Made by a program: the position numbers and the translations under genes. From Bifidobacterium italicum (lineage in GTDB: Bacteria; Actinomycetota; Actinomycetes; Actinomycetales; Bifidobacteriaceae): DNA of 64,000 bases. The stretch lies in assembly GCF_002286915.1 (NCBI RefSeq), contig NZ_MVOG01000009.1, positions 1-64,000 of the forward strand, read 5' to 3'. Positions 1 to 64,000 of this stretch are shown in pieces; positions within the stretch are counted from its first letter, which is position 1, and each line of letters begins with the position of its first letter. The notes under the pieces were generated by a model that was not told the origin of the DNA, made no database searches, and was given only the letters and a program-made list of their open reading frames with translations.

Positions 1-1584
1 ACGCGGCCGAGGCACGGCCGGCGCATGGCCGGGGCTGCCGGCGGGGGCGCCCGAGGCCTGCGCACGCCCCCGCCGTCGGCGCCCGTCTCGTGGGGCCTGA
101 CGCTCATCGTCGCGCTCTTCGGCGCGCTGCTGCGCATCGTGCGTCTCGGCGAGCCGCGCGCCGTCGTCTTCGACGAGACCTACTACGTCAAGGACGCGTG
201 GACGATGCTCACCACCGGCGAACCGCGCGACTGGCCCGACAGCGTCGTCTACGACGGCGCGAGCGTGAGCCCGAACATCCCCTTCGCCGCCGGTGACGTC
301 GACGGATGGCTCGACTCGGCCGAATACGTCGTGCATCCGCCGATGGGCAAATGGCTCATCGCGTTGGGGCTCAGGCTATGCGGCGGCGCGCAGCACGTCT
401 GGGCGTGGCGCATCGCGACGGCGCTCGCCGGCGTCGCGGCGATCGTCATCCTGATCCGTCTGGCGCTGCGCCTGTGGCATAACATGCCGATCGCGCTCGT
501 CGCCGGCTATCTGATGGCGATCGACGGCGTCGGCATCGTGCTGAGCCGCACCGGCCTGCTCGACAATTTCATCATGGTGTTCGCGCTCGGCGCGTTCATG
601 CTGCTCGTCATGCACCGCGACTGGTCACGCCGGCGCCTGTTCGCCGCGCATGAGGCCGACCCGGACGCCAGGCCGCCGCAGACCGCATGCTCCTGGTACC
701 GCGTCGGCGCCGCCGTGCTGCTCGGCCTGACGACCGGCGTCAAATGGTCCGGCACCTATTTCTTCGCCGTCTTCTGCGTCATCAGCGTGCTGTGGGACGC
801 ATGGCTGTACCACCAGGCCGGCTACCGGCGCTGGTTCCTCAACGCCGGCCTCGGCTCCGGCCTGCTCGCAGCGCTGTACATGGTCCCGCTGTACGCGCTG
901 AGCTATCTGGCGACGTGGATCGGCTGGTTCATCCACCCCGACTCCTATATGCACGACTGGGCGCTCTCCCATCCCGGCCGGGGCGTCGCATGGCTGCCGC
1001 CGACGTTGCGCTCCTTCGTCGAATACCACCGGCAGATGTGGCAGTTCCATACGACGCTCGACGCGCCGCACGACTACAAGGCGAACCCGCTGACCTGGCC
1101 GTTGCAGATCCGCCCGACGAGCTTCTACTGGGAGAAGCCCTCCGGCCATCCCGGCCTGTGCTCGCTCGCGCCGAAGAGCGAATGCGTCGCCGCCGTGACG
1201 TCGCTCGGCAACCCGATCATCTGGTGGCTCGGCTCGCTGTGCACGCTCGTTGCGATCGGCATCGCGATCTGGAGGCGCGGCGACTGGCGCATCTGGGCCG
1301 TGCTCGCCGGCTTCCTCGCCGGCTGGCTGCCGTGGGCGCAGTATCTGCACCGCACGACCTTCACGTTCTATTCGATCGTGCTGCTGCCGTGGATCATCCT
1401 CGCGATCTGCTATGTGCTCGATTGGATCCGCGAGACCTGCACGCCGGCGCCGTGGCATGCGACATTGTGCTGCGTGCTCGTCGTGACGACGCTCGTCTCG
1501 ATCTTCTTCTACCCGATCTGGACGGCGATGCCGGTGCCCTATGAATTCTGGCTGAGCCATATGTGGCTCGATTCGTGGATCTGA
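1..1584 (+). CDS. Protein O-mannosyltransferase (PMT family), 5' end outside window
   Basis: Polytopic membrane glycosyltransferase of the PMT family, which moves mannose from polyprenyl-phosphate-mannose to Ser/Thr of exported proteins. After a short Arg/Gly-rich start comes a first membrane segment and then the family's acidic pair in FDETYYVKDAW, in the first external loop. About ten hydrophobic segments follow, and the C-terminal third has the usual TFTFYSIVLLPWIILAI segment. The frame is open to base 1, and the first ATG (position 25) has no ribosome binding site, so the true start is probably upstream of the window. About 520 residues are visible, close to the actinobacterial family length. 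It is not obviously linked to the sugar genes that follow. Confidence 0.85.
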   Translation, partial: TRPRHGRRMAGAAGGGARGLRTPPPSAPVSWGLTLIVALFGALLRIVRLGEPRAVVFDETYYVKDAWTMLTTGEPRDWPDSVVYDGASVSPNIPFAAGDVDGWLDSAEYVVHPPMGKWLIALGLRLCGGAQHVWAWRIATALAGVAAIVILIRLALRLWHNMPIALVAGYLMAIDGVGIVLSRTGLLDNFIMVFALGAFMLLVMHRDWSRRRLFAAHEADPDARPPQTACSWYRVGAAVLLGLTTGVKWSGTYFFAVFCVISVLWDAWLYHQAGYRRWFLNAGLGSGLLAALYMVPLYALSYLATWIGWFIHPDSYMHDWALSHPGRGVAWLPPTLRSFVEYHRQMWQFHTTLDAPHDYKANPLTWPLQIRPTSFYWEKPSGHPGLCSLAPKSECVAAVTSLGNPIIWWLGSLCTLVAIGIAIWRRGDWRIWAVLAGFLAGWLPWAQYLHRTTFTFYSIVLLPWIILAICYVLDWIRETCTPAPWHATLCCVLVVTTLVSIFFYPIWTAMPVPYEFWLSHMWLDSWI

Positions 1585-1637
1585 CGGGCGTCCGGATATC
1601 CCCACCAGAATATTTCGACGAATGAACTAATATGGTC

Positions 1638-1652
1638 GACGGACCGTCCGTC
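1638..1652. promoter_or_regulatory. Perfect 15-bp dyad upstream of the esterase gene
   Basis: Seven-base arms GACGGAC and GTCCGTC flank a single C. The dyad lies 50 bases before the ATG at 1703 and just after an AT-rich TAATAT (1628-1633) that could be a -10 box. It is a possible operator for the downstream TetR regulator. No second copy was seen. Confidence 0.3.
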
Positions 1653-1702
1653 CCCCACGGCGGCGACGTCGACGTCGCCGACGACCCGAACAAAGGAGTG
1701 CC

Positions 1703-2524
1703 ATGCAGTATTTCGAGACCACGATCGCCGGCATCGACGGCACCGACGCGCGCTTCGCCGGCTACATCCCCGACAACTATCCGGACATCGACCCCGATCG
1801 GCGCCGCCCGGCCGTCCTCGTGCTGCCCGGCGGCGGCTACGAGATGACGACCGGCCGCGAGGGCGAGCCGATCGCGTTCCGATTCCTCGCGCACGGCTGC
1901 GACGCCTTCGTGCTGCACTACTCATGCAAGCCGTCCGTCTACCCGACCGCCGTGCTCGAGGTGGCCGAGGCGGTGCGGCTGATGCACAAGCACGCCGACG
2001 AATGGCACGTCGACACGTCGCGCATCGCCGTCATCGGTTTCTCCGCCGGCGGCCATCTCGCCGCCGACTTCGCGACGAGCGCCTCCGACGACGTGATGCG
2101 CGCCCACGGCTACGATCCGGACATGCTGCGACCGGCCGCGCTGATGCTGTCCTACCCGGTCATCAGCGCCGGCGGACACCGCCACGACGGCAGCTTCCGC
2201 GCACTGCTCGGCGAGCGCTACGCCGACCCCGACATGATGCGCGAGGTCTCGATCGAGGAGCATATCGACGCGAAGACGCCGCCGGTCTTCGTCTGGCACA
2301 CGGTGCCGGACGACTGCGTGCCGGTCGAGAACACGCTGCTGCTCATCGCCGCCTGCAAGGCCGCGGATGTGCCGATCGAGGCGCATCTGTTCCCGACCGG
2401 CGGACATGGCCTGTCGCTCGCGACGGCCGAGACCGCATGGGGCGGCACCGACGGCATCGAACCCGGCGTCGACGTCTGGCCGTCCCTCGCCTTCCGGTGG
2501 CTCGACCGCGTCTTCGCGCGCTGA
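1703..2524 (+). CDS. Alpha/beta-hydrolase, acetyl-esterase-like
   Basis: Cytoplasmic alpha/beta-hydrolase of the BD-FAE / acetyl-xylan-esterase-like type, 273 residues and no signal peptide. Visible motifs are the oxyanion-hole strand VLVLPGGGYEM (about residues 35-45), the nucleophile elbow GFSAGGH (about 113-119), the acid in a VPDDCVPVENT segment and the catalytic His in GGHGLS. The start is fixed by AAAGGAG seven bases or so before ATG. It stands directly before a TetR regulator and beside a presumed xyloglucan-oligosaccharide operon on the other strand. Since plant xyloglucan carries O-acetyl groups on galactose, a deacetylase role is plausible. The substrate is inferred from position only. 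Confidence 0.75.
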   Translation: MQYFETTIAGIDGTDARFAGYIPDNYPDIDPDRRRPAVLVLPGGGYEMTTGREGEPIAFRFLAHGCDAFVLHYSCKPSVYPTAVLEVAEAVRLMHKHADEWHVDTSRIAVIGFSAGGHLAADFATSASDDVMRAHGYDPDMLRPAALMLSYPVISAGGHRHDGSFRALLGERYADPDMMREVSIEEHIDAKTPPVFVWHTVPDDCVPVENTLLLIAACKAADVPIEAHLFPTGGHGLSLATAETAWGGTDGIEPGVDVWPSLAFRWLDRVFAR

Positions 2525-2687
2525 GCCCGCACGACGCGCACCGACGGCGCACACCGCTACACCACGCGCGCTACACTATGTGCACGGCGTGCACCGCATG
2601 CGCGCGTCGGGCCGCACCCTCCCGCGCACGCCCGATCCCCCGTCTTCATCGTCGATCGTCGTCGACGCGACGCCGAGCAAAGGACCT

Positions 2688-3494
2688 ATGATGACAGTCG
2701 CCGCATGGCAGCAGATCCTCGACCAGCATGGCATCTCCAACGAGCCGCGCAAACCACTGCTCGCCTCCCATGAGGTCACGGTGCGCGACACGACCTCCGG
2801 CAAGCGCTTCGTCAAGCGCAAGCGCATGAGCCAGGAGGAGCGGCATCTGCAGATCCTGCGCGCCGCGTCGAAGACGATCGCCGTCAAAGGCTACTGGGGC
2901 ATGTCGCTGCAGGACATCTCGGACGAGATCGGCATCAGCGAGGCCGCGCTCTATCATTACATCGACTCCAAGGAGGACCTGCTGCACATGGTGCTCGCGG
3001 AGGGCTACGACACGACCGAATCGAACGAGTTCGCCGCGCTGAGCGCTTCCGCGGTCGACGGCGACGGCCACCGCATCTACTGCTATCCGCGCTACTGCCT
3101 AAACACGGTGCTGTACAACATGCAGCGTCCGGAGATGATCCAGCTGTTCTGCGTCCTCAGCGGCGAGGCGCTCAACCCCGACCATCCGGCCCACCGTTTC
3201 TTCACCGGCCGCCATATGCGGCTGTGGGAGATGGTCGGTTCTATGAACTGGCTGCTGCCGCGCGGCATGACCGAGGAGCGCTTCTTCGACCTGTTCACGC
3301 TCGCGCAGTCGGCGATGGACGGCCTGCAGCAGCGCTGGCTCGCCGACGAATCGATCGACCTGCTCGAGGAATGGGTGCGCTTCAGCGACGTCATCTTCCC
3401 GCGCACGACATGGGAGGGCTGTTACGACCCGTCGGAGCTTGACGCCGGCGACACGCGCTGCCTGCTGCCGTACACGCTGCAGGAGCTCGGCTGA
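2688..3494 (+). CDS. TetR family transcriptional regulator
   Basis: DNA-binding regulator of 268 residues. The helix-turn-helix lies in a segment near residues 55-95 (ILRAASKTIAVKGYWGMSL, then DISDEIGISEAALYHYIDSKE), preceded by an unusually long basic N-terminal tail of about 45 residues. The start at 2688 is supported by AAAGGA before a tandem ATGATG; an open frame further upstream has no ribosome binding site. The C-terminal ligand domain resembles that of the second TetR protein of this window (minus strand near 52.5 kb), including a shared ending pattern EEWVRFSDVIFP / DEWLAFERMIFP. It converges with the ROK gene 13 bases away. It probably controls the neighbouring glycosidase and importer genes. 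Confidence 0.82.
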   Translation: MMTVAAWQQILDQHGISNEPRKPLLASHEVTVRDTTSGKRFVKRKRMSQEERHLQILRAASKTIAVKGYWGMSLQDISDEIGISEAALYHYIDSKEDLLHMVLAEGYDTTESNEFAALSASAVDGDGHRIYCYPRYCLNTVLYNMQRPEMIQLFCVLSGEALNPDHPAHRFFTGRHMRLWEMVGSMNWLLPRGMTEERFFDLFTLAQSAMDGLQQRWLADESIDLLEEWVRFSDVIFPRTTWEGCYDPSELDAGDTRCLLPYTLQELG

Positions 3495-3507
3495 GCGGCC
3501 GCCGCGT

Positions 3508-4446
3508 TCAGCGCGCGCCGACGGCGAGCGTGTCTCCGACGCCGCCGCCTTCGACGACCTCCTCGACGAACATGTAGTAGGCGCCGATGAGACCGGCGTT
3601 GCCGCTGTGGCGGCAGCGTCTGATCCGCGTCTTGAACGGCTTCCAGTCGCGGATCGAGTCCAATGCGTCCTCGAGCATCGGCACAAGCGCCGGCTCGCGG
3701 CTGATGCTGCCGCCGATGAGCACGATCTGCGGGTCGACGGCGACGACGGTGTTGAAGACGCCGACCGCCACGTAGCGCAGCCACCGTTCGACGATCGCGC
3801 GCACGCGCGGGTCGTCGAGCTTGTGGAACAACGTGCTCGGCAGGATGTCGCCCGCGTTGACGCCGAATTCGTCGGCGTACCATTGCGAGAGCTTCATCGT
3901 CGAGACGAAGTCGTGCAGCGGCAGCGCGCCGGAGGAGTCGTAGTTGATGATCATCGCGCCGAGTTCGCCGGCCCGCCAGTCCTTGCCGCGGCGCAGCCTG
4001 CCGTCGAGGAACAGCGCGCCGCCCATGCCCATGTCGAGCGTGAAGAGCACGAAGTCGTCGCATTTCCTCGCGTTGCCGGTCATCTTCTCGGCCATCGCCG
4101 CGCAGTTCGCGTCGTTCTCCATCCATGTGGGGATGTCGACGCCGAGCCGCGCCGTCAGTTCGGCGCCGATGCGCTGCTTGTACAGGATGCGCAGCGCGCC
4201 GGCCGTCTCCGCCGTCTGCGTGCGCGGATTGATGAATCCGGGCATGCTGATCGCGATGCCGTCGAGCCGCACGTCGAGTTTGCGCACGACCTGCGCGAGC
4301 ACGTCGTAGAATTCGTCGGGATCGGTGTTCGGCGTCGCGAAGGTGCCGGGTATGCCCATCCGTCCGTCGGTGAACAGTGCGTACCGCGTGAAGTTCGTGT
4401 TGATCTCGAACGCGAGCACCTGATGTGCGCCACTCCGTTTCGTCAT
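3508..4446 (-). CDS. ROK family protein with degenerate ATP loop and no zinc motif
   Basis: ROK-fold protein of 312 residues without a helix-turn-helix, so of the sugar-kinase rather than repressor type. The catalytic segment WMENDANCAAMAE is intact. The N-terminal phosphate-binding loop, usually D-x-GGT-K, reads FEINTNFT. The Cys-rich zinc motif (CxCGxxGCxE) that normally follows the AGELG segment is absent; AGELGAMIINYDSSG is found instead. Start chosen at the ATG preceded by GAAAGGCAG rather than the earlier ATG at 4476. It is the last gene of the operon, 87 bases after the GH42 gene. It could be a kinase for glucose released from the oligosaccharide, or a catalytically altered family member. 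Confidence 0.75.
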   Translation of the reverse strand: MTKRSGAHQVLAFEINTNFTRYALFTDGRMGIPGTFATPNTDPDEFYDVLAQVVRKLDVRLDGIAISMPGFINPRTQTAETAGALRILYKQRIGAELTARLGVDIPTWMENDANCAAMAEKMTGNARKCDDFVLFTLDMGMGGALFLDGRLRRGKDWRAGELGAMIINYDSSGALPLHDFVSTMKLSQWYADEFGVNAGDILPSTLFHKLDDPRVRAIVERWLRYVAVGVFNTVVAVDPQIVLIGGSISREPALVPMLEDALDSIRDWKPFKTRIRRCRHSGNAGLIGAYYMFVEEVVEGGGVGDTLAVGAR

Positions 4447-4533
4447 CGATCGCTGCCTTTCGTCCGTCATCGCCAATTGTACCGACGACGTGCCGATATC
4501 GGCCGGGGTGGTCCGTGTCCCGGCCGATGCCGT

Positions 4534-6567
4534 TCATCGGGCCGGCGCGGCGACGGGCACGCCGTCCTCGAACAGCAGCACGGCGAAGGGGTCGAGCACG
4601 ATCCGTCCGCCGTCCTCACGCTCCCATACGCGCGTTTCATCGCCGGTGTTCGTCACGATCGTGTACACGGTGCCGTCGTCGCCGACACGGCTGGCGACCT
4701 CGACGTCGTTGGGCGCGTCGATCGTCGCGACGCCGGCGGCGTGCAATACGTCGTCGAAGAGCGCGTCGATGCCGTCCTCGTCGAGCGCGGTGCCGACGAA
4801 GATCGCGCGGCCGTCGCCGACGTCGTGCGCGGTGACGGCCGGCGTGCCCGCGTAGAAGTCGTCGCCGCCGTAGGTCGCGAGCGTGCGCGCGCCCTCCGGT
4901 TCGATGATGCTCGCGACGATCTCGCCCGCGCAGTCGACCGCCGCGCCGTCGCCGACGTCGAGCCGCACCGGCACGTTCGCGCCGGGCGCGACCGCGTCGA
5001 TCTCCTCGACCCAGACGCCGCACAGGCCGCGCAGTGGCCCCGGGTAGCCGCCTTCGACGACGAGGTCGTGCTCGTCGTGGATGCCGGACATGTATCCGGT
5101 CACGAGGACGCCGCCGCCTTCGACGTAGCGTTCGAGGTTGTCGGCGACGCCCGGCTTGACCATGATCAATGTCGGCGCGACGACGAGGTCGTATCGCCGC
5201 AACGTCTCGAGGTCGGCCGTGCTTTCGATGACGTCGACGGCGACGTTGCGCTTCCACAGCGCCCGGTAGAAGCGGTGCACCTCGTCCGGGTAGCGCAGCC
5301 CCTGCGTCGGTCCGACGCAGCCTTCGAGCGACCAGTAGTTCTCCCAGTCGAAGACGACGGCGACCTTCGCGTCGACATGCGATCCCATGATGCGCTTCGC
5401 GCGTGCGGCGACGTCGGCGCCGAGAGCCGCGACCTCGCGGTACGTGCGCGAACGGTCGGAGTCGTCGTGGCCGATGACGGCGCCGTGGAAGCGTTCGCAG
5501 CCGCCGACCGACTGCTTGAGCTGGAAGAACTGCACGGTGTCGGCGCCGTGCGCGACCGCCTGCCAGCTGAGCTTGCCGACCTCGCCGGGACGCTTGACCT
5601 TGCAGTACGGGAACCAGTTCTGCTGGTTCGGCGTCTGCTCCATCAGCATGAACGGCCTGCCGCCGCCGACGCCGCGCATCAGGTCGTGGCACATCGCCGT
5701 GAAGCTCGGCTGCGTGTCCATGCCCGGATAGTTGTCCCAGCTGACGACGTCCATCTCGCGGCCCCATGCGAAGTAATCGAGGTCCTTGAACGTGCCCATC
5801 AGGTTCGTCGTGATCGGCGTCGAGGCGTCGGACTCGCGGATCGCGTCGCGCTCGAGGCGGAAGCAGTCGAGCATCTGCTCGTTCTGGAAGCGGCGGTAGT
5901 CGATCTGCAGCCCCGAGATCACGCATTTGTCGGTGCCGATGCCGTCGCCGTAGGTGACCGGCGGCACGACCTCGTCGAAATCATGGATCGTGTGGCTCCA
6001 GAAGTTCATGCACCAGGCGCGGTTGAGCGCGTCGACGGTGCCGTAGCGCGCACGCAGCCAGTTGCGGAAGGCGGCCGCGCAGGTTTCGCAGTAGCAGTAG
6101 CCGCCGCCGTTGCCGTACTCGTTGTTGACGTGCCATGCGACGAGTCCCGGATGCCCCGCGTAGCGGCGCGCGACGGCCGAGGCGAGCGCCCGCGCGCGTT
6201 CCCGGTACTTCGGCGAGCTCGGACAGAAGTTGTGCCGGCCGCCGAAGACCTGCTGCGTGCCGTCGACGCCCTTGCGCATCACATGCGGGTAGCGGCGCGC
6301 CATCCACGCCGGCACGGCGGCCGTGCCGGTCGCCATGACGATGCGCACGCCGTGCCGGTCGAGCGACGCGACGATCGCGTCGAGCATCGAGAAGTCGTAG
6401 TCGCCCTCGCTTGGTTCGAGCAGCGCCCACGAGAACACGTTGATCGTCGCCTCGTTGATGTGCGCGCGCCCGAGCAGTTCGAGGTCGTGCTCCCAGCTCT
6501 CCTGCGGCCACTGTTCGGGGTTGTAGTCGCCGCCGAACAGGAAATCGCCGAACATGGCCGTCATCAT
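4534..6567 (-). CDS. GH42 beta-galactosidase
   Basis: Intracellular beta-galactosidase of glycoside hydrolase family 42, about 677 residues. The N-terminus FLFGGDYNPEQWP opens the catalytic barrel. The acid/base Glu is in WHVNNEYGNGGG and the nucleophile Glu in MLMEQTPNQQNW. Four Cys typical of the zinc site are present (one in HNFCPSSP, three in YCYCETC). The middle trimerisation domain and a short C-terminal beta-domain follow, ending QLFEDGVPVA-like. AAGGAG precedes a tandem ATGATG at 6567/6564. In this operon (fucosidase, beta-glucosidase, alpha-xylosidase) its likely task is removing beta-1,2-galactose from xyloglucan side chains, although many bifidobacterial GH42 enzymes act on galacto-oligosaccharides. 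Confidence 0.93.
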   Translation of the reverse strand: MMTAMFGDFLFGGDYNPEQWPQESWEHDLELLGRAHINEATINVFSWALLEPSEGDYDFSMLDAIVASLDRHGVRIVMATGTAAVPAWMARRYPHVMRKGVDGTQQVFGGRHNFCPSSPKYRERARALASAVARRYAGHPGLVAWHVNNEYGNGGGYCYCETCAAAFRNWLRARYGTVDALNRAWCMNFWSHTIHDFDEVVPPVTYGDGIGTDKCVISGLQIDYRRFQNEQMLDCFRLERDAIRESDASTPITTNLMGTFKDLDYFAWGREMDVVSWDNYPGMDTQPSFTAMCHDLMRGVGGGRPFMLMEQTPNQQNWFPYCKVKRPGEVGKLSWQAVAHGADTVQFFQLKQSVGGCERFHGAVIGHDDSDRSRTYREVAALGADVAARAKRIMGSHVDAKVAVVFDWENYWSLEGCVGPTQGLRYPDEVHRFYRALWKRNVAVDVIESTADLETLRRYDLVVAPTLIMVKPGVADNLERYVEGGGVLVTGYMSGIHDEHDLVVEGGYPGPLRGLCGVWVEEIDAVAPGANVPVRLDVGDGAAVDCAGEIVASIIEPEGARTLATYGGDDFYAGTPAVTAHDVGDGRAIFVGTALDEDGIDALFDDVLHAAGVATIDAPNDVEVASRVGDDGTVYTIVTNTGDETRVWEREDGGRIVLDPFAVLLFEDGVPVAAPAR

Positions 6568-6584
6568 GCAGCTCCTTTGCATAA

Positions 6585-6606
6585 GGGCGGCCGCCGTCGG
6601 CCGCCC
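6585..6606 (-). other. Intercistronic hairpin between GH31 and GH42 genes
   Basis: Perfect 9-bp GC arms (GGGCGGCCG / CGGCCGCCC) with a 4-base loop, placed between the GH31 stop and the GH42 ribosome binding site. There is no T-run, so an mRNA-processing or partial-attenuation role is more likely than termination. Confidence 0.45.
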
Positions 6607-6633
6607 GGATCATCTTGTCGGTCTATCGTCTGA

Positions 6634-8664
6634 TCACATGTTGCGAGGGTCGGCTCCCGGGCGCACGAGCACCGGCAGCGCGTGGTAGTCGTACCGTTCG
6701 ACGTACCAGCGTCCCGGCTCGTATTCGGTGCCGGTGATCAGGTTGCGCCACGGGGCGTCGTCGCCGGCGTCGGGCACGTAGAAGCGGGCGACGCCCTCCT
6801 CGTTGAAGATCGGAGCGACGAGGATGTCCGAGCCGAGCATGTACTGCGTGTCGATGTCCTCGCACGTCGGGTCGTCCTGGAACTCGAGCACCATCGCGCG
6901 CATCATCGGCACGCCGGTCTCGTGCGTCTGCACGGCCATCCTCTCCAGATACGGGCGCAGCGAGTCCTTGAGCTCGACGAACTCGCGGCAGACGTCGACG
7001 GCCTCGTCGCCATACAGCCACGGCACCTTGTAGGCGGTCGAGCCGTGGTAGCGCGAATGCGAGCTGAGCAGGCCGAACTGCGTCCAGCGCTTGTACAGGT
7101 CGGGCGTCGCCTGGTCCTCGAAGCCGGCGATGTCGTGGCTCCAGTAGCCGAAGCCGGACATGCCGAAGGACAGGCCGGCGCGCAGCGATTCGGCCATCGA
7201 CGGATAGTTCGACGAGCAGTCGCCGCCCCAATGCACCGGGTAGCACTGGCCGCCCACCGTCGCCGAACGGGCGAACAGGATCGCCTCGTCGGCGCCCTTC
7301 GTCTCGACGAGCACGTCGTAGACGGCCTTGCTGTACAGCAGCGTGTAGTAGTTGTGCATGAGCTCGGGATCGGAGCCGTCATAATACCGCACGTCCTCGG
7401 TCGGGATGCGCTCGCCGAAGTCGGTCTTGAAGCAGTCGACGCCCATCGCGACGAGCTTCTTCAGATAGCCCTGATACCACGCGACGGCGTCCGGGTTCGT
7501 GAAGTCGACGATCGCCATGCCGGCCTGCCACTTGTCCCACTGCCACACCGAGCCGTCGTTGCGCTTGATGAAGTAGCCGTTCTTCGCGCCCTCCGCGAAC
7601 AGCGGCGACTTCTGGCCGATGTACGGGTTGATCCAGACGCAGACCTTGAGGCCGCGCTCATGCAGCTTGGCGAGCAGGCCTTCCGGATCCGGGAACTTCG
7701 ACTCGTCCCAGGCGAAGTTGCACCATTCGAGTTCCTTCATCCAGCGGCAGTCGAAGTGGAAGACGGACAGCGGGATGTCGCGCTCGGCCATGCCGTCGAC
7801 GAAGTCGAGCACAGTCTGCTCATCGTAATCGGTCGTGAAGCTCGTGCTCAGCCACAGGCCGTAGCTCCAGTCCGGCACAAGTGGCGCGCGGCCGGTCAGC
7901 GCCGTGTAGTTGGCGAGAATCTCCTTCATGTCGGCGCCACCGATCACCGAGTAGCTCATCTCCTGCCCGGGCACGCTGAACTGCACGCGCGAGACCTTCT
8001 CGGAGCCGATCTCGAACTCGACTTTGCCCGGGTTGTCTACAAACAGGCCGTAGTTCCTGTTGCTCATGTAGAACGGCACGTTCTTGTATGCCTGCTCGGT
8101 GCCGGTGCCGCCGTCCTCGTTCCAGATCTCGACCGACTGGCCGTTCTTGACGAAGTTCGTGAAGCGTTCGCCGAGGCCGTAGATCTTCTCCCCGACGCCG
8201 AGATCGAGCTGTTCGGAGACGTGCAGCACGCCGCTCGGATCGGTCACGAGCGCCTTGGCGCGCCATCCGGAGTGCGCAATCCGCTTGCCGTCGTACAGGT
8301 AGGTGAAATCGATCGTCTCACCCTTGGCGATGCGCAGTGTGAGCTTGCCCGAGGTGAACAGCCATGCCTCGTCGCTCTCCTCGACGCTCACCTGCGGCGA
8401 CGTCTCGTTCAGCGCGAACGTGGGCTTGTGCGAACGGTCCTCGCGGAAATTGATCAGACGCGTCGTGATGATGTTCTCGCGCGGGCTCGTCACCTCGATC
8501 GTCAGAATGCCGCCGTCGAGCGTCATGCCCGGGTTGTAGATGGGCGAGCCGAACGGGCAGAACAGCGTGAGTTTGTCCGCCTCGATGTCCGCCGTGTAGA
8601 TGTTGGCCGCGTACTTGACGTCGAAACCGTCTTTGATGAGCCATCCGCCGTTGAGGAACTTCAT
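6634..8664 (-). CDS. GH31 alpha-xylosidase (YicI type), C-terminally short
   Basis: Intracellular alpha-xylosidase of family GH31, which removes the non-reducing xylose from xyloglucan oligosaccharides. The N-terminal beta-domain starts MKFLNGGWLIKDGF, like E. coli YicI. In the barrel, KTDFGERIP holds the nucleophile (Asp415) and HWGGDCSSNYPSMAESLR the acid/base (Asp482), almost the same positions as YicI Asp416 and Asp482. KTDFGERIP is the signature that separates alpha-xylosidases from alpha-glucosidases. The protein is 676 residues; YicI has 772. It stops right after ALPVLVRPGA with five extra residues, so the distal C-terminal beta-domain is missing. AAGGGAG precedes the ATG. Confidence 0.92.
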   Translation of the reverse strand: MKFLNGGWLIKDGFDVKYAANIYTADIEADKLTLFCPFGSPIYNPGMTLDGGILTIEVTSPRENIITTRLINFREDRSHKPTFALNETSPQVSVEESDEAWLFTSGKLTLRIAKGETIDFTYLYDGKRIAHSGWRAKALVTDPSGVLHVSEQLDLGVGEKIYGLGERFTNFVKNGQSVEIWNEDGGTGTEQAYKNVPFYMSNRNYGLFVDNPGKVEFEIGSEKVSRVQFSVPGQEMSYSVIGGADMKEILANYTALTGRAPLVPDWSYGLWLSTSFTTDYDEQTVLDFVDGMAERDIPLSVFHFDCRWMKELEWCNFAWDESKFPDPEGLLAKLHERGLKVCVWINPYIGQKSPLFAEGAKNGYFIKRNDGSVWQWDKWQAGMAIVDFTNPDAVAWYQGYLKKLVAMGVDCFKTDFGERIPTEDVRYYDGSDPELMHNYYTLLYSKAVYDVLVETKGADEAILFARSATVGGQCYPVHWGGDCSSNYPSMAESLRAGLSFGMSGFGYWSHDIAGFEDQATPDLYKRWTQFGLLSSHSRYHGSTAYKVPWLYGDEAVDVCREFVELKDSLRPYLERMAVQTHETGVPMMRAMVLEFQDDPTCEDIDTQYMLGSDILVAPIFNEEGVARFYVPDAGDDAPWRNLITGTEYEPGRWYVERYDYHALPVLVRPGADPRNM

Positions 8665-8748
8665 GATTTCTCCCTTGGTTGTCTGTGGATTGGTTGATGT
8701 GGTTGATGTGGTCGCCCGATGGATTGGCCGCCGGCCGTCCGGCGCCGC

Positions 8749-10878
8749 CTAGCCGATACGCCCTTCGAGGCGCAGGTCGCCGACCGATTCGCCGACGTGC
8801 AGCCGCGCCGCCGGCGCGAGCGCGAACGCCCCCGCCTTGGTGCTCCAGTAGCGCAGCGCCTCGTCTCGCGGCAGCTCGATCGTCACCTGACGGCGTTCGC
8901 CCGGCTCGAGCGCGACCTTCGTAAAGCCGCGCAGTTCGAGCGCCGGACGGTCCTCGCCGGTGCCTTCGAGCGTGACGTAGAGCTGCGGCACCGCCTTGCC
9001 GGCGCGCTCGCCGGTGTTCGTCAGATGGAAGTCGAGGCGGATCATGTCGTCGATCGCACGCACCTGCAGGTCGCCGTAGTCGAAGGTCGTGTAGCCCAGG
9101 CCGTGCCCGAACGGGAAGAGCACCGGCACGTCCTTCGTCTGGTAGTAGCGGTAGCCGACGTAGATGTCCTCGGCGTAGTCGACGTGGCCTTCGAGGCCGA
9201 AGGTGCCGATCGAGTTCGCCGGGCAGTCGGCCAGGCGCACCGGGAACGTCTCGGGCAGGTGCCCGCTCGGGTTGACCGCGCCGAACAGCGTCTCGGCGAG
9301 CGCGAAGCCGCTTTCCATGCCGTTGTACCAATTCCACACGATCGTCGAGGCCTTGGGCTGCCAGGGCATCTCGACCGGCGATCCGGCGACGAACACGAGC
9401 ACGGTGTCCGGGTCGATGTCGAGCAGGCCGTCGATCAGCGCGTCCTGGTCGTACGGAAGCCCCATGCCCTTGCGGTCGTAGGCCTCCAGGTCGTGGTCGT
9501 GGTTGAGGCCGCCGACGAAGATGATCGGGTCGCCGCTCGCCGCGAAGTCGCGGGCCAGCGCGAGGGCCTCGTCGCGCAGCCGCCGGGCGCGTTCAGCCTC
9601 GTCGGCCGACTTGTCGGCGGCGTTCTCGAGGCTGTCCTCCTGCCAGGTGTCGTTCTGGTTGACCTGCGGGGCGTAGTAGCCTTCGGCGTAGGTGATGTCG
9701 ATGTTGCCGCCGACGAAGCCGTTGATGCCGTTGAGCGGCGAGATCTCGTGGATCGCCTTGATGACGGCGGAGCCGCCGCCGAGCGAATGGATGCGGTCGG
9801 CGTTGGCGCCCACGATCAGCAGGCGCGAGATGGCGGAGCGGTCGAGCGGCAGCACGTCGTGGTCGTTGCGCAGCAGCACGATCGATTCGCGGGCGATGTC
9901 GAGCGTCTTGGCCGTGTGCCCGATCGTCGCGTAGGAGCCGGCCTTGCGGCCCTTGCGCGCGTCGTCGAGCATCTTGAGCGCGTCCATGACGGCGAGCACA
10001 TGCTCCACCTTCTCATCGACGAGCGACTCGGCGATCTCGCCGGCCTTCACGGCTTCGAGCAGCGGACGCCCGAAGCGGTAGTCGTCGAAATCGTAGGTGA
10101 CGTTCATGTCGACGTCGATGCCGACGACGGCGCTTTTGGCGGTGTCCTTGATGCCGCCCCAGTCCGACACGACGAGCCCGTCGAAGCCCCATTCGCGGCG
10201 CAGGATCCCGTCCAGCAGCATCGGGGATTCGCAGCACTGCCGCCCGTTGACCTTGTTGTAGGCGCCCATGATCGTCAACGCGCCGGCGTCCTGCACCGCC
10301 GATCTGAACGCGGGCAGGTAGATCTCGCGCAGCGCGCGTTCGGAGATCGTCTCATCGACCTCGAGGCGGTCGGTCTCCTGGCTGTTGGCCGCGTAGTGCT
10401 TCGGGCAGGCGGCCACGTCGGACAGCTGCACGCCTTCGATGTAGGCGTCGCCCTGCACCGCCGTGAGCACCGGGTCCTCGCTCATGTACTCGAAGTTGCG
10501 TCCGCACAGCGGCGAGCGCTTGATGTTGAGCGACGGCCCCAGGATCACGTCCTTGCCGCGCCCGCGCGCCTCCTCGCCGAGCACGCGCCCGGTCTCGAAC
10601 GCGAGCGCCGGGTTCCAGGTCGACGCCACGGCCGATCCGGACGGCAGGTAGCACACCTCGTCGCGCGTGTTGTGCCGGGGCGCCCAGTTGTCGTCGTAGG
10701 TGTCGGCGCGCACGCCCATCGGGCCGTCGTCGAACACCATCTCGGGGATGCCGAGCCGGGGCACGGCGGCCGTGTGGAACAACGCGGCGCCGTGGATCAT
10801 GCCGATCTTCTCCTCGAGCGTCATCTGCTGCGTCAGCTCGCGGGCCTTACGCTTGTTCGCCTCGCTGATCATCGTCAT
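8749..10878 (-). CDS. GH3 beta-glucosidase
   Basis: Cytoplasmic family 3 glycosidase of 709 residues with the usual order: barrel domain, alpha/beta sandwich, C-terminal fibronectin-III-like domain. The nucleophile is Asp239 in FDGLVVSDWGG. Substrate-pocket segments KHYAANSQE and the KRSPLCGRNFEYMSEDP stretch are typical of beta-glucosidases. FPFGHGLGYTTFDYG marks the entry to the Fn3-like domain. AAGGAG sits seven bases before ATG. It lies 49 bases after the GH29 gene and 84 before GH31. In a xyloglucan pathway it would trim unsubstituted glucose from the backbone, alternating with the alpha-xylosidase. Confidence 0.92.
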   Translation of the reverse strand: MTMISEANKRKARELTQQMTLEEKIGMIHGAALFHTAAVPRLGIPEMVFDDGPMGVRADTYDDNWAPRHNTRDEVCYLPSGSAVASTWNPALAFETGRVLGEEARGRGKDVILGPSLNIKRSPLCGRNFEYMSEDPVLTAVQGDAYIEGVQLSDVAACPKHYAANSQETDRLEVDETISERALREIYLPAFRSAVQDAGALTIMGAYNKVNGRQCCESPMLLDGILRREWGFDGLVVSDWGGIKDTAKSAVVGIDVDMNVTYDFDDYRFGRPLLEAVKAGEIAESLVDEKVEHVLAVMDALKMLDDARKGRKAGSYATIGHTAKTLDIARESIVLLRNDHDVLPLDRSAISRLLIVGANADRIHSLGGGSAVIKAIHEISPLNGINGFVGGNIDITYAEGYYAPQVNQNDTWQEDSLENAADKSADEAERARRLRDEALALARDFAASGDPIIFVGGLNHDHDLEAYDRKGMGLPYDQDALIDGLLDIDPDTVLVFVAGSPVEMPWQPKASTIVWNWYNGMESGFALAETLFGAVNPSGHLPETFPVRLADCPANSIGTFGLEGHVDYAEDIYVGYRYYQTKDVPVLFPFGHGLGYTTFDYGDLQVRAIDDMIRLDFHLTNTGERAGKAVPQLYVTLEGTGEDRPALELRGFTKVALEPGERRQVTIELPRDEALRYWSTKAGAFALAPAARLHVGESVGDLRLEGRIG

Positions 10879-10927
10879 TGCCGATCTCCTTCATTCACTT
10901 CGTCATGGTCTGCGGGTCTTGGTGCGG

Positions 10928-12491
10928 CTAGCCGATATGCAATCGGAAGCCGATCGGAGGCGCGGGCTCACCGCCGTTTTGGCCGGTACGGCGCAATCGC
11001 GGCGGCAGCGGCAGATGCAGGCCGTCTTCACGCCGTTCGAAATGCGCCGGGCCTTCGCCAAGCAGCTCGACGCCGGTGATGACGCCGTTGAAGGCCGGCC
11101 GGTGTTCGCCGTCGAAGGCCGCGAAGGTACGGCAGACGAGCTCGTCGGCGCCGGCCGGGTTCAGGCAGAAGCAGTAGAGGTCGCCGTCACGGGTCGTGAA
11201 GCGCCAGTCGTCGGCGGTCCACGGCGTCGGCTCCTGGTCGGCGAACATGCCGGTCTGCGGCTTCGTCGGGCCTTCGCCGCTGATACGCCACGGACGGCTG
11301 CCGTAGATGCCGTCGCCGTTCGCCGCGAGCCAGTCGCCGATGCCTTCGAGCAACGTGCGGTCGCGGTCGTCGATCGAGCCGTCGGCGCATGGGCCGACGT
11401 TGAGCAGCAGGTTGCCGTCCTTGCTCACCGCGTCGATCAGGCTCACGAGCAGCTCGGGCAGCGTCTTGTAGTCGAGCGAGTCGGTGTGGCACCACGAGTT
11501 GCGCGCGATCGCCGTATCGGTCTGCCAGACGAAGGGCGTCGCATCGGCGAATCCGCCGCGTTCGACGTCGACGATGCCGGCGCCCCATGCGAGCGCGTCG
11601 TATTTGTAGCAGATCGCGGCGTCGAGGCCACGCGCGGCCATATGGTCGTAGTAGTAAGGCGGCGAGCCGGCGCAGATACGGCTTGAACGCGCGGTGCTGC
11701 ACCCACCAGTCGAAGTAGAGCAGTTCCGGCAGATACATGTCGATGATCTCGACGTTGCGCGCGAACCAGTCGTCGAGGAATTCCCTGCTCGGCGCGGGAC
11801 GGGAGTCGATGTCGAATTCGTTCGGCTCGGGCGTCATGGCCGGCCAGTAGAAGTCGCCGCGTCCCATCGGCTCGCGCACATCGGAGTCGAAGGCGCGGCC
11901 GTGCCCCATGAACCACCAGTGTTCGGCGCGGTGGTTCGACGTCGTGAACCGCAGACCGTGCGCGATCGCGGCGGCGCGCAGTTCGCCGAGCACGTCGCGG
12001 CGTGGGCCCATCTCGGCGGCGTTCCAGCGCGACAGCCGGCTGCGGTACATCTGAAATCCGTCGTGGTGCTCGCTCACCGGCATGACGTAGCGCGCGCCGG
12101 CGCGGGCGAACAGCGCGCACCATGCGTCGGCGTCGAAGGCCGGCGCCGTGAACATCGGGATGAAGTCCTTGTAGCCGAAGTCGCGCTGCGCGCCGTAAAC
12201 GGCGCGGTGGTGGTCGAATTCCGGGTAGCCTTCGATGTACATGTTGCGCGAATACCATTCGTTGCGGTATCCGGGCACCGTGTACGGCCCCCAATGCGTG
12301 AAGACGCCGAACTTCGCGTCGGCGAACCATGACGGATCGCGGTGCGCGGCGAGCGACGCCCATGTCGCGTCATAGGGGCCGGCGGCGATCGTCGCGTCGA
12401 CGGCGCAGGCGTCGGGCGTCGCGGCCGCGTCGAGTTTCGCCCCGCCTTCGGGCCGGCCTGTGGCATTCGGCTTCGTCGTGTCGTCCATCAT
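10928..12491 (-). pseudogene. GH29 alpha-L-fucosidase, broken by a frameshift
   Basis: Family 29 alpha-L-fucosidase. The first 278 or so residues are read in one frame (GVFTHWGPYTVPGYRNEWYS, SEHHDGFQMY, HRAEHWWFMGHGRA and the nucleophile Asp261 in LLYFDWWVQHRAF). The rest, DHMAARGLDAAICYKYD through NLLLNVGPCADGS, continues in a second frame. The break is at about 11657, where one extra T on the coding strand precedes three TAC codons. Without it the protein would read LAA-YYYDHMAARG and be about 520 residues. The nucleophile lies before the break, but the domain containing the usual acid/base region is lost. GGGGAG precedes a tandem ATGATG. First gene of the glycosidase block. Confidence 0.85.
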
Positions 12492-12594
12492 CGCACTCTC
12501 CCCTTCCCTGTTCTTTGTTCTTCGCCGTCTGCTGGCGCTGCGGGCGCCCAGCGGCCGCCGGACGTGCGCCGTCGGCCGCGACTGTCACATCCAA

Positions 12595-12617
12595 TTTGGT
12601 TCGATGATCGAACCAAA
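12595..12617. promoter_or_regulatory. 23-bp perfect palindrome, probable operator of the glycosidase operon
   Basis: Eleven-base arms TTTGGTTCGAT and ATCGAACCAAA flank one G. It lies 104 bases before the GH29 start and after the importer lipoprotein gene on the minus strand, exactly where a control point for the glycosidase block would be. Length and symmetry fit a TetR, GntR or LacI site. The local candidate is the TetR regulator at 2688. Confidence 0.6.
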
Positions 12618-12745
12618 CGGTGATTCGCAGGGAGCGCCGCATCCCGACGGATGCGACGTTCCCGCGCCGATGGCCGCCGACGCCCGCCGACGGCGGCGAC
12701 CTTCAGTTGCTCAGTTGTGCCGCAAGGAGACGGCGCCCCGGAGTG

Positions 12746-14512
12746 TCACTCCTTGTCCGCGTACTCCTTGACGATCTCCTGACGGGCCTTGATCAGCGCC
12801 TTCGCGTTGTCCTCGTCGACCTTGAGCACCTGCGCGTAGCCGAGGTCGTTGAGCTGCGTGCCCATGTTCTTGAAGGTCGACTGGCATTCGGCCTCGGTCT
12901 TGGCGACGACGGCCTGCCACGACGCGTTGATCACTTCGGTCTTGACCGACGAGCGCAGCGTCGAGATCTGCGAGTCCTCCTCCGGAGGCGTGTAGGTCGC
13001 GCCCGGCGCGACGGCGAGCTTGCCGGCCTTCTCGAGGTATTCGATGTCGGTCTTCGCGCCGCCCATGTGCTTCGACCAGTCCTCGCTCAGCTTCGTCTGC
13101 TTCGCGAGCTGGGTCGCCCACAGCTGCGGGTTGAACGCGGACTTCGTGTCCGGATCGGTGCTGTTCGCGTTCACCGTCTTGAAGTTGAGCGTGGAGATGC
13201 CGTCGTTGTAGGAGCCTCCGCCGTATTCGGCCGGCACCTGCAGACCGTCGGAGTTGAACATCGCCTTCTCGCCGAACTCGTTGAGCTGCGGCTCGCCCTT
13301 GTCGTTGAGCGTCCAGCACATCTCCTTCGGGCATGCGGCGCCGCCCGAGTTGGCCGCCGAGGCGTAGATGCCCTCGGGCGAGTAGAGCCAGTCGATGAAC
13401 TTCGCGAGGCGTTCCTTGTTCTTCGCCTTCGAGCCGATCGCGATGAAGGTGTTGCCGTCGCCCTCCGGCTGGAAGCCCGGCGTGTAGACGTCCATGTCCT
13501 GCAGCGGGGCGAGCATGAAGCCGACGCCCTTCTCCTGGTTCTCGTTGCCGTTCATGCGCGGCTTGCCGAGCCACGACCAGATCGACATGAGCACCTTGCC
13601 GTTCGTCACCTTCGTCGACAGGTTGTCCCAGTTCTGCGTCGTCGATTCCGGGTCGACGAGCCCCATGCGGTCGCACTTGTTGAAGAACTCGATCATCTTG
13701 TCGTAGGCGCTGCCGACCTGGGAGGCCGGGACGATCTGCGAATCCTTGTCGTCGGACGGCACGAGCACCGAATTCTGCGCGAAGTAGCCGTACCACTGCG
13801 AGGCGGCCATCGCGTTCTGCATCATCTCGCCGTCCCAGTCCTTGAACAGCGACACGGCGTAGATGTCGTCGTCGCCGGTCTCCTCGCGCGCCTTGTCCTG
13901 CATCTGCTTGAGCACGTCCGCGAAACCGTCGAGATCCTTGATCTCGGGGTACCCGATCTTCGCGTAGTAGTCCCAGCGGATGTACGGGGCGGCGGCCGGC
14001 TCGATGCCGTCGGCGGACTTCGTCGGCGATTCGTCGGACACGTTGCCCGGCACGCCCCAGACGCCGTCCTGGCCGGCCTGCTTCGTCACGTAGTCCACGC
14101 CGGCCTGGTAGCGCTTGACGTTCGTCATCTTGCCGTAGTACGGCGTCATGTCGGTGATGAGCTTCGACTTGACGAGCTTCTGCAGACGGCCGTTCTGCAT
14201 GCCGACGATGACGAGGTCGCCGAGGTTGCCCGCCGTGGAACGCGTGTCGAACAAGGTGTCGCCGCCGCCGGCCACGTTCGGGGCGATGATGTTGAGCTCC
14301 ATGTTGAACTTGTCCTTGACGATCTTGGCGAACCAGCCCTTCTGGACGCCCTGGTAGTTCGCGGTCGACGAGAACACGTCCACCTTCATGAAGCTGCCGT
14401 CGTCGGGGCCGTCGCTCGCGGAGTCGTTGCCGCCGCAGGCCGCGACGGAGACGAGCATCGCCGCCGAAAGCGTCGCGGCGATTCCCGAGACGATCTTCTT
14501 CCTGATTTCCAT
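12746..14512 (-). CDS. Extracellular oligosaccharide-binding lipoprotein, Lpl type
   Basis: Substrate-binding lipoprotein of a carbohydrate ABC importer, 588 residues. The signal peptide MEIRKKIVSGIAATLSAAML ends in a lipobox with Cys at VSVAAC (about residue 26). The long mature domain is of the LplA-like kind that pairs with LplB/YtcP permeases and binds complex oligosaccharides. AAGGAGG precedes the ATG by seven bases. It is third in its operon, behind both permeases, with no ATPase gene nearby; bifidobacteria usually use a shared ATPase encoded elsewhere. Its position directly before the glycosidase genes suggests it captures the oligosaccharide they degrade. Confidence 0.9.
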   Translation of the reverse strand: MEIRKKIVSGIAATLSAAMLVSVAACGGNDSASDGPDDGSFMKVDVFSSTANYQGVQKGWFAKIVKDKFNMELNIIAPNVAGGGDTLFDTRSTAGNLGDLVIVGMQNGRLQKLVKSKLITDMTPYYGKMTNVKRYQAGVDYVTKQAGQDGVWGVPGNVSDESPTKSADGIEPAAAPYIRWDYYAKIGYPEIKDLDGFADVLKQMQDKAREETGDDDIYAVSLFKDWDGEMMQNAMAASQWYGYFAQNSVLVPSDDKDSQIVPASQVGSAYDKMIEFFNKCDRMGLVDPESTTQNWDNLSTKVTNGKVLMSIWSWLGKPRMNGNENQEKGVGFMLAPLQDMDVYTPGFQPEGDGNTFIAIGSKAKNKERLAKFIDWLYSPEGIYASAANSGGAACPKEMCWTLNDKGEPQLNEFGEKAMFNSDGLQVPAEYGGGSYNDGISTLNFKTVNANSTDPDTKSAFNPQLWATQLAKQTKLSEDWSKHMGGAKTDIEYLEKAGKLAVAPGATYTPPEEDSQISTLRSSVKTEVINASWQAVVAKTEAECQSTFKNMGTQLNDLGYAQVLKVDEDNAKALIKARQEIVKEYADKE

Positions 14513-14629
14513 GAGGAAACCTCCTTGTATCCTTCTAACTTCGGCTCATCGCTGAGCACATCTGGTTGGTTGGTGGTTGGTACGGAAACGTGGATCGGGG
14601 CGGGGAGCCGCACGGCTCCCCGCGTACGG

Positions 14630-15586
14630 TCAGCCCTTGACAGCGCCGAGCATCATGCCCTTGACGAAGAAGCGCTGGAAGAACGGGTAGATGAACATGA
14701 TCGGCAGGACGACGATGACGGAAACGGTCATGCGGATCGCCGTCGGCGTGGCCGCCGTGGCCAGCAGCGCGGCGTTCGCGGCGTTCGCCTTGACCGAGTT
14801 CGCGATCGAGCTCGCTTGGTTGATGTAGGTGTAGAGCAGGTACTGCAGGCTCCACAGCTTCGAATCGGTCATGTAGATCAGCGTGTCCTGGAACGAGTTC
14901 CACTGGTTGACGGCGGAGAAGATCGCCACCGTCGCGAGGATCGGCGTGCACATCGGCAGCACGATCTTCCAGAACACCGTCATCGTGCCGGCGCCGTCCA
15001 CCTCGGCCGCCTCCTGCAGCGACGACGGGATCGACTCGATGTAGGTCTTGACGAGGATGATGTTGAACGGCTGCACGATCGCCGGCAGGATGTAGACCCA
15101 GAAGTTGTTCGTCAGGCCGTAGTTCTTCATCGTGATGAACATCGGGATCAGGCCGGCGTTGAAGTACATCGTGATGACGACGAAGCGGTACCAGAACGAG
15201 CGCTTCCACATCTTCTGCTGCGTGAACATGAAGCCGAGGTAGGCGGAGGCGAGCACGGTGAGCACGGTGCCGATGACGGTGCGGGCCACCGAGATCCACG
15301 CGGACTGCGCCAGGCCGTCGAGGCCGAGCACGGTCTTGTAGTTGTCCCAGTGCAGGCCCTCGATCCTCCAGGTGACATCGCCCGCGGCGGCCGCCTGGTT
15401 GTTCGACAGCGAGTTGATGATCAGGTAGTAGAACGGGTACGTGCAGATCAGCGCGAACAACGTGAGGATGATGATGTTCACGACGTTGTAGATCTTCTCG
15501 CCCTTGGTGCGGCGCATGGCCGGGGAGACGCTCGCCTTGGCCCTCCTCGGCTTCTTGGCGGTCGCAGGTGCTGTTGCGGTTGTCAT
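14630..15586 (-). CDS. ABC importer permease, YtcP/MalG type
   Basis: Inner-membrane permease of 318 residues with six predicted membrane segments. The ATPase-docking EAA loop is visible as SLQEAAEVDGAGTMTVF followed by WKIVLPM. The Lys/Arg-rich cytoplasmic N-terminus ends before segment IYNVVNIIILTLFALICTYP. The C-terminus FFVKGMMLGAVKG is typical of the downstream permease of CUT1 importers. It is the second gene of a three-gene operon, 42 bases after the first permease. Confidence 0.92.
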   Translation of the reverse strand: MTTATAPATAKKPRRAKASVSPAMRRTKGEKIYNVVNIIILTLFALICTYPFYYLIINSLSNNQAAAAGDVTWRIEGLHWDNYKTVLGLDGLAQSAWISVARTVIGTVLTVLASAYLGFMFTQQKMWKRSFWYRFVVITMYFNAGLIPMFITMKNYGLTNNFWVYILPAIVQPFNIILVKTYIESIPSSLQEAAEVDGAGTMTVFWKIVLPMCTPILATVAIFSAVNQWNSFQDTLIYMTDSKLWSLQYLLYTYINQASSIANSVKANAANAALLATAATPTAIRMTVSVIVVLPIMFIYPFFQRFFVKGMMLGAVKG

Positions 15587-15628
15587 GGTAACTCCTTAAA
15601 AACCTTGAACCTTGTCGATTGCCGGGGA

Positions 15629-16693
15629 TCAGACGATGCCCACGCCGCGCGTGCGCTTGGACAGCCAGTTGACGAGCAGCAGCAGGCCGACCGAGACGAG
15701 GGACTTGAGCATCGAGATCGCGGTGCCGAGCGACAGGCTGTTCTGGCCCATGCCGACGTTGTAGACGTAGAGGTCGAGCACCTGGATCCACTTCTGGTTG
15801 AAGGCGTTCTGGAAGACGTAGTACTGGTCCATGCCGTTGTTGAGGAAGTTCGAGATAGACAGCATGAGCAGCACGAAATAGGTCGGCATCAGCTGCGGGA
15901 TCGTCACGTGGATGATCTGCTGGAAGCGGTTCGCGCCGTCCACCTGCGCGGCCTCGTAGAGTTCGGGGTCGATGCCGGCGATGCCCGCGAGGTACATGAT
16001 CGAGCCCCAGCCGAGACCCTTCCACAGGTTCCACAGCAGCATCTTGAGCCAGACCTGGTCGGGCGAGTCGAGGAACTTGATCGGTTCGCTGATGATATGC
16101 AGGTTCTGCAGCAGGTCGTTGACCATGCCGGTCGACGAGAACATCGCGAAGGCGATCGAGTAGACGAGCACCCAGGAGATGAAGTTCGGCAGCGTCGTCA
16201 GCGTCTGGATGAGGTTCTTGAACCATTTCGCGCGGATCTCGTTGAGCGCGATCGCGAAGATGACCGGCAGGAACGACGTGAGGATGTTGAGGCCCGACAT
16301 CGCGAAGGTGTTGAGCAGCACCTGGCCGATCGTGCGCAGCTGCGCCGGGTTCTGCACCATCATCTCGAACCACTGCAGGCCGACGAACTTGCTTTCGGAC
16401 AGCGGGATCGGCGGCTGGTAGTCGTAGAACGCGTAGATCCAGCCGAACAGCGGGACGTAGCTGAACAGGAACACGAGAATCAGCAGCGGGGCCACGTACA
16501 GCCACAGCTTGAACGCATGGCGCTTGTCCACATGGGCTTCGGCGGCCATCTTCGCCGCCTTCTTCGCGGCGCGACGGTCGCGACGGCTCAGTTTGGATCC
16601 CTCGGCGGCCTCGACTTCCCTACCGACGACGGCCGCGGCGCCACCTGTTAAGCCGATGGTCTCATCGGTTTCGGTGCTAGACGACGTCTGCAT
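15629..16693 (-). CDS. ABC importer permease, LplB type
   Basis: First permease of the importer, about 354 residues. A long charged N-terminal tail (Glu, Arg and Lys rich, residues 1-65) precedes six membrane segments. The EAA loop reads ELYEAAQVDGANRFQQIIHV. The start at 16693 is set by AAAGGAGG four bases before ATG; a longer frame to 16738 has no ribosome binding site. It opens the minus-strand operon and is transcribed away from the yesL-like gene, with a strong promoter in the shared intergenic region. Confidence 0.9.
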   Translation of the reverse strand: MQTSSSTETDETIGLTGGAAAVVGREVEAAEGSKLSRRDRRAAKKAAKMAAEAHVDKRHAFKLWLYVAPLLILVFLFSYVPLFGWIYAFYDYQPPIPLSESKFVGLQWFEMMVQNPAQLRTIGQVLLNTFAMSGLNILTSFLPVIFAIALNEIRAKWFKNLIQTLTTLPNFISWVLVYSIAFAMFSSTGMVNDLLQNLHIISEPIKFLDSPDQVWLKMLLWNLWKGLGWGSIMYLAGIAGIDPELYEAAQVDGANRFQQIIHVTIPQLMPTYFVLLMLSISNFLNNGMDQYYVFQNAFNQKWIQVLDLYVYNVGMGQNSLSLGTAISMLKSLVSVGLLLLVNWLSKRTRGVGIV

Positions 16694-16769
16694 CTCTCCT
16701 CCTTTGGAAACTGATGTCAGCGATTCCAAGTCCCGCAACCTCGCGAGGCTTTCTCACTTCTTGTTGAAT

Positions 16770-16798
16770 AGATTATAAACAACGGATTCGTTTGTCAA
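16770..16798 (-). promoter_or_regulatory. Promoter of the Lpl-type importer with an overlapping dyad
   Basis: On the minus strand TTGACA (16798-16793) is followed after 15 bases by TATAAT, or after 17 by TAATCT. Between the boxes lies a near-palindrome ACAAACG-AATC-CGTTGTT, so a repressor bound there would block RNA polymerase. Further upstream, GCGACA (16911-16916) and TGTCGC (16926-16931) form a second, weaker dyad. Confidence 0.55.
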
Positions 16799-17159
16799 AT
16801 CAGATAACGAAGTGCCGCCGCGCGGCGATTTCCCGCCTCCGGAAGCAACGGAGGCCACATACGCTTCCCTGTGGGCTGAAATCATTTTGCGCTGGAACGA
16901 CAGCGTTTCCGCGACACGCAGACACTGTCGCAGTAGACAACATCATTTCTTATTTATATACTTATCAACAAAAGTCGATGTGGACACATAGCCAACCAGC
17001 CGTCCCCACGCCGTTCGACCAGACGACATGCATCGGCATGCAGACATACATATATGTCACCAGACGCGATACGGATACGGCGGATGGACGGCGCGATCGC
17101 ACGGTCCGCGTCGCAGCATGGCCGCGGCGACGCGGCACAGGAAGGAAAAGGAAGCAGCC

Positions 17160-17813
17160 ATGAGGTTCAACACGGAAGCGCCGTTCTGGCAGTTCATGGG
17201 AACGCTCGCGAGATTCACCGCGCTCAATCTCGTCTTCCTCGTCACGCTGCTGCCGATCGTCACGATCGGACCGGCGCAGGCGGCGCTCTACAGCACGCTG
17301 TTCCAATACGACGAGCATGACGACATCAGGCTCGTACATGAATACCTCAAGCGCTTCAAGCGCGAATTCAGACAGGGGCTCATCTCCGGGCTGCTGCTGC
17401 TCGCGCTCGTCGCCGCGCTCGTCTTCGGCCTCGCGTTCTGGGTGGCCTGGGACACCGACGCCGCCTACGTTCCGCTGATCGTCCTCGTCGCCGCCACGGT
17501 CGCCGTGCTGTTCCTCGCCGAATACCTCTTCCCGCTGCAGGCGCGCTTCGACAACTCGATCGGCCGCACCTGGAAGCTCGCCGCGATGTTCCCGTGGCGC
17601 GCCTTCGCCTGCTCCTTCGCACTCGTCGGCATCGACGTCGTCGCGCTCGGGCTGGCCTATTTCATCCCGTTCATCCGCGTGCTCATGCTCATCTTCGGCA
17701 TGAGCTGGGTCGCCTACGCGAAGTCGCTCGTCCTGCTGTGGGGCTTCCGCAAGTACGGCGGCTACGGCGAGGTCGAGCGCCCCACCTTCGTGAACGCCAA
17801 CTCCGGGCTGTGA
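17160..17813 (+). CDS. YesL-like (DUF624) membrane protein
   Basis: Small integral membrane protein of 217 residues, family DUF624/YesL. Members accompany Lpl-type oligosaccharide importers in Firmicutes and actinobacteria; the function is unknown. The N-terminal signature is FWQFMGTLARFTALNLVFLV; four or five hydrophobic segments follow. The start is given by AAGGAAG before ATG at 17160. It is transcribed divergently from the importer operon and shares its 466-base regulatory region. Confidence 0.8.
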   Translation: MRFNTEAPFWQFMGTLARFTALNLVFLVTLLPIVTIGPAQAALYSTLFQYDEHDDIRLVHEYLKRFKREFRQGLISGLLLLALVAALVFGLAFWVAWDTDAAYVPLIVLVAATVAVLFLAEYLFPLQARFDNSIGRTWKLAAMFPWRAFACSFALVGIDVVALGLAYFIPFIRVLMLIFGMSWVAYAKSLVLLWGFRKYGGYGEVERPTFVNANSGL

Positions 17814-17899
17814 TTCCCCGTCAGGCACCGCGCCATATGCCGAGACGGACACCCGGTGAACAATCCCCCAAGACTTACCCTTCCCCTTTCCTCAACAAC

Positions 17900-17928
17900 C
17901 GGCCGCAGCGTTTCCTCCGCTGCGGCCG
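17900..17928 (+). terminator. Terminator-like hairpin after the yesL-like gene
   Basis: Eleven-base arms CGGCCGCAGCG / CGCTGCGGCCG with a 7-base loop, followed by a pyrimidine run CTTTCCTTTCC. It lies 87 bases after the stop. The remaining bases to 18178 show no gene; they should hold the dedA promoter, but no clear -35/-10 pair was found. Confidence 0.6.
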
Positions 17929-18178
17929 CTTTCCTTTCCGGACCCAGGTACCCCCTCCCGACCTCCTTCGTGACCACTTCGCGACCGGACCATCGCACAC
18001 CCGTCCGACTCCGTTTACAACCGACCCTCTTCGCGACCGACTTCCCCGTCCGCCCCGCCGACTGGGACGGCCGAGACGTATCCGCTCCGCCCGTATGGCT
18101 GCCGTGCTATTGATATATGTCGGTAATAGGTAACGAATGGTCACGGCGCATCCGCGTCCTCACTCGTCAAGGATTTCC

Positions 18179-18916
18179 ATGGGATTCATTCATTTCATCG
18201 CCAACCTGCTCAAGGATCCGCGTGGCGCGATCGCCGGCTGGATCGCGATGGGCGTCGCCCCCACGCTCGGCTTCATCTTCCTGATCGTCTTCATCGAGAC
18301 CGGTGTCGTCTTCTTCCCGTTCCTGCCCGGCGACTCGCTGCTGTTCGCCGCAGGGTTCTTCGCCGCGCCGGACGCGGCGACCGGCGAATCCGCGCTGCCG
18401 CTCGCCGCGCTGCTGCCGGTCGTCTGGATCGCGCCGATCCTCGGCGACCAGTGCAACTACTTCATCGGCCATTTCTTCGGCCGCCGCATCATCGAATCCG
18501 GCAAGGTCAAGGCGATGACGCCGGAGCGTCTCGCGAAGACGGAGACGATGATCGACCGTTGGGGCCCGCTCGCCGTCTTCCTCGGGCGCTTCTTCCCGTT
18601 CATCCGCACGTTCATGCCGTTCATCTCCGGCATCACCGGCATGCAGTGGCGCCGTTTCACGCCGTTCTCGATCCTCGGCGGCCTCGTCTGGTCGTCGCTG
18701 TTCACGTTGCTCGGCTACTTCTTCGGCGGCATCCCGGTCGTCCAGGAGAACTTCGAGCTCGTCATCGTCGCGATCCTCGTCATCTCGCTGATCCCGACCT
18801 TCGTCGGCCTGTTCAAGGCGAAGTTCGGCAGGAAGAAGGTCGCGTCGGCGACCGAACTCGCCAAGGACGAGACGACGCCGCTCGTCGAACCCCTCGACGA
18901 CGCCGATAACGACTGA
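18179..18916 (+). CDS. DedA family membrane protein
   Basis: DedA/SNARE-associated membrane protein of 245 residues. Family features are an acidic residue at the end of a membrane helix (VFIETGVVFFPFLPGDSLLF), the GDQCNYFIGHFFGR segment and the Arg-rich signature FLGRFFPFIRTFMPFISGI. Members act in membrane homeostasis and some flip undecaprenyl-phosphate. AAGGA lies before ATG at 18179; the longer frame from 18137 lacks a ribosome binding site. It is a single gene with no visible tie to sugar use. Confidence 0.9.
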   Translation: MGFIHFIANLLKDPRGAIAGWIAMGVAPTLGFIFLIVFIETGVVFFPFLPGDSLLFAAGFFAAPDAATGESALPLAALLPVVWIAPILGDQCNYFIGHFFGRRIIESGKVKAMTPERLAKTETMIDRWGPLAVFLGRFFPFIRTFMPFISGITGMQWRRFTPFSILGGLVWSSLFTLLGYFFGGIPVVQENFELVIVAILVISLIPTFVGLFKAKFGRKKVASATELAKDETTPLVEPLDDADND

Positions 18917-18938
18917 TCCCGCCAGCTGATAACGCAAA

Positions 18939-18982
18939 ACGCGCCGGCGACGAACGGTGTCCACCGTCCGTCGCCGGCGCGT
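18939..18982. terminator. Bidirectional terminator between dedA and the GH31 remnant
   Basis: Perfect 14-bp arms (ACGCGCCGGCGACG / CGTCGCCGGCGCGT) enclose a 16-base loop that can itself pair (ACGG/CCGT). On the minus strand the stem runs into TTTTGCGTT. It lies 23 bases after the dedA stop. Confidence 0.7.
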
Positions 18983-18998
18983 CCATGTTCCCGCCGCC

Positions 18999-19412
18999 CT
19001 ACGCGGCGTGAGGGGTCAGGTCAGCCATCGACACTTGCCCGGGACGGCCGGTCAGCCGCGTGTAGCACTCGAGGATCCGCTTCGGCGTCGATCCGTAGAT
19101 CGCACAGAAGTCGATCGTCTCGTCCGGGGCCGAGCACCGCACGTCCTCGGCGTCGACGGCGTCCACTTCGAAGGAGACGCGGCCGCGGTCGTTAACGAAG
19201 ACACGGCGACCACCGCCCGTCATAGAGAACGGGATGTCCTTGCACCGCCGCTCGGAGGCGGTGCCGACGTCCGCGTTCCAGATGCCAACGCTCTGGCCGT
19301 TCTTCACAAACGCGGCGAATCGCGCATCCAGTCCATAGACGGTCTCGCCGACGCCGCGCAACAGCCGGACCGACTTGAACCCGTGCGATCGGTCCTTCGC
19401 GAGTCCCGTCAC
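18999..19412 (-). pseudogene. Remnant of a second GH31 glycosidase
   Basis: A 137-codon frame that matches the N-terminal beta-domain of GH31 enzymes. GVGETVYGLDARFAAFVKNG aligns with GVGEKIYGLGERFTNFVKNG of the intact alpha-xylosidase at 6634-8664, and the homology runs through the counterpart of ALTGRAPLVPDWSYG (TRLTGRPGQVSMADL). It then stops, with no catalytic barrel. Homology begins near 19373. The codons just before it, and a second frame up to about 19510 (DYMSVVTHGDGEFGVM), look coding but do not align, so another gene fragment may be joined there. The copy is divergent, so it is an old paralogue rather than a recent duplicate. Confidence 0.75.
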
Positions 19413-19660
19413 ACATCACGCCGAACTCGCCGTCGCCATGCGTGACGACGCTCATATAGTCGCGGTCGCCGGCACCGTCCTGCGCGCTCGGGAAGCCGGT
19501 TCCCTACGCGGCACCGCGCCACCGGGTGACGCGTTGCGCGGAAGATGCGGTCCACCATATGCCGGTCGCCGACGCGCCGGCGCGACACACGCGATTTGCA
19601 TTTGTTCGCGGCCGCGGGTATCGTTAGGCGAGTTGTCATGCGGAGCACGACAACATCCAC

Positions 19661-19733
19661 GGGGCTGTAGCTCAGTTGGTAGAGCGCTTCGTTCGCATCG
19701 AAGAGGTCGTGGTTTCGATTACCATCAGCTCCA
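19661..19733 (+). tRNA. tRNA-Ala, anticodon CGC
   Basis: A 73-nucleotide cloverleaf. The acceptor arms GGGGCTG / CAGCTCC pair with discriminator A. The D-arm is TAGCTCAGTTGGTAGAGC. The anticodon stem CTTCG/CGAAG closes the loop TTCGCAT, giving anticodon CGC (codon GCG). The T-arm is GTGGT-TTCGATT-ACCAT. The CCA end is not encoded; the next bases are CTA. It sits at the edge of a region of gene remnants. Confidence 0.93.
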
Positions 19734-19736
19734 CTA

Positions 19737-19779
19737 GAGCCGCTGCATTCATTCCACCGCAGCGGCTCTTTTCGTTTTT
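19737..19779 (+). terminator. Intrinsic terminator of the tRNA gene
   Basis: Perfect 10-bp stem GAGCCGCTGC / GCAGCGGCTC with a 12-base loop, followed by TTTTCGTTTTT, beginning four bases after the tRNA. The bases from 19780 to 20000 hold no further gene that I can support. Confidence 0.9.
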
Positions 19780-20000
19780 CAGACGCCGCTTTCAACATGC
19801 GACGTTTCAATCGCACCCTATGCTTCCAGACCCGGCTCGCCGGCATCGGGCAGGTCCTGCACCGAAAGCCGGTAGTCGAAATCGATGAAAACGGGCAGTA
19901 TCCCCCATGCCGTTCCTCGCTGATATACACTGTGGTTCCGCAAGTATAGGCCGATGCAGCAGCGCGCTTTGCAGCATCACGAATCCGAAAGACAACGCCG

Positions 20001-21098
20001 ATGGAACAGGCACAGGTGAACACGAAGGCGAAGTCAAGCAAGAAGAAAATCGCTGCCATCGTGGCGTCCATCATCGCCGTACTGCTCATTGCCGGAGATT
20101 GGATGGCGTCTGCGATGGTGTATGACGAGAATTTCAATCAGCGCTTCGAGAGTTACGAGCCGCTCAAACGATCTGTCGACGATTTCGACGGCCTGCGGCG
20201 CACCCGCTATCAGTTCAGCTCTGACAAAGGGCAGAAGCTGACGGGATACCTGTACAGCTCGGGAGAAGATCAGCATGGAATCATTGTGATGGCGCACGGT
20301 TTTGGCGGAGGCGGCCACAATTCGTATATGGACTTCGCGAACTACTTCGCCCACCATGGCTACCATGTGTTCGCCTACGACGCCACCGGCAACGACGAAA
20401 GCGAGGGTGACGGCGTCGGCGGTCTGCCGCAAGGGGTGGCGGATCTCGATTACGCCATCTCTTTCGTGCGCGACAGCGGTCATTTCCCGAATCTGCCGAT
20501 GGTCCTGTTCGGGCATAGCTGGGGTGCGTACAGCGTGAGCAATGTTCTTACCTACCATCCCGAAGTGAAGGCAGTGATCGCATGCTCAGGCTTCAACGCC
20601 TCATCCGATTTATTCGCATCGGAAGGAAAGAAGCAGGCGGGAAACGCCATCTATGCAATGATGCCCTTCGTGAGGCTGCATGAGTGGCATCGGTTCGGCA
20701 AATACGCCTCGAACACCGCGTTGGACGGTTTCTCGAAGAGCAACGCCGCCGTCATGATCGTACACAGCTTTGACGATGAGATCGTCCCTGCCGAATACGG
20801 TTACGAAACCTATCTCAAACACTACAGGGACGATCCTCGTTTCACCTTCGTCTCCTTTGAGGATCAAGGGCATGACGACTACTTCCAAGGCGCCTATGCC
20901 GATGCGTTCAACAGCGAGTTCGACCAGTGGCGCGCCTCTCTCGACTATGACCCCAATGACCCGGCGAACAAGGAGCGTTTCGCGAAGGACAAGGCCGCAT
21001 ACATCGATACGAACCTTGATCGGAAGCAATGGTCCAACTCATTGAACGACGATCTGTTCAAGCATTTCGTTGATTTCTACGACAGTCATACAGCGTGA
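20001..21098 (+). CDS. Membrane-anchored alpha/beta-hydrolase, S33 / lysophospholipase-like
   Basis: A 365-residue protein with a Lys-rich N-terminus, one membrane segment (IAAIVASIIAVLLIAGDWMA, about residues 17-36) and an extracytoplasmic alpha/beta-hydrolase domain. The oxyanion region is MAHGFGGGGHNSYMDF. The nucleophile is in FGHSWGAYS, the acid in HSFDDEIVP and the His in DQGHDDYF. The family includes lipases, peptidases and esterases, so the substrate is unknown. It has more A/T-ending codons than its neighbours, which may indicate transfer. Only a weak GAAAG precedes the ATG. It stands alone between the tRNA and a decayed flavodoxin. Confidence 0.8.
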   Translation: MEQAQVNTKAKSSKKKIAAIVASIIAVLLIAGDWMASAMVYDENFNQRFESYEPLKRSVDDFDGLRRTRYQFSSDKGQKLTGYLYSSGEDQHGIIVMAHGFGGGGHNSYMDFANYFAHHGYHVFAYDATGNDESEGDGVGGLPQGVADLDYAISFVRDSGHFPNLPMVLFGHSWGAYSVSNVLTYHPEVKAVIACSGFNASSDLFASEGKKQAGNAIYAMMPFVRLHEWHRFGKYASNTALDGFSKSNAAVMIVHSFDDEIVPAEYGYETYLKHYRDDPRFTFVSFEDQGHDDYFQGAYADAFNSEFDQWRASLDYDPNDPANKERFAKDKAAYIDTNLDRKQWSNSLNDDLFKHFVDFYDSHTA

Positions 21099-21257
21099 TC
21101 ACGACGTCGCCGGCTTGTCACCCAGTCGGCGACGTCGTTCGGCTCAGCGTCCTCGTCCGGGCTGTTCGACGCCGAGCCGGTCGAGCCGCACGCCGCTAAC
21201 GTCACCACCGCCGCAAGCCCGAGGAGGCCTTGTCATGATGCGCTTTGTCAGATTCAT
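21086..21257 (-). pseudogene. Remnant of a lipoprotein leader
   Basis: On the minus strand ATG at 21257 begins MNLTKRIMTR. After a shift of frame near 21230 the other frame reads LGLAAVVTLAACGSTGSASN, a textbook lipoprotein signal with a LAAC lipobox and a Ser/Asp-rich linker, ending PDEDAEPNDVADWVTS. It ends at 21086, inside the 3' end of the preceding hydrolase gene. No mature domain follows. Many bacterial flavodoxin lipoproteins have such a leader, and a leaderless flavodoxin begins 96 bases away on the opposite strand. Confidence 0.5.
21101..21138 (+). terminator. Hairpin after the hydrolase gene
   Basis: Perfect 12-bp arms ACGACGTCGCCG / CGGCGACGTCGT with a 14-base loop, starting two bases after the hydrolase stop. 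There is no T-run. It lies inside the lipoprotein-leader remnant. Confidence 0.5.
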
Positions 21258-21352
21258 GGCACTTCCTTGCCAAACCATTTAGCTTGTGCGTTCGCAGCAC
21301 AGTATGGCACCGGATCGCGAGGAGAACCAATACAGCGGAACGACGATTTTAG

Positions 21353-21829
21353 ACGACGCTCGTCGCGTATTTCTCGGCGACCGGCAGCACGAAGCGTGTC
21401 GCCGAGGACATCGCGACGACCACCGGCGGCACGTTGTTCGCGATCGAACCCGCCGAAGCGTACACGAGCGACGACCTCAACTACAACAACGCCGACAGCC
21501 GGGTCAGCAGGGAGCACGACGACGAAAGCCTGCGCGACGTCAAGCTCAAGACGACCGAAGTGCCCGACTGGGACCGCTACACGACCGTCTACATCGGCTA
21601 CCCGATCTGGTGGGGCGTCGCCGCATGGCCGGTGAACACCTTCGTGCGTGCCAATGACTTCTCCGGCAAGACGGTCATCCCGTTCTACACCTCCGCAAGT
21701 TCGCCGCTAGGCTCGAGCGCGAGCGAACTGGCGAAGCTCGCCAACGGCGGCGACTGGAAGGATGGACAGCGCTTCAGCTCGTCGGAAAGCGCGCAGAACG
21801 TCGAGGCCTGGGTCCGTCAGCAGTCCTGA
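21353..21829 (+). pseudogene. Flavodoxin domain with broken 5' end
   Basis: The frame carries a flavodoxin FMN-binding loop (LVAYFSATGSTKRVAEDI) followed by AIEPAEAYTSDDLNYNN, IGYPIWWGVAAWPVNTF and a C-terminal ASELAKLANGGDWKDGQRF helix, about 158 codons. A TAG at 21350 stands immediately before the first conserved residues, where ATG or a leader would be expected. The first usable start inside is a TTG at 21434, after the FMN loop, so a working flavodoxin could not be made. The close match over its whole length suggests recent inactivation. Confidence 0.7.
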
Positions 21830-21856
21830 GGGCTTGTGGCGAACCGCATGAACAAG

Positions 21857-21904
21857 TATAAGGCGATGATGCGCATGCAGTCCGATGCGCATCATCGCCT
21901 TATA
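21857..21904. terminator. Bidirectional terminator, 20-bp perfect stem
   Basis: Arms 21857-21876 and 21885-21904 are perfectly complementary (TATAAGGCGATGATGCGCAT and its reverse complement) around an 8-base loop. It separates the plus-strand flavodoxin remnant from the convergent minus-strand SGNH gene. Confidence 0.85.
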
Positions 21905-21916
21905 TGTTTCCTTGGC

Positions 21917-24739
21917 TCAGACCCTGTGGCGAACGGTCATCAGCCCTGCCGCCGCACCGGCGAGCAGCATGGCGCAGACCATCACGAAGGCAACGCTGGA
22001 ACCGGTAGCACCCAACGGGGACTCGGTCGTCCGGCCCGCGACATACTTGGCGGCCGGCTTGCCGTGATCAGTGACAGAGGCGGCGGCATCACGTTTGGGT
22101 ATGCCGGTGGCAGCGCCGGCTGGCTGCTTACCATCAGTACCGTTCTGTTTGCCGCCCGAACCGTCCGGATGTTCGGTGCCGCCATGTTCGCCGTCGCCCT
22201 GATCGGGGTCCTTTGGCGCGCGAACCACAAAGGTCGCAGTCGTATCGTCGGTCGAACCGTCCACATAGGTCACGGTCACCGGGACGGTGATCGTCATGCC
22301 CGCGTCAACGGCGGTCGGCGTATAGGAGACGACGCCGGTCGCCGCATCCACTGCCGCACTTGCCGGCGCATCGGCGCCAAGCGCATAGCGCATATGGTCC
22401 ACGGCCGCGAGATTGCCCGTGACGGCGTCGGTGAAGATCGGCGACTTGGATGACGCCTCGGCGCTGGACACCGCATCCGTCACGGCATATGCGGGGGTCG
22501 TCATCTCGGCGACTGGCACGTTGTACGCGAGCGTGGCCATCGGCGTCGTGGTGTCGAGACCCGTCTCGCCGACGAATTGGCGGAACATGCGCAAATGTCC
22601 CTGCGCGCTCGGATGCAGCTGCCCATCACCGAAGTCGCGGTCGGCACGCCAACCGGTCGGATCAGTTTCGAGTTCCTCATTCCACTGTGTGTACTGATCG
22701 ATGAACATGCAGTCCATGCGGTCAGCGACGCGCTTCATGCGGGCCACCGAACCAGAGTCGGTACGCAGACGCGAGCGGTACGGGTCGTTCTTGGCCGGCG
22801 TGGGGCTGCGCATCACGATGACGGCGTCAGGATTTGTGGCGCGTATGGCGTTCACGATCTCTTCGAGATGCCGCTCATAGGAGTCCTGGGTCGCATCGGT
22901 GTCGTTCGTGCCGAGCTGAATCGAGATGATGTCCGGATGGTACACCTCCATGCGCTCGTGGATGTTCCTCACCGTGGAACGCCATGCCTCAGCACCAGAG
23001 TCCGCCGCCGCACCGGACACACCGGTATTGACGACGAGGTCGTTCTGACGTCCCAGATCCTCCTTGACGTACTGTTCGAACAATTGCGCGATGGATTCGT
23101 AGCCGTGCAGATGCATGGCGCCGTGCGTGATCGAATCACCCATGAACAGCCAGACGAGCGGCCTGCCGGCGTCGGCGACCTTGTCTCGGATCAGCTGCGC
23201 CTGCGCGGCATACGCATCCTGCACATGATAGGTGTTGGCGCGCGCGCCGATCGTCCACTCGCCTTCGCGGGGCGCGTATCCGTCGATCGTACCCATGACG
23301 GCATTCGTGAACTGCTTCGCGATCATCTCATGGCCTTCGGCGTTGAGCACGCCGTTGGACATGCCATGCTCAAGGAAGTCGGCGTCGTTCTGGGTGAGCG
23401 CCGTGTGATCGACGATGACGACGCGCTGCAACGACTGCGCATCAAGCTGCTTCATGGCGTCACGCGCCGCCTGCGCGTATTCCTTGACATCCTTGTCCTG
23501 ATCGGCGCCGAGCACATGCGGCAGCTGCAGAGCGAAGCAGCCGTGTCCGTCGCGCATCGCGAGCGCGGCGCGCGCCATCGTCACGAGCGAACGGCTGTAT
23601 GCGTCGAGTCCTTCATGTCCCTTGACGTAGTCCTCGGCACCCACCGCATAGGCGACGGCCTTTGGATGCACTTTGTCGATCAGCGATGGCAACGCGGCGG
23701 CGAAGCCTGCGGCGTCCTGTCCCGAACGGCCCGCATTGATGACGAAGCGCTGCATGCCGAAGCTGTTCGCCGCCTTCGTCCAACGTTCATACTCCTCGAA
23801 ACGTCCGATGTAGTTCTGTGCGGTGCCGATGTCCGCGAACCGCCCCTCGGTCTCACGGCCGCCGCCGAACAGCCAGGTGGCGTCGCCGACCGAATTGTCG
23901 AACATCTCCTGCTGGAACACGCCGCTGCGTATGGGATCAGCCGAATCGAGGCGCTGGATCCTGACCGAAGCGATGGAACCGTGCAGACCGGGCCATGCTG
24001 CATTCGCCAGCACGCTGCCATCCGACATGCCTCCGATTGCGATGGAATCGATGTTCCCACGCCAATCCTTGTAGCCGTCCACGGCGCGACCGAAGAATGC
24101 CTGCATGAACTGGGTCGTTCCGCGCGTTCCGGACGGTGCATAGGCTATCGGCTTGCCATTGTCCACGGAGACCGTCATGCCCTGGCCCGAAAGCTGCATG
24201 ACGAGATCATGGAATCGTCCGTCCGTGACTGTGACTCCGGGGATTTCCTTGTACCAGTCCGTACCACCGGCATAGCTGCCGGTCTGCAGCCACACGGTGC
24301 CGTTGCGCTGGAGAACAAGTCCTAGAGCGCTGCGCGGCGGCGTCAGCTTGCCCGTGCCGGCGGTGACGTCGGCACTGTCGGCGATCTCGAGCAGGCTGAC
24401 GTAGTTGGCGGTCATGGCATCCGCCTTGAAGCGCATCGAGATCCGGATGCCTTCCGAGGACTGCATGAGTCCTCGGAAGTTCCCCATCTGATCCGCAGGC
24501 ACCATGAATGCGGTACCGGCGAAGCTCGCCGCGTGTACGTCGTCGGTCCCGTAGGACAGGCCGTCCTCCATACCCACGCCGCCGGTCATCGTCGGGGCGG
24601 CGTTCTCACCGTATGCAGTGGACGCCGTCGCGGCGACAAGCGTGCCGCTCCCCAGTCCCATCATGCATAGAAGCATAAGCAGCCACAGTCCGAATCGTGA
24701 TCGGCCACGGGAGGGACCCGCAGATCTTGGAATACGCAT
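21917..24739 (-). CDS. Large cell-surface SGNH/GDSL hydrolase with LamG-like and C-terminal anchor domains
   Basis: Secreted, membrane- or wall-attached protein of about 940 residues. A signal peptide (hydrophobic FGLWLLMLLCMMGLGSGTLV) is followed by a concanavalin/LamG-like domain (about 45-230). Next is an SGNH-like region without a clear nucleophile (about 230-480). A complete SGNH esterase domain has GDSITHG (Ser536), GTNDTDA and DGQLHPSAQGH with the catalytic Asp/His. A Rib/Ig-like domain (about 770-860), a Gly/Asp/Lys-rich linker and a membrane helix ending RHRV complete it. LGATG before the helix resembles a sortase signal with Gly for Pro. The domain order resembles sialate or glycan O-acetylesterases. 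GGAGAG precedes ATG at 24739. It is last in the lnp gene cluster, so de-acetylating mucin or milk glycans outside the cell is the likely role. Confidence 0.8.
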   Translation of the reverse strand: MRIPRSAGPSRGRSRFGLWLLMLLCMMGLGSGTLVAATASTAYGENAAPTMTGGVGMEDGLSYGTDDVHAASFAGTAFMVPADQMGNFRGLMQSSEGIRISMRFKADAMTANYVSLLEIADSADVTAGTGKLTPPRSALGLVLQRNGTVWLQTGSYAGGTDWYKEIPGVTVTDGRFHDLVMQLSGQGMTVSVDNGKPIAYAPSGTRGTTQFMQAFFGRAVDGYKDWRGNIDSIAIGGMSDGSVLANAAWPGLHGSIASVRIQRLDSADPIRSGVFQQEMFDNSVGDATWLFGGGRETEGRFADIGTAQNYIGRFEEYERWTKAANSFGMQRFVINAGRSGQDAAGFAAALPSLIDKVHPKAVAYAVGAEDYVKGHEGLDAYSRSLVTMARAALAMRDGHGCFALQLPHVLGADQDKDVKEYAQAARDAMKQLDAQSLQRVVIVDHTALTQNDADFLEHGMSNGVLNAEGHEMIAKQFTNAVMGTIDGYAPREGEWTIGARANTYHVQDAYAAQAQLIRDKVADAGRPLVWLFMGDSITHGAMHLHGYESIAQLFEQYVKEDLGRQNDLVVNTGVSGAAADSGAEAWRSTVRNIHERMEVYHPDIISIQLGTNDTDATQDSYERHLEEIVNAIRATNPDAVIVMRSPTPAKNDPYRSRLRTDSGSVARMKRVADRMDCMFIDQYTQWNEELETDPTGWRADRDFGDGQLHPSAQGHLRMFRQFVGETGLDTTTPMATLAYNVPVAEMTTPAYAVTDAVSSAEASSKSPIFTDAVTGNLAAVDHMRYALGADAPASAAVDAATGVVSYTPTAVDAGMTITVPVTVTYVDGSTDDTTATFVVRAPKDPDQGDGEHGGTEHPDGSGGKQNGTDGKQPAGAATGIPKRDAAASVTDHGKPAAKYVAGRTTESPLGATGSSVAFVMVCAMLLAGAAAGLMTVRHRV

Positions 24740-24757
24740 TGTACAATCTCTCCGTAC

Positions 24758-24788
24758 ATTGTATTGAATCGCCATACCGCGGTATGGC
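24758..24788 (-). promoter_or_regulatory. Putative promoter and 18-bp palindrome upstream of the SGNH gene
   Basis: GCCATACCGCGGTATGGC (24771-24788) is a perfect palindrome. On the minus strand it lies just before a -10-like TACAAT (24763-24758), at the place of a -35 box. No -35 is visible, which would suit an activator site. A second short palindrome, ATTGTACAAT, overlaps the start codon (24738-24747). Confidence 0.45.
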
Positions 24789-24821
24789 ATCGCTTCGCGG
24801 TCGACGATGAGGTCGCCCGCC

Positions 24822-29641
<4,820 letters not shown>

Positions 29642-29764
29642 GCTATCTCCTTGAACTATCGAATCATAAAAGATGAATTAAAATAAAGGAAATACGTGGC
29701 CGCTTGATTTCCATTGCATGGTTTCCCATACGCGGCCACGTACGTGCAATAGCTGCTATCCCCG

Positions 29765-30718
29765 TCAGCCCTTGACGGAACCGGCGGCGAGACCCGCGCG
29801 CCAGAAGCGCTGCAGCGTCAGGAACAGCAGAATCACCGGAAGAACGCCAAGCAACGAGCCCATCATCAGCGCACCACGATCATTGAAGGTGGCGAGCGAG
29901 ACCATACCGTATAGGCCAAGCGTGACCGGATAGAGATTATCGCTGGAAAGCATCATCAACGGCAACAGGAAATTGTTCCATGCAGCGACGAACATGAACA
30001 GGAAGATCGTCACCATCGCCGGGGCGAGCAATCGCAGCACAATCGTGAAGAAGATGCGTGTCTCGCTTGCGCCATCGATGCGGGCGGCCTCAAGCAGTTC
30101 GTCGGGTACCGAGCTCTGCGCATAAACGCGTCCGAGGAAGAAACCGAACGGCGAGACGCATCCCGGGATGATCACGGCGAGCATCGTGTTGTCGAGATGC
30201 AGCGAATTGAAGATCGCATACTGCGGAATCGTCAGCAGCGCAGCCGGCATCAGCATCGCGGCCATGATGATGCCGATCGTCGTGGCCTTGCCACGGAAGC
30301 GGAATTTAGCGGTCGCATAGCCGGCCATCACTGCGACGACGGTGCCGATGGCGCCGGAGACGCACGAGTAGATCAGCGAGTTGCCGACCCAACGCCAGAA
30401 GTTGCCGCGTGTCCAGCCGAGCAGGATACCGTAGTTGTCGGCGATTGCATCAGGCAGCTCGTCAAGCGGCACCGCGAACCACAAGCCGTTGCTGCTGGTC
30501 ATCTGAGACGGCGTCTTGGTCGATGCGAGGATGGCCCAGTAGATCGGGAACAGGAAATACAGCAACGCGAAGACGAGGATGACCGCGGTCAGCGTCTTCA
30601 CCGCGAAGTTCGGACGCATCGAACGGGGAAGGTCATTGGCGGTCTTCTCACGAATGCGGTCTGCCTTGCGCGCTGCGCGCATCGAGCTGCGCGAGCGGGG
30701 TTTCATGGTATCGGTCAT
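29765..30718 (-). CDS. LNB/GNB ABC importer permease, second subunit
   Basis: Six-segment permease of 317 residues. The EAA loop is ELLEAARIDGASETRIFFTI and the C-terminus is RAGLAAGSVKG. Its ATG overlaps the stop of the preceding permease gene (ATGA). A 123-base gap follows before lnpA. Adjacent to the GH112 gene in the arrangement known for the lacto-N-biose importer. Confidence 0.92.
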   Translation of the reverse strand: MTDTMKPRSRSSMRAARKADRIREKTANDLPRSMRPNFAVKTLTAVILVFALLYFLFPIYWAILASTKTPSQMTSSNGLWFAVPLDELPDAIADNYGILLGWTRGNFWRWVGNSLIYSCVSGAIGTVVAVMAGYATAKFRFRGKATTIGIIMAAMLMPAALLTIPQYAIFNSLHLDNTMLAVIIPGCVSPFGFFLGRVYAQSSVPDELLEAARIDGASETRIFFTIVLRLLAPAMVTIFLFMFVAAWNNFLLPLMMLSSDNLYPVTLGLYGMVSLATFNDRGALMMGSLLGVLPVILLFLTLQRFWRAGLAAGSVKG

Positions 30719-31746
30719 GATTCGTTGACCTTCCTTTCGATGAATGCATACGCCATTGCGAGCAGACCCGCGATGATCGCCATGACGATCGCGATTGCAT
30801 TGGACGGGCCTGCGCCCTTCGGGGTCAGGAAGCCACGAGAGCTGTTGAACGCCATCATCATCGGCGTGTAGTAGTTGTTGATGCCCGGATCGGCTGTGTG
30901 CATGACCTGCGGCTCATTGAACAGCTGGATCGTGCCGACGATCGACAGCAACATTGCGAGCAGCGCGGCGCCGCGCACGTTCGGCAGCTTGACCTTCATC
31001 GCGATCTGCCAGCCGTTGGCGCCGTCGATGCGAGCCGCCTCGTACAGATCATGTGGAATAGCCTGAAGCGCCGAGAGGAAGATCAGCATATTGTAGCCGG
31101 TGAAGGTCCACGTCGTGATGTTGACCATCGAAGCGAGCACGACGTTGCTTGCGAAGAAGTCCACATGGATGCCGATGGCGGCAAGGCCTTTGACGATAGG
31201 CGAGATCTGTCCGTTGTACAGGTAGACCCAGATGATCGAAGCGATGACGCCCGGGATCGCATACGGCAGGAAGTAACCGAGACGGAAACCACCGACATGC
31301 TTGATGATGAACGAGTCGATCAGCATCGCAAGCACAAGCGCGCTGATGATCATCAGCGGCACCTGGATCACGGTGTAGATCAGTACACGCCCCATGCCGC
31401 CCCAGAACTTGTCCGAAGTGATCACATACTTGAAGTTCTCAAAACCAACGAACTTGTTGACGACCTCGCCGCCTCCATAGGCTCCACCGGTGGCGACCTG
31501 CTGGAAGAAACTCGAGTAGATCGCATAAACGATCGGGAAGACGAATACGAGCAGGAACAGGAGCACGAATGGCAGCATGAACATCCAGCCCGTTCGTTCC
31601 TCCCTGCGCGCTGCAGGCGACCTGCGTGGCCGGCGCCCGAGTTTGCCGGCCTTGGGCACCGCCCCCGACTCAGATCCGCGCGACTCCAACTCATTGGCGT
31701 CATGCAGCGTTCTGACATCGGCCGGTGTCGTCGTTGCGGTAGTCAT
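30715..31746 (-). CDS. LNB/GNB ABC importer permease, first subunit
   Basis: Permease of 343 residues with a basic N-terminal tail (GRRPRRSPAARREERTGW) and six membrane segments. The EAA loop is DLYEAARIDGANGWQIAMKV. The start at 31746 has AAAGGAG upstream; an open frame to 31824 runs through a hairpin and is not used. Translationally coupled to the second permease. Confidence 0.92.
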   Translation of the reverse strand: MTTATTTPADVRTLHDANELESRGSESGAVPKAGKLGRRPRRSPAARREERTGWMFMLPFVLLFLLVFVFPIVYAIYSSFFQQVATGGAYGGGEVVNKFVGFENFKYVITSDKFWGGMGRVLIYTVIQVPLMIISALVLAMLIDSFIIKHVGGFRLGYFLPYAIPGVIASIIWVYLYNGQISPIVKGLAAIGIHVDFFASNVVLASMVNITTWTFTGYNMLIFLSALQAIPHDLYEAARIDGANGWQIAMKVKLPNVRGAALLAMLLSIVGTIQLFNEPQVMHTADPGINNYYTPMMMAFNSSRGFLTPKGAGPSNAIAIVMAIIAGLLAMAYAFIERKVNES

Positions 31747-31785
31747 CTCAATGCTCCTTTGCATAGTAAATATCCGAGGAGAGCG

Positions 31786-31839
31786 AAGAGCCTTGGGTGG
31801 GTGCCTATGGGATGCCATAGGCACCCACCCAAGGCTCTT
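31786..31839 (-). other. Strong intercistronic hairpin between binding-protein and permease genes
   Basis: Arms 31786-31810 and 31815-31839 are 25 bases long, perfectly complementary, with loop GATG. On the minus strand the hairpin follows the binding-protein stop by about 50 bases and precedes the permease ribosome binding site. No T-run follows. It should let the 5' transcript, which encodes the binding protein, outlast the permease mRNA. Confidence 0.8.
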
Positions 31840-31892
31840 ATATGGATTCGCCCCGGGCGTCAGCAGCCGTCACAGGGCGAGAAACCGCTCGA

Positions 31893-33215
31893 TTATTCGA
31901 CCACGGAGAGGCCGGAATCCTTCAGTGTCGAGACGGATGCAGACTGGGCCGCATCGAAGACGGCGGAGACCTTGCCGGTGCCGCTGGCGGCCTTCGAAGC
32001 CGCTTCCTGCATGGACGCCCCGACCGAGGCGAAGCCCGGGATGTAAGCGAAGTTGTTCATGTTCGCGTTCGCGTCGGCGAACTCCTTCATCACGTCTTGC
32101 CCACCGTAGAATTCGGACCATGCGGCCGGGGTCTTCGCAGTGCCGGTGGAAGCGGCGACGATCAGACCCTGCGAGGTGAGGTCGTCAATCTGCGTGTTGA
32201 ACCAGTCAAGGAACTCCATCGCCTGCGCCTTGTACTTGCAACCCTTCATGACCGCAACACCGGAACCGCCGTCGGGGCCGGTCTTGCCGGCGTTGTCGAA
32301 CCAGTCACCGATCTGCGCGATGCGCCAATCACCCTTGCCTTTGTCCGCCATCGAATCCATCAGCAGAGGCGCCTCCCATGCGGCACCAATCGTGCCGATG
32401 AGCTCGCCCTTCTGCAGCGAGGCATCGAATGACGGGTCCCAGCGCGGATTCGTTGAGGTGGCCTTTGCATCGATGAGCTGCTGGAAGACGTTTGCGACGG
32501 CCTTGGATCCGTCGGTCTGCGTGTCCACCTTCCACGCATCGCCTTCGACCTCATACCACGGGCTCGACGCACCGGCGAGACCGGTAAGCATGTTGCCGGA
32601 TTCATCGGCCTGGAAGGACATGATGTACTTCCCCTTCGCGGCAGCCGTCTTGGCCGCCGCGATGAGCTCATCCTGCGTCTTCGGCAGCGTGATGCCGAGC
32701 TCGTCAAAAGCGGTCTTGTTGTAGTAGTAGACGAGCGGGCCGGTGTCCTGCGGCAGACCGAAGGTCTTGCCGCCGATCTGCATCTGCTCGAACGGACCCT
32801 GCGCGAAATCCTTGCTGTATTGCTCGGCCTCGGAGGTGACATCCTCCATGATGCCCTTCATGTAGGCCTCCGGCAGCTCGGAGTAGCCAAGCTGCGCGAG
32901 ATCCGGGGCGTTGCCCGCCTTGACATCGGTCTCCAGCTTCGTGATCATGTCCGACGCGTTTCCGTTAAACTGCGTGGCCTTGACCTGAATGTTCGGGTGG
33001 TCCTTGTTCCAGCGCGCGACAATCTCATCGACCGGTGTCATGCCCGGCTTGTTCGGCAGGCGGTGAAGATAGGTGATTGTCACCTTCTGATTCGGGTCCG
33101 CCTGCTCGGTGTCCCCGGTTTTTGCACCTGAGGCTCCGCCACCGCAACCGGAAAGCGCCATGCATAGCGCAGCGACCGCTGCGCCTCCCGCCATCAACAA
33201 CCGATTCCGCTTCAT
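31893..33215 (-). CDS. LNB/GNB-binding lipoprotein of ABC importer
   Basis: Extracellular solute-binding lipoprotein of 440 residues. Signal MKRNRLLMAGGAAVAALCMA with lipobox ALSGC is followed by a Gly-rich linker. The mature fold is a type I sugar-binding domain of the CUT1 class (VTITYLHRLPNKPGMTPVDE, then VKATQFNGNASDMITKLETD). By position it corresponds to GL-BP, which captures lacto-N-biose and galacto-N-biose for the lnp pathway. AAGGAG lies before ATG. First gene of the cluster, with a clear promoter 100 bases upstream. Confidence 0.9.
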   Translation of the reverse strand: MKRNRLLMAGGAAVAALCMALSGCGGGASGAKTGDTEQADPNQKVTITYLHRLPNKPGMTPVDEIVARWNKDHPNIQVKATQFNGNASDMITKLETDVKAGNAPDLAQLGYSELPEAYMKGIMEDVTSEAEQYSKDFAQGPFEQMQIGGKTFGLPQDTGPLVYYYNKTAFDELGITLPKTQDELIAAAKTAAAKGKYIMSFQADESGNMLTGLAGASSPWYEVEGDAWKVDTQTDGSKAVANVFQQLIDAKATSTNPRWDPSFDASLQKGELIGTIGAAWEAPLLMDSMADKGKGDWRIAQIGDWFDNAGKTGPDGGSGVAVMKGCKYKAQAMEFLDWFNTQIDDLTSQGLIVAASTGTAKTPAAWSEFYGGQDVMKEFADANANMNNFAYIPGFASVGASMQEAASKAASGTGKVSAVFDAAQSASVSTLKDSGLSVVE

Positions 33216-33318
33216 AATCCCTGCACTCCTTCGTGATCAGGCGGATGGGCGTTTGGTTCACCCACCCGATTGGTTTCCTGAAGTTGCACCGCCACTTCCA
33301 CCAGTGGTGATGACCTTC

Positions 33319-33347
33319 ACGATACCGAGCATCGTCTTTTTTGTCAA
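33319..33347 (-). promoter_or_regulatory. Promoter of the LNB/GNB operon
   Basis: On the minus strand TTGACA (33347-33342), a 17-base spacer and TATCGT (33324-33319). It predicts a leader of roughly 95 bases before the binding-protein ATG. Confidence 0.65.
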
Positions 33348-33352
33348 CTTCA

Positions 33353-33462
33353 CTTACTTTTTAGTTCTCCAAGAGCATAATAGGCTTGAAAACGTTGATA
33401 TTTCAGCGCTTTCAAGCCTAAAACTATATTGTCAACCCACTGTTCAAATGGTGTAAAGTAAG
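33353..33462. promoter_or_regulatory. Nested dyads in the divergent lnp / beta-helix control region
   Basis: TAGGCTTGAAA (33381-33391) is mirrored by TTTCAAGCCTA (33410-33420), and CTTACTTT (33353-33360) by AAAGTAAG (33455-33462). TTGTCAAC occurs twice in the same direction (33341 and 33429). The region is A/T-rich compared with the genes. It is a plausible repressor-loop region serving both transcripts, perhaps for the ROK repressor at 35245. Confidence 0.45.
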
Positions 33463-33535
33463 CAATAGCGTTTTCTACGAGTCGCAGCTCGCCAATGACG
33501 GCAGGCGGCGATTCCCATCCCACGAAAGGCCCGTT

Positions 33536-35017
33536 ATGACCCACTACTTCATCTCCTCCACCCACGGCGACGACATGTGCGACGGACGGACGCCCACGAC
33601 CGCCTGGCGCACGCTCTCAAAAGCCGGAACGATAGCCTTCCAGCCCGGCGACGCACTGTTGCTCGAACGCGGCGCGCATTTCGCGGGCGAGTCACTGCAC
33701 CTGCACGGCGTCATCGGCGCCCCCGATGCTCCGGTGACGATCGGCTGCTACGGAGCCGAAGACGCGTCGTTGCCGCTCATCGCGTGCGACGGCAACGGAC
33801 GATGGTTCGAGGATTATCGCGCGCCGATCGGCGGTCTGCCGCACCGCAATCGCGGCGAAGTCTCCACGGCCGTGCTGCTGCGCGACTGCTCATACGTCCA
33901 CATGCGCGACCTCGAGATCACCAACCGACGCATCGACGACTCCGACGACCATGCCTTCAACGACCTCGAAGTGATGGATCGCACCGGCGTCGCCGTCATC
34001 GCCGAGAACGGCGGCACGTCGCGCGGTATCAGGCTGGAGCGGCTGTACATCCACGACGTGAACGGCAACATCTACGACAAGCACATGGCCAACGGCGGCA
34101 TACAGATCATCGCGCACTTCCCTGAGGACGCCTCGACGATCGAGACGAACATCGCACGCTTCGACGACCTGCGCATCGCCGACAACGTCGTGCGCGACAC
34201 GAGCCGCTGGGGCATCGCCGTCGGCTACACCGCCTATCTCAATCTCATCGACCACGGCGGACGCGACACCGACGGCAACTGGGACAATACCTTCGACTAC
34301 GGCGACGGCACGATCGACGACGCGACGATACGCCGATACGGCGCGACGAATGTCGTCGTCGAAGGCAACCTCGTGGAACGCGCCGGCGGCGACGCGATCA
34401 CCGTCATGTACTGCGACCGTCCGCTCGTACAGCGCAACGTCTCGCGTGAGGCAGCCGTCGACATCCGTGACGACGTCTACACAGCGACGACGAACGATCG
34501 AGTCGCCGCCGCGATCTGGCCATGGCGATGCAAGAACGCCCTCTTCGAGTACAACGAGGCGTATGACACGCTCAATGCGGATCACGGCAACGGCGACGGC
34601 CAGGCGTGGGACGCCGACTTCGGCGACGGCACCGAGTACCGATACAACTACTCACGCAACAATTCGGGCGGATGCATCATGTTCTGTAACGAGAAGGCCG
34701 TCAACTCGCTGTTCTACTGCAACGTCTCCGAACGCGACCTGATGGGCGCGATCGACATCCCGCGCAACCCGGACGCGGCGGTCACCGGCAACGTCTTCAT
34801 CATCGCCGACGGCGCCGATCCGCTGCGCCTCGACCGCGCGGACGGCGCCGCCATCATCGAGGGCAACACCTTCATCCACACCGGGTCCGCGCCACGATGC
34901 ACCGACTGGCACCCCCATGGCTCGCAAGTCGAATACGCCGGCAACGTCTACATCGGCTTTTCCACCATTCCCGAGGAGGAGCAGGGCGACGACCCCCAAG
35001 CGCCCAAACGGCGCTAA
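33536..35017 (+). CDS. Cytoplasmic right-handed beta-helix protein, possible glycosidase
   Basis: Parallel beta-helix protein of 493 residues without a signal peptide. It starts with the family's HYFISSTHGDDMCDG and LSKAGTIAFQPGDALLLERG segments, then about ten helix coils (ARFDDLRIADNVVRDTSRWG, ATNVVVEGNLVERAGGDAIT). A conserved-looking acidic cluster, GDGQAWDADFGDG, has Asp354, Asp359 and Asp361. The 7-residue spacing of Asp354 and Asp361 is the same as that reported for the catalytic pair of GH136 lacto-N-biosidase LnbX. GAAAGG lies before ATG. It is divergent from the lacto-N-biose importer. A hydrolase acting on imported glycans is my inference; a fold-only assignment is firm. Confidence 0.65.
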   Translation: MTHYFISSTHGDDMCDGRTPTTAWRTLSKAGTIAFQPGDALLLERGAHFAGESLHLHGVIGAPDAPVTIGCYGAEDASLPLIACDGNGRWFEDYRAPIGGLPHRNRGEVSTAVLLRDCSYVHMRDLEITNRRIDDSDDHAFNDLEVMDRTGVAVIAENGGTSRGIRLERLYIHDVNGNIYDKHMANGGIQIIAHFPEDASTIETNIARFDDLRIADNVVRDTSRWGIAVGYTAYLNLIDHGGRDTDGNWDNTFDYGDGTIDDATIRRYGATNVVVEGNLVERAGGDAITVMYCDRPLVQRNVSREAAVDIRDDVYTATTNDRVAAAIWPWRCKNALFEYNEAYDTLNADHGNGDGQAWDADFGDGTEYRYNYSRNNSGGCIMFCNEKAVNSLFYCNVSERDLMGAIDIPRNPDAAVTGNVFIIADGADPLRLDRADGAAIIEGNTFIHTGSAPRCTDWHPHGSQVEYAGNVYIGFSTIPEEEQGDDPQAPKRR

Positions 35018-35127
35018 GCGACGACAACCCATCGAAGGCACCCTGACAATAACTCCATTCATCGCAGAGAGATCAAAGGACATCGTGTTCAAAGACCAAT
35101 CCACGAGGCAGTTTTCACCAGAGCGTA

Positions 35128-35171
35128 ATTATGTATACTTGATTGACATAATGTCTACGCATCGTTAATCT
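35128..35171 (+). promoter_or_regulatory. Promoter of the ROK repressor gene with overlapping dyad
   Basis: TTGACA (35143-35148), a 17-base spacer and TAATCT (35166-35171). ATTATGT (35128-35134) and ACATAAT (35146-35152) form a 7-bp dyad across the -35 box, which suggests autoregulation. Confidence 0.7.
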
Positions 35172-35244
35172 AGGTATCGTCGCCCATTGGCGCTGGTAGA
35201 ACCTTGATGTATCGTATCGCACTATTTGAGGGTAAGGAGTAGCG

Positions 35245-36411
35245 ATGATCGGCCCATCATTCGAACGTATTCCGACGAACATGAACACCAAAACCGTACC
35301 TTCCGATATCCGGGCACGTAATATCATGGCCGTCTTCAACCTGCTGTTCCCCGCCGCAACCGTCTCACGCAGCGAACTTGGACGCACACTCGGGCTGTCC
35401 CGCATGGCCGCCACCGATGTGACCGGCGAGATGCTCGACAATCACATCATCCGCGAAGTCGGCGAAGACACGCGTACCGGCCGCGGCAAGCGTTCAGTCA
35501 TGCTTGCAATCGATACCGCTTTCTGGCGCATCATCACGATCGACCTGTCGCAGCAGTATCTGCTCCAAGGCGCACTCGTCGATCTCGGCGGCCGCATCAT
35601 TGAGCGCATGGAGACACCAATAGAGGACTGCGCCAACATCTCGATCGCACTGATCGCCGAACTTGCACGGAAGCTGATGGCCGTATCCTCGCAGCCGATC
35701 CTCGGATTGGGGGTCGCCGTCCCCGGAGTCGTCAACCATGAGGGCACCGTCGTCGATGCCGTGCAGCTCGGATGGAAGGACGTGCCGCTGCATGACGAGC
35801 TGCGCGACATGCTTGACCTGCCGGTACTCGTCGGCAACGCAACGAACGCGGCCCTTGTCGCGGAACGGTTCTTTGGTGAAGGCGGCGCCGATTCCATGCT
35901 CATCCGCATTGGCGCCGGCGTAGGTGCAAGCTTATGCATCAATGGTGAGATCGTGGACGGGGCGACCTGTATGGCCGGCGAAATCGGCCATGTCGTCGTC
36001 GACCCGGAGGGTCCAGGCTGCGCGTGCGGCAAACGCGGCTGCCTTGAGGCATATCTTTCGACGAACAATCTATACGCTCAGATCGCCAGCGATCCCGCGC
36101 ACCGCACCGAAATCCTCACCGGCGCCGGACAGCTGCTCGGCCGCGTCATGGCGATGCCGCTCGGACTGCTCAACCTGCACGACGTGACGGTCGACGCCCC
36201 CGCGGACATCGCTGGCGAGACTTTCATTCATGCGATGGGCGGCGAATTGAGCGCCGCGTTGAACACCCAGTATATGACGATCCCGTTGCTGCATCGCTGC
36301 CAGGTGGGACCAAACGCATCCCTGCGGGGTCAAGCCATCAGCGTATTGCGGCGCCTCGTTCCACATATCCGCCAACTATCCACCCGTATGCATACCGCAC
36401 ACGACGAGTGA
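35245..36411 (+). CDS. ROK family transcriptional repressor, NagC-like
   Basis: Regulator of 388 residues. An N-terminal winged helix-turn-helix (VSRSELGRTLGLSRMAATDV, about residues 35-60) is followed by a ROK domain with VGNATNAALVAERFFGEG and the zinc motif CACGKRGCLEAYLS. The sugar-phosphate loop lacks the kinase-type GGT, as in repressors. AAGGAG before ATG sets the start. It stands between the lnp cluster and a kinase-nagB-nagA set, so GlcNAc, GlcNAc-6-phosphate or galactose derivatives are likely effectors. It probably controls both sets. Confidence 0.88.
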   Translation: MIGPSFERIPTNMNTKTVPSDIRARNIMAVFNLLFPAATVSRSELGRTLGLSRMAATDVTGEMLDNHIIREVGEDTRTGRGKRSVMLAIDTAFWRIITIDLSQQYLLQGALVDLGGRIIERMETPIEDCANISIALIAELARKLMAVSSQPILGLGVAVPGVVNHEGTVVDAVQLGWKDVPLHDELRDMLDLPVLVGNATNAALVAERFFGEGGADSMLIRIGAGVGASLCINGEIVDGATCMAGEIGHVVVDPEGPGCACGKRGCLEAYLSTNNLYAQIASDPAHRTEILTGAGQLLGRVMAMPLGLLNLHDVTVDAPADIAGETFIHAMGGELSAALNTQYMTIPLLHRCQVGPNASLRGQAISVLRRLVPHIRQLSTRMHTAHDE

Positions 36412-36452
36412 GGAAGCGCCTCACTCCCCTCATCCACAACAAAGGAGTTGTC

Positions 36453-37433
36453 ATGACAGGTTCCCCGAACACCCCGCCGTCGCTCATCGGCATCGACGTG
36501 GGAGGCACGAAGATCGCGGGCATCGCGATCGCGGTGCCGGACCCCTCGGGATTCGGCGATGTACACGTCCTTGCACAGTCCAACCGCCCGGCGCGCCGCG
36601 GAGCCGACGCGCTCGTCGCCGACACTATCGTCATCATCGATGAACTTATAGCGCAGCTTCCCTCCAATGCCGGCGATGTTTGCGCGATAGGCATCGGCAC
36701 GCCGGGCACCGTGGACGGCTCGACCGGCGATGTGCGCGATATCGCGAATCTGTCTATCGACTACGTGCCTCTTGCGAGTGCCGTGCGCGAACACTTCCAG
36801 CTGCCGACGGTCGTTGAGAACGACGTCAACGCGGCCGCGGTCGGCGCGGCACGTCTCGTCGAGGCCGGCGCCGCGGACAGACAGACCATCGCGTTCCTCA
36901 ACCTCGGCACGGGTCTTGCAGCCGGCATCATCCGCAACGGTGGGCTTGACCATGGTTCAAGCAACACGGTCGGCGAAATCGGCCACATACCGGTCGAGCC
37001 CCACCATTGGCTCTGCGCCTGCGGACAGCGCGGCTGCCTCGAGACCGCCGGCAGCGGAGGCGCGGCGAAACGCCTATGGCCGTATGCGGATCCTCCGATG
37101 CCGAATATCCTTGCCGTGGCTGCCAACAACGCACACCCCCGTCACCGGCAGGCCATCGAGACCCGCGACACGATCATCACCGCGGTTGCAGACACGATCG
37201 ATGTGCTTGCCCTGACCGTCGACCCGGATGTCATCATTATTGGCGGCGGCATGGCCCGAACCGGCGCGCCACTGCTCGATGCAATCCGGACGGAGCTGCG
37301 CCGCCGGGGCCAGAACAGCGGATTCATCCACGCTCTCAATCTGCCGGCGCGTCTGCGCCTTGCGCCGACCGAACTGCCGGTGGGTGCGATAGGGGCGGCC
37401 CTCACCGCCCAATCTCTGCCGACTGGCGCATAA
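36453..37433 (+). CDS. ROK family sugar kinase, probably for GlcNAc or glucose
   Basis: Kinase of 326 residues without DNA-binding domain. It has an intact phosphate loop IGIDVGGTKIAGIAI, the catalytic VVENDVNAAAVG, GLAAGIIRNGGLDHGSSN and the zinc motif CACGQRGCLETAGSG. AAAGGAG before ATG at 36453 defines the start. Its place directly after the NagC-like repressor and before nagB and nagA favours N-acetylglucosamine 6-phosphorylation. A glucokinase or N-acetylmannosamine kinase cannot be excluded. Confidence 0.82.
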   Translation: MTGSPNTPPSLIGIDVGGTKIAGIAIAVPDPSGFGDVHVLAQSNRPARRGADALVADTIVIIDELIAQLPSNAGDVCAIGIGTPGTVDGSTGDVRDIANLSIDYVPLASAVREHFQLPTVVENDVNAAAVGAARLVEAGAADRQTIAFLNLGTGLAAGIIRNGGLDHGSSNTVGEIGHIPVEPHHWLCACGQRGCLETAGSGGAAKRLWPYADPPMPNILAVAANNAHPRHRQAIETRDTIITAVADTIDVLALTVDPDVIIIGGGMARTGAPLLDAIRTELRRRGQNSGFIHALNLPARLRLAPTELPVGAIGAALTAQSLPTGA

Positions 37434-37601
37434 CACACACCCTCCTCCGGCTGTGCCGTCCGTCATGATACCCCCGGACGCCCGGCATCATGGCCGCAGC
37501 CATACACATCCGTTGCCATCGCTCTGCGGCCCTCGGCGTTGACACGACCATCCATCCAACGAACACAATAAACAGCACCAATCAAACAAAGGAGCGTCAT
37601 C

Positions 37602-38390
37602 ATGACGGAGATCATCATCACGGAGTCCCAGCAGCAGGCGGGCGCGATCTACGCGAAGTGCGTGGCCGACCTCATCGAACGCAAGCCGGACTGCGTGCTC
37701 GGCCTTGCAACCGGATCAAGTCCGCTCGCCGCCTACCGCGAACTCGCGAAGACAATCCACGAACGCGGCCTCGACGTCTCGCGGGTGCGTGGCTTTTCGC
37801 TCGACGAGTACGCGGGCCTCGACCCGAGGCATCCGGAGTCGTATCACAGCGTCATCGAGCGCACCGTCGTCGAGCCGCTCGGCCTCGACCCGGAGCTCGT
37901 GCATGTGCCGAACGGCGATCTCGCGACGATCGAGCATGCCGGCGCGGCCTACGACGCGGCCATCGAAGCGGCCGGCGGCATCGACGTGCAGATCCTCGGC
38001 ATCGGCACCGACGGTCATATCGGCTTCAACGAGCCGGGATCGTCGCTCGCCTCGGGCACGCGCATCAAGACGCTCACCGAACAGACGCGCATCGACAACG
38101 CGCGCTTCTTCGACGGCGACGTCGATCAGGTGCCGACGCACTGCATCACACAGGGCATCGGCACGATCATGAAGGTGCGCCATCTCGTGCTGCTCGCGTT
38201 CGGCGACGGCAAGGCCGAGGCGATCGCCGAGACGGTCGAGGGCGGCGTCTCGTCGTTCTGCCCGGCGAGCGCGCTGCAGCTGCACCCGCACGCGACCGTC
38301 ATCGTCGACGAGCAGGCGGCGGCGCGACTGCGCAACAAGGACTACTACCGTTACGCGTACATGCACAAGCCGTCATGGCAGGGCATCTGA
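37602..38390 (+). CDS. nagB: Glucosamine-6-phosphate deaminase
   Basis: Converts glucosamine-6-phosphate to fructose-6-phosphate and ammonia. At 262 residues it is of normal length. Family motifs are GLATGSSPLAAYREL, the active-site FSLDEYAGLDPRHPESYH and GIGTDGHIGFNEPGSSL. AAAGGAG lies before ATG. A TTGACA at 37539-37544 could be part of a separate promoter, but its -10 is weak. With nagA downstream it completes the route from GlcNAc to glycolysis. Confidence 0.95.
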   Translation: MTEIIITESQQQAGAIYAKCVADLIERKPDCVLGLATGSSPLAAYRELAKTIHERGLDVSRVRGFSLDEYAGLDPRHPESYHSVIERTVVEPLGLDPELVHVPNGDLATIEHAGAAYDAAIEAAGGIDVQILGIGTDGHIGFNEPGSSLASGTRIKTLTEQTRIDNARFFDGDVDQVPTHCITQGIGTIMKVRHLVLLAFGDGKAEAIAETVEGGVSSFCPASALQLHPHATVIVDEQAAARLRNKDYYRYAYMHKPSWQGI

Positions 38391-38439
38391 GGGCGCCCGC
38401 GCCTGCCAGCCGACCATGCGGAACACGGAGATGACGATC

Positions 38440-39729
38440 ATGCATCAGGACAGCGCATCAGCACTTCCCAGTATCCCGACGGCAACACGCGAACGCGCCG
38501 CGGTCGCCGAACAAATCGCACGTTCCTTCACCCGTCCGCCTGAAACCTTCGGCATCGTCAACGCCACGCGCATCGACGCACGCGGCATCGTCCCCGACAG
38601 CTGGGTCATCTGCTCGGACGGCGTCATCGTCGATGAAGGCACGACGACGTCGGATTTCACGACGGCCGCCGCACGGTATCACGTCGGGGGTGCGTCCCGC
38701 ATCGACGCGCACGGCATGCTGCTGACGCCGGGATACGTGGACATCCATGCGCACGGCGCATGGGGCATGTCCTTCGACGACGGCGCCGACGGCATCCGCA
38801 TCGCGCGCGCCGGCCATATGATGCACGGCACGACGCGGCAGGTCTGCAGCCTCATCACGAATCCCTTCGACGTCATGGCCGCGAACCTGCGCAATGTGCG
38901 CGACGCGATGCGCGAGCGACCTGACATCCTCGGCGCGCATCTGGAGGGTCCGTTCCTCTCGCCGCTGCACAAGGGCGCGCATGATCCCGCGTGCCTGTGC
39001 GACCCGACGCCGGAGCATGTCGAGACATTGCTCGACGCCGCCGACGGCTGCCTGCGGCAGATCACGAGCGCGCCGGAGCTGCCGCACGCGATGCGGGCGA
39101 TCGGCATGTTCGCGAACGCCGGCGTCGTCGCGGCCGTCGGACACACCGACGCCGACTACATGACGGCCGTGCGCGCCTTCGACGCCGGCGCACGACTGAT
39201 GACGCATCTGTTCAATGCGATGCCGTCGCTGCACCATCGCAAGCCAGGACCGATCCCGGCGGCCGTCGAGGATCCGCGCGTCGCGATCGAACTGATCAAC
39301 GACGGCTTCCATGTGCAGGACCCGGTGCTGCGCATGGCGCTCGGCTTCGCACCGCGCCGCACCGTCTTCGTCACCGACGCGATGGCGGCGACCGATTGCC
39401 CGGACGGCGCCTACAAACTCGGCGGACTGGATGTGCGGGTCGTCGGCGGCCACGCCCGTCTCGTCTCGAACGGCGCGATCGCCGGGTCGACGCTGCTGCT
39501 CGAGGGCGCCGTGCAACGTGCGGTGCTCGAGCTGGGCATGGCGCCGGCCGACGCCGTCGCGGCGGCGACGCTCGTCCCGGCGCAGGTCTTCGGCTTCGAC
39601 CGTCCGAACGCCGTCACCGATGCGCCGCTCGGCCTGATATGCCGTGGCTATGCGGCCGACGTGCTGCTGCTCGACCCCGCCGACTGGGCGGTCCGGCACG
39701 TCTGGTGCGCCGGACGCCGGCAACGGTAG
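38440..39729 (+). CDS. nagA: N-acetylglucosamine-6-phosphate deacetylase
   Basis: Amidohydrolase-fold deacetylase of about 429 residues acting before NagB. Metal and substrate motifs are YVDIHAHGAWG, HLEGPFLSPLHKGAHDP, VGHTDADYMTA, HLFNAMPSLHHRKPG and FVTDAMAATDCPDG. I chose ATG at 38440, nine bases after CGGAG. Two earlier in-frame ATGs (38416, 38431) have poor or no spacing. The N-terminal tail of about 40 residues is longer than in E. coli NagA. Same transcript direction as nagB with a 49-base gap. Confidence 0.93.
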   Translation: MHQDSASALPSIPTATRERAAVAEQIARSFTRPPETFGIVNATRIDARGIVPDSWVICSDGVIVDEGTTTSDFTTAAARYHVGGASRIDAHGMLLTPGYVDIHAHGAWGMSFDDGADGIRIARAGHMMHGTTRQVCSLITNPFDVMAANLRNVRDAMRERPDILGAHLEGPFLSPLHKGAHDPACLCDPTPEHVETLLDAADGCLRQITSAPELPHAMRAIGMFANAGVVAAVGHTDADYMTAVRAFDAGARLMTHLFNAMPSLHHRKPGPIPAAVEDPRVAIELINDGFHVQDPVLRMALGFAPRRTVFVTDAMAATDCPDGAYKLGGLDVRVVGGHARLVSNGAIAGSTLLLEGAVQRAVLELGMAPADAVAAATLVPAQVFGFDRPNAVTDAPLGLICRGYAADVLLLDPADWAVRHVWCAGRRQR

Positions 39730-39772
39730 GCCCGCGGGTCGGGCCGCACCCGGTTCCATAACGGGCATAATG

Positions 39773-39816
39773 CGAAGGCCTTGCATGCAGCCGCCACGCT
39801 GCCTGCAAGGCCTTCG
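39773..39816. terminator. Bidirectional terminator between nagA and the YeaQ-like gene
   Basis: Thirteen-base arms CGAAGGCCTTGCA / TGCAAGGCCTTCG with an 18-base loop that can pair further. The plus strand continues TTATG. It separates two convergent genes. Confidence 0.75.
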
Positions 39817-39847
39817 TTATGCGAGGTCGGCGCCGAGGCGCGAACCG

Positions 39848-40102
39848 TCAGTCCTTGGCGGTGACCCGCATCACGATGAACGAGGTGACCAGCACCACGA
39901 TGACCGCGCCAATAAGCGAGGGGAAGATCGCCATGCCGCCGAGCTGCGGCCCCCAGCTGCCGAAGATCGCCTGACCGAGCGATGAACCCACAAGACCGGC
40001 GATGATGTTGGCGATCCAACCCATCGATCCGCTGCGGTTGGTGATCGCGCCGGCGATCGCGCCGATGATCGCGCCTACGATGAGCGTCCAAATCCAATAC
40101 AT
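39848..40102 (-). CDS. GlsB/YeaQ/YmgE family small membrane protein
   Basis: An 84-residue protein with three hydrophobic segments and the family's Gly-rich signature (TLIVGAIIGAIAGAITNRSG, then IIAGLVGSSLGQAIFG). Members are induced by general stress in several bacteria; the activity is unknown. AAAGGAAG lies before ATG. The 296 bases upstream (40103-40398) hold no gene. They contain CCGCGGCAAAA twice (about 40208 and 40320) and GGATGCAAC twice, of no known meaning. Confidence 0.9.
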   Translation of the reverse strand: MYWIWTLIVGAIIGAIAGAITNRSGSMGWIANIIAGLVGSSLGQAIFGSWGPQLGGMAIFPSLIGAVIVVLVTSFIVMRVTAKD

Positions 40103-40398
40103 AATGTGCTTCCTTTACATCTTGCCAAAGTCCCGAAAACCTTGAACTATCTTCCACAGTACGGGGCCGGGGCGCGCTTCGCCCGCAATCATGCGGTTTT
40201 CCGCTACCGCGGCAAAATCACGTAACGCTCAGGTCGGGCTGCTACACATATTGTTGCGTTCGTGGTGGCCGCAAGGACACGGATGCAACAGGCCCCATTT
40301 CGTTCGCATTTCCCATCAACCGCGGCAAAAACCGGATGCAACGAACCTTCATTGCGCCCTGCCTCCCACCGATCGCAGCGGCGCCGGATACGGACGTG

Positions 40399-40905
40399 TC
40401 AGTGCTGCTGCGGCGCCTGCCGCCCCACCTCGTCCAAAGCGGCGTTGAAGGCGTCGCTCGTCCAACTGGCGCCGGCGATCTTGTCGGCCTTCAGATCCTT
40501 GATCGGTTTGCCGGTGACGACTCCCGGCACCTCCTTGGCGAAGGCCTCCTGATGCCCGCGCGAGATGGACGTGAACGGATGTCCGACGACGCGCACATCG
40601 TGTACGAGGCCGTCGCGCACGCCGACGTACACGTCTATCGTGTCCTCGCCGACGGGGCCGCACTGCCCGATCGCCGCGTAATCGCCGTCCGCGTACGCGG
40701 CGGCCGGATCCGCGGCGATGTCATCCGCATCCGACTCCTTGTCGTCGCAACACGACTTGCCGACGGAATCGGACATCGTCTCTCCGGAATCGCCTGCGAA
40801 CTCGTCATCCATCGGCCGCGCGCTGGGTTCGCCACATCCGGACAACATCATCAGACCGGGCGCCGACAGTGCCGTCAACGCCATCAGTTGCTTCGAGGTT
40901 TTCAT
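40399..40905 (-). CDS. Lipoprotein with FMN-binding-like domain
   Basis: Secreted lipoprotein of 168 residues. The signal ends at the lipobox LSGC (about residue 24), followed by an acidic linker with a CC pair (SCCDDKES). The C-terminal part, from YADGDYAAIGQCGPVGEDTI to ASWTSDAFNAALDEV, resembles FMN-bind domains, where the Ser/Thr near ASWTSDAF carries covalent FMN. A role in extracytoplasmic electron transfer would fit, but no redox partner is beside it. AAGGAAAGG precedes ATG. Confidence 0.65.
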   Translation of the reverse strand: MKTSKQLMALTALSAPGLMMLSGCGEPSARPMDDEFAGDSGETMSDSVGKSCCDDKESDADDIAADPAAAYADGDYAAIGQCGPVGEDTIDVYVGVRDGLVHDVRVVGHPFTSISRGHQEAFAKEVPGVVTGKPIKDLKADKIAGASWTSDAFNAALDEVGRQAPQQH

Positions 40906-40949
40906 GCCGTTCCCTTTCCTTGGATGGTTGTGGACGCCGGGCGCATGGA

Positions 40950-41147
40950 CGCGTTCAGACCTCGGCGCCGCCCGTCTTGGCTGCTTTCGTCGGATCGGCG
41001 ACCGCGCTGTTCGTCGTCGACCCCGATCGGCTCGCCGCGTCCTTCCCTATCTTCGATTGCCTCGTGCTCGACGAGGCCGGACATCTGAAGACGTCGGCGC
41101 ACTTCCCCGCCGAGCTCTACACCACGAAGCCCGACCGTACAGTGTGA
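40950..41147 (+). pseudogene. Possible gene remnant of unknown family
   Basis: One plus-strand frame ends with a protein-like stretch (VLAAFVGSATALFVVDPDRL, then FPIFDCLVLDEAGHLKTS and ELYTTKPDRTV) and stops at 41147. Nothing upstream in that frame looks coding, and no start codon with a ribosome binding site was found. I do not recognise the family. Confidence 0.3.
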
Positions 41148-41272
41148 GCGCGGGAGCATCCGCTCCACGGCGCAGTCGCATAAACCCAAATCCGGACCGC
41201 GCCATGCATGCCCGCGTCCGACTCGGCCCCATCCGTGTTTCCCGCCATCTGCGGCGTCCATGGATGCGACGG

Positions 41273-41330
41273 AGACATGTTTGGTCCGTTTTTTGGTCTG
41301 AAAACGGTGCCGGAAATTAGACCGTCATGC
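41273..41330 (+). promoter_or_regulatory. Possible control region of the PLP-enzyme cluster
   Basis: In an otherwise featureless 300-base gap, TTTGGTC occurs twice 12 bases apart. CCGTTTT and AAAACGG form a 7-bp dyad over the second copy, and GGTCT is mirrored by AGACC about 20 bases on. A binding site for the cluster's GntR regulator is possible. No good -10 was found. Confidence 0.35.
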
Positions 41331-41449
41331 GCAGGTAACACAGCGAACCTAGCTTGCCCTCCATACCCGCCGGATGCCGCACCACGGACCAAAGCACCGT
41401 CCGAGACCGCGGCCTTCCGGCAACGTTTCCGAACCGAACGGAGGGCACG

Positions 41450-42784
41450 ATGGCCGCGAAAACCACGATTCTCGACATGAACCGATTCGACGGCGCGAAT
41501 CTGGATACGCTCGACGCCCATAAACGCTCGCTGATCGAGCGCCGCACGGCCCTCGGCAACGGCTACCGCCTCTTCTACCGCGATCCGATCGAGATCGTGC
41601 GCGGCGTCGGTTCCCACGTCTTCGACGAACATGGCACCGATTATCTGGACGCCTACAACAACGTCGTCTCGGTGGGCCACTGCCATCCGCATGTCGTCGA
41701 GGCGGTCAGCCGGCAGGCGTCGCTGCTCAATACCCATACCCGCTATCTGCATGAGACGATCCTCGACTATTCGGAGGCGCTGCTCGCGAAGCTGCCTGCG
41801 CAAATCGACCGCATCACCTACCAATGCACCGGCTCCGAGGCCAACGACCTGGCGATCCGCATCGCCCGCAACTACACCGGAGGCCAGGGCATCATCGTGA
41901 CGCGCGAAGCGTACCACGGCAACACCGACCTCATCTCCGGCTTCTCCCCGTCGATCGGCATGGGGCAGGAGCTCTCCCCGTCCTGCGGCCTGCTGCCGAC
42001 GCCGGACACGCACATCCATGGAGACGAGGCGATCGGCGACTACATCGTCGCGAAACTCAAGGAGCGCATCGTCGCGATGCGTGCCGACGGCATCAAGTTC
42101 GCCGGCCTGCTCGTCGACTCGATCTTCTCCTCCGACGGCATCTTCCCCGGCAAAGCCGGCTGGCTCAGGAAGGTCGCCGACGCGGTGCACGAGGAAGGCG
42201 GCCTCTATATCGCCGATGAGGTGCAACCAGGCTTCTGCCGCACCGGCGAGGCCTTCTGGGGATTCGCCCGCCACGGCTTCGTCCCCGACATCGTGACGAT
42301 GGGCAAGCCGATGGCCAACGGCATCGCCTGTTCGGCCACGGCGGTGCGCCACGAGATCCTCGACGCCTTCACCGCGAAGATCCCGTACTTCAACACCTTC
42401 GCAGGCAACCCGGTCGCGATGGCCGCGGCGAAGGCGACGCTCGAGGTGATGGACGACGAGGACCTGATGGGCAACGCGAACCGCATCGGCTCGATGTTCG
42501 TCTCCCAGCTCGAAGGCCTCGCCGTCGACCATCCGGCGATCGCCGACGTACGCGGCGCGGGCCTGTACATCGGCGTCGAGTTCGACGACCCCGCCACCGG
42601 CGATCCGCTGAGCGTCGAGACGCTCGAACTCATCGAGCAGATGCGCCGCCGCCATGTGCTCACGTCGAACTGCGGATCGTATGGCAACATCCTCAAGATC
42701 CGCACGCCGCTCGTCTTCAGCGCCGCCGACGTCGACCGCTACATGACGGCATTGCAGGATTCGCTCGCCGCAATCGGCATCTGA
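41450..42784 (+). CDS. Class III PLP enzyme, aminotransferase or amino-alcohol phospho-lyase
   Basis: Fold type I PLP enzyme of 444 residues. The PLP pocket is visible: YQCTGSEANDLAIRIARNYT binds the phosphate, YIADEVQPGFCRTG holds the Asp that contacts the ring nitrogen and DIVTMGKPMANG the Schiff-base Lys. Class III includes omega-aminotransferases and also phospho-lyases for ethanolamine phosphate, phosphohydroxylysine and aminopropanol phosphate. A kinase of the APH fold two genes on makes the phospho-lyase reading attractive. GGAGGG precedes ATG at 41450. First gene of the cluster. Confidence 0.85.
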   Translation: MAAKTTILDMNRFDGANLDTLDAHKRSLIERRTALGNGYRLFYRDPIEIVRGVGSHVFDEHGTDYLDAYNNVVSVGHCHPHVVEAVSRQASLLNTHTRYLHETILDYSEALLAKLPAQIDRITYQCTGSEANDLAIRIARNYTGGQGIIVTREAYHGNTDLISGFSPSIGMGQELSPSCGLLPTPDTHIHGDEAIGDYIVAKLKERIVAMRADGIKFAGLLVDSIFSSDGIFPGKAGWLRKVADAVHEEGGLYIADEVQPGFCRTGEAFWGFARHGFVPDIVTMGKPMANGIACSATAVRHEILDAFTAKIPYFNTFAGNPVAMAAAKATLEVMDDEDLMGNANRIGSMFVSQLEGLAVDHPAIADVRGAGLYIGVEFDDPATGDPLSVETLELIEQMRRRHVLTSNCGSYGNILKIRTPLVFSAADVDRYMTALQDSLAAIGI

Positions 42785-42831
42785 TACGCCGACACGCACA
42801 TCACACGAGACACAAGACACGGGAGGTCATC

Positions 42832-43623
42832 ATGGGAAAACTGGACGGCAAAACCGCCATCGTCACCGGCGCATCGAAAGGCATCGGATCGGGCATCGCG
42901 CAGGTCTTCGCGCAACAGGGCGCGAAGGTCGTCCTCGCCGCCCGCGGCGACGACGTGCTCGCGCTCGCCGACACGCTGCGGAAGGCCGGATACGAGGCGA
43001 CCGGCGTGCGATGCGACGTGACCGATCCGCAGGATTGCGCACGCCTTGTGCAGACCGCAATCGACGCCTACGGCCGCGTCGACGTCCTCGACTGCAACGC
43101 CGGCATCTGCCTGCTCGGCGCGTTCCTCGACGCCGACGACGCATGGCGCGACGCGCACATCGACGTCAACATCAACGGCGTATGGAACATGTGCAAGGCC
43201 GCCATCCCGGCGATCATCGACGCCGGCGGGGGCGCCGTCGTCATCACGTCGTCCGTCACCGGCGACCTCGTCGCCGACCCCGGCGAAGCGGCCTACGCGA
43301 TGACGAAAGCCGCGCTCGTGGGACTGACGAAGGCGCTCGCGCGCGAATTCGCCGAGCAGCGGATCCGCGTCAACTGCATATGCCCCGGCTACATCCGCAC
43401 ACCGCTCGTCGAGGGCATGGCCGCGCAGTCCGATCCGGACGACCCCGGGCGCGCGATCGACGCGATCGCGGGCGCCGTGCCGCTCGGGCGTCTCGGCACA
43501 CCGCAGGAATGCGGCGAGCTGTGCGCGTTCCTCGCGAGCGACGAGGCGAGCTACATCACCGGCACGCAGGTGGTCATCGACGGCGGCTCCACGCTTCCCG
43601 AGACCACGTCGATGGGACAGTGA
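42832..43623 (+). CDS. Short-chain dehydrogenase/reductase
   Basis: Classical SDR oxidoreductase of 263 residues. The nucleotide-binding loop is TGASKGIGSGIA, NNAG is varied to CNAGICLLG, and the catalytic residues are Ser in TSSVTGD and YAMTK. The C-terminal SYITGTQVVIDGGST is standard. GGGAGG lies before ATG, 47 bases after the PLP-enzyme gene. It may reduce or oxidise the aldehyde or ketone left after amine removal. Confidence 0.92.
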   Translation: MGKLDGKTAIVTGASKGIGSGIAQVFAQQGAKVVLAARGDDVLALADTLRKAGYEATGVRCDVTDPQDCARLVQTAIDAYGRVDVLDCNAGICLLGAFLDADDAWRDAHIDVNINGVWNMCKAAIPAIIDAGGGAVVITSSVTGDLVADPGEAAYAMTKAALVGLTKALAREFAEQRIRVNCICPGYIRTPLVEGMAAQSDPDDPGRAIDAIAGAVPLGRLGTPQECGELCAFLASDEASYITGTQVVIDGGSTLPETTSMGQ

Positions 43624-43690
43624 CGACCCGCGAGATCCGCACCGCGGCATGCACCGCCGCCACCACAACCACCCTCGGGAAGGAGGATCC

Positions 43691-44686
43691 ATGTCCGTAT
43701 TCGAGAACACCGCGATCTTCGATGACGTCGCCGACCAGGCCATCCGCGCCTATCCGTTGAGCGCGCACGCGCACGCGCGTCTGCTGCAGCTATCGGAGAA
43801 CGCCACCTACCTCGTCGAGGACGCGCACGGCGCGCCCGAAGGAATCCTGCGCGTGGGGCGTCCCGGCTACCACACGCTCGAGGAGTACCGCAGCGAGATG
43901 GCATGGCTGCGTCAGATCAACGACTACACGCCGCTTGTCGTGGCCAATCCGCTGCGCGCCGCCGACGGTTCGGACATCCAGATCGTTCGCGCCGGCGACG
44001 GCGACGACTACTGCTGCGTCATGTACGAGTTCCTGACCGGGCAGGCCCCGGACGAGAACAACGAGGCGACGGCGGTCCGCCAGTTCCGCGCGCTCGGCGA
44101 GACGACCGCGTACCTGCACCGGCAGACCGGGATCTGGAACGGCGCACGCCAGCTGACGCGCTGGCACTGGACCTACGAGACGATCCTCGGCGACAAGGCG
44201 ATCTGGGGCGACTGGCGTGCGATGCCGGGACTGACGGCGGCGGACGTCGACCAGTTCGCCCGCTGCTGCGAGGTGATCCGGCGCCGACTCGAACGCTACG
44301 GACGCAGCGAGCACAACTACGGCCTGATCCATGCGGACCTGCGCGTCGCCAACCTGCTCGTCGAGGGCGAGCAGATCAAGGCCATCGATTTCGACGACTG
44401 CGGCTTCGGCTGGTATCTGCACGATCTCGCGAGCGCGCTGTCGTTCATCGAGACGAAGCCTATCGTCCCCGACCTCGTCAACGCGTGGCTCGACGGCTAC
44501 CGCACCGTCATGCCGTTCACCGACACCGACTTCATGGAGATCGACACGTTCATCATGATGCGCAGGCTGCAGCTCATGGCCTGGATCGGATCCCATCTCG
44601 ACTCCGACCCGGTCAAGGAGCTCGCCGACGGCTACATCGACGGCACCACGGAGCTCGCCGACCGCTATCTGCGGCTCTTCGGCTGA
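43691..44686 (+). CDS. APH-fold small-molecule kinase
   Basis: Phosphotransferase of 331 residues, related to choline/ethanolamine, hydroxylysine and homoserine kinases. Motifs are YLVEDAHGAPEGILRVGRPG in the N-lobe, the catalytic loop LIHADLRVANLLVEGEQ and the metal-binding IDFDDCGFGWYLHDLASAL. AAGGAGG sets the start at 43691; the earlier frame from 43649 overlaps no signal. Placed between a PLP enzyme, an SDR and an amino-acid-type permease, it probably phosphorylates the hydroxyl group of the imported amine. Not a drug-resistance enzyme by context. Confidence 0.85.
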   Translation: MSVFENTAIFDDVADQAIRAYPLSAHAHARLLQLSENATYLVEDAHGAPEGILRVGRPGYHTLEEYRSEMAWLRQINDYTPLVVANPLRAADGSDIQIVRAGDGDDYCCVMYEFLTGQAPDENNEATAVRQFRALGETTAYLHRQTGIWNGARQLTRWHWTYETILGDKAIWGDWRAMPGLTAADVDQFARCCEVIRRRLERYGRSEHNYGLIHADLRVANLLVEGEQIKAIDFDDCGFGWYLHDLASALSFIETKPIVPDLVNAWLDGYRTVMPFTDTDFMEIDTFIMMRRLQLMAWIGSHLDSDPVKELADGYIDGTTELADRYLRLFG

Positions 44687-44800
44687 GGCGCCGCCGTCCA
44701 CCCATCCGATCGTTCCGACCGGCCCATCCATTTCCATCCATATCCACCATCGACCACCTCCAGGAACCATCCATGAGATAAGAGCAGAGAGGAGCAGGCC

Positions 44801-46267
44801 ATGTCTGCCACCACGAAATCCACCTCGATCGAGGCGAAACAATCAGGAGCCACCGGCGTCGACGAACGGGCCGGCGGAGGGCTGAAGAAGAGCCTTCGCC
44901 TGTTGTTCGTCTACACGCTGGCCACCGGCGCGATCTTCACGTTCGTCTGTTACTGGGACGGCATCTTCCTGTCCTACTGCGGACCCGGCACCTGGCTCGG
45001 CTTCCTGCTGATGACGGCGATGGTGCTGCCGATCGGCTTCGTCTACGCGGAGCTGTCGACGATGCTGCCGAGCACCGGCTCATGCCTCGTGTTCAACACG
45101 GTCGGCATGAACAAGCATGCGGGGTTCTGGTCCGCGTGGCTCATCATGTGCGCATGGCTCGCCGTGCCCGCCGCGGGCGTGCTCGGCATCCTCGAATGGC
45201 TCAACTACCAGTTCCTCGATTACGGATTGAACGGATCCTATGCCGTCATCGTCGGCGCCGTGCTCCTGTGTCTGTGGTGCCTTGTGAGCCTGTGCAAGAA
45301 CGTCGTCGCGGGCGGCCTGCAGACGGCTATGCTGTTCATCGCGATCGGCGGCCTTCTCATCACCGCCGGCCTGTTCTTCTTCTCCGGCCATTGGAGCCTG
45401 TCCAACTTCTCGTCGTTCTTCGCCAACGCGAACGCCGGCGACTACGGCATCGGCTTGGGCTGGATCATCGGCTGCGCGTTCCTGATCACGCCGTATTTCG
45501 GCTTCGAGACGGTGCCGGCGATGGTCGAGGAAGGCACGTTCCCGATCAAGGACCAGAAGAAGGCGATCCTCGGCTCGGTGCTCACCTGCGGCATCATCTA
45601 CGCGATCTTCTACCTCGCCGAGGCCGGCTGCATCGACTGGAACGCCTACGCCTTCGACAGCGCGCCCTTCGTCACGTTCGAGACGCTCAAGCTCATGTTC
45701 CCGGGCGCCGGCTGGATGAGCTGGTTCGTCGTCGCCCTCGGCGTCTTCGGCGTCGTCTTCCCGATCGGCACGTCGGTGCTCGGCTTCTGGTATTCGGCGG
45801 TACGCATGCTCTTCGCGATGGGACGCCAGAACTTCCTTCCGAAGGCCTTCGCCAAGTGCAACCGCTACGGCCAGCCGATCATCCCGAACGTGCTCATCCT
45901 CGCGATCAGCATCGGCTTCCTCGCGATGCAGTCGATCACCGCGTTCTTCGATCTGATGGCATTCGCCTGCGCGATCTGCTACGCGATGAGCAGCATCTCG
46001 GCGATCCTCCTCGACGTGCGCCATCCCGAATGGGAACGCCCGTACCGTGCGCCGGGCGGCATGGCGATGAAGATCGCCTCGCTGATCATCTCGCTGACCG
46101 TCGCCGTGTTCTGCTGCATCGGCATCGGCGTGCAGACGTGGGTCGGCTTCGCCGGATACATGGGCGTCGGCTTCGTGCTCTGGTGCACGATGCTCGCCAA
46201 GTGGCGCGTCAAGGGCAAGGATTCGACCGTCTGGATGCGCACGCCGGCCGGCGTCATCGAATACTGA
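44801..46267 (+). CDS. APC superfamily amino acid or amine permease
   Basis: Cytoplasmic-membrane transporter of 488 residues with twelve predicted segments and charged termini. Early segments read LLFVYTLATGAIFTFVCYWD and MVLPIGFVYAELSTMLPSTG, and an APC-type loop GFETVPAMVEEGTFPIKDQK is visible. The nearest functional classes are ethanolamine and amino acid permeases. GAGAGGAG lies before ATG. The following gene codes for a PII protein, so transport may be gated by nitrogen or energy state, as AmtB is by GlnK. Confidence 0.88.
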   Translation: MSATTKSTSIEAKQSGATGVDERAGGGLKKSLRLLFVYTLATGAIFTFVCYWDGIFLSYCGPGTWLGFLLMTAMVLPIGFVYAELSTMLPSTGSCLVFNTVGMNKHAGFWSAWLIMCAWLAVPAAGVLGILEWLNYQFLDYGLNGSYAVIVGAVLLCLWCLVSLCKNVVAGGLQTAMLFIAIGGLLITAGLFFFSGHWSLSNFSSFFANANAGDYGIGLGWIIGCAFLITPYFGFETVPAMVEEGTFPIKDQKKAILGSVLTCGIIYAIFYLAEAGCIDWNAYAFDSAPFVTFETLKLMFPGAGWMSWFVVALGVFGVVFPIGTSVLGFWYSAVRMLFAMGRQNFLPKAFAKCNRYGQPIIPNVLILAISIGFLAMQSITAFFDLMAFACAICYAMSSISAILLDVRHPEWERPYRAPGGMAMKIASLIISLTVAVFCCIGIGVQTWVGFAGYMGVGFVLWCTMLAKWRVKGKDSTVWMRTPAGVIEY

Positions 46268-46365
46268 CACCGCCCCCTCCCAAGCCCGGGCGCCGCACAT
46301 CCCTCTCGTGCGACGTCCGCCTTCCGCTATCCGCACATGACGAACACGATGAACACGGAGGAACC

Positions 46366-46707
46366 ATGAAGGAAATCGAATTCATCATCAACGGCGAGAA
46401 ACTCGAGACGCTCAAGCATGTGCTCGACCAGTTCAGCAACCGCGGCATCACGATGACGTCGGCGATGGGATACGGCCACCAGCACGGCCTCAAGCAGGTG
46501 TATACGCGCGATGACCGGCAGGGCGTCGCGCTGCTGCCGAAGATCAGCGTACGCACCGTCGTTCCGGACGATGAGGTCGACGGCATCATCGACGCGGTCG
46601 TCAACCGGCTCTCCACATCGAGCTTCGGCGACGGCAAGATCTTCGTGCGCGCCATCGAGCAGGCGGTGCGCATCCGCACCGACGAACGCGGCGACGACGC
46701 GCTCTGA
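46366..46707 (+). CDS. PII family signal protein with altered T-loop
   Basis: Trimeric PII-type regulator of 113 residues. The N-terminal strand MKEIEFIINGEKLETLKHVL, the B-loop SFGDGKIFVRAIEQAVRIRT and C-terminal GDDAL agree with GlnB/GlnK, so ATP/ADP binding is likely. The T-loop GYGHQHGLKQVYTRDDRQGV is one residue longer than in GlnB. It keeps the Tyr near position 46 but has no Tyr at position 51, the uridylylation/adenylylation site. GGAGG precedes ATG. Its place directly after an APC permease, not an ammonium channel, suggests that this permease or the PLP enzyme is its target. Confidence 0.85.
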   Translation: MKEIEFIINGEKLETLKHVLDQFSNRGITMTSAMGYGHQHGLKQVYTRDDRQGVALLPKISVRTVVPDDEVDGIIDAVVNRLSTSSFGDGKIFVRAIEQAVRIRTDERGDDAL

Positions 46708-46786
46708 GCCGCGTCCGCCGCCGTTACATCAGTCGGTTATCGTAAGTCGCGACAGCGACGCATATCCGCACGGAAACGAGGACGGC

Positions 46787-47584
46787 ATGGCAACCGAGCG
46801 CACGACGGCGACGGCGGAACCCACCGCCGCCGTCAGCCGCGCGATCCATGACATCCATCTGCTCGCGAACGTCGACGAACTGGGCGTCGGAGACCATCTG
46901 CCGGCGGAGCGCGCACTCGCCGAACGGCTGCAGGTGTCGCTTTCAACGGTCCGCGCGGCGCTGGGCGTCATGCGCGCACGCGGCGAGATCAGCACGCGGC
47001 GCGGCCGCGCCGGCACCGTCATCACGACCGACATCGCCCGCCACGCGCTCCCCTCGCGCGTCACCGTCAACGCGAAGTCCGCGCGCATCATCGACCGCAC
47101 GTCGGCGAGCACCTCGGGACTGCCGCATATGCTCGCCTCGCAGGGCATGGCGTGCGTCACGACCGTGCTCGACGCGCATGTGCAGCATTGCGACGAGCGC
47201 ATATGCCAGATGTTCCACGTCCCCGCATCGCAGCCGCTCATCCGCGTCGAACGCGTCCGTTCGGTCGATGGCGCGCCGATCTCCTATGAGCAGACGTATC
47301 TGGATCCGCGCGGCTACCCGGATTTCCTCGATTTCGATCTGACGCGGTCGATCTACCAGCTGCTGCAGTTCAACCACGGCACCGTCATCCACGCCGTCGA
47401 GGAGACGATCGAGATGATCCCCGGCTTCGGCCGGCCGGCGCGTGCTCTGCGGCTGCCAAGCGGCACTCCGCTGCTCTATGTGTGCTCGCGCGCGGCCGAC
47501 GCGCTCGGCAACACCGTCGTCGCCTCCGACGACATCTATCCGGCCGCGCATGTGCGGCTCACGACGGCGCGCACATTGCGCTGA
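46787..47584 (+). CDS. GntR family regulator, HutC subfamily
   Basis: Regulator of 265 residues. The winged helix is seen in GDHLPAERALAERLQVSLST with VRAALGVMRARGEIST. The C-terminal UTRA ligand domain contains RVRSVDGAPISYEQTYLDPR and LPSGTPLLYVCSRAADALGN. The start at 46787 has only a weak GAGGA upstream; a longer frame exists but crosses the PII gene. Last gene of the cluster and presumably its local repressor, with the imported amine or its phosphate as effector. Confidence 0.88.
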   Translation: MATERTTATAEPTAAVSRAIHDIHLLANVDELGVGDHLPAERALAERLQVSLSTVRAALGVMRARGEISTRRGRAGTVITTDIARHALPSRVTVNAKSARIIDRTSASTSGLPHMLASQGMACVTTVLDAHVQHCDERICQMFHVPASQPLIRVERVRSVDGAPISYEQTYLDPRGYPDFLDFDLTRSIYQLLQFNHGTVIHAVEETIEMIPGFGRPARALRLPSGTPLLYVCSRAADALGNTVVASDDIYPAAHVRLTTARTLR

Positions 47585-47600
47585 CGCGGCGCGGCGCCGC

Positions 47601-48335
47601 TCAGCCGCGCAGCCCGGCGAGCGGCGCGAGGCGGTCGTACATGCGCTGCACCATGCGATTGAGTGACTGCGGCGTGATGTCGTCGTAGTTCTCGGTCGTC
47701 GTATATCCCGGCCCCGGCACGTATCCGCCGGCGAGATACCCTGTCACGACGACGGTCGTCATGCCGGATGCGGCCGCCGACGTGCGGCCGCTCATCGAAT
47801 CCTCGAAGGCGACGCAGCACGGCAGCAGCACATCCGGGATGCCGAGCCGTTGCGCGGCAAGCTCGTACGGCGCCGGATCGGGCTTCTTCGGCACGTCGTC
47901 GTCACCGCAGACGTAGCCGGCGAAGGTGTCCGGCGGCGCCTGCGCGATGAGGTTCTCGGCCAGTTCCCGCGGCGACGTCGTCACGAGCATCGACGGCACG
48001 CCGGCGTCGCGCAGCTGTTCGAGCAGCCGGCGCACACCGGGGATCCACGGCAGCTGCTTTTTCTCCTCGTCGGTCACGTATTGGATCATGCGACGGCCGA
48101 TCTCCTCGGGCGGCAGAGGACAGCCGAGTTCGGCCATCTCCCGCGCGATCTGCGGCACCGGCCGCCCGGAGCCGTCCATCGCCATCTGCTTCGTCCAGTG
48201 GCCGCCGTATTCACGCACGAGCCGCAGCTCGCTTTCGTGCCACAGAGGTTCGGAGTCGATGAGTGTGCCGTCCATGTCCCAGAACACGCCCTGCAGCGCG
48301 CCGATCTTCGCGGCCCTGCTTTCCTGAACGCCCAT
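47601..48335 (-). CDS. HAD family phosphatase or phosphoglucomutase-like protein
   Basis: HAD-fold protein of 244 residues with motif I FWDMDGTLIDSE, motif II LVTTSPREL, the Lys of motif III in DVPKKPDPAPYE and motif IV AFEDSMSGRTSAAA. The cap between motifs I and II is of the beta-phosphoglucomutase kind. GGAAAGAGG lies before ATG. It stands alone between convergent GntR and the GH3 operon; the substrate is unknown. Confidence 0.88.
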   Translation of the reverse strand: MGVQESRAAKIGALQGVFWDMDGTLIDSEPLWHESELRLVREYGGHWTKQMAMDGSGRPVPQIAREMAELGCPLPPEEIGRRMIQYVTDEEKKQLPWIPGVRRLLEQLRDAGVPSMLVTTSPRELAENLIAQAPPDTFAGYVCGDDDVPKKPDPAPYELAAQRLGIPDVLLPCCVAFEDSMSGRTSAAASGMTTVVVTGYLAGGYVPGPGYTTTENYDDITPQSLNRMVQRMYDRLAPLAGLRG

Positions 48336-48391
48336 GCACGCCTCTTTCCGTCGTCATCATCCGTTGCCGATCGTCCCTCCTACCATACCCG

Positions 48392-48414
48392 CCGCCCCGG
48401 CATCACCGGGGCGG
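48392..48414 (-). terminator. Hairpin after the GH3 gene
   Basis: Nine-base GC arms CCGCCCCGG / CCGGGGCGG around CATCA, 15 bases after the stop of the minus-strand GH3 gene. No T-run follows. Confidence 0.5.
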
Positions 48415-48428
48415 CCATCGCGGCGCGT

Positions 48429-50756
48429 TCACTCCACGACGGTGAAAGTCGTGGAACGCAGGTCCGCATCACGGCTCGAATGGCCGACGAGCACCTTGAA
48501 CTCCCCGGGTTCGACGATGCGCCTGGCGTCGCCGTCCACGATCGTGCACATGTCGACCGGCAGCTCGAACACGACGCGGCGCGTCTCGCCCGCCTCGAGC
48601 GTCACACGCTGGAACTGCTTGAGCTCCTTGGCCGCCCAGGTGAAGGACGTGACGACGTCGCTGACGTACAACTGCACGATCTCGGTGCCACGGCGGGACC
48701 CCGCGTTCGTCAGGTCGATCTCCACGCGCACGGTATCGCCCTTCCTGAATTCGGAGCCGTTCACGATCGCGGGCTCGCCGTATTCGAAGGTCGTATACGC
48801 CAGCCCCTCGCCGAACGCGAACGCCGGGTCCTGCGTCAGATCGGCGTACCGATCGCCGTGCTGCCCGCGGATCTGGTTGTAGAAGACCGGCAGCTGCCCC
48901 GCATGGCGCGGGAACGTGATCGGCAGACGTCCGCTTGGCTCGGTCACACCGAAGATGATCTCGGCTAGCGCGCGGCCTCCCTGCATGCCGGGGTTCGGCG
49001 CCCAGATGAAGGCGCCGAGCCCGTCGGCGGCGGACTCGTCGACGATCACGCCGTTTTCCCCGATCACGCACGCCGGCAGCACCTGCGGCTTCGAGCTCAT
49101 GAGCACGACGATGAGCGGCTTATGTGTTTCACGTGCAACCTCGCTCAGCCGTTCGAGCAGCAGGTTCTGGCCGCCGAGCAGTTCAAGCGTCGCCGTCGAG
49201 CAGGTCTCGCCGGTGAGCTGCACGACGTCGCCGACGACGGCGATGACCGCATCCGCGCGCCGCGCCTGTTCGACGGCTTCGTCGAGCAGGACGTCGTCGA
49301 CGCCCGCGGACACGGCGAGCTTCGGCCGGGGCTGCCCATCCGGATACAGCGCGCCCGCCGGATCGTCGATGAGTTCGACGACGTCGGCGCCGCGCGCATA
49401 GATCACCTCGCAGCCTTCAGGAGCGAGCTCGCGCACGCCGTCCAGCACGGTCATGATCATGTCGCGCGGCTGCCCCTGCGGCATCCACGGCACCTGTCCG
49501 GAATTGCCGGCCCAGTCGCCGAGCTGGTTCTGCGCGTCGTCCGCAAGCGGCCCCACGACGGCTATCGTGCGCAGGGAGCCATTCTCGGCGGCCAGCGGCA
49601 GCGCCGCGTTGTTACGCAGCAGGACGATTGATTCGCGGGCCAATTCGAGGTTCGCGTCCATATGATCGTCGTTGCCCACCACGGCCTCGATGCGTTCCGG
49701 ATCGGGCAGGCGCGGGTCCTCGAACAAGCCGAGCTGGAACTTCAGCGTCAGCAGACGTCCGACGGCAGCATCCAACGCGCGTTCGTCGAGCAGACCGTCA
49801 CGGACCGCCTCGATGGCGCCCTCATAGAACCCCGGAGTCGTCATGATCAGATCGTTGCCCGCCTTGACGGCGTCGGCGGCCGCGGTACGGTAATCCGGCT
49901 TGATGCGCTGCTCCCACACCGCACGTCCGACGTTGTCCCAATCGGTCACGAGCGTGCCGCCATAGCCCCAGTCGCCGCGCAGTTTCGTCTGCAGCAGCCA
50001 ATCGTTGAAGGTGACAGGCGTTCCGTCGATCGCCTCATAGCCGAGCATGAAGGTGGCGCAGCCCTCCTTCGCCACACGTTCGAAGGGAGGCAGGAACCAG
50101 CTGGCGAGCGCTCGGCGCGTCAGATCGGCCTCCGAGGCGTCACGGCCGCCCTGCGTGTACGAATAGCCGGCGAAATGCTTGGCGCAGGCGAGGATGGCGT
50201 CCCCGTCGAAGGCCTCGCCCGTCCGGGCGTGCTTCTGGTACCCCTGCACCATCGCCGATGCGAGTTCGCCGATGAGCGTCGGATCCTCGCCGAAGGTCTC
50301 GTCGATGCGGCCCCAGCGCGTGTCGCGTCCGATGCACAGCACCGGCGAGAAGGTCCAATGCACACCGGTGCAGGAGACCTCCTCGGCCGTCACCCGGGCG
50401 GCCCGCTCGACCTTCTCGGCGTCCCAGCTGCATGCCATGCCGAGCTGGGAGGGAAAGATCGTCGCGCCGGGCCAGAACGAGTAGCCGTGGATGCAGTCGT
50501 CGCCGACGAGCAGCGGGATACCCAGACGCGTCTTCCCGCGCACGATGCCGTCGGCGCGCACCAGATCATCGGGGGATGTATGCAGGATCGAGCCGACATG
50601 GCGGTCCACGATCAGATGTTCGAGGTCGCCGGACCGCGCATCCAGCTGCATCATCTGGCCGACTTTCTCCTCAAGCGTCATACGCGAAAGCAGGTCCTGG
50701 ACGCGCTCCGGGATCGTCAACGTCGCGTCGAGATAGGGGTGGGTGGTTTCAGTCAT
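48429..50756 (-). CDS. GH3 beta-glycosidase
   Basis: Family 3 glycosidase of 775 residues with barrel, sandwich and Fn3-like domains. Motifs are GIPLLVGDDCIHGYSFWPGA, CAKHFAGYSYTQGGRDASEA and the nucleophile Asp in GYGGTLVTDWDNVG. Its barrel is of the longer beta-glucosidase/beta-xylosidase kind and differs clearly from the GH3 at 8749-10878. No signal peptide. AAAGGAG lies seven bases before ATG at 50756. It follows a damaged MFS transporter, with which it forms an operon under TetR-type operators. Substrate probably a short beta-glucoside. A parS-like sequence lies inside the gene. Confidence 0.9.
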   Translation of the reverse strand: MTETTHPYLDATLTIPERVQDLLSRMTLEEKVGQMMQLDARSGDLEHLIVDRHVGSILHTSPDDLVRADGIVRGKTRLGIPLLVGDDCIHGYSFWPGATIFPSQLGMACSWDAEKVERAARVTAEEVSCTGVHWTFSPVLCIGRDTRWGRIDETFGEDPTLIGELASAMVQGYQKHARTGEAFDGDAILACAKHFAGYSYTQGGRDASEADLTRRALASWFLPPFERVAKEGCATFMLGYEAIDGTPVTFNDWLLQTKLRGDWGYGGTLVTDWDNVGRAVWEQRIKPDYRTAAADAVKAGNDLIMTTPGFYEGAIEAVRDGLLDERALDAAVGRLLTLKFQLGLFEDPRLPDPERIEAVVGNDDHMDANLELARESIVLLRNNAALPLAAENGSLRTIAVVGPLADDAQNQLGDWAGNSGQVPWMPQGQPRDMIMTVLDGVRELAPEGCEVIYARGADVVELIDDPAGALYPDGQPRPKLAVSAGVDDVLLDEAVEQARRADAVIAVVGDVVQLTGETCSTATLELLGGQNLLLERLSEVARETHKPLIVVLMSSKPQVLPACVIGENGVIVDESAADGLGAFIWAPNPGMQGGRALAEIIFGVTEPSGRLPITFPRHAGQLPVFYNQIRGQHGDRYADLTQDPAFAFGEGLAYTTFEYGEPAIVNGSEFRKGDTVRVEIDLTNAGSRRGTEIVQLYVSDVVTSFTWAAKELKQFQRVTLEAGETRRVVFELPVDMCTIVDGDARRIVEPGEFKVLVGHSSRDADLRSTTFTVVE
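49125..49140. promoter_or_regulatory. parS-like sequence inside the GH3 gene
   Basis: TGTTTCACGTGCAACC matches the ParB-binding consensus TGTTTCACGTGAAACA at 14 of 16 positions, with the central TTTCACGTG intact. The codons it imposes (CGT, ACA, CAT) are uncommon in this gene, which prefers C/G endings. Confidence 0.4.
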
Positions 50757-50828
50757 CGTCTGACTCCTTTGTTGTCGCGCCGGACGGCGCCATGCGCCGT
50801 CCGGATGTTCCATGGCGGGACAGCGGCG

Positions 50829-51614
50829 TCAGCGGACGCCGCGGATGAGCATGATGAACACGCATCCGAGCAGGGCGAAGGCGATCGCGATCGGGAAGGC
50901 GAAGGCGTACCCCAGAGAAAGCGTGATGGCGGACATGAGCACCGGACCGAGCATCTGCCCGAGCGTCGTGGCGAGGTTGAGGATACCCAGGTCCTTGCCC
51001 GTCGCCGACGGCATGAGCCAGGGCATCGCGATGCCGATGGCGAACAGCACGGAGGCGATGACGATCGGCGCGCCGCATGTGGATCCCGCACCGTAGAACG
51101 CGGACATCGTGCCGCGCACGCCCGCCGGGATGCGGTCGGAAATGATGGCCTCCATCGGCGCGAGCATGCAGTTGAGGCCGAACATGAGATTGGACACCAG
51201 GGAGGCCACCGCCGTGCAGGAATTGATGATGCCGACGAGCGCCTCCGGCGCCATGCCGGGCACCGACTTGAGATGCTCGGGCAGCAGCACCGCGGAGACG
51301 ATGCCCAGACCGCTCATCCACAGCAGGCCGAAGACGAGGAAGCCTACGGCATACCGGCTCTTCGTCAGCATCGAGATCGGCTTGCCCGTCTCCGGGGAGA
51401 GTTTGGGATTCGAACGCGCCGCCTCGAGGTTGCTGTCATATATGGCCAGACGCAGCCCCAGATCGGTAGGCATCGCGCCGTCTTCCGCGACGCCCAAGGC
51501 CTCTCCCTCCCCCGCAAGGGCTTCGTCAAGTTCGCTTTTCGCAAACGTCCGCACGGCGACGTCCGACCCGTCCCCGACAACCGCTTCCGCTTGCCCACGA
51601 CCACTACCGCTCAT
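50829..51614 (-). pseudogene. MFS sugar transporter with an internal deletion
   Basis: Only 261 residues instead of the 450 or so usual for MFS sugar transporters. The cytoplasmic N-terminus and first two membrane segments (GFLVFGLLWMSGLGIVSAVL, NSCTAVASLVSNLMFG) are followed directly by a C-terminal-half sequence (LNCMLAPMEAIISDRIPAGV, then the last three segments). The junction lies near 51176-51182 and keeps the reading frame. Segments 3 to 8, including the usual loop after segment 2, are missing. Transport activity is unlikely. AAAGGAG before ATG at 51614 and the downstream GH3 remain intact. Confidence 0.75.
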
Positions 51615-51661
51615 GATCGCTCCTTTCGTCCTCATCGACACCTGTGCATCATCGCATCGGC

Positions 51662-51701
51662 ACAATCTTTATATCTAATATCTGTTAGATATAAAGATTG
51701 T
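51662..51701. promoter_or_regulatory. Operator 1: 22-bp site within a 40-bp inverted repeat
   Basis: Seventeen-base perfect arms (51662-51678 and 51685-51701) flank TATCTG. The core site is 51671-51692, beginning ATATCTAA and ending TTAGATAT. On the minus strand it overlaps the -10 of a possible promoter (TTGACT, 18 bases, TTTATA) for the MFS-GH3 operon. Confidence 0.75.
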
Positions 51702-51772
51702 CGTTTGCAACACAGTCAAAGTCAAGTTGCGGAACGCCGGCGTGTCACGGTTGTCTTATAGCGCGATTGTCT

Positions 51773-51794
51773 ATATCTAACAATTGTTATTTAT
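51773..51794. promoter_or_regulatory. Operator 2: second copy of the 22-bp site
   Basis: Begins ATATCTAACA and ends TGTTATTTAT, matching operator 1 at 17 of 22 positions, with a central AACAATTGTT palindrome. On the minus strand it overlaps the -35 of another possible promoter (TTGTTA, 17 bases, TATAAG). Likely bound by the TetR protein encoded just upstream. Confidence 0.65.
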
Positions 51795-51875
51795 GATTAG
51801 GATGCAGCGGCCGCCGCGACGCGCACGCAAGTCAGTCCCGGCGCGACGGAGGGACCACCAAGGGCTTTGGGGAAA

Positions 51876-52499
51876 TCAGCGATACCCGTCCCACAACGGC
51901 GACGGGAAGATCATGCGTTCGAACGCCAGCCATTCATCGTACAGATCCACCGGCGGCACGCACAGCCACCGCATCTGCACGCCGTCCATCGCCTCGATGA
52001 CCCGGCGCAGATACGGCCGCATGTTGGGGTCCCACGGCCCGACCTCGGTCGGGATTCGCCATGGGTAGCGCGAATAGTGCTCCCAGATGTTCTCCGGGCG
52101 GTTGCGGTAGTACTCATGCAGCGGATGCGAGGGGTTCACCGATTCGATGTACAGCATCAGGAACAGCTGCACCATCTGCGGCTGCGCGGCGTTGTGCCGG
52201 ACGAGGAACCGCAGGTAGGCGGGGAACGACAACGCATCGGGATCGCTTCCAGGCAGCCCCGAACCCATGAAATCCGCGGGGGTGCCGCTGCTGTCGTAGA
52301 CATCGGTGATGAGCAGCGACAACAGCCCCTCCTTGGTGCCGACATAGTGCAGCAATCCGGGCTGGCTCATCCCCACCTCATCGGCGACGTCCTTGAGCGA
52401 GATGCCGTTGTACCCCCGCTCGGCGATCAGTTTAATCGCGGCACGCTCGATCTCCCCGATACGCTCTTCAGGGGTTTTGCGCACACGTTTCGCCGACAC
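51876..52499 (-). CDS. TetR family transcriptional regulator
   Basis: Regulator of about 207 residues with the helix-turn-helix in EIERAAIKLIAERGYNGISL followed by KDVADEVGMSQPGLLHYVGT. The ligand domain is related to the TetR at 2688. The start is uncertain. The frame is open to 52604, but I prefer a GTG at 52499 (reading VSAKRVRKTPEER), because GATACACT just upstream resembles a -10 box and would give a nearly leaderless mRNA. It is transcribed in the same direction as the MFS-GH3 pair and is separated from it by the two operators. Confidence 0.82.
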   Translation of the reverse strand: MSAKRVRKTPEERIGEIERAAIKLIAERGYNGISLKDVADEVGMSQPGLLHYVGTKEGLLSLLITDVYDSSGTPADFMGSGLPGSDPDALSFPAYLRFLVRHNAAQPQMVQLFLMLYIESVNPSHPLHEYYRNRPENIWEHYSRYPWRIPTEVGPWDPNMRPYLRRVIEAMDGVQMRWLCVPPVDLYDEWLAFERMIFPSPLWDGYR

Positions 52500-52619
52500 G
52501 ACCGCCAAGTGTATCACCGGTCCGCAACCCCACCCCGGCCGCCTCCCCGTCACCTGCCGCGTCACGCACCGCGCACACATACGCAGCACCGGACGCACAC
52601 GCATAACGTCCCACGACGC

Positions 52620-52658
52620 AAAAAGCGTCCGGAACCCAGACTCGGGTTCCGGACGCTT
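52620..52658 (-). terminator. Terminator of the dnaK operon
   Basis: Perfect 15-bp arms AAGCGTCCGGAACCC / GGGTTCCGGACGCTT with a 6-base loop. On the minus strand the stem ends in CTTTTTGCG, 16 bases after the hspR stop. Confidence 0.88.
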
Positions 52659-52674
52659 GCCGGTCCTCCAAGGC

Positions 52675-53235
52675 TCACCGATAGATCGTGTGCCACAGGA
52701 CGACCGATTTCGACTCGGTCTGGGCCGGCCGATGGCTCGCGCCGGCCGACAGCTGCCGCGTCTGCGGATGCAGCTGCCGCCGCCAGTGCCGCGCGCGCGA
52801 GGGGCGGCGCACCTCGGTGATGCCGCCGTCCATGTCGGCGGTGAAGACGCTCACCGAGCCGTCGTTCAGCCGCGCGAGCTGCCGGCGCAGCTGCCGGTTC
52901 TCCTCCTCGAGTTCGAGGATCCGCGCGATGCCGGTGAGGTTGATGCCGTCCCTCTGGCTCATCGACTGCGCCTGCACGAGACGGTCGACGTCGCGCAATG
53001 AGTAGCGACGGGCGCCGCCTTCGGTGCGTTGCGGCACGATGAGGCCGGCGCGGTCGTACTGACGCAGCGTCTGCGGGTGGATGCCCGCGAGTTCGGCGGC
53101 GCGTCCGACGCTGAAGATCGGCAGATCGACGTCGAATCCGACACGCGCCGCACCCTCAAGATTCGCCCGCTGCGCGACGATCGCCATCGCGCACATCTCA
53201 TACAACCGGCGTTTCTGCTGGGACGCCCGCGCCAT
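52675..53235 (-). CDS. hspR: Heat shock repressor HspR (MerR family)
   Basis: MerR-type repressor of the dnaK operon, 186 residues. The DNA-binding domain contains FSVGRAAELAGIHPQTLRQY and YDRAGLIVPQRTEGGARRYS, followed by a coiled segment GIARILELEEENRQLRRQL. The N-terminal 40 residues and the basic C-terminal tail are longer than in Streptomyces HspR. It lies five bases after dnaJ. In actinobacteria HspR with DnaK as co-repressor binds HAIR sites, and one is found before dnaK here. Confidence 0.93.
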   Translation of the reverse strand: MARASQQKRRLYEMCAMAIVAQRANLEGAARVGFDVDLPIFSVGRAAELAGIHPQTLRQYDRAGLIVPQRTEGGARRYSLRDVDRLVQAQSMSQRDGINLTGIARILELEEENRQLRRQLARLNDGSVSVFTADMDGGITEVRRPSRARHWRRQLHPQTRQLSAGASHRPAQTESKSVVLWHTIYR

Positions 53236-53240
53236 GCCGC

Positions 53241-54272
53241 TCAGGCCTCCCGCTGTTCGGCGAGCTTGTCGGCGAAGTCGCCGCAGGCCTTGTCGAACTC
53301 CTTCGCGGCGTGCTTCTCGCCGATGCCCGGATGCTCGGGGACGTGGATCTGCACGCGGCCGACGAGGTCGCCGGTCTCGCGCTTCGTCTTCACGCCCTTG
53401 CCCTTGACGCGCACTTCTGCGCCGCTCGACGTGCCGGCGTGGACCTTGAACGTCACCGTATCGCCGTAGAAGTCCTTGACGTCGATCTTGCCACCGTCGA
53501 CGGCCTGCCCGACGGTGATCGGCAGATCCATGACGAGATCCACGCCGTCCATCGTGAACTTCGGATCCGGCGTCACGGTGACGGTCAGGTACATGTCGCC
53601 GTTCCTGCCGCCGTGCACGCCCGGCTTGCCCTTGCCGGCGAGCTTGATCTTCTGGCCGTTCTTCACACCGGCCGGGATGCGCGTCTTGAACTTCTTGCCG
53701 CCCGCGCTCAGCGAGACGGTCGCGCCCTTGACGGCCTGGCGGAAGGTCAGCGTGATCTTCGAGTTGAGGTCGGCGCCGTCCTCCGGGGCCGGGGTCGGGC
53801 GGTAACCGGCGTATGCGCCGTCGCCGTAGTCCTCGTAGCCGTGGCCGCCGTAGCCGCCGGCGTTGCCGCCGCCGAACATCGAGAAGATGTCGTCGAACCC
53901 CGCGCCGCCGCCGTTCGTCGAGAAGCGGATGTGCGAGCCGTTGCCGCCCGCGCCCGCGCCGCCGCCGAACATCGAGAAGATGTCGTTGAGGTTGGACGCG
54001 TCGAATCCGCCCGCGCCGCCGGCGAAGCGTGCGCCGCCCGCGCCGAACTGGCGGATCGCGTCGTAGCGTTCACGCGATTCCTTGTCCTTGAGCACATCGT
54101 AGGCCTCGGAGATGTCCTTGAACTTCTCCTCGCCTTCCTTGGTCTTGTTGATGTCCGGATGGTATTTGCGCGCCAGCTTGCGGTACGCCTTCGTGATTTC
54201 GCTTTCCGTGGCGTCTTTGGAGACACCGAGGGTCTTGTAGAAGTCTTTGTTCAGCCATTCGTTCTCAGCCAT
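53241..54272 (-). CDS. dnaJ: DnaJ co-chaperone without zinc finger
   Basis: J-domain protein of 343 residues that stimulates DnaK ATPase. The J domain (residues 8-75) has the HPD tripeptide in [11 protein letters not shown] long Gly/Phe/Ala-rich stretch (about 80-185) follows, and then a C-terminal substrate domain ([20 protein letters not shown]). The four CxxCxGxG zinc repeats of classical DnaJ are absent; the only Cys is near the C-terminus. AAAGGAGG lies before ATG. It is separated from grpE by a strong hairpin. Confidence 0.93.
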
Positions 54273-54390
54273 GTTGTGCCTCCTTTCGAGGTGCTGCTGA
54301 ATCCGCCCGTCGCCGTGGGGCTTCCCACGCCTCGCGGCGACGGGCGGCACTTATTTGATGGTCATACGTTTCGTTGAGGGCACATCGCAC

Positions 54391-54428
54391 AGGAGGCCGT
54401 GGACCGCCGATTTGGTCCACGGCCTCCT
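54391..54428 (-). other. Hairpin between grpE and dnaJ
   Basis: Perfect 15-bp arms AGGAGGCCGTGGACC / GGTCCACGGCCTCCT with an 8-base loop, 15 bases after the grpE stop and without a T-run. It probably reduces dnaJ-hspR expression relative to dnaK-grpE, or protects the upstream message. Confidence 0.75.
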
Positions 54429-54443
54429 CATGCGTCGTCCGTG

Positions 54444-55129
54444 TCAGTTCTGCGGCGACGCCACGACCACGCGGGCCGCGCGAATCACGCGATCGCCGAT
54501 GCGGTAGCCTGCCTCCACAACCGTGTCCACGGTCGCCTTCTCGGCGTCCGGATCCGGCTTGTGCAGCACGGCCTCATGCTTCGTCGGGTCGAAGTCCTCG
54601 CCTTTGACGCCGAACTTCTCCACGCCGAACTTCTCGAAGGTCTTGTCGATCTTCGCCGCGACCGCCTTGAACGATTCATCCATCTCGCCGTGTTCGCGGA
54701 TGCGATCGATGTCGTCGAGCGCGGGCAGCTCGGCCGTCAGCACATCGATGATGCCCTGCTGACGCGCCCGATCCATGTCCTTGCGCGTGCGGTTGCGGTA
54801 GTTGATGAACTCCGCGCGCTCACGCTGCAGCGCTTCAAGGTACTCAGCCGCCTCCTTCTTGGCCTGGCCAAGCGGAGTGAGCTTGCCGTCCTCGGAGTCG
54901 GCCTGCGGCGGTTCCTGTTGGGCCGCTTCAGCCGCCTCCTCGGCCGGGGAGGGCGCGGACTGCGCGTCCTCCTGGGCTCCGGCGTTCATGTCGGCCTCGG
55001 GCTGCTGCTCGGCGGCAGCGTCACGCTCGATGTCGTCCATGAGCCTGGAGCCGGGGTCGGCCTGCCCGTTCGCCAACGCGTCGGCGTCGGGCAGGTCGTC
55101 GAGGTAATCGTCCTTGTTGAAGTCGGACA

Positions 55130-55130
<1 letters not shown>
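54444..55130 (-). CDS. grpE: Nucleotide exchange factor GrpE
   Basis: Exchange factor for DnaK, 228 residues. An acidic low-complexity N-terminus (about 1-75, rich in Ala, Glu, Gln) precedes the coiled helix (KKEAAEYLEALQRERAEFIN, then YRNRTRKDMDRARQQG) and the C-terminal beta-domain ending VDTVVEAGYRIGDRVIRAAR. Its ATG overlaps the dnaK stop (TAATG), so translation is coupled. Confidence 0.95.
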
Positions 55131-56992
<1,862 letters not shown>

Positions 56993-57092
56993 ACTTGTTC
57001 TCCTTTGTTAGGTTCGCTACTTGTTACGTTCTTGCTCGAGTTCCGTCCGGCGGCGACCGCATGCGCGACCCGCCTTCTTGAACCATCCAAAA

Positions 57093-57113
57093 CTTGAGCC
57101 TACATCACTCAAC
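57093..57113 (-). promoter_or_regulatory. HAIR element, HspR operator
   Basis: CTTGAGC, seven bases, ACTCAAC, compared with the HAIR consensus CTTGAGT-N7-ACTCAAG: one mismatch in each half. It lies about 100 bases before the dnaK start, in the promoter region. Confidence 0.8.
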
Positions 57114-57362
57114 TATTTCCTGTCAACCGTTATTCCCACTGCGGAAGATTTTTCCGAAAAAGTTTTCCGAGCCTTGCAAAACCGCCGTTGCGCAACGATT
57201 TCCAGACTGCGGGAAGCGATATCCCAGTAAACGTTCAGGTTGCGGTGGGTGATATGCGGCGACCCGCAAGGTCAAGCACCGCTCACCAACGAAACGGACC
57301 GTCAACGCCTTCGACGAACCGGGACGCAAACGGCCCTACCCGCGGTCCGATCCATCGGTTCT

Positions 57363-57590
57363 GACGACGAACCCGCCCGCGACAAGGCCCGATTGCGGGA
57401 CGAGCCGTCGAGCTCGCCGACGAAACGGGACGCTCCGTCCCAAACCATCGAGCCTGTCGACGAACCCTCCCGAAAACAGGCCAGTTCGCGGGACGAGCCG
57501 TCGAACTCGCCGACGAAACGGGACGCTCCGTCCCAAACCATCGGCCAGCCCGACGAACCGACCCGCAACAAGCCCGATTAGCGACCCAAT
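57363..57590. repeat. Tandem repeat of 93 bp, about 2.5 units
   Basis: Bases 57395-57450 recur at 57488-57543 with one difference in 56 (G to A), period 93. The variable parts between them begin GACGAACC in each unit (57366, 57459, 57552). Reading frames are open across it on both strands, but none has a ribosome binding site or known motif. It lies in the 850-base gap between dnaK and the LacI gene. Confidence 0.8.
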
Positions 57591-57637
57591 CCGTCGGGCA
57601 CATCGACAAACCGACCCGCGCAGACCCCGCACATACG

Positions 57638-57675
57638 ACGGGGCGGCCATGCCCCCGTCGGCATGGCCGCCCCGT
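57638..57675. terminator. Hairpin downstream of the LacI gene
   Basis: Perfect 15-bp arms ACGGGGCGGCCATGC / GCATGGCCGCCCCGT with an 8-base loop, about 170 bases after the stop of the minus-strand LacI gene. No T-run. The bases from 57676 to 57846 show nothing. Confidence 0.5.
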
Positions 57676-57846
57676 CTTCCCTGTGCCCCTTGGTCCTCAC
57701 CATCGGGCGATATGCAGTCCTCCGCTACCCGCGCTCCGGCTCACGCCGTTGCTCATTCCCACTCATCCATTCCACAGGCATACCGACCACAGGTACGCCG
57801 GCCCCATCGCCGTTCGCATATCCTCCCCGCATCCGCCTTCGCGCCG

Positions 57847-58887
57847 TCAGCGCTCGAGCGGCGCGTCCGGGTCGAGGCGGGCGTCGGTGCCGCGCAGGAT
57901 CAGCTTCGGCTCGATCTTCGAATGCGGTTCCTGCAGTTCCTCGCCGGCGAGCAGCTGCAGGCATTTGCGCGCCGCCGCCGCGCCCATCGCGAACGGATCC
58001 TGACGCATCGTCGTCAGATCGATCGTATCCGCGTAGGACGAGTCGTCGAATCCGATGATCGAATAGTCGCGCGGCGTGCGGTAACCGTGGCGCTGCAGCT
58101 TGAGCACGAGCGGGATCGCCATCATGTCCATCTGGCAGCAGATCGCGTCCGGGAACGTCTCCTCGGACAATACGGCCGCGAGCGCCGCGTCGGCGAAATC
58201 GTGCCCCCGCGGCACCGACAGCACCTTCCAGTCGATGTCTCGTGTCTGCTGCGCGGCCTCGCAGGCGCGGATGAAACCGCGTCCGCGCGCGTCGATCGAC
58301 GATTCGAGCGATTCCTCCGCCGCCGAGCATGTGTAGACGATGCGCTTATGCCCGAGGTTGATCATGTGCTGCGTCGCGCGGTACATGCCCTTTTCGTCGT
58401 CGATGCTGATCGTCGCGTCGAAGGCCTCGATGTTCGGCGTGTTGATGCCGATGATCGGCACACGCGTACGCCGCAGCTGCTCGACCTCCTCCGGCTCGAT
58501 CGCGAAGGACGCGACGAACACGGCGTCGACGTTGCGCAGCACCGGCATGTCGCGGAAGAACTGCGTGCGCGTGCGCGCGTCGTCGATGTGCTGGAACAGG
58601 GAGATGTCGTATCCCTCCTTGTGCAGCACCGAGTTGACGCCGGCGAAGACCTCGACGTTGAACCAGCTGGTGATCTCCTGGTTCATCAGCAGCGCGACGC
58701 GGAAGGTCTGCCCCGACTTGAGCGCCGTCGCCGAACGGGAGATGTTGAAATCGAGTTTCGCCGCGGCGCTCATGACCTTCTCCCGTGTCCGTTCGGACAC
58801 GAGCTCCGGCCGGGTGAACGCACGTGAGACTGTGGAGATAGACACTCCCGCAAGCTGCGCGACTTCGCGGATTCCTTGCTTCTGCAC
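57847..58887 (-). CDS. LacI family transcriptional regulator
   Basis: Repressor of 346 residues. The helix-turn-helix and hinge (IREVAQLAGVSISTVSRAFT, TREKVMSAAAKLDFNISRSA) precede a periplasmic-binding-protein-like effector domain (SWFNVEVFAGVNSVLHKEGY, DYSIIGFDDSSYADTIDLTT). It uses GTG as start, with AAAGGGG upstream. Lying behind the maltodextrin import and pullulanase genes on the same strand, it probably controls them, with maltose or maltotriose as candidate effectors. Confidence 0.9.
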   Translation of the reverse strand: MQKQGIREVAQLAGVSISTVSRAFTRPELVSERTREKVMSAAAKLDFNISRSATALKSGQTFRVALLMNQEITSWFNVEVFAGVNSVLHKEGYDISLFQHIDDARTRTQFFRDMPVLRNVDAVFVASFAIEPEEVEQLRRTRVPIIGINTPNIEAFDATISIDDEKGMYRATQHMINLGHKRIVYTCSAAEESLESSIDARGRGFIRACEAAQQTRDIDWKVLSVPRGHDFADAALAAVLSEETFPDAICCQMDMMAIPLVLKLQRHGYRTPRDYSIIGFDDSSYADTIDLTTMRQDPFAMGAAAARKCLQLLAGEELQEPHSKIEPKLILRGTDARLDPDAPLER

Positions 58888-58972
58888 GATGTGCCCCTTT
58901 ACTTGAACTGTGCTTCCCTTGTTGTTCTTGTTCTCTGTTGATTGTGGTCGCCGGCGGCCGCCCTCATGCGCG

Positions 58973-59740
58973 TCAGCGCACGGCGACGAGTCCGCACACG
59001 AGCATCATGAACGGATAGACCGCATAGAACGCCCACTTCGTCCATGGATGCCGATAGCCGACCTCGTCGTTGCGGTAGTGGAGGAAGGCGACGCCGATGC
59101 CCGGCGTGATGAAGCACACGGCGCCGAGCAGCGCCGCCGTGAGCATCATCGTGTTCTCGCGCGCGTGCAGATAGTAGAAGATGAGCGCCATGCCGAGCGT
59201 GACCATGCCGATGTTGAGCATCGCCTGCGACTGTCCGATGCGGAACAGCCAATCCCACAGCAGCCCGACGAGGACGACGACGATGCTGAGCGTGATGCGC
59301 AGCCCTTTGCCGTAGTCCTGCAGCACCTCGAGCAGGACGAGCACGATCAGCGCGATGACGAGGCCGAACACCGGGTTCTGTGAACGCATGTCGAAGAAGC
59401 TGCCGAAGGTGACCATGTCGTAGGGTACTTCGCTGACGAGCGCGAGCACCAACAGCTGCACGCCGTAGCGCAGCCAGCTGCTCGTATGGTCGAAGCCGGT
59501 GTACAGCAGCCATGCGTAGATCGGGATCGCGACCCAGGAGACGGCCTCGCAGAGCACCGACACGGTGAGCGAACCCATGTTCTCCGCCGTCGGCGCGCCG
59601 AGCAGCATCGGCATCAATGTGACGCTCGCCGCCGAAAGGAACAGCAGCACGTCGCCGATGACCTTGAGCTTGAATCTCGACAGCCCCCGGTGCTTGCGCC
59701 GTCCTTTTTCCTCCAAGTACCGTGTGTATTCGTCCACCAT
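58973..59740 (-). CDS. TraX family membrane protein
   Basis: Polytopic protein of 255 residues, family TraX (named for the F-plasmid pilin acetylase). It has about eight hydrophobic segments. The TraX hallmark is seen in LALVSEVPYDMVTFGSFFDM followed by RSQNPVFGLVIAL. A charged N-terminal tail (DEYTRYLEEKGRRKHRG) precedes segment 1. No pilin or conjugation gene is nearby, so acylation of a surface polymer is a more likely role than pilus work. No strong ribosome binding site was seen. It lies 34 bases after the HAD gene, probably in the same transcript. Confidence 0.8.
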   Translation of the reverse strand: MVDEYTRYLEEKGRRKHRGLSRFKLKVIGDVLLFLSAASVTLMPMLLGAPTAENMGSLTVSVLCEAVSWVAIPIYAWLLYTGFDHTSSWLRYGVQLLVLALVSEVPYDMVTFGSFFDMRSQNPVFGLVIALIVLVLLEVLQDYGKGLRITLSIVVVLVGLLWDWLFRIGQSQAMLNIGMVTLGMALIFYYLHARENTMMLTAALLGAVCFITPGIGVAFLHYRNDEVGYRHPWTKWAFYAVYPFMMLVCGLVAVR

Positions 59741-59774
59741 GTTGTTTCGTCCGTTCCGTCACCCGAGCGACCGC

Positions 59775-60599
59775 TCAGTCCTTCGTCTCGTTGCCGCCGC
59801 ATGCGCCGCCGTCGGTCGCCCGCGCGGCCGCCTCCGGCGCATGCGACGCGTCCCACGTCGCATCGGCGTCGTGGATGAAGGCGAGCAGCCCTTCATAGTC
59901 GGCCCCCTCGAGCGAGACGGCGGCCCGGGGCGCCGTGGCGCCGCCGGTGTTGTCGTCGGTGTGCAGGTAGGCGGCGTCGATGCCACAGGCGACAGCACCG
60001 AAAATATCACTGTTCTCGTCGTTGCCGACCATGAGCGCACGTTCCGGCTCGACGTCGGCGTCAATGAGCGCGCGACGGAAGATCTCGAACGATGGTTTGC
60101 GCACGCCTTCGTCGCTCGAGATGATGATGTCGTCGAACATCTCGTCGAGTCCGAGCAGCGCGAGTTCCGGCTTCGTGTAGCACGCCTGCGCGTTGCTGAC
60201 GAGGATGACGGCGCGGCCTTCGTCGTGCAGCCGTTCGAGCAGCTCGATCGCGCCGGGGAACAGCCGCAGCTTCGTCGTGCTCGCACGGCGGAAGGTCCAC
60301 GCGGCGGCGCGTGCCTGTTCGGGCGTGCCGTCGATCCAGCATGCGTCGAACAGGCCGCGGTATGCAGGCAGCAGATCCGGCTCGAACCATTCGCGCTGGT
60401 CGCGCATCGCGTTCGCCTTCGCGCGTTCGCGGGTGAACTGCGCACGCAGCTGCTCGTTCGTCGCGAAGTCGGCGCCTTCCCGGTACAGTGCGCACCGCAG
60501 CGCCGTCCACGGTCCCTCGCCCTGCTCATCCGTGTGGATGTCGACGAGCGTGCCGTACAGATCGAAGAACACCGCCTGATACTTGAGTGCCGTTGTCAT
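59775..60599 (-). CDS. HAD family hydrolase
   Basis: HAD phosphatase of 274 residues with motif I FFDLYGTLVDIHTDEQG, motif II ILVSNAQACY, Lys in EGVRKPSFEIFRRAL and motif IV MVGNDENSDIFGAVACGIDA. The helical cap between motifs I and II is about 95 residues. AAAGGA precedes ATG, 21 bases after the pullulanase stop, so it is in one transcript with the maltodextrin genes. Substrate not known. Confidence 0.88.
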   Translation of the reverse strand: MTTALKYQAVFFDLYGTLVDIHTDEQGEGPWTALRCALYREGADFATNEQLRAQFTRERAKANAMRDQREWFEPDLLPAYRGLFDACWIDGTPEQARAAAWTFRRASTTKLRLFPGAIELLERLHDEGRAVILVSNAQACYTKPELALLGLDEMFDDIIISSDEGVRKPSFEIFRRALIDADVEPERALMVGNDENSDIFGAVACGIDAAYLHTDDNTGGATAPRAAVSLEGADYEGLLAFIHDADATWDASHAPEAAARATDGGACGGNETKD

Positions 60600-60620
60600 C
60601 GAGTTCCTTTCCAGCGCCGT

Positions 60621-62669
60621 TCAGCGCGTAACGCCGTCCGGCTCGAGCCTCCACACGCGCAGCGAGCGCGCCGGCATCGGCATATGTCCGTCGACCGACT
60701 CGGTGCGACGTGGGTCGGGCATGCCGTCCTGCGTCGTCGAATCGAGCACGCAGACCCAGCGCGGCGGCGCCGCGTCGCCGTCGGCGCCGGCGACCATGGG
60801 CAGATCGTCATGGGCGTCGTCGGCGTAGGCGTGCGTGAGCTTGTCGGCGGCGAGCGTGTGGTCGTCCCCGTCCGGGTTGATCGTCACGGCCGTGTCGTGC
60901 ATCCGGTAGGCGACGGCGTTGCCCGGCGCGTCGACGGCGATGTGCTCGGCGTCGAACCAGTCCGGGTTCGCGCGACGCAGCGCGATGAGCCGGCGGTAGT
61001 AGTCGCGCAGCTCGCCCATGTGCCAGGCGCGGCGCCAGTCCACCTCGTTGACCTCCTTGCCGGAGTCGAAGGAATTGTCGTTGCCGTGCTTCGTCTTGCC
61101 GAACTCCTCGCCGGCGAGCATGAACGGGATGCCGGCGGCCGTGTAGATGATGCCTGCGGCGAGTTTGTTCGCCTCGAGCACCGCCGTCGTCTGCGGGCAC
61201 GGTTCGGCGTCGAAGATCGCCTCGAGCCGTTCGGCGCCTTCGAACATGCTCATCGTCAGCTTGTCCCACAGCGTGAGGTCGTCATGGGCGCTCACGTACT
61301 GGATGATCTGCCCGGCCTCGCCTTCGTTCGTCTCCGGCGCGCGCCACGCGTCCGCGCCGAGCTCGATGAGCGGCTTGTTCGCCCGCGCGTCGCCGTTCAC
61401 ATAGCCCTTGCGTTCCATGTAGAAGACGTGGCCTTTGATCGCGTCGCGCGTGCGGTCGCAGAAGTGGCCGATGCGCGTGCTGAGGTAGCGCAGCCCCTCC
61501 TTGTCGGCGAGTTCGGTGTCCGGCAGCGTGTTCGTCGGACCGGCCGCCCACGGCTCGCCGTACATGAGGATCGATTCGCCTCCGGGCAGCCGGTCGAGCG
61601 ATGCGCGCACCGCGTTCATCGTCTGCACGTCGATGAGGCCCATCAGGTCGAAGCGGAAGCCGTCGAGATGGTATTCGCGGGCCCAGTACGTGACCGATTC
61701 GACGATGAACCTGCGGAACATCGAACGTTCGGTCTGCATGTCGTCGCCGCATCCGGAACCGTTCGCCAACGTGCCGTCGTCGTTGCGGCGCAGGTAGTAT
61801 CCCGGCACCGTGCGCTCGAACCAGTTGTCGGCCGAGTACATGTGGTTGTAGACGACGTCCATGATGACCTTGATGCCGTTGGCGTGCAGCGACTGGATCA
61901 TCCGCTTGCATTCGGTGATGCGGTTCGCGCCGTCGTAGGGGTCCGTCGAGAACGAGCCTTCCGGCACGTTGTAGTTGAGCGGATCGTACCCCCAGTTGAA
62001 CTGGGACGGGTCGCGCTCGTCGACGGAACCGTAGTCGTAGAACGGCAGCAGCTGCACGGCGGTCACGCCGAGGTCGCGCAGGTAGTTCATGCAGGTCGGG
62101 TGTTCACCGTCGCCGTCGAGCGTCGTGTCCATGTCGGTGAACGCGAGGTACTTGCCCCGGTGCTCCTTGGGGACGCCGCTGTGCGGGTTGTTGCTGAAGC
62201 TGCCGACATGCGCCTCCCAGACCATCGTCTCCGAGGTCGGCGTGCGCGGACGCTCGTCCTCGTCCCATCCTTCGGGATCGGTGCGCGCAAGGTCGACGAC
62301 CATGCTGCGACGTCCGTTGATTCCGGCCGCGCGCGCCCAGGGGTCGGCTGAACGGTGGGTGACGCCGCCGTCGAATTCGAGAAGATAGTCGTAGTAGACG
62401 CCGTCGAGGTTCCGCGGGAGGTTCGCGGTCCATGCGCCATCGGACTGCTTCGCCATCGTCACGGTCTCGATGAGCATGTCATCGGACTGCTCCGAGGAAC
62501 CGCAGGTGAACAAACGCAGCGTCACAGTACGCGCCGATGGTGCCCAGAGAGCGAACTGGGTGCCGGATTCGCAAACCTCGGCACCCAGTGTGCGTTCCGG
62601 ACAAAGCGGGAACGGTTCTGCGACACCCGGCTCCAACCCTTCGGAAAGGGGCTCGAATGCCTGGATCAT
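60621..62669 (-). CDS. GH13 type I pullulanase
   Basis: Alpha-1,6-debranching enzyme of 682 residues. An N-terminal CBM48-like domain (TQFALWAPSARTVTLRLFTC) leads to a GH13 barrel with the type I pullulanase signature FNWGYDPLNYNVPEGSFSTD. The nucleophile Asp is in DGFRFDLMGL, the acid/base Glu in MYGEPWAAG and the third Asp in SAHDDLTLWDKL. No signal peptide, so it acts on imported branched maltodextrins or on glycogen. The start at 62669 has AAAGG upstream and lies two bases after the malG stop. Confidence 0.93.
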   Translation of the reverse strand: MIQAFEPLSEGLEPGVAEPFPLCPERTLGAEVCESGTQFALWAPSARTVTLRLFTCGSSEQSDDMLIETVTMAKQSDGAWTANLPRNLDGVYYDYLLEFDGGVTHRSADPWARAAGINGRRSMVVDLARTDPEGWDEDERPRTPTSETMVWEAHVGSFSNNPHSGVPKEHRGKYLAFTDMDTTLDGDGEHPTCMNYLRDLGVTAVQLLPFYDYGSVDERDPSQFNWGYDPLNYNVPEGSFSTDPYDGANRITECKRMIQSLHANGIKVIMDVVYNHMYSADNWFERTVPGYYLRRNDDGTLANGSGCGDDMQTERSMFRRFIVESVTYWAREYHLDGFRFDLMGLIDVQTMNAVRASLDRLPGGESILMYGEPWAAGPTNTLPDTELADKEGLRYLSTRIGHFCDRTRDAIKGHVFYMERKGYVNGDARANKPLIELGADAWRAPETNEGEAGQIIQYVSAHDDLTLWDKLTMSMFEGAERLEAIFDAEPCPQTTAVLEANKLAAGIIYTAAGIPFMLAGEEFGKTKHGNDNSFDSGKEVNEVDWRRAWHMGELRDYYRRLIALRRANPDWFDAEHIAVDAPGNAVAYRMHDTAVTINPDGDDHTLAADKLTHAYADDAHDDLPMVAGADGDAAPPRWVCVLDSTTQDGMPDPRRTESVDGHMPMPARSLRVWRLEPDGVTR

Positions 62670-62671
62670 GA

Positions 62672-63568
62672 TCAGCCTTTCACTGCACCCGACATGGATT
62701 CCTGATAGAAGCGCTGCATCACGATGAACAGGATCGCGATCGGGACGGAGATGATCACGGCGGCGGCCGCGAAGCGACCGAACCAGGTGTTGATGTACTC
62801 CTTCTCGAGCATGAGCCACAAGCCCAGCGAGGCCGTGTAGTTCTCCTGCGTGCGGGCGATGACCTTCGCCATGACGAAGTCGAGCCACGGGATCAGGAAG
62901 CCCACGATGGCCTGATAGACGATCATCGGCTTCGACATCGGGATGATGATCTTGACGAAGACCTGCCAGCGCGTGCAGCCGTCGAGCATCGCGGCCTCGT
63001 CAAGCGAGGTCGGGATCGTGTCCATGAAGCCCTTCATGACGTAGAAGCCGGCGCCGGTGCCCGCCGAGTAGACGAGGATCAGCGCGAGGATCGTCATGCC
63101 GTCGCTCGTCAGACCCATCGCCTTGAGGATGAAGTAGATCGCGACGACGGACATGATGGACGGGAACATGCCGAGGATCAGCACGAGGTTCATGAACGAG
63201 CGGCGGCCACGGAAGCGCATGCGGCTCATGCAGTATGCGACCGAGAGCACGAACCACACGGAGATGAGGCACGTGAAGATCGAGATGATGAACGTGTTCA
63301 TGAACATGCGCGGGAAGTCCAGGACCCTGCGGTCGGTGAACAGGCCGATGTAGCTGTCGAACGAATACTCGGTCGGGAAGAACGTGCTCTGGTACGGGGC
63401 GGTGTTCTTGTTGAAGCTCTCGAGGAAGATCCAGACGATCGGCAACAGCCAGATGACCGAGAGCACGCCGAGGAGGATGTAGGTGCCCACATCGGCCGCG
63501 ATGCGGCGCTTCCTCTGATCGTGCAGGAATCCTTGGCTCTGTGCTTTGACTTCAGTATGCTTACTCAC
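62672..63568 (-). CDS. Maltodextrin ABC importer permease, MalG type
   Basis: Six-segment permease of 298 residues with EAA loop SLDEAAMLDGCTRWQVFVKI and C-terminus YQESMSGAVKG. The start is GTG at 63568, overlapping the stop of the upstream permease (GTGA), so translation is coupled. The pullulanase gene directly downstream indicates an alpha-glucan substrate. Confidence 0.92.
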   Translation of the reverse strand: MSKHTEVKAQSQGFLHDQRKRRIAADVGTYILLGVLSVIWLLPIVWIFLESFNKNTAPYQSTFFPTEYSFDSYIGLFTDRRVLDFPRMFMNTFIISIFTCLISVWFVLSVAYCMSRMRFRGRRSFMNLVLILGMFPSIMSVVAIYFILKAMGLTSDGMTILALILVYSAGTGAGFYVMKGFMDTIPTSLDEAAMLDGCTRWQVFVKIIIPMSKPMIVYQAIVGFLIPWLDFVMAKVIARTQENYTASLGLWLMLEKEYINTWFGRFAAAAVIISVPIAILFIVMQRFYQESMSGAVKG

Positions 63569-64000
63569 CGGAAGCCCTCCTCGTTCTTATAGGAACCGCT
63601 GTTGCGGTAGGTGATCAGCGAGACCGCGGCAAGGACGATGAACGTCATGATGCCGATGACCGCGCCGAGGTTGTAATCGTTGCGATCCACCGTGAGCTTG
63701 TACAGCCAGGTGATGAGCAGGTCGGTCTTGCCGGCGGATGCGCCGTTGACTGCCGGGTCGCCGCGCGTGAGCAGGTAGATGACGTTGAAGTTGTTGACGT
63801 TGCCGGTGAACGTCGTGATCAGGTACGGAGTGAGCACGAAGATGATGTACGGCATCGTGATCTTCGTGAAGATCTGCCACCAGTTCGCGCCGTCGATCTT
63901 CGCGGCCTCGTAGAGGTCGGCTGGAATGTTCTGGAGGATACCGGTCACCTGCATGATCGTGTACGGAATGCCGATCCACAGGTTGACGATGATGACCGTC
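63565..64000 (-). CDS. Maltodextrin ABC importer permease, MalF type, cut by window end
   Basis: C-terminal 144 codons of a permease, continuing past position 64000. The EAA loop is DLYEAAKIDGANWWQIFTKI, followed by two membrane segments and a C-terminus YRNSGSYKNEEGFR. TFTGNVNNFNVIYLLTRGDP is typical of MalF. The binding-protein gene should lie beyond the window. Confidence 0.9.
   Translation of the reverse strand, partial: TVIIVNLWIGIPYTIMQVTGILQNIPADLYEAAKIDGANWWQIFTKITMPYIIFVLTPYLITTFTGNVNNFNVIYLLTRGDPAVNGASAGKTDLLITWLYKLTVDRNDYNLGAVIGIMTFIVLAAVSLITYRNSGSYKNEEGFR

Follow-up and report, generated by a model that had tools for sequence, protein, structure and literature searches.

The window, a stretch of 64,000 nucleotides from Bifidobacterium italicum (contig NZ_MVOG01000009.1), carries genes for an ABC importer and a set of glycoside hydrolases on a single strand, with an esterase gene and a TetR gene adjoining them (Table 1). 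A sequence-only reading had described this arrangement, and the gene order, strand and families are borne out by high profile scores, as is the assignment of the two adjoining plus-strand genes to a BD-FAE-type esterase and a TetR regulator, which keep their place beside the locus in relatives. GH29, however, is not the one open frame that had been supposed, and the ROK kinase gene is a locus member that the reading had missed. The membrane protein gene on the plus strand lies outside the importer operon and is kept as a divergent neighbour in relatives. A lacto-N-biose phosphorylase operon begins about 7 kb past the locus, inside the window.

Table 1. Features of the locus, with positions in the window.
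Feature	Position	Strand	Basis or comment
Esterase (alpha/beta hydrolase, BD-FAE/acetyl-esterase type)	1703..2524	+	Opens esterase-TetR unit; Pfam BD-FAE 72 bits
TetR-family regulator, candidate BgrT-type repressor of locus	2688..3494	+	TetR/HTH matches
ROK-family sugar kinase (glucokinase / beta-glucoside-kinase like)	3508..4476	-	Pfam ROK 103 bits
GH42 beta-galactosidase, cytosolic	4534..6582	-	Pfam 479 bits
GH31 alpha-xylosidase, YicI type	6634..8664	-	PRK10658 1140 bits
GH3 beta-glucosidase, cytosolic	8749..10878	-	Pfam GH3 N, C and Fn3-like domains
GH29 alpha-L-fucosidase gene, 1-nt insertion near 11657	10928..12491	-	Alpha_L_fucos match in each of two frames
Solute-binding lipoprotein, ABC importer	12746..14512	-	SBP_bac_1; signal peptide with lipobox
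ABC permease B	14630..15586	-	BPD_transp_1
ABC permease A, first importer-operon gene	15629..16693	-	BPD_transp_1; start set at MQTSSS
Predicted operator 2, overlaps permease A promoter region	16760..16783	.	19 bits, relatives-derived motif
Predicted operator 1, divergent intergenic region	16949..16972	.	33 bits
YesL/MusI-like membrane protein, divergent from importer	17160..17813	+	NCBIfam MusI family 67 bits, cut-off 160 not reached

The importer comprises two permeases and a lipoprotein binding protein, and permease B is 75-99% identical to its counterparts in Bifidobacterium relatives and up to 72% identical to those in Enterococcus. A PDB sequence search with the binding protein detected no solved relative. 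Its AlphaFold model (pLDDT 88) is closest in fold to FusA, Blon_2347 and AlgQ, all binders of large oligosaccharides, at a TM of about 0.55; judged from the model, this is a match to generic large-oligosaccharide binding proteins that says nothing specific about the ligand.

Glycosidases and the candidate substrate

By sequence, the GH31 protein (Pfam, 328 bits) is an ortholog of YicI, and an alpha-xylosidase rather than an alpha-glucosidase. It exceeds the cut-off of 606 bits for the NCBIfam alpha-xylosidase PRK10658 almost twofold, matches E. coli YicI structures at E=1e-245, and contains both catalytic motifs, KTDFGE and WGGDC. The KTDFGERIP signature on which the sequence-only reading had built its alpha-xylosidase call is indeed found in the protein, and the PRK10658 and YicI matches back that call. 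An Arg at the position of YicI Phe308 counts against the xyloglucan explanation. Close by, at 19044-19373, lie the remains of another GH31 gene.

GH3 and GH42 share an operon, and neither has a signal peptide; indeed, no glycosidase of the locus has a signal-peptide-like stretch at its N-terminus, in agreement with what had been claimed. The closest solved structures to GH3 are bacterial GH3 enzymes, for the most part beta-glucosidases, and we propose that GH42 removes beta-1,2-galactose, although the specificity of both enzymes within their families is not readable from sequence. The ROK kinase and the esterase fall under the cut-offs of the NCBIfam entries BglK (138 bits, cut-off 550) and lp_1002 arylesterase (187 bits, cut-off 300), respectively.

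Since milk-glycan pathways employ GH29 and GH42, and a lacto-N-biose phosphorylase operon lies nearby, the locus could be imagined to serve fucosylated, galactosylated milk or mucin oligosaccharides. We consider this extremely improbable and rejected it: the best solved match of GH42 is 3TTS (704 bits), with the bifidobacterial 4UNI far behind (361 bits), and relatives add the plant enzymes GH5-CBM46, GH43 and GH94, some with the same operator as described below. In addition, no GH20 or lacto-N-biosidase was found among the locus genes scanned, and alpha-xylose is not known from milk oligosaccharides.

The claim that no endo-xyloglucanase is present holds within the window, but the genome encodes one secreted GH5 lipoprotein, on another contig, that is nearest to Bacillus endoglucanases. 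The genome search for endo-enzymes spanned GH5, GH9, CBM46 and the GH74-type propeller, of which the last three were not found, together with GH44, for which there was no positive control. Also encoded away from the locus is a cellobiose phosphorylase (GH94), which scores 1064 bits to 2CQS by PDB homology and received no name from NCBIfam. A xylose isomerase is likewise found in the genome.

The interrupted fucosidase gene

GH29 is spread over two frames, 11187-12491 and 10928-11641, because an additional base, which the B. choerinum gene lacks, is present at about 11657. The 31 related GH29 frames that were recovered are all open across the insertion point (2 of them are cut by the locus end), and a genome search for this family found no second GH29. 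Relative to B. choerinum, both halves of the gene are under constraint (dN/dS about 0.2), and the remaining genes of the locus are all intact (dN/dS 0.03-0.33); the frameshift is therefore either recent or an assembly error. As assembled, the gene does not provide the unbroken frame of a functional alpha-fucosidase, and the part of the earlier claim that concerned the fucosylated oligosaccharide XXFG is consequently doubtful for this strain. The solved structures nearest GH29 include an exo-alpha-L-galactosidase. An alpha-fucosidase is optional in such clusters, and the core set of Ruminiclostridium cellulolyticum does not include one.

A decaying, non-functional locus would account for the frameshift and for the second GH31 remnant, and B. 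criceti has apparently lost the importer, GH29, GH3 and the 5' end of GH31. Nevertheless, the intact state of the other genes and the constraint on both GH29 halves make decay very unlikely in this strain.

A shared palindrome and its candidate repressor

Across relatives, a 24-bp palindrome occurs at the promoters of the importer, GH31, esterase/TetR, GH5-CBM46 and cellobiose phosphorylase genes, with 63/64 sites lying upstream of cluster genes. Only two copies lie in the window, and both precede the importer; their scores by the motif learned from relatives (Table 1) compare with a maximum of 6.7 bits in 100 simulated 64-kb sequences. Besides the window sites and the GH94 site, a pattern search of the genome returned matches at the level of chance (a reversed-pattern control gave 8 matches at up to 3 mismatches), and the unlinked cellobiose phosphorylase gene has one palindrome, 49-73 bp upstream. 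TetR orthologs have the operator before their own gene or before a divergent GH94 gene, and the same operator stands in front of the B. canis GH5-CBM_X2-CBM46 enzyme. In three relatives, a LacI protein is found at the locus, replacing TetR or beside it. A further candidate operator that overlaps the permease A promoter, AACGnnnnCGTT, was rejected, as its conservation stops at B. choerinum.

The BgrT regulons of bifidobacteria are similar in that a TetR gene adjoins glycosidase genes, operators are palindromes of 18-22 nt, and a cellodextrin phosphorylase is nearby (PMC4746261). A palindromic operator upstream of its targets and conserved across species, as found here, is the pattern of a BgrT-type regulon, and we infer that the TetR protein is probably a repressor of the BgrT kind acting at the 24-bp palindrome. 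The 2016 text on BgrT is silent on xyloglucan and xylosidase (PMC4746261).

BgrT regulators typically govern beta-glucoside genes and cellodextrin phosphorylase (PMC4746261), and a GH5-CBM46 enzyme such as BlCel5B also cleaves beta-glucan (34 U/mg, vs 15.7 U/mg on xyloglucan; PMC4817029). Perhaps, then, the importer serves beta-glucans or cello-oligosaccharides more broadly, with GH31 acting only on isoprimeverose or other small alpha-xylosides. This is very unlikely, as GH42, GH29 and GH43 would be useless on plain beta-glucan, yet they are kept with the importer, GH29 even across genera.

Proposed xyloglucan scavenging, known systems and relatives

With considerable confidence, we infer from the gene content that xyloglucan oligosaccharides are the best-supported substrate and that the locus would encode a scavenging pathway. 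The YicI-type GH31, the gene set of R. cellulolyticum and the GH5-CBM46 enzymes of sister species all favour the substrate originally proposed, with the reservation on XXFG given above. The biochemically proven R. cellulolyticum cluster Ccel_2451-2458, whose binding protein takes up XXXG with a KD of 3.65 nM, has in common with our locus, in gene content only, the ABC importer with its binding protein, GH31, GH3 and GH42; its association with a two-component system and the cellulosomal endo-enzymes are its own (PMC4780118). There, intact oligosaccharides are imported and hydrolysed stepwise in the cytosol, leaving cellobiose (PMC4780118).

In our strain, xyloglucan would be cut into XXXG, XLLG and the like by other microbes, or weakly by its own secreted GH5 endoglucanase, and the fragments would be imported whole by the lipoprotein and two permeases, driven by a shared ATPase whose gene presumably lies outside the locus. 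Once inside the cell, fucose would be taken off by GH29 (a step probably broken in this strain) and beta-1,2-galactose by GH42, GH31 and GH3 would alternate from the non-reducing end, and the esterase would strip O-acetyl groups. Leftover cellobiose would pass to the unlinked cellobiose phosphorylase, and the ROK kinase and xylose isomerase would handle the free sugars. Control would come from the TetR protein, a probable BgrT-type repressor acting at the palindrome before the importer operon and the cellobiose phosphorylase gene.

Xyloglucan use is less unfamiliar in bifidobacteria than the sequence-only reading had it. XG-1 xyloglucan islands were predicted in the marmoset bifidobacteria MARM_A1, B. 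myosotis and B. hapali, and they share with our locus the genus, the predicted function and the beta-glucosidase, alpha-xylosidase and alpha-fucosidase (mBio 2021, PMC8406136). For B. callitrichos, weak growth on cranberry xyloglucan has been observed (PMC6096940). The B. hapali locus in our collection, which to judge from species and gene content is probably XG-1, is gene-by-gene orthologous to that of the window, and differs in having GH43 as well as operators in front of its GH31, esterase and TetR genes; the window locus is the more compact of the two and has the GH29 frameshift. Xyloglucan gene clusters have also reportedly been described in Bangladeshi Bifidobacterium longum by Arzamasov et al. 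in 2025. The xyloglucan idea is thus very probably right, but similar islands had already been described in other bifidobacteria; since the island was predicted before, the gain lies in regulation, distribution and testable detail, some of the regulatory detail being new, and not in discovery.

GH31 orthologs were found in 30/112 Bifidobacterium genomes, and the importer, GH29, GH3 and GH42 lie beside GH31 in most loci of the named collection. Relatives add GH43, a GDSL esterase, cytosolic GH5_4-like enzymes and secreted GH5-CBM_X2-CBM46 enzymes, the last of which are, by sequence, of the xyloglucan-active GH5_4 type. On balance, we lean towards a xyloglucan regulon in which a BgrT-like TetR repressor and the 24-bp operator would join import, cytosolic debranching and the unlinked cellobiose phosphorylase, to which some species, B. 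canis among them, would add a secreted GH5-CBM46 endo-enzyme; roughly one Bifidobacterium species in four would have this accessory trait, and individual strains would have lost the fucosidase.

Xyloglucan is a major plant cell-wall sugar chain, plentiful in fruit and vegetables. A cytosolic pathway so distributed suggests that oligosaccharides from primary degraders are taken up selfishly, and the secreted GH5-CBM46 variants suggest an ability of a few species to attack the polymer on their own. The operator, in turn, offers a sequence marker for the entire regulon. All four CBM46 genes of the genus lie within 2.1-6.9 kb of a locus-type GH31, and loci in Enterococcus have the importer, GH29, ROK and GH31 in common, with xylose isomerase and xylulokinase added in some.

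Gene content, inferred function and precedent

The locus lies in a 2.28-Mb Bifidobacterium genome. The sequence-only reading was right overall about its genes, but it overlooked the ROK kinase, its outer boundary at 17813 is the end of a divergent membrane protein, and the GH29 fucosidase gene is broken.

Features of the locus and its surroundings in the window
Feature	Position	Strand	Content
Esterase	1703-2524	plus	
TetR regulator	2688-3494	plus	
Importer/glycosidase run	16693 down to 3508	minus	permease A, permease B, binding lipoprotein, GH29, GH3, GH31, GH42, ROK kinase
GH31 of the run	6634-8664	minus	
YesL/MusI-like membrane protein	17160-17813	plus	divergent from importer
Second YicI-like GH31, remnant	19044-19373	minus	45% identical, residues 150-259 only
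Large predicted surface protein	21917-25174	minus	laminin-G-like part, GDSL/SGNH esterase domain, long Rib domain, C-terminal membrane anchor
Lacto-N-biose phosphorylase operon	24822-30718	minus	about 7 kb past locus; lacto-N-biose phosphorylase, APH-type kinase, uridylyltransferase-like gene, ABC permease

The locus has the set of GH31, GH3, GH42 and ABC importer in common with Ruminiclostridium cellulolyticum, in which the set has been proven and the oligosaccharide XXXG is bound at nM (PMC4780118). A xylose isomerase is also encoded in the genome, and the predicted binding-protein structure (pLDDT 88) resembles large-oligosaccharide binding proteins, with no particular ligand singled out. 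GH9, CBM46 and a GH74-type propeller were looked for in the genome and none was found, and a single secreted GH5 endoglucanase lipoprotein is encoded elsewhere; therefore, as the earlier reading proposed, the cell most likely relies on oligosaccharides freed by others.

The same reading held that xyloglucan use is not a textbook bifidobacterial trait; however, XG-1 xyloglucan islands have already been described in MARM_A1, B. myosotis and B. hapali (mBio 2021, PMC8406136), and B. callitrichos strains reached an OD of 0.16 when grown with cranberry xyloglucan (PMC6096940). The locus is, thus, a well-supported further example of such islands rather than the first, and that of B. hapali is orthologous to it. 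Xyloglucan clusters in B. longum are reportedly the subject of a 2025 paper. In the literature searched, we found no description of the operator and regulon, the CBM46 linkage or the fucosidase frameshift.

A shared predicted operator and its candidate regulator

The region preceding permease A in relatives yielded a 24-bp palindrome, CTTATTTATAAA-TTTATAAATAAG, which was turned into a weight matrix trained on these relatives, with the window left out. At a threshold of at least 17 bits, 64 sites were counted across 25 loci, 63 of them immediately before a gene of the cluster (importer, GH31, GH94, TetR, esterase, ROK, GH42 or secreted GH5). The remaining site, in B. canis (region 12372-16225 of its locus), stands before a pair of surface-protein-like genes, of which one encodes a SpaA domain; these genes lie just upstream of the secreted GH5-CBM46. 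Exactly two matches, of 33 bits and 19 bits, occur in the window, each within the divergent intergenic region that precedes the importer, and the score never rose above 6.7 in 100 simulated sequences.

The genome also encodes, on a different contig, an unlinked cellobiose phosphorylase (1064 bits to 2CQS), and a further predicted operator (21 bits) lies 49-73 bp upstream of its start. This placement agrees with the R. cellulolyticum pathway, in which GH31 and GH3 leave cellobiose (PMC4780118). Elsewhere in the genome (contig C45:115324-115409), two copies of a palindrome-like TTATTGATAGTTTGTATCAATAA, separated by 63 bp, precede a Fic-like gene; judged by score, this sequence has no relation to the locus operator.

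TetR proteins of the BgrT kind, located near cellodextrin phosphorylase, recognize palindromes of 18-22 nt (PMC4746261). We infer that such a TetR is the natural candidate regulator of the palindrome, and go no further than this because a LacI protein stands at the locus in three relatives.

Conservation and variation among relatives

A GH31 ortholog with at least 68% identity is encoded by 30 of 112 Bifidobacterium genomes, a count that includes the genome of the window, and in most named-collection loci the importer, GH29, GH3 and GH42 adjoin it with order kept. The B. asteroides type (bee gut) retains GH31, the remaining cluster being absent. In Enterococcus and related clusters the same importer, whose permeases are 60-72% identical, is combined with GH29, ROK and GH31; some of these clusters also contain GH1, as well as xylose isomerase and xylulokinase.

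Insertions in the bifidobacterial relatives include GH43, a GDSL esterase, cellobiose phosphorylase and, in some, GH5: a cytosolic GH5_4-like enzyme in B. moukalabense and others, and a secreted GH5-CBM_X2-CBM46 in B. tsurumiense and B. canis. The latter is the architecture of BlCel5B and BhCel5B, which act on xyloglucan and beta-glucan (PMC4817029). CBM46 occurs in four of the 112 genomes, each time 2.1-6.9 kb from the locus GH31. In B. criceti, GH42, ROK, TetR and esterase are kept and the importer, GH29, GH3 and the GH31 5' end are apparently lost; this locus appears to be a decaying version.

Divergence from B. choerinum, GH29 and GH31

The closest named relative in the collection, B. choerinum, shares 91% nucleotide identity across 18 kb. 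Around window positions 8500-12500 the divergence is mosaic: identity is 95-99% in the importer and in much of GH31 and just 78-93% in GH3, part of GH29 and GH42, which suggests recombination within the locus.

The GH29 break falls at about 11657 (minus strand, ...gccgccttactactacgaccat...), where the B. choerinum gene is one base shorter. The frames of 31 relatives are open through this point, two ending only where the locus ends, and a genome search found no second GH29. Because dN/dS against B. choerinum is still about 0.2 in each half, the frameshift is a recent event or an assembly error. The two assemblies also differ by single-base indels elsewhere, such as within the gene for the B. 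choerinum binding protein, which makes sequencing error a realistic alternative.

The window GH31 scores 1140 bits against the NCBIfam alpha-xylosidase model (cut-off 606) and matches structures of the E. coli alpha-xylosidase YicI at E=1e-245; its nucleophile and acid/base motifs are unbroken, and it lacks the final ~100 residues of YicI. Position 308 of YicI is Arg in bifidobacterial orthologs of the locus, Leu in Lactobacillales-type proteins and Phe in Paenibacillus types, like YicI, and Cys at position 307 is retained. Residues 307-308 of YicI influence the preference for xylosidase versus glucosidase activity, and Arg in place of Phe308 might adjust the acceptor site. In B. choerinum a longer second GH31 lies upstream of the first, at a distance of about 12 kb, and the second copy in the window, therefore, seems to have been largely deleted.
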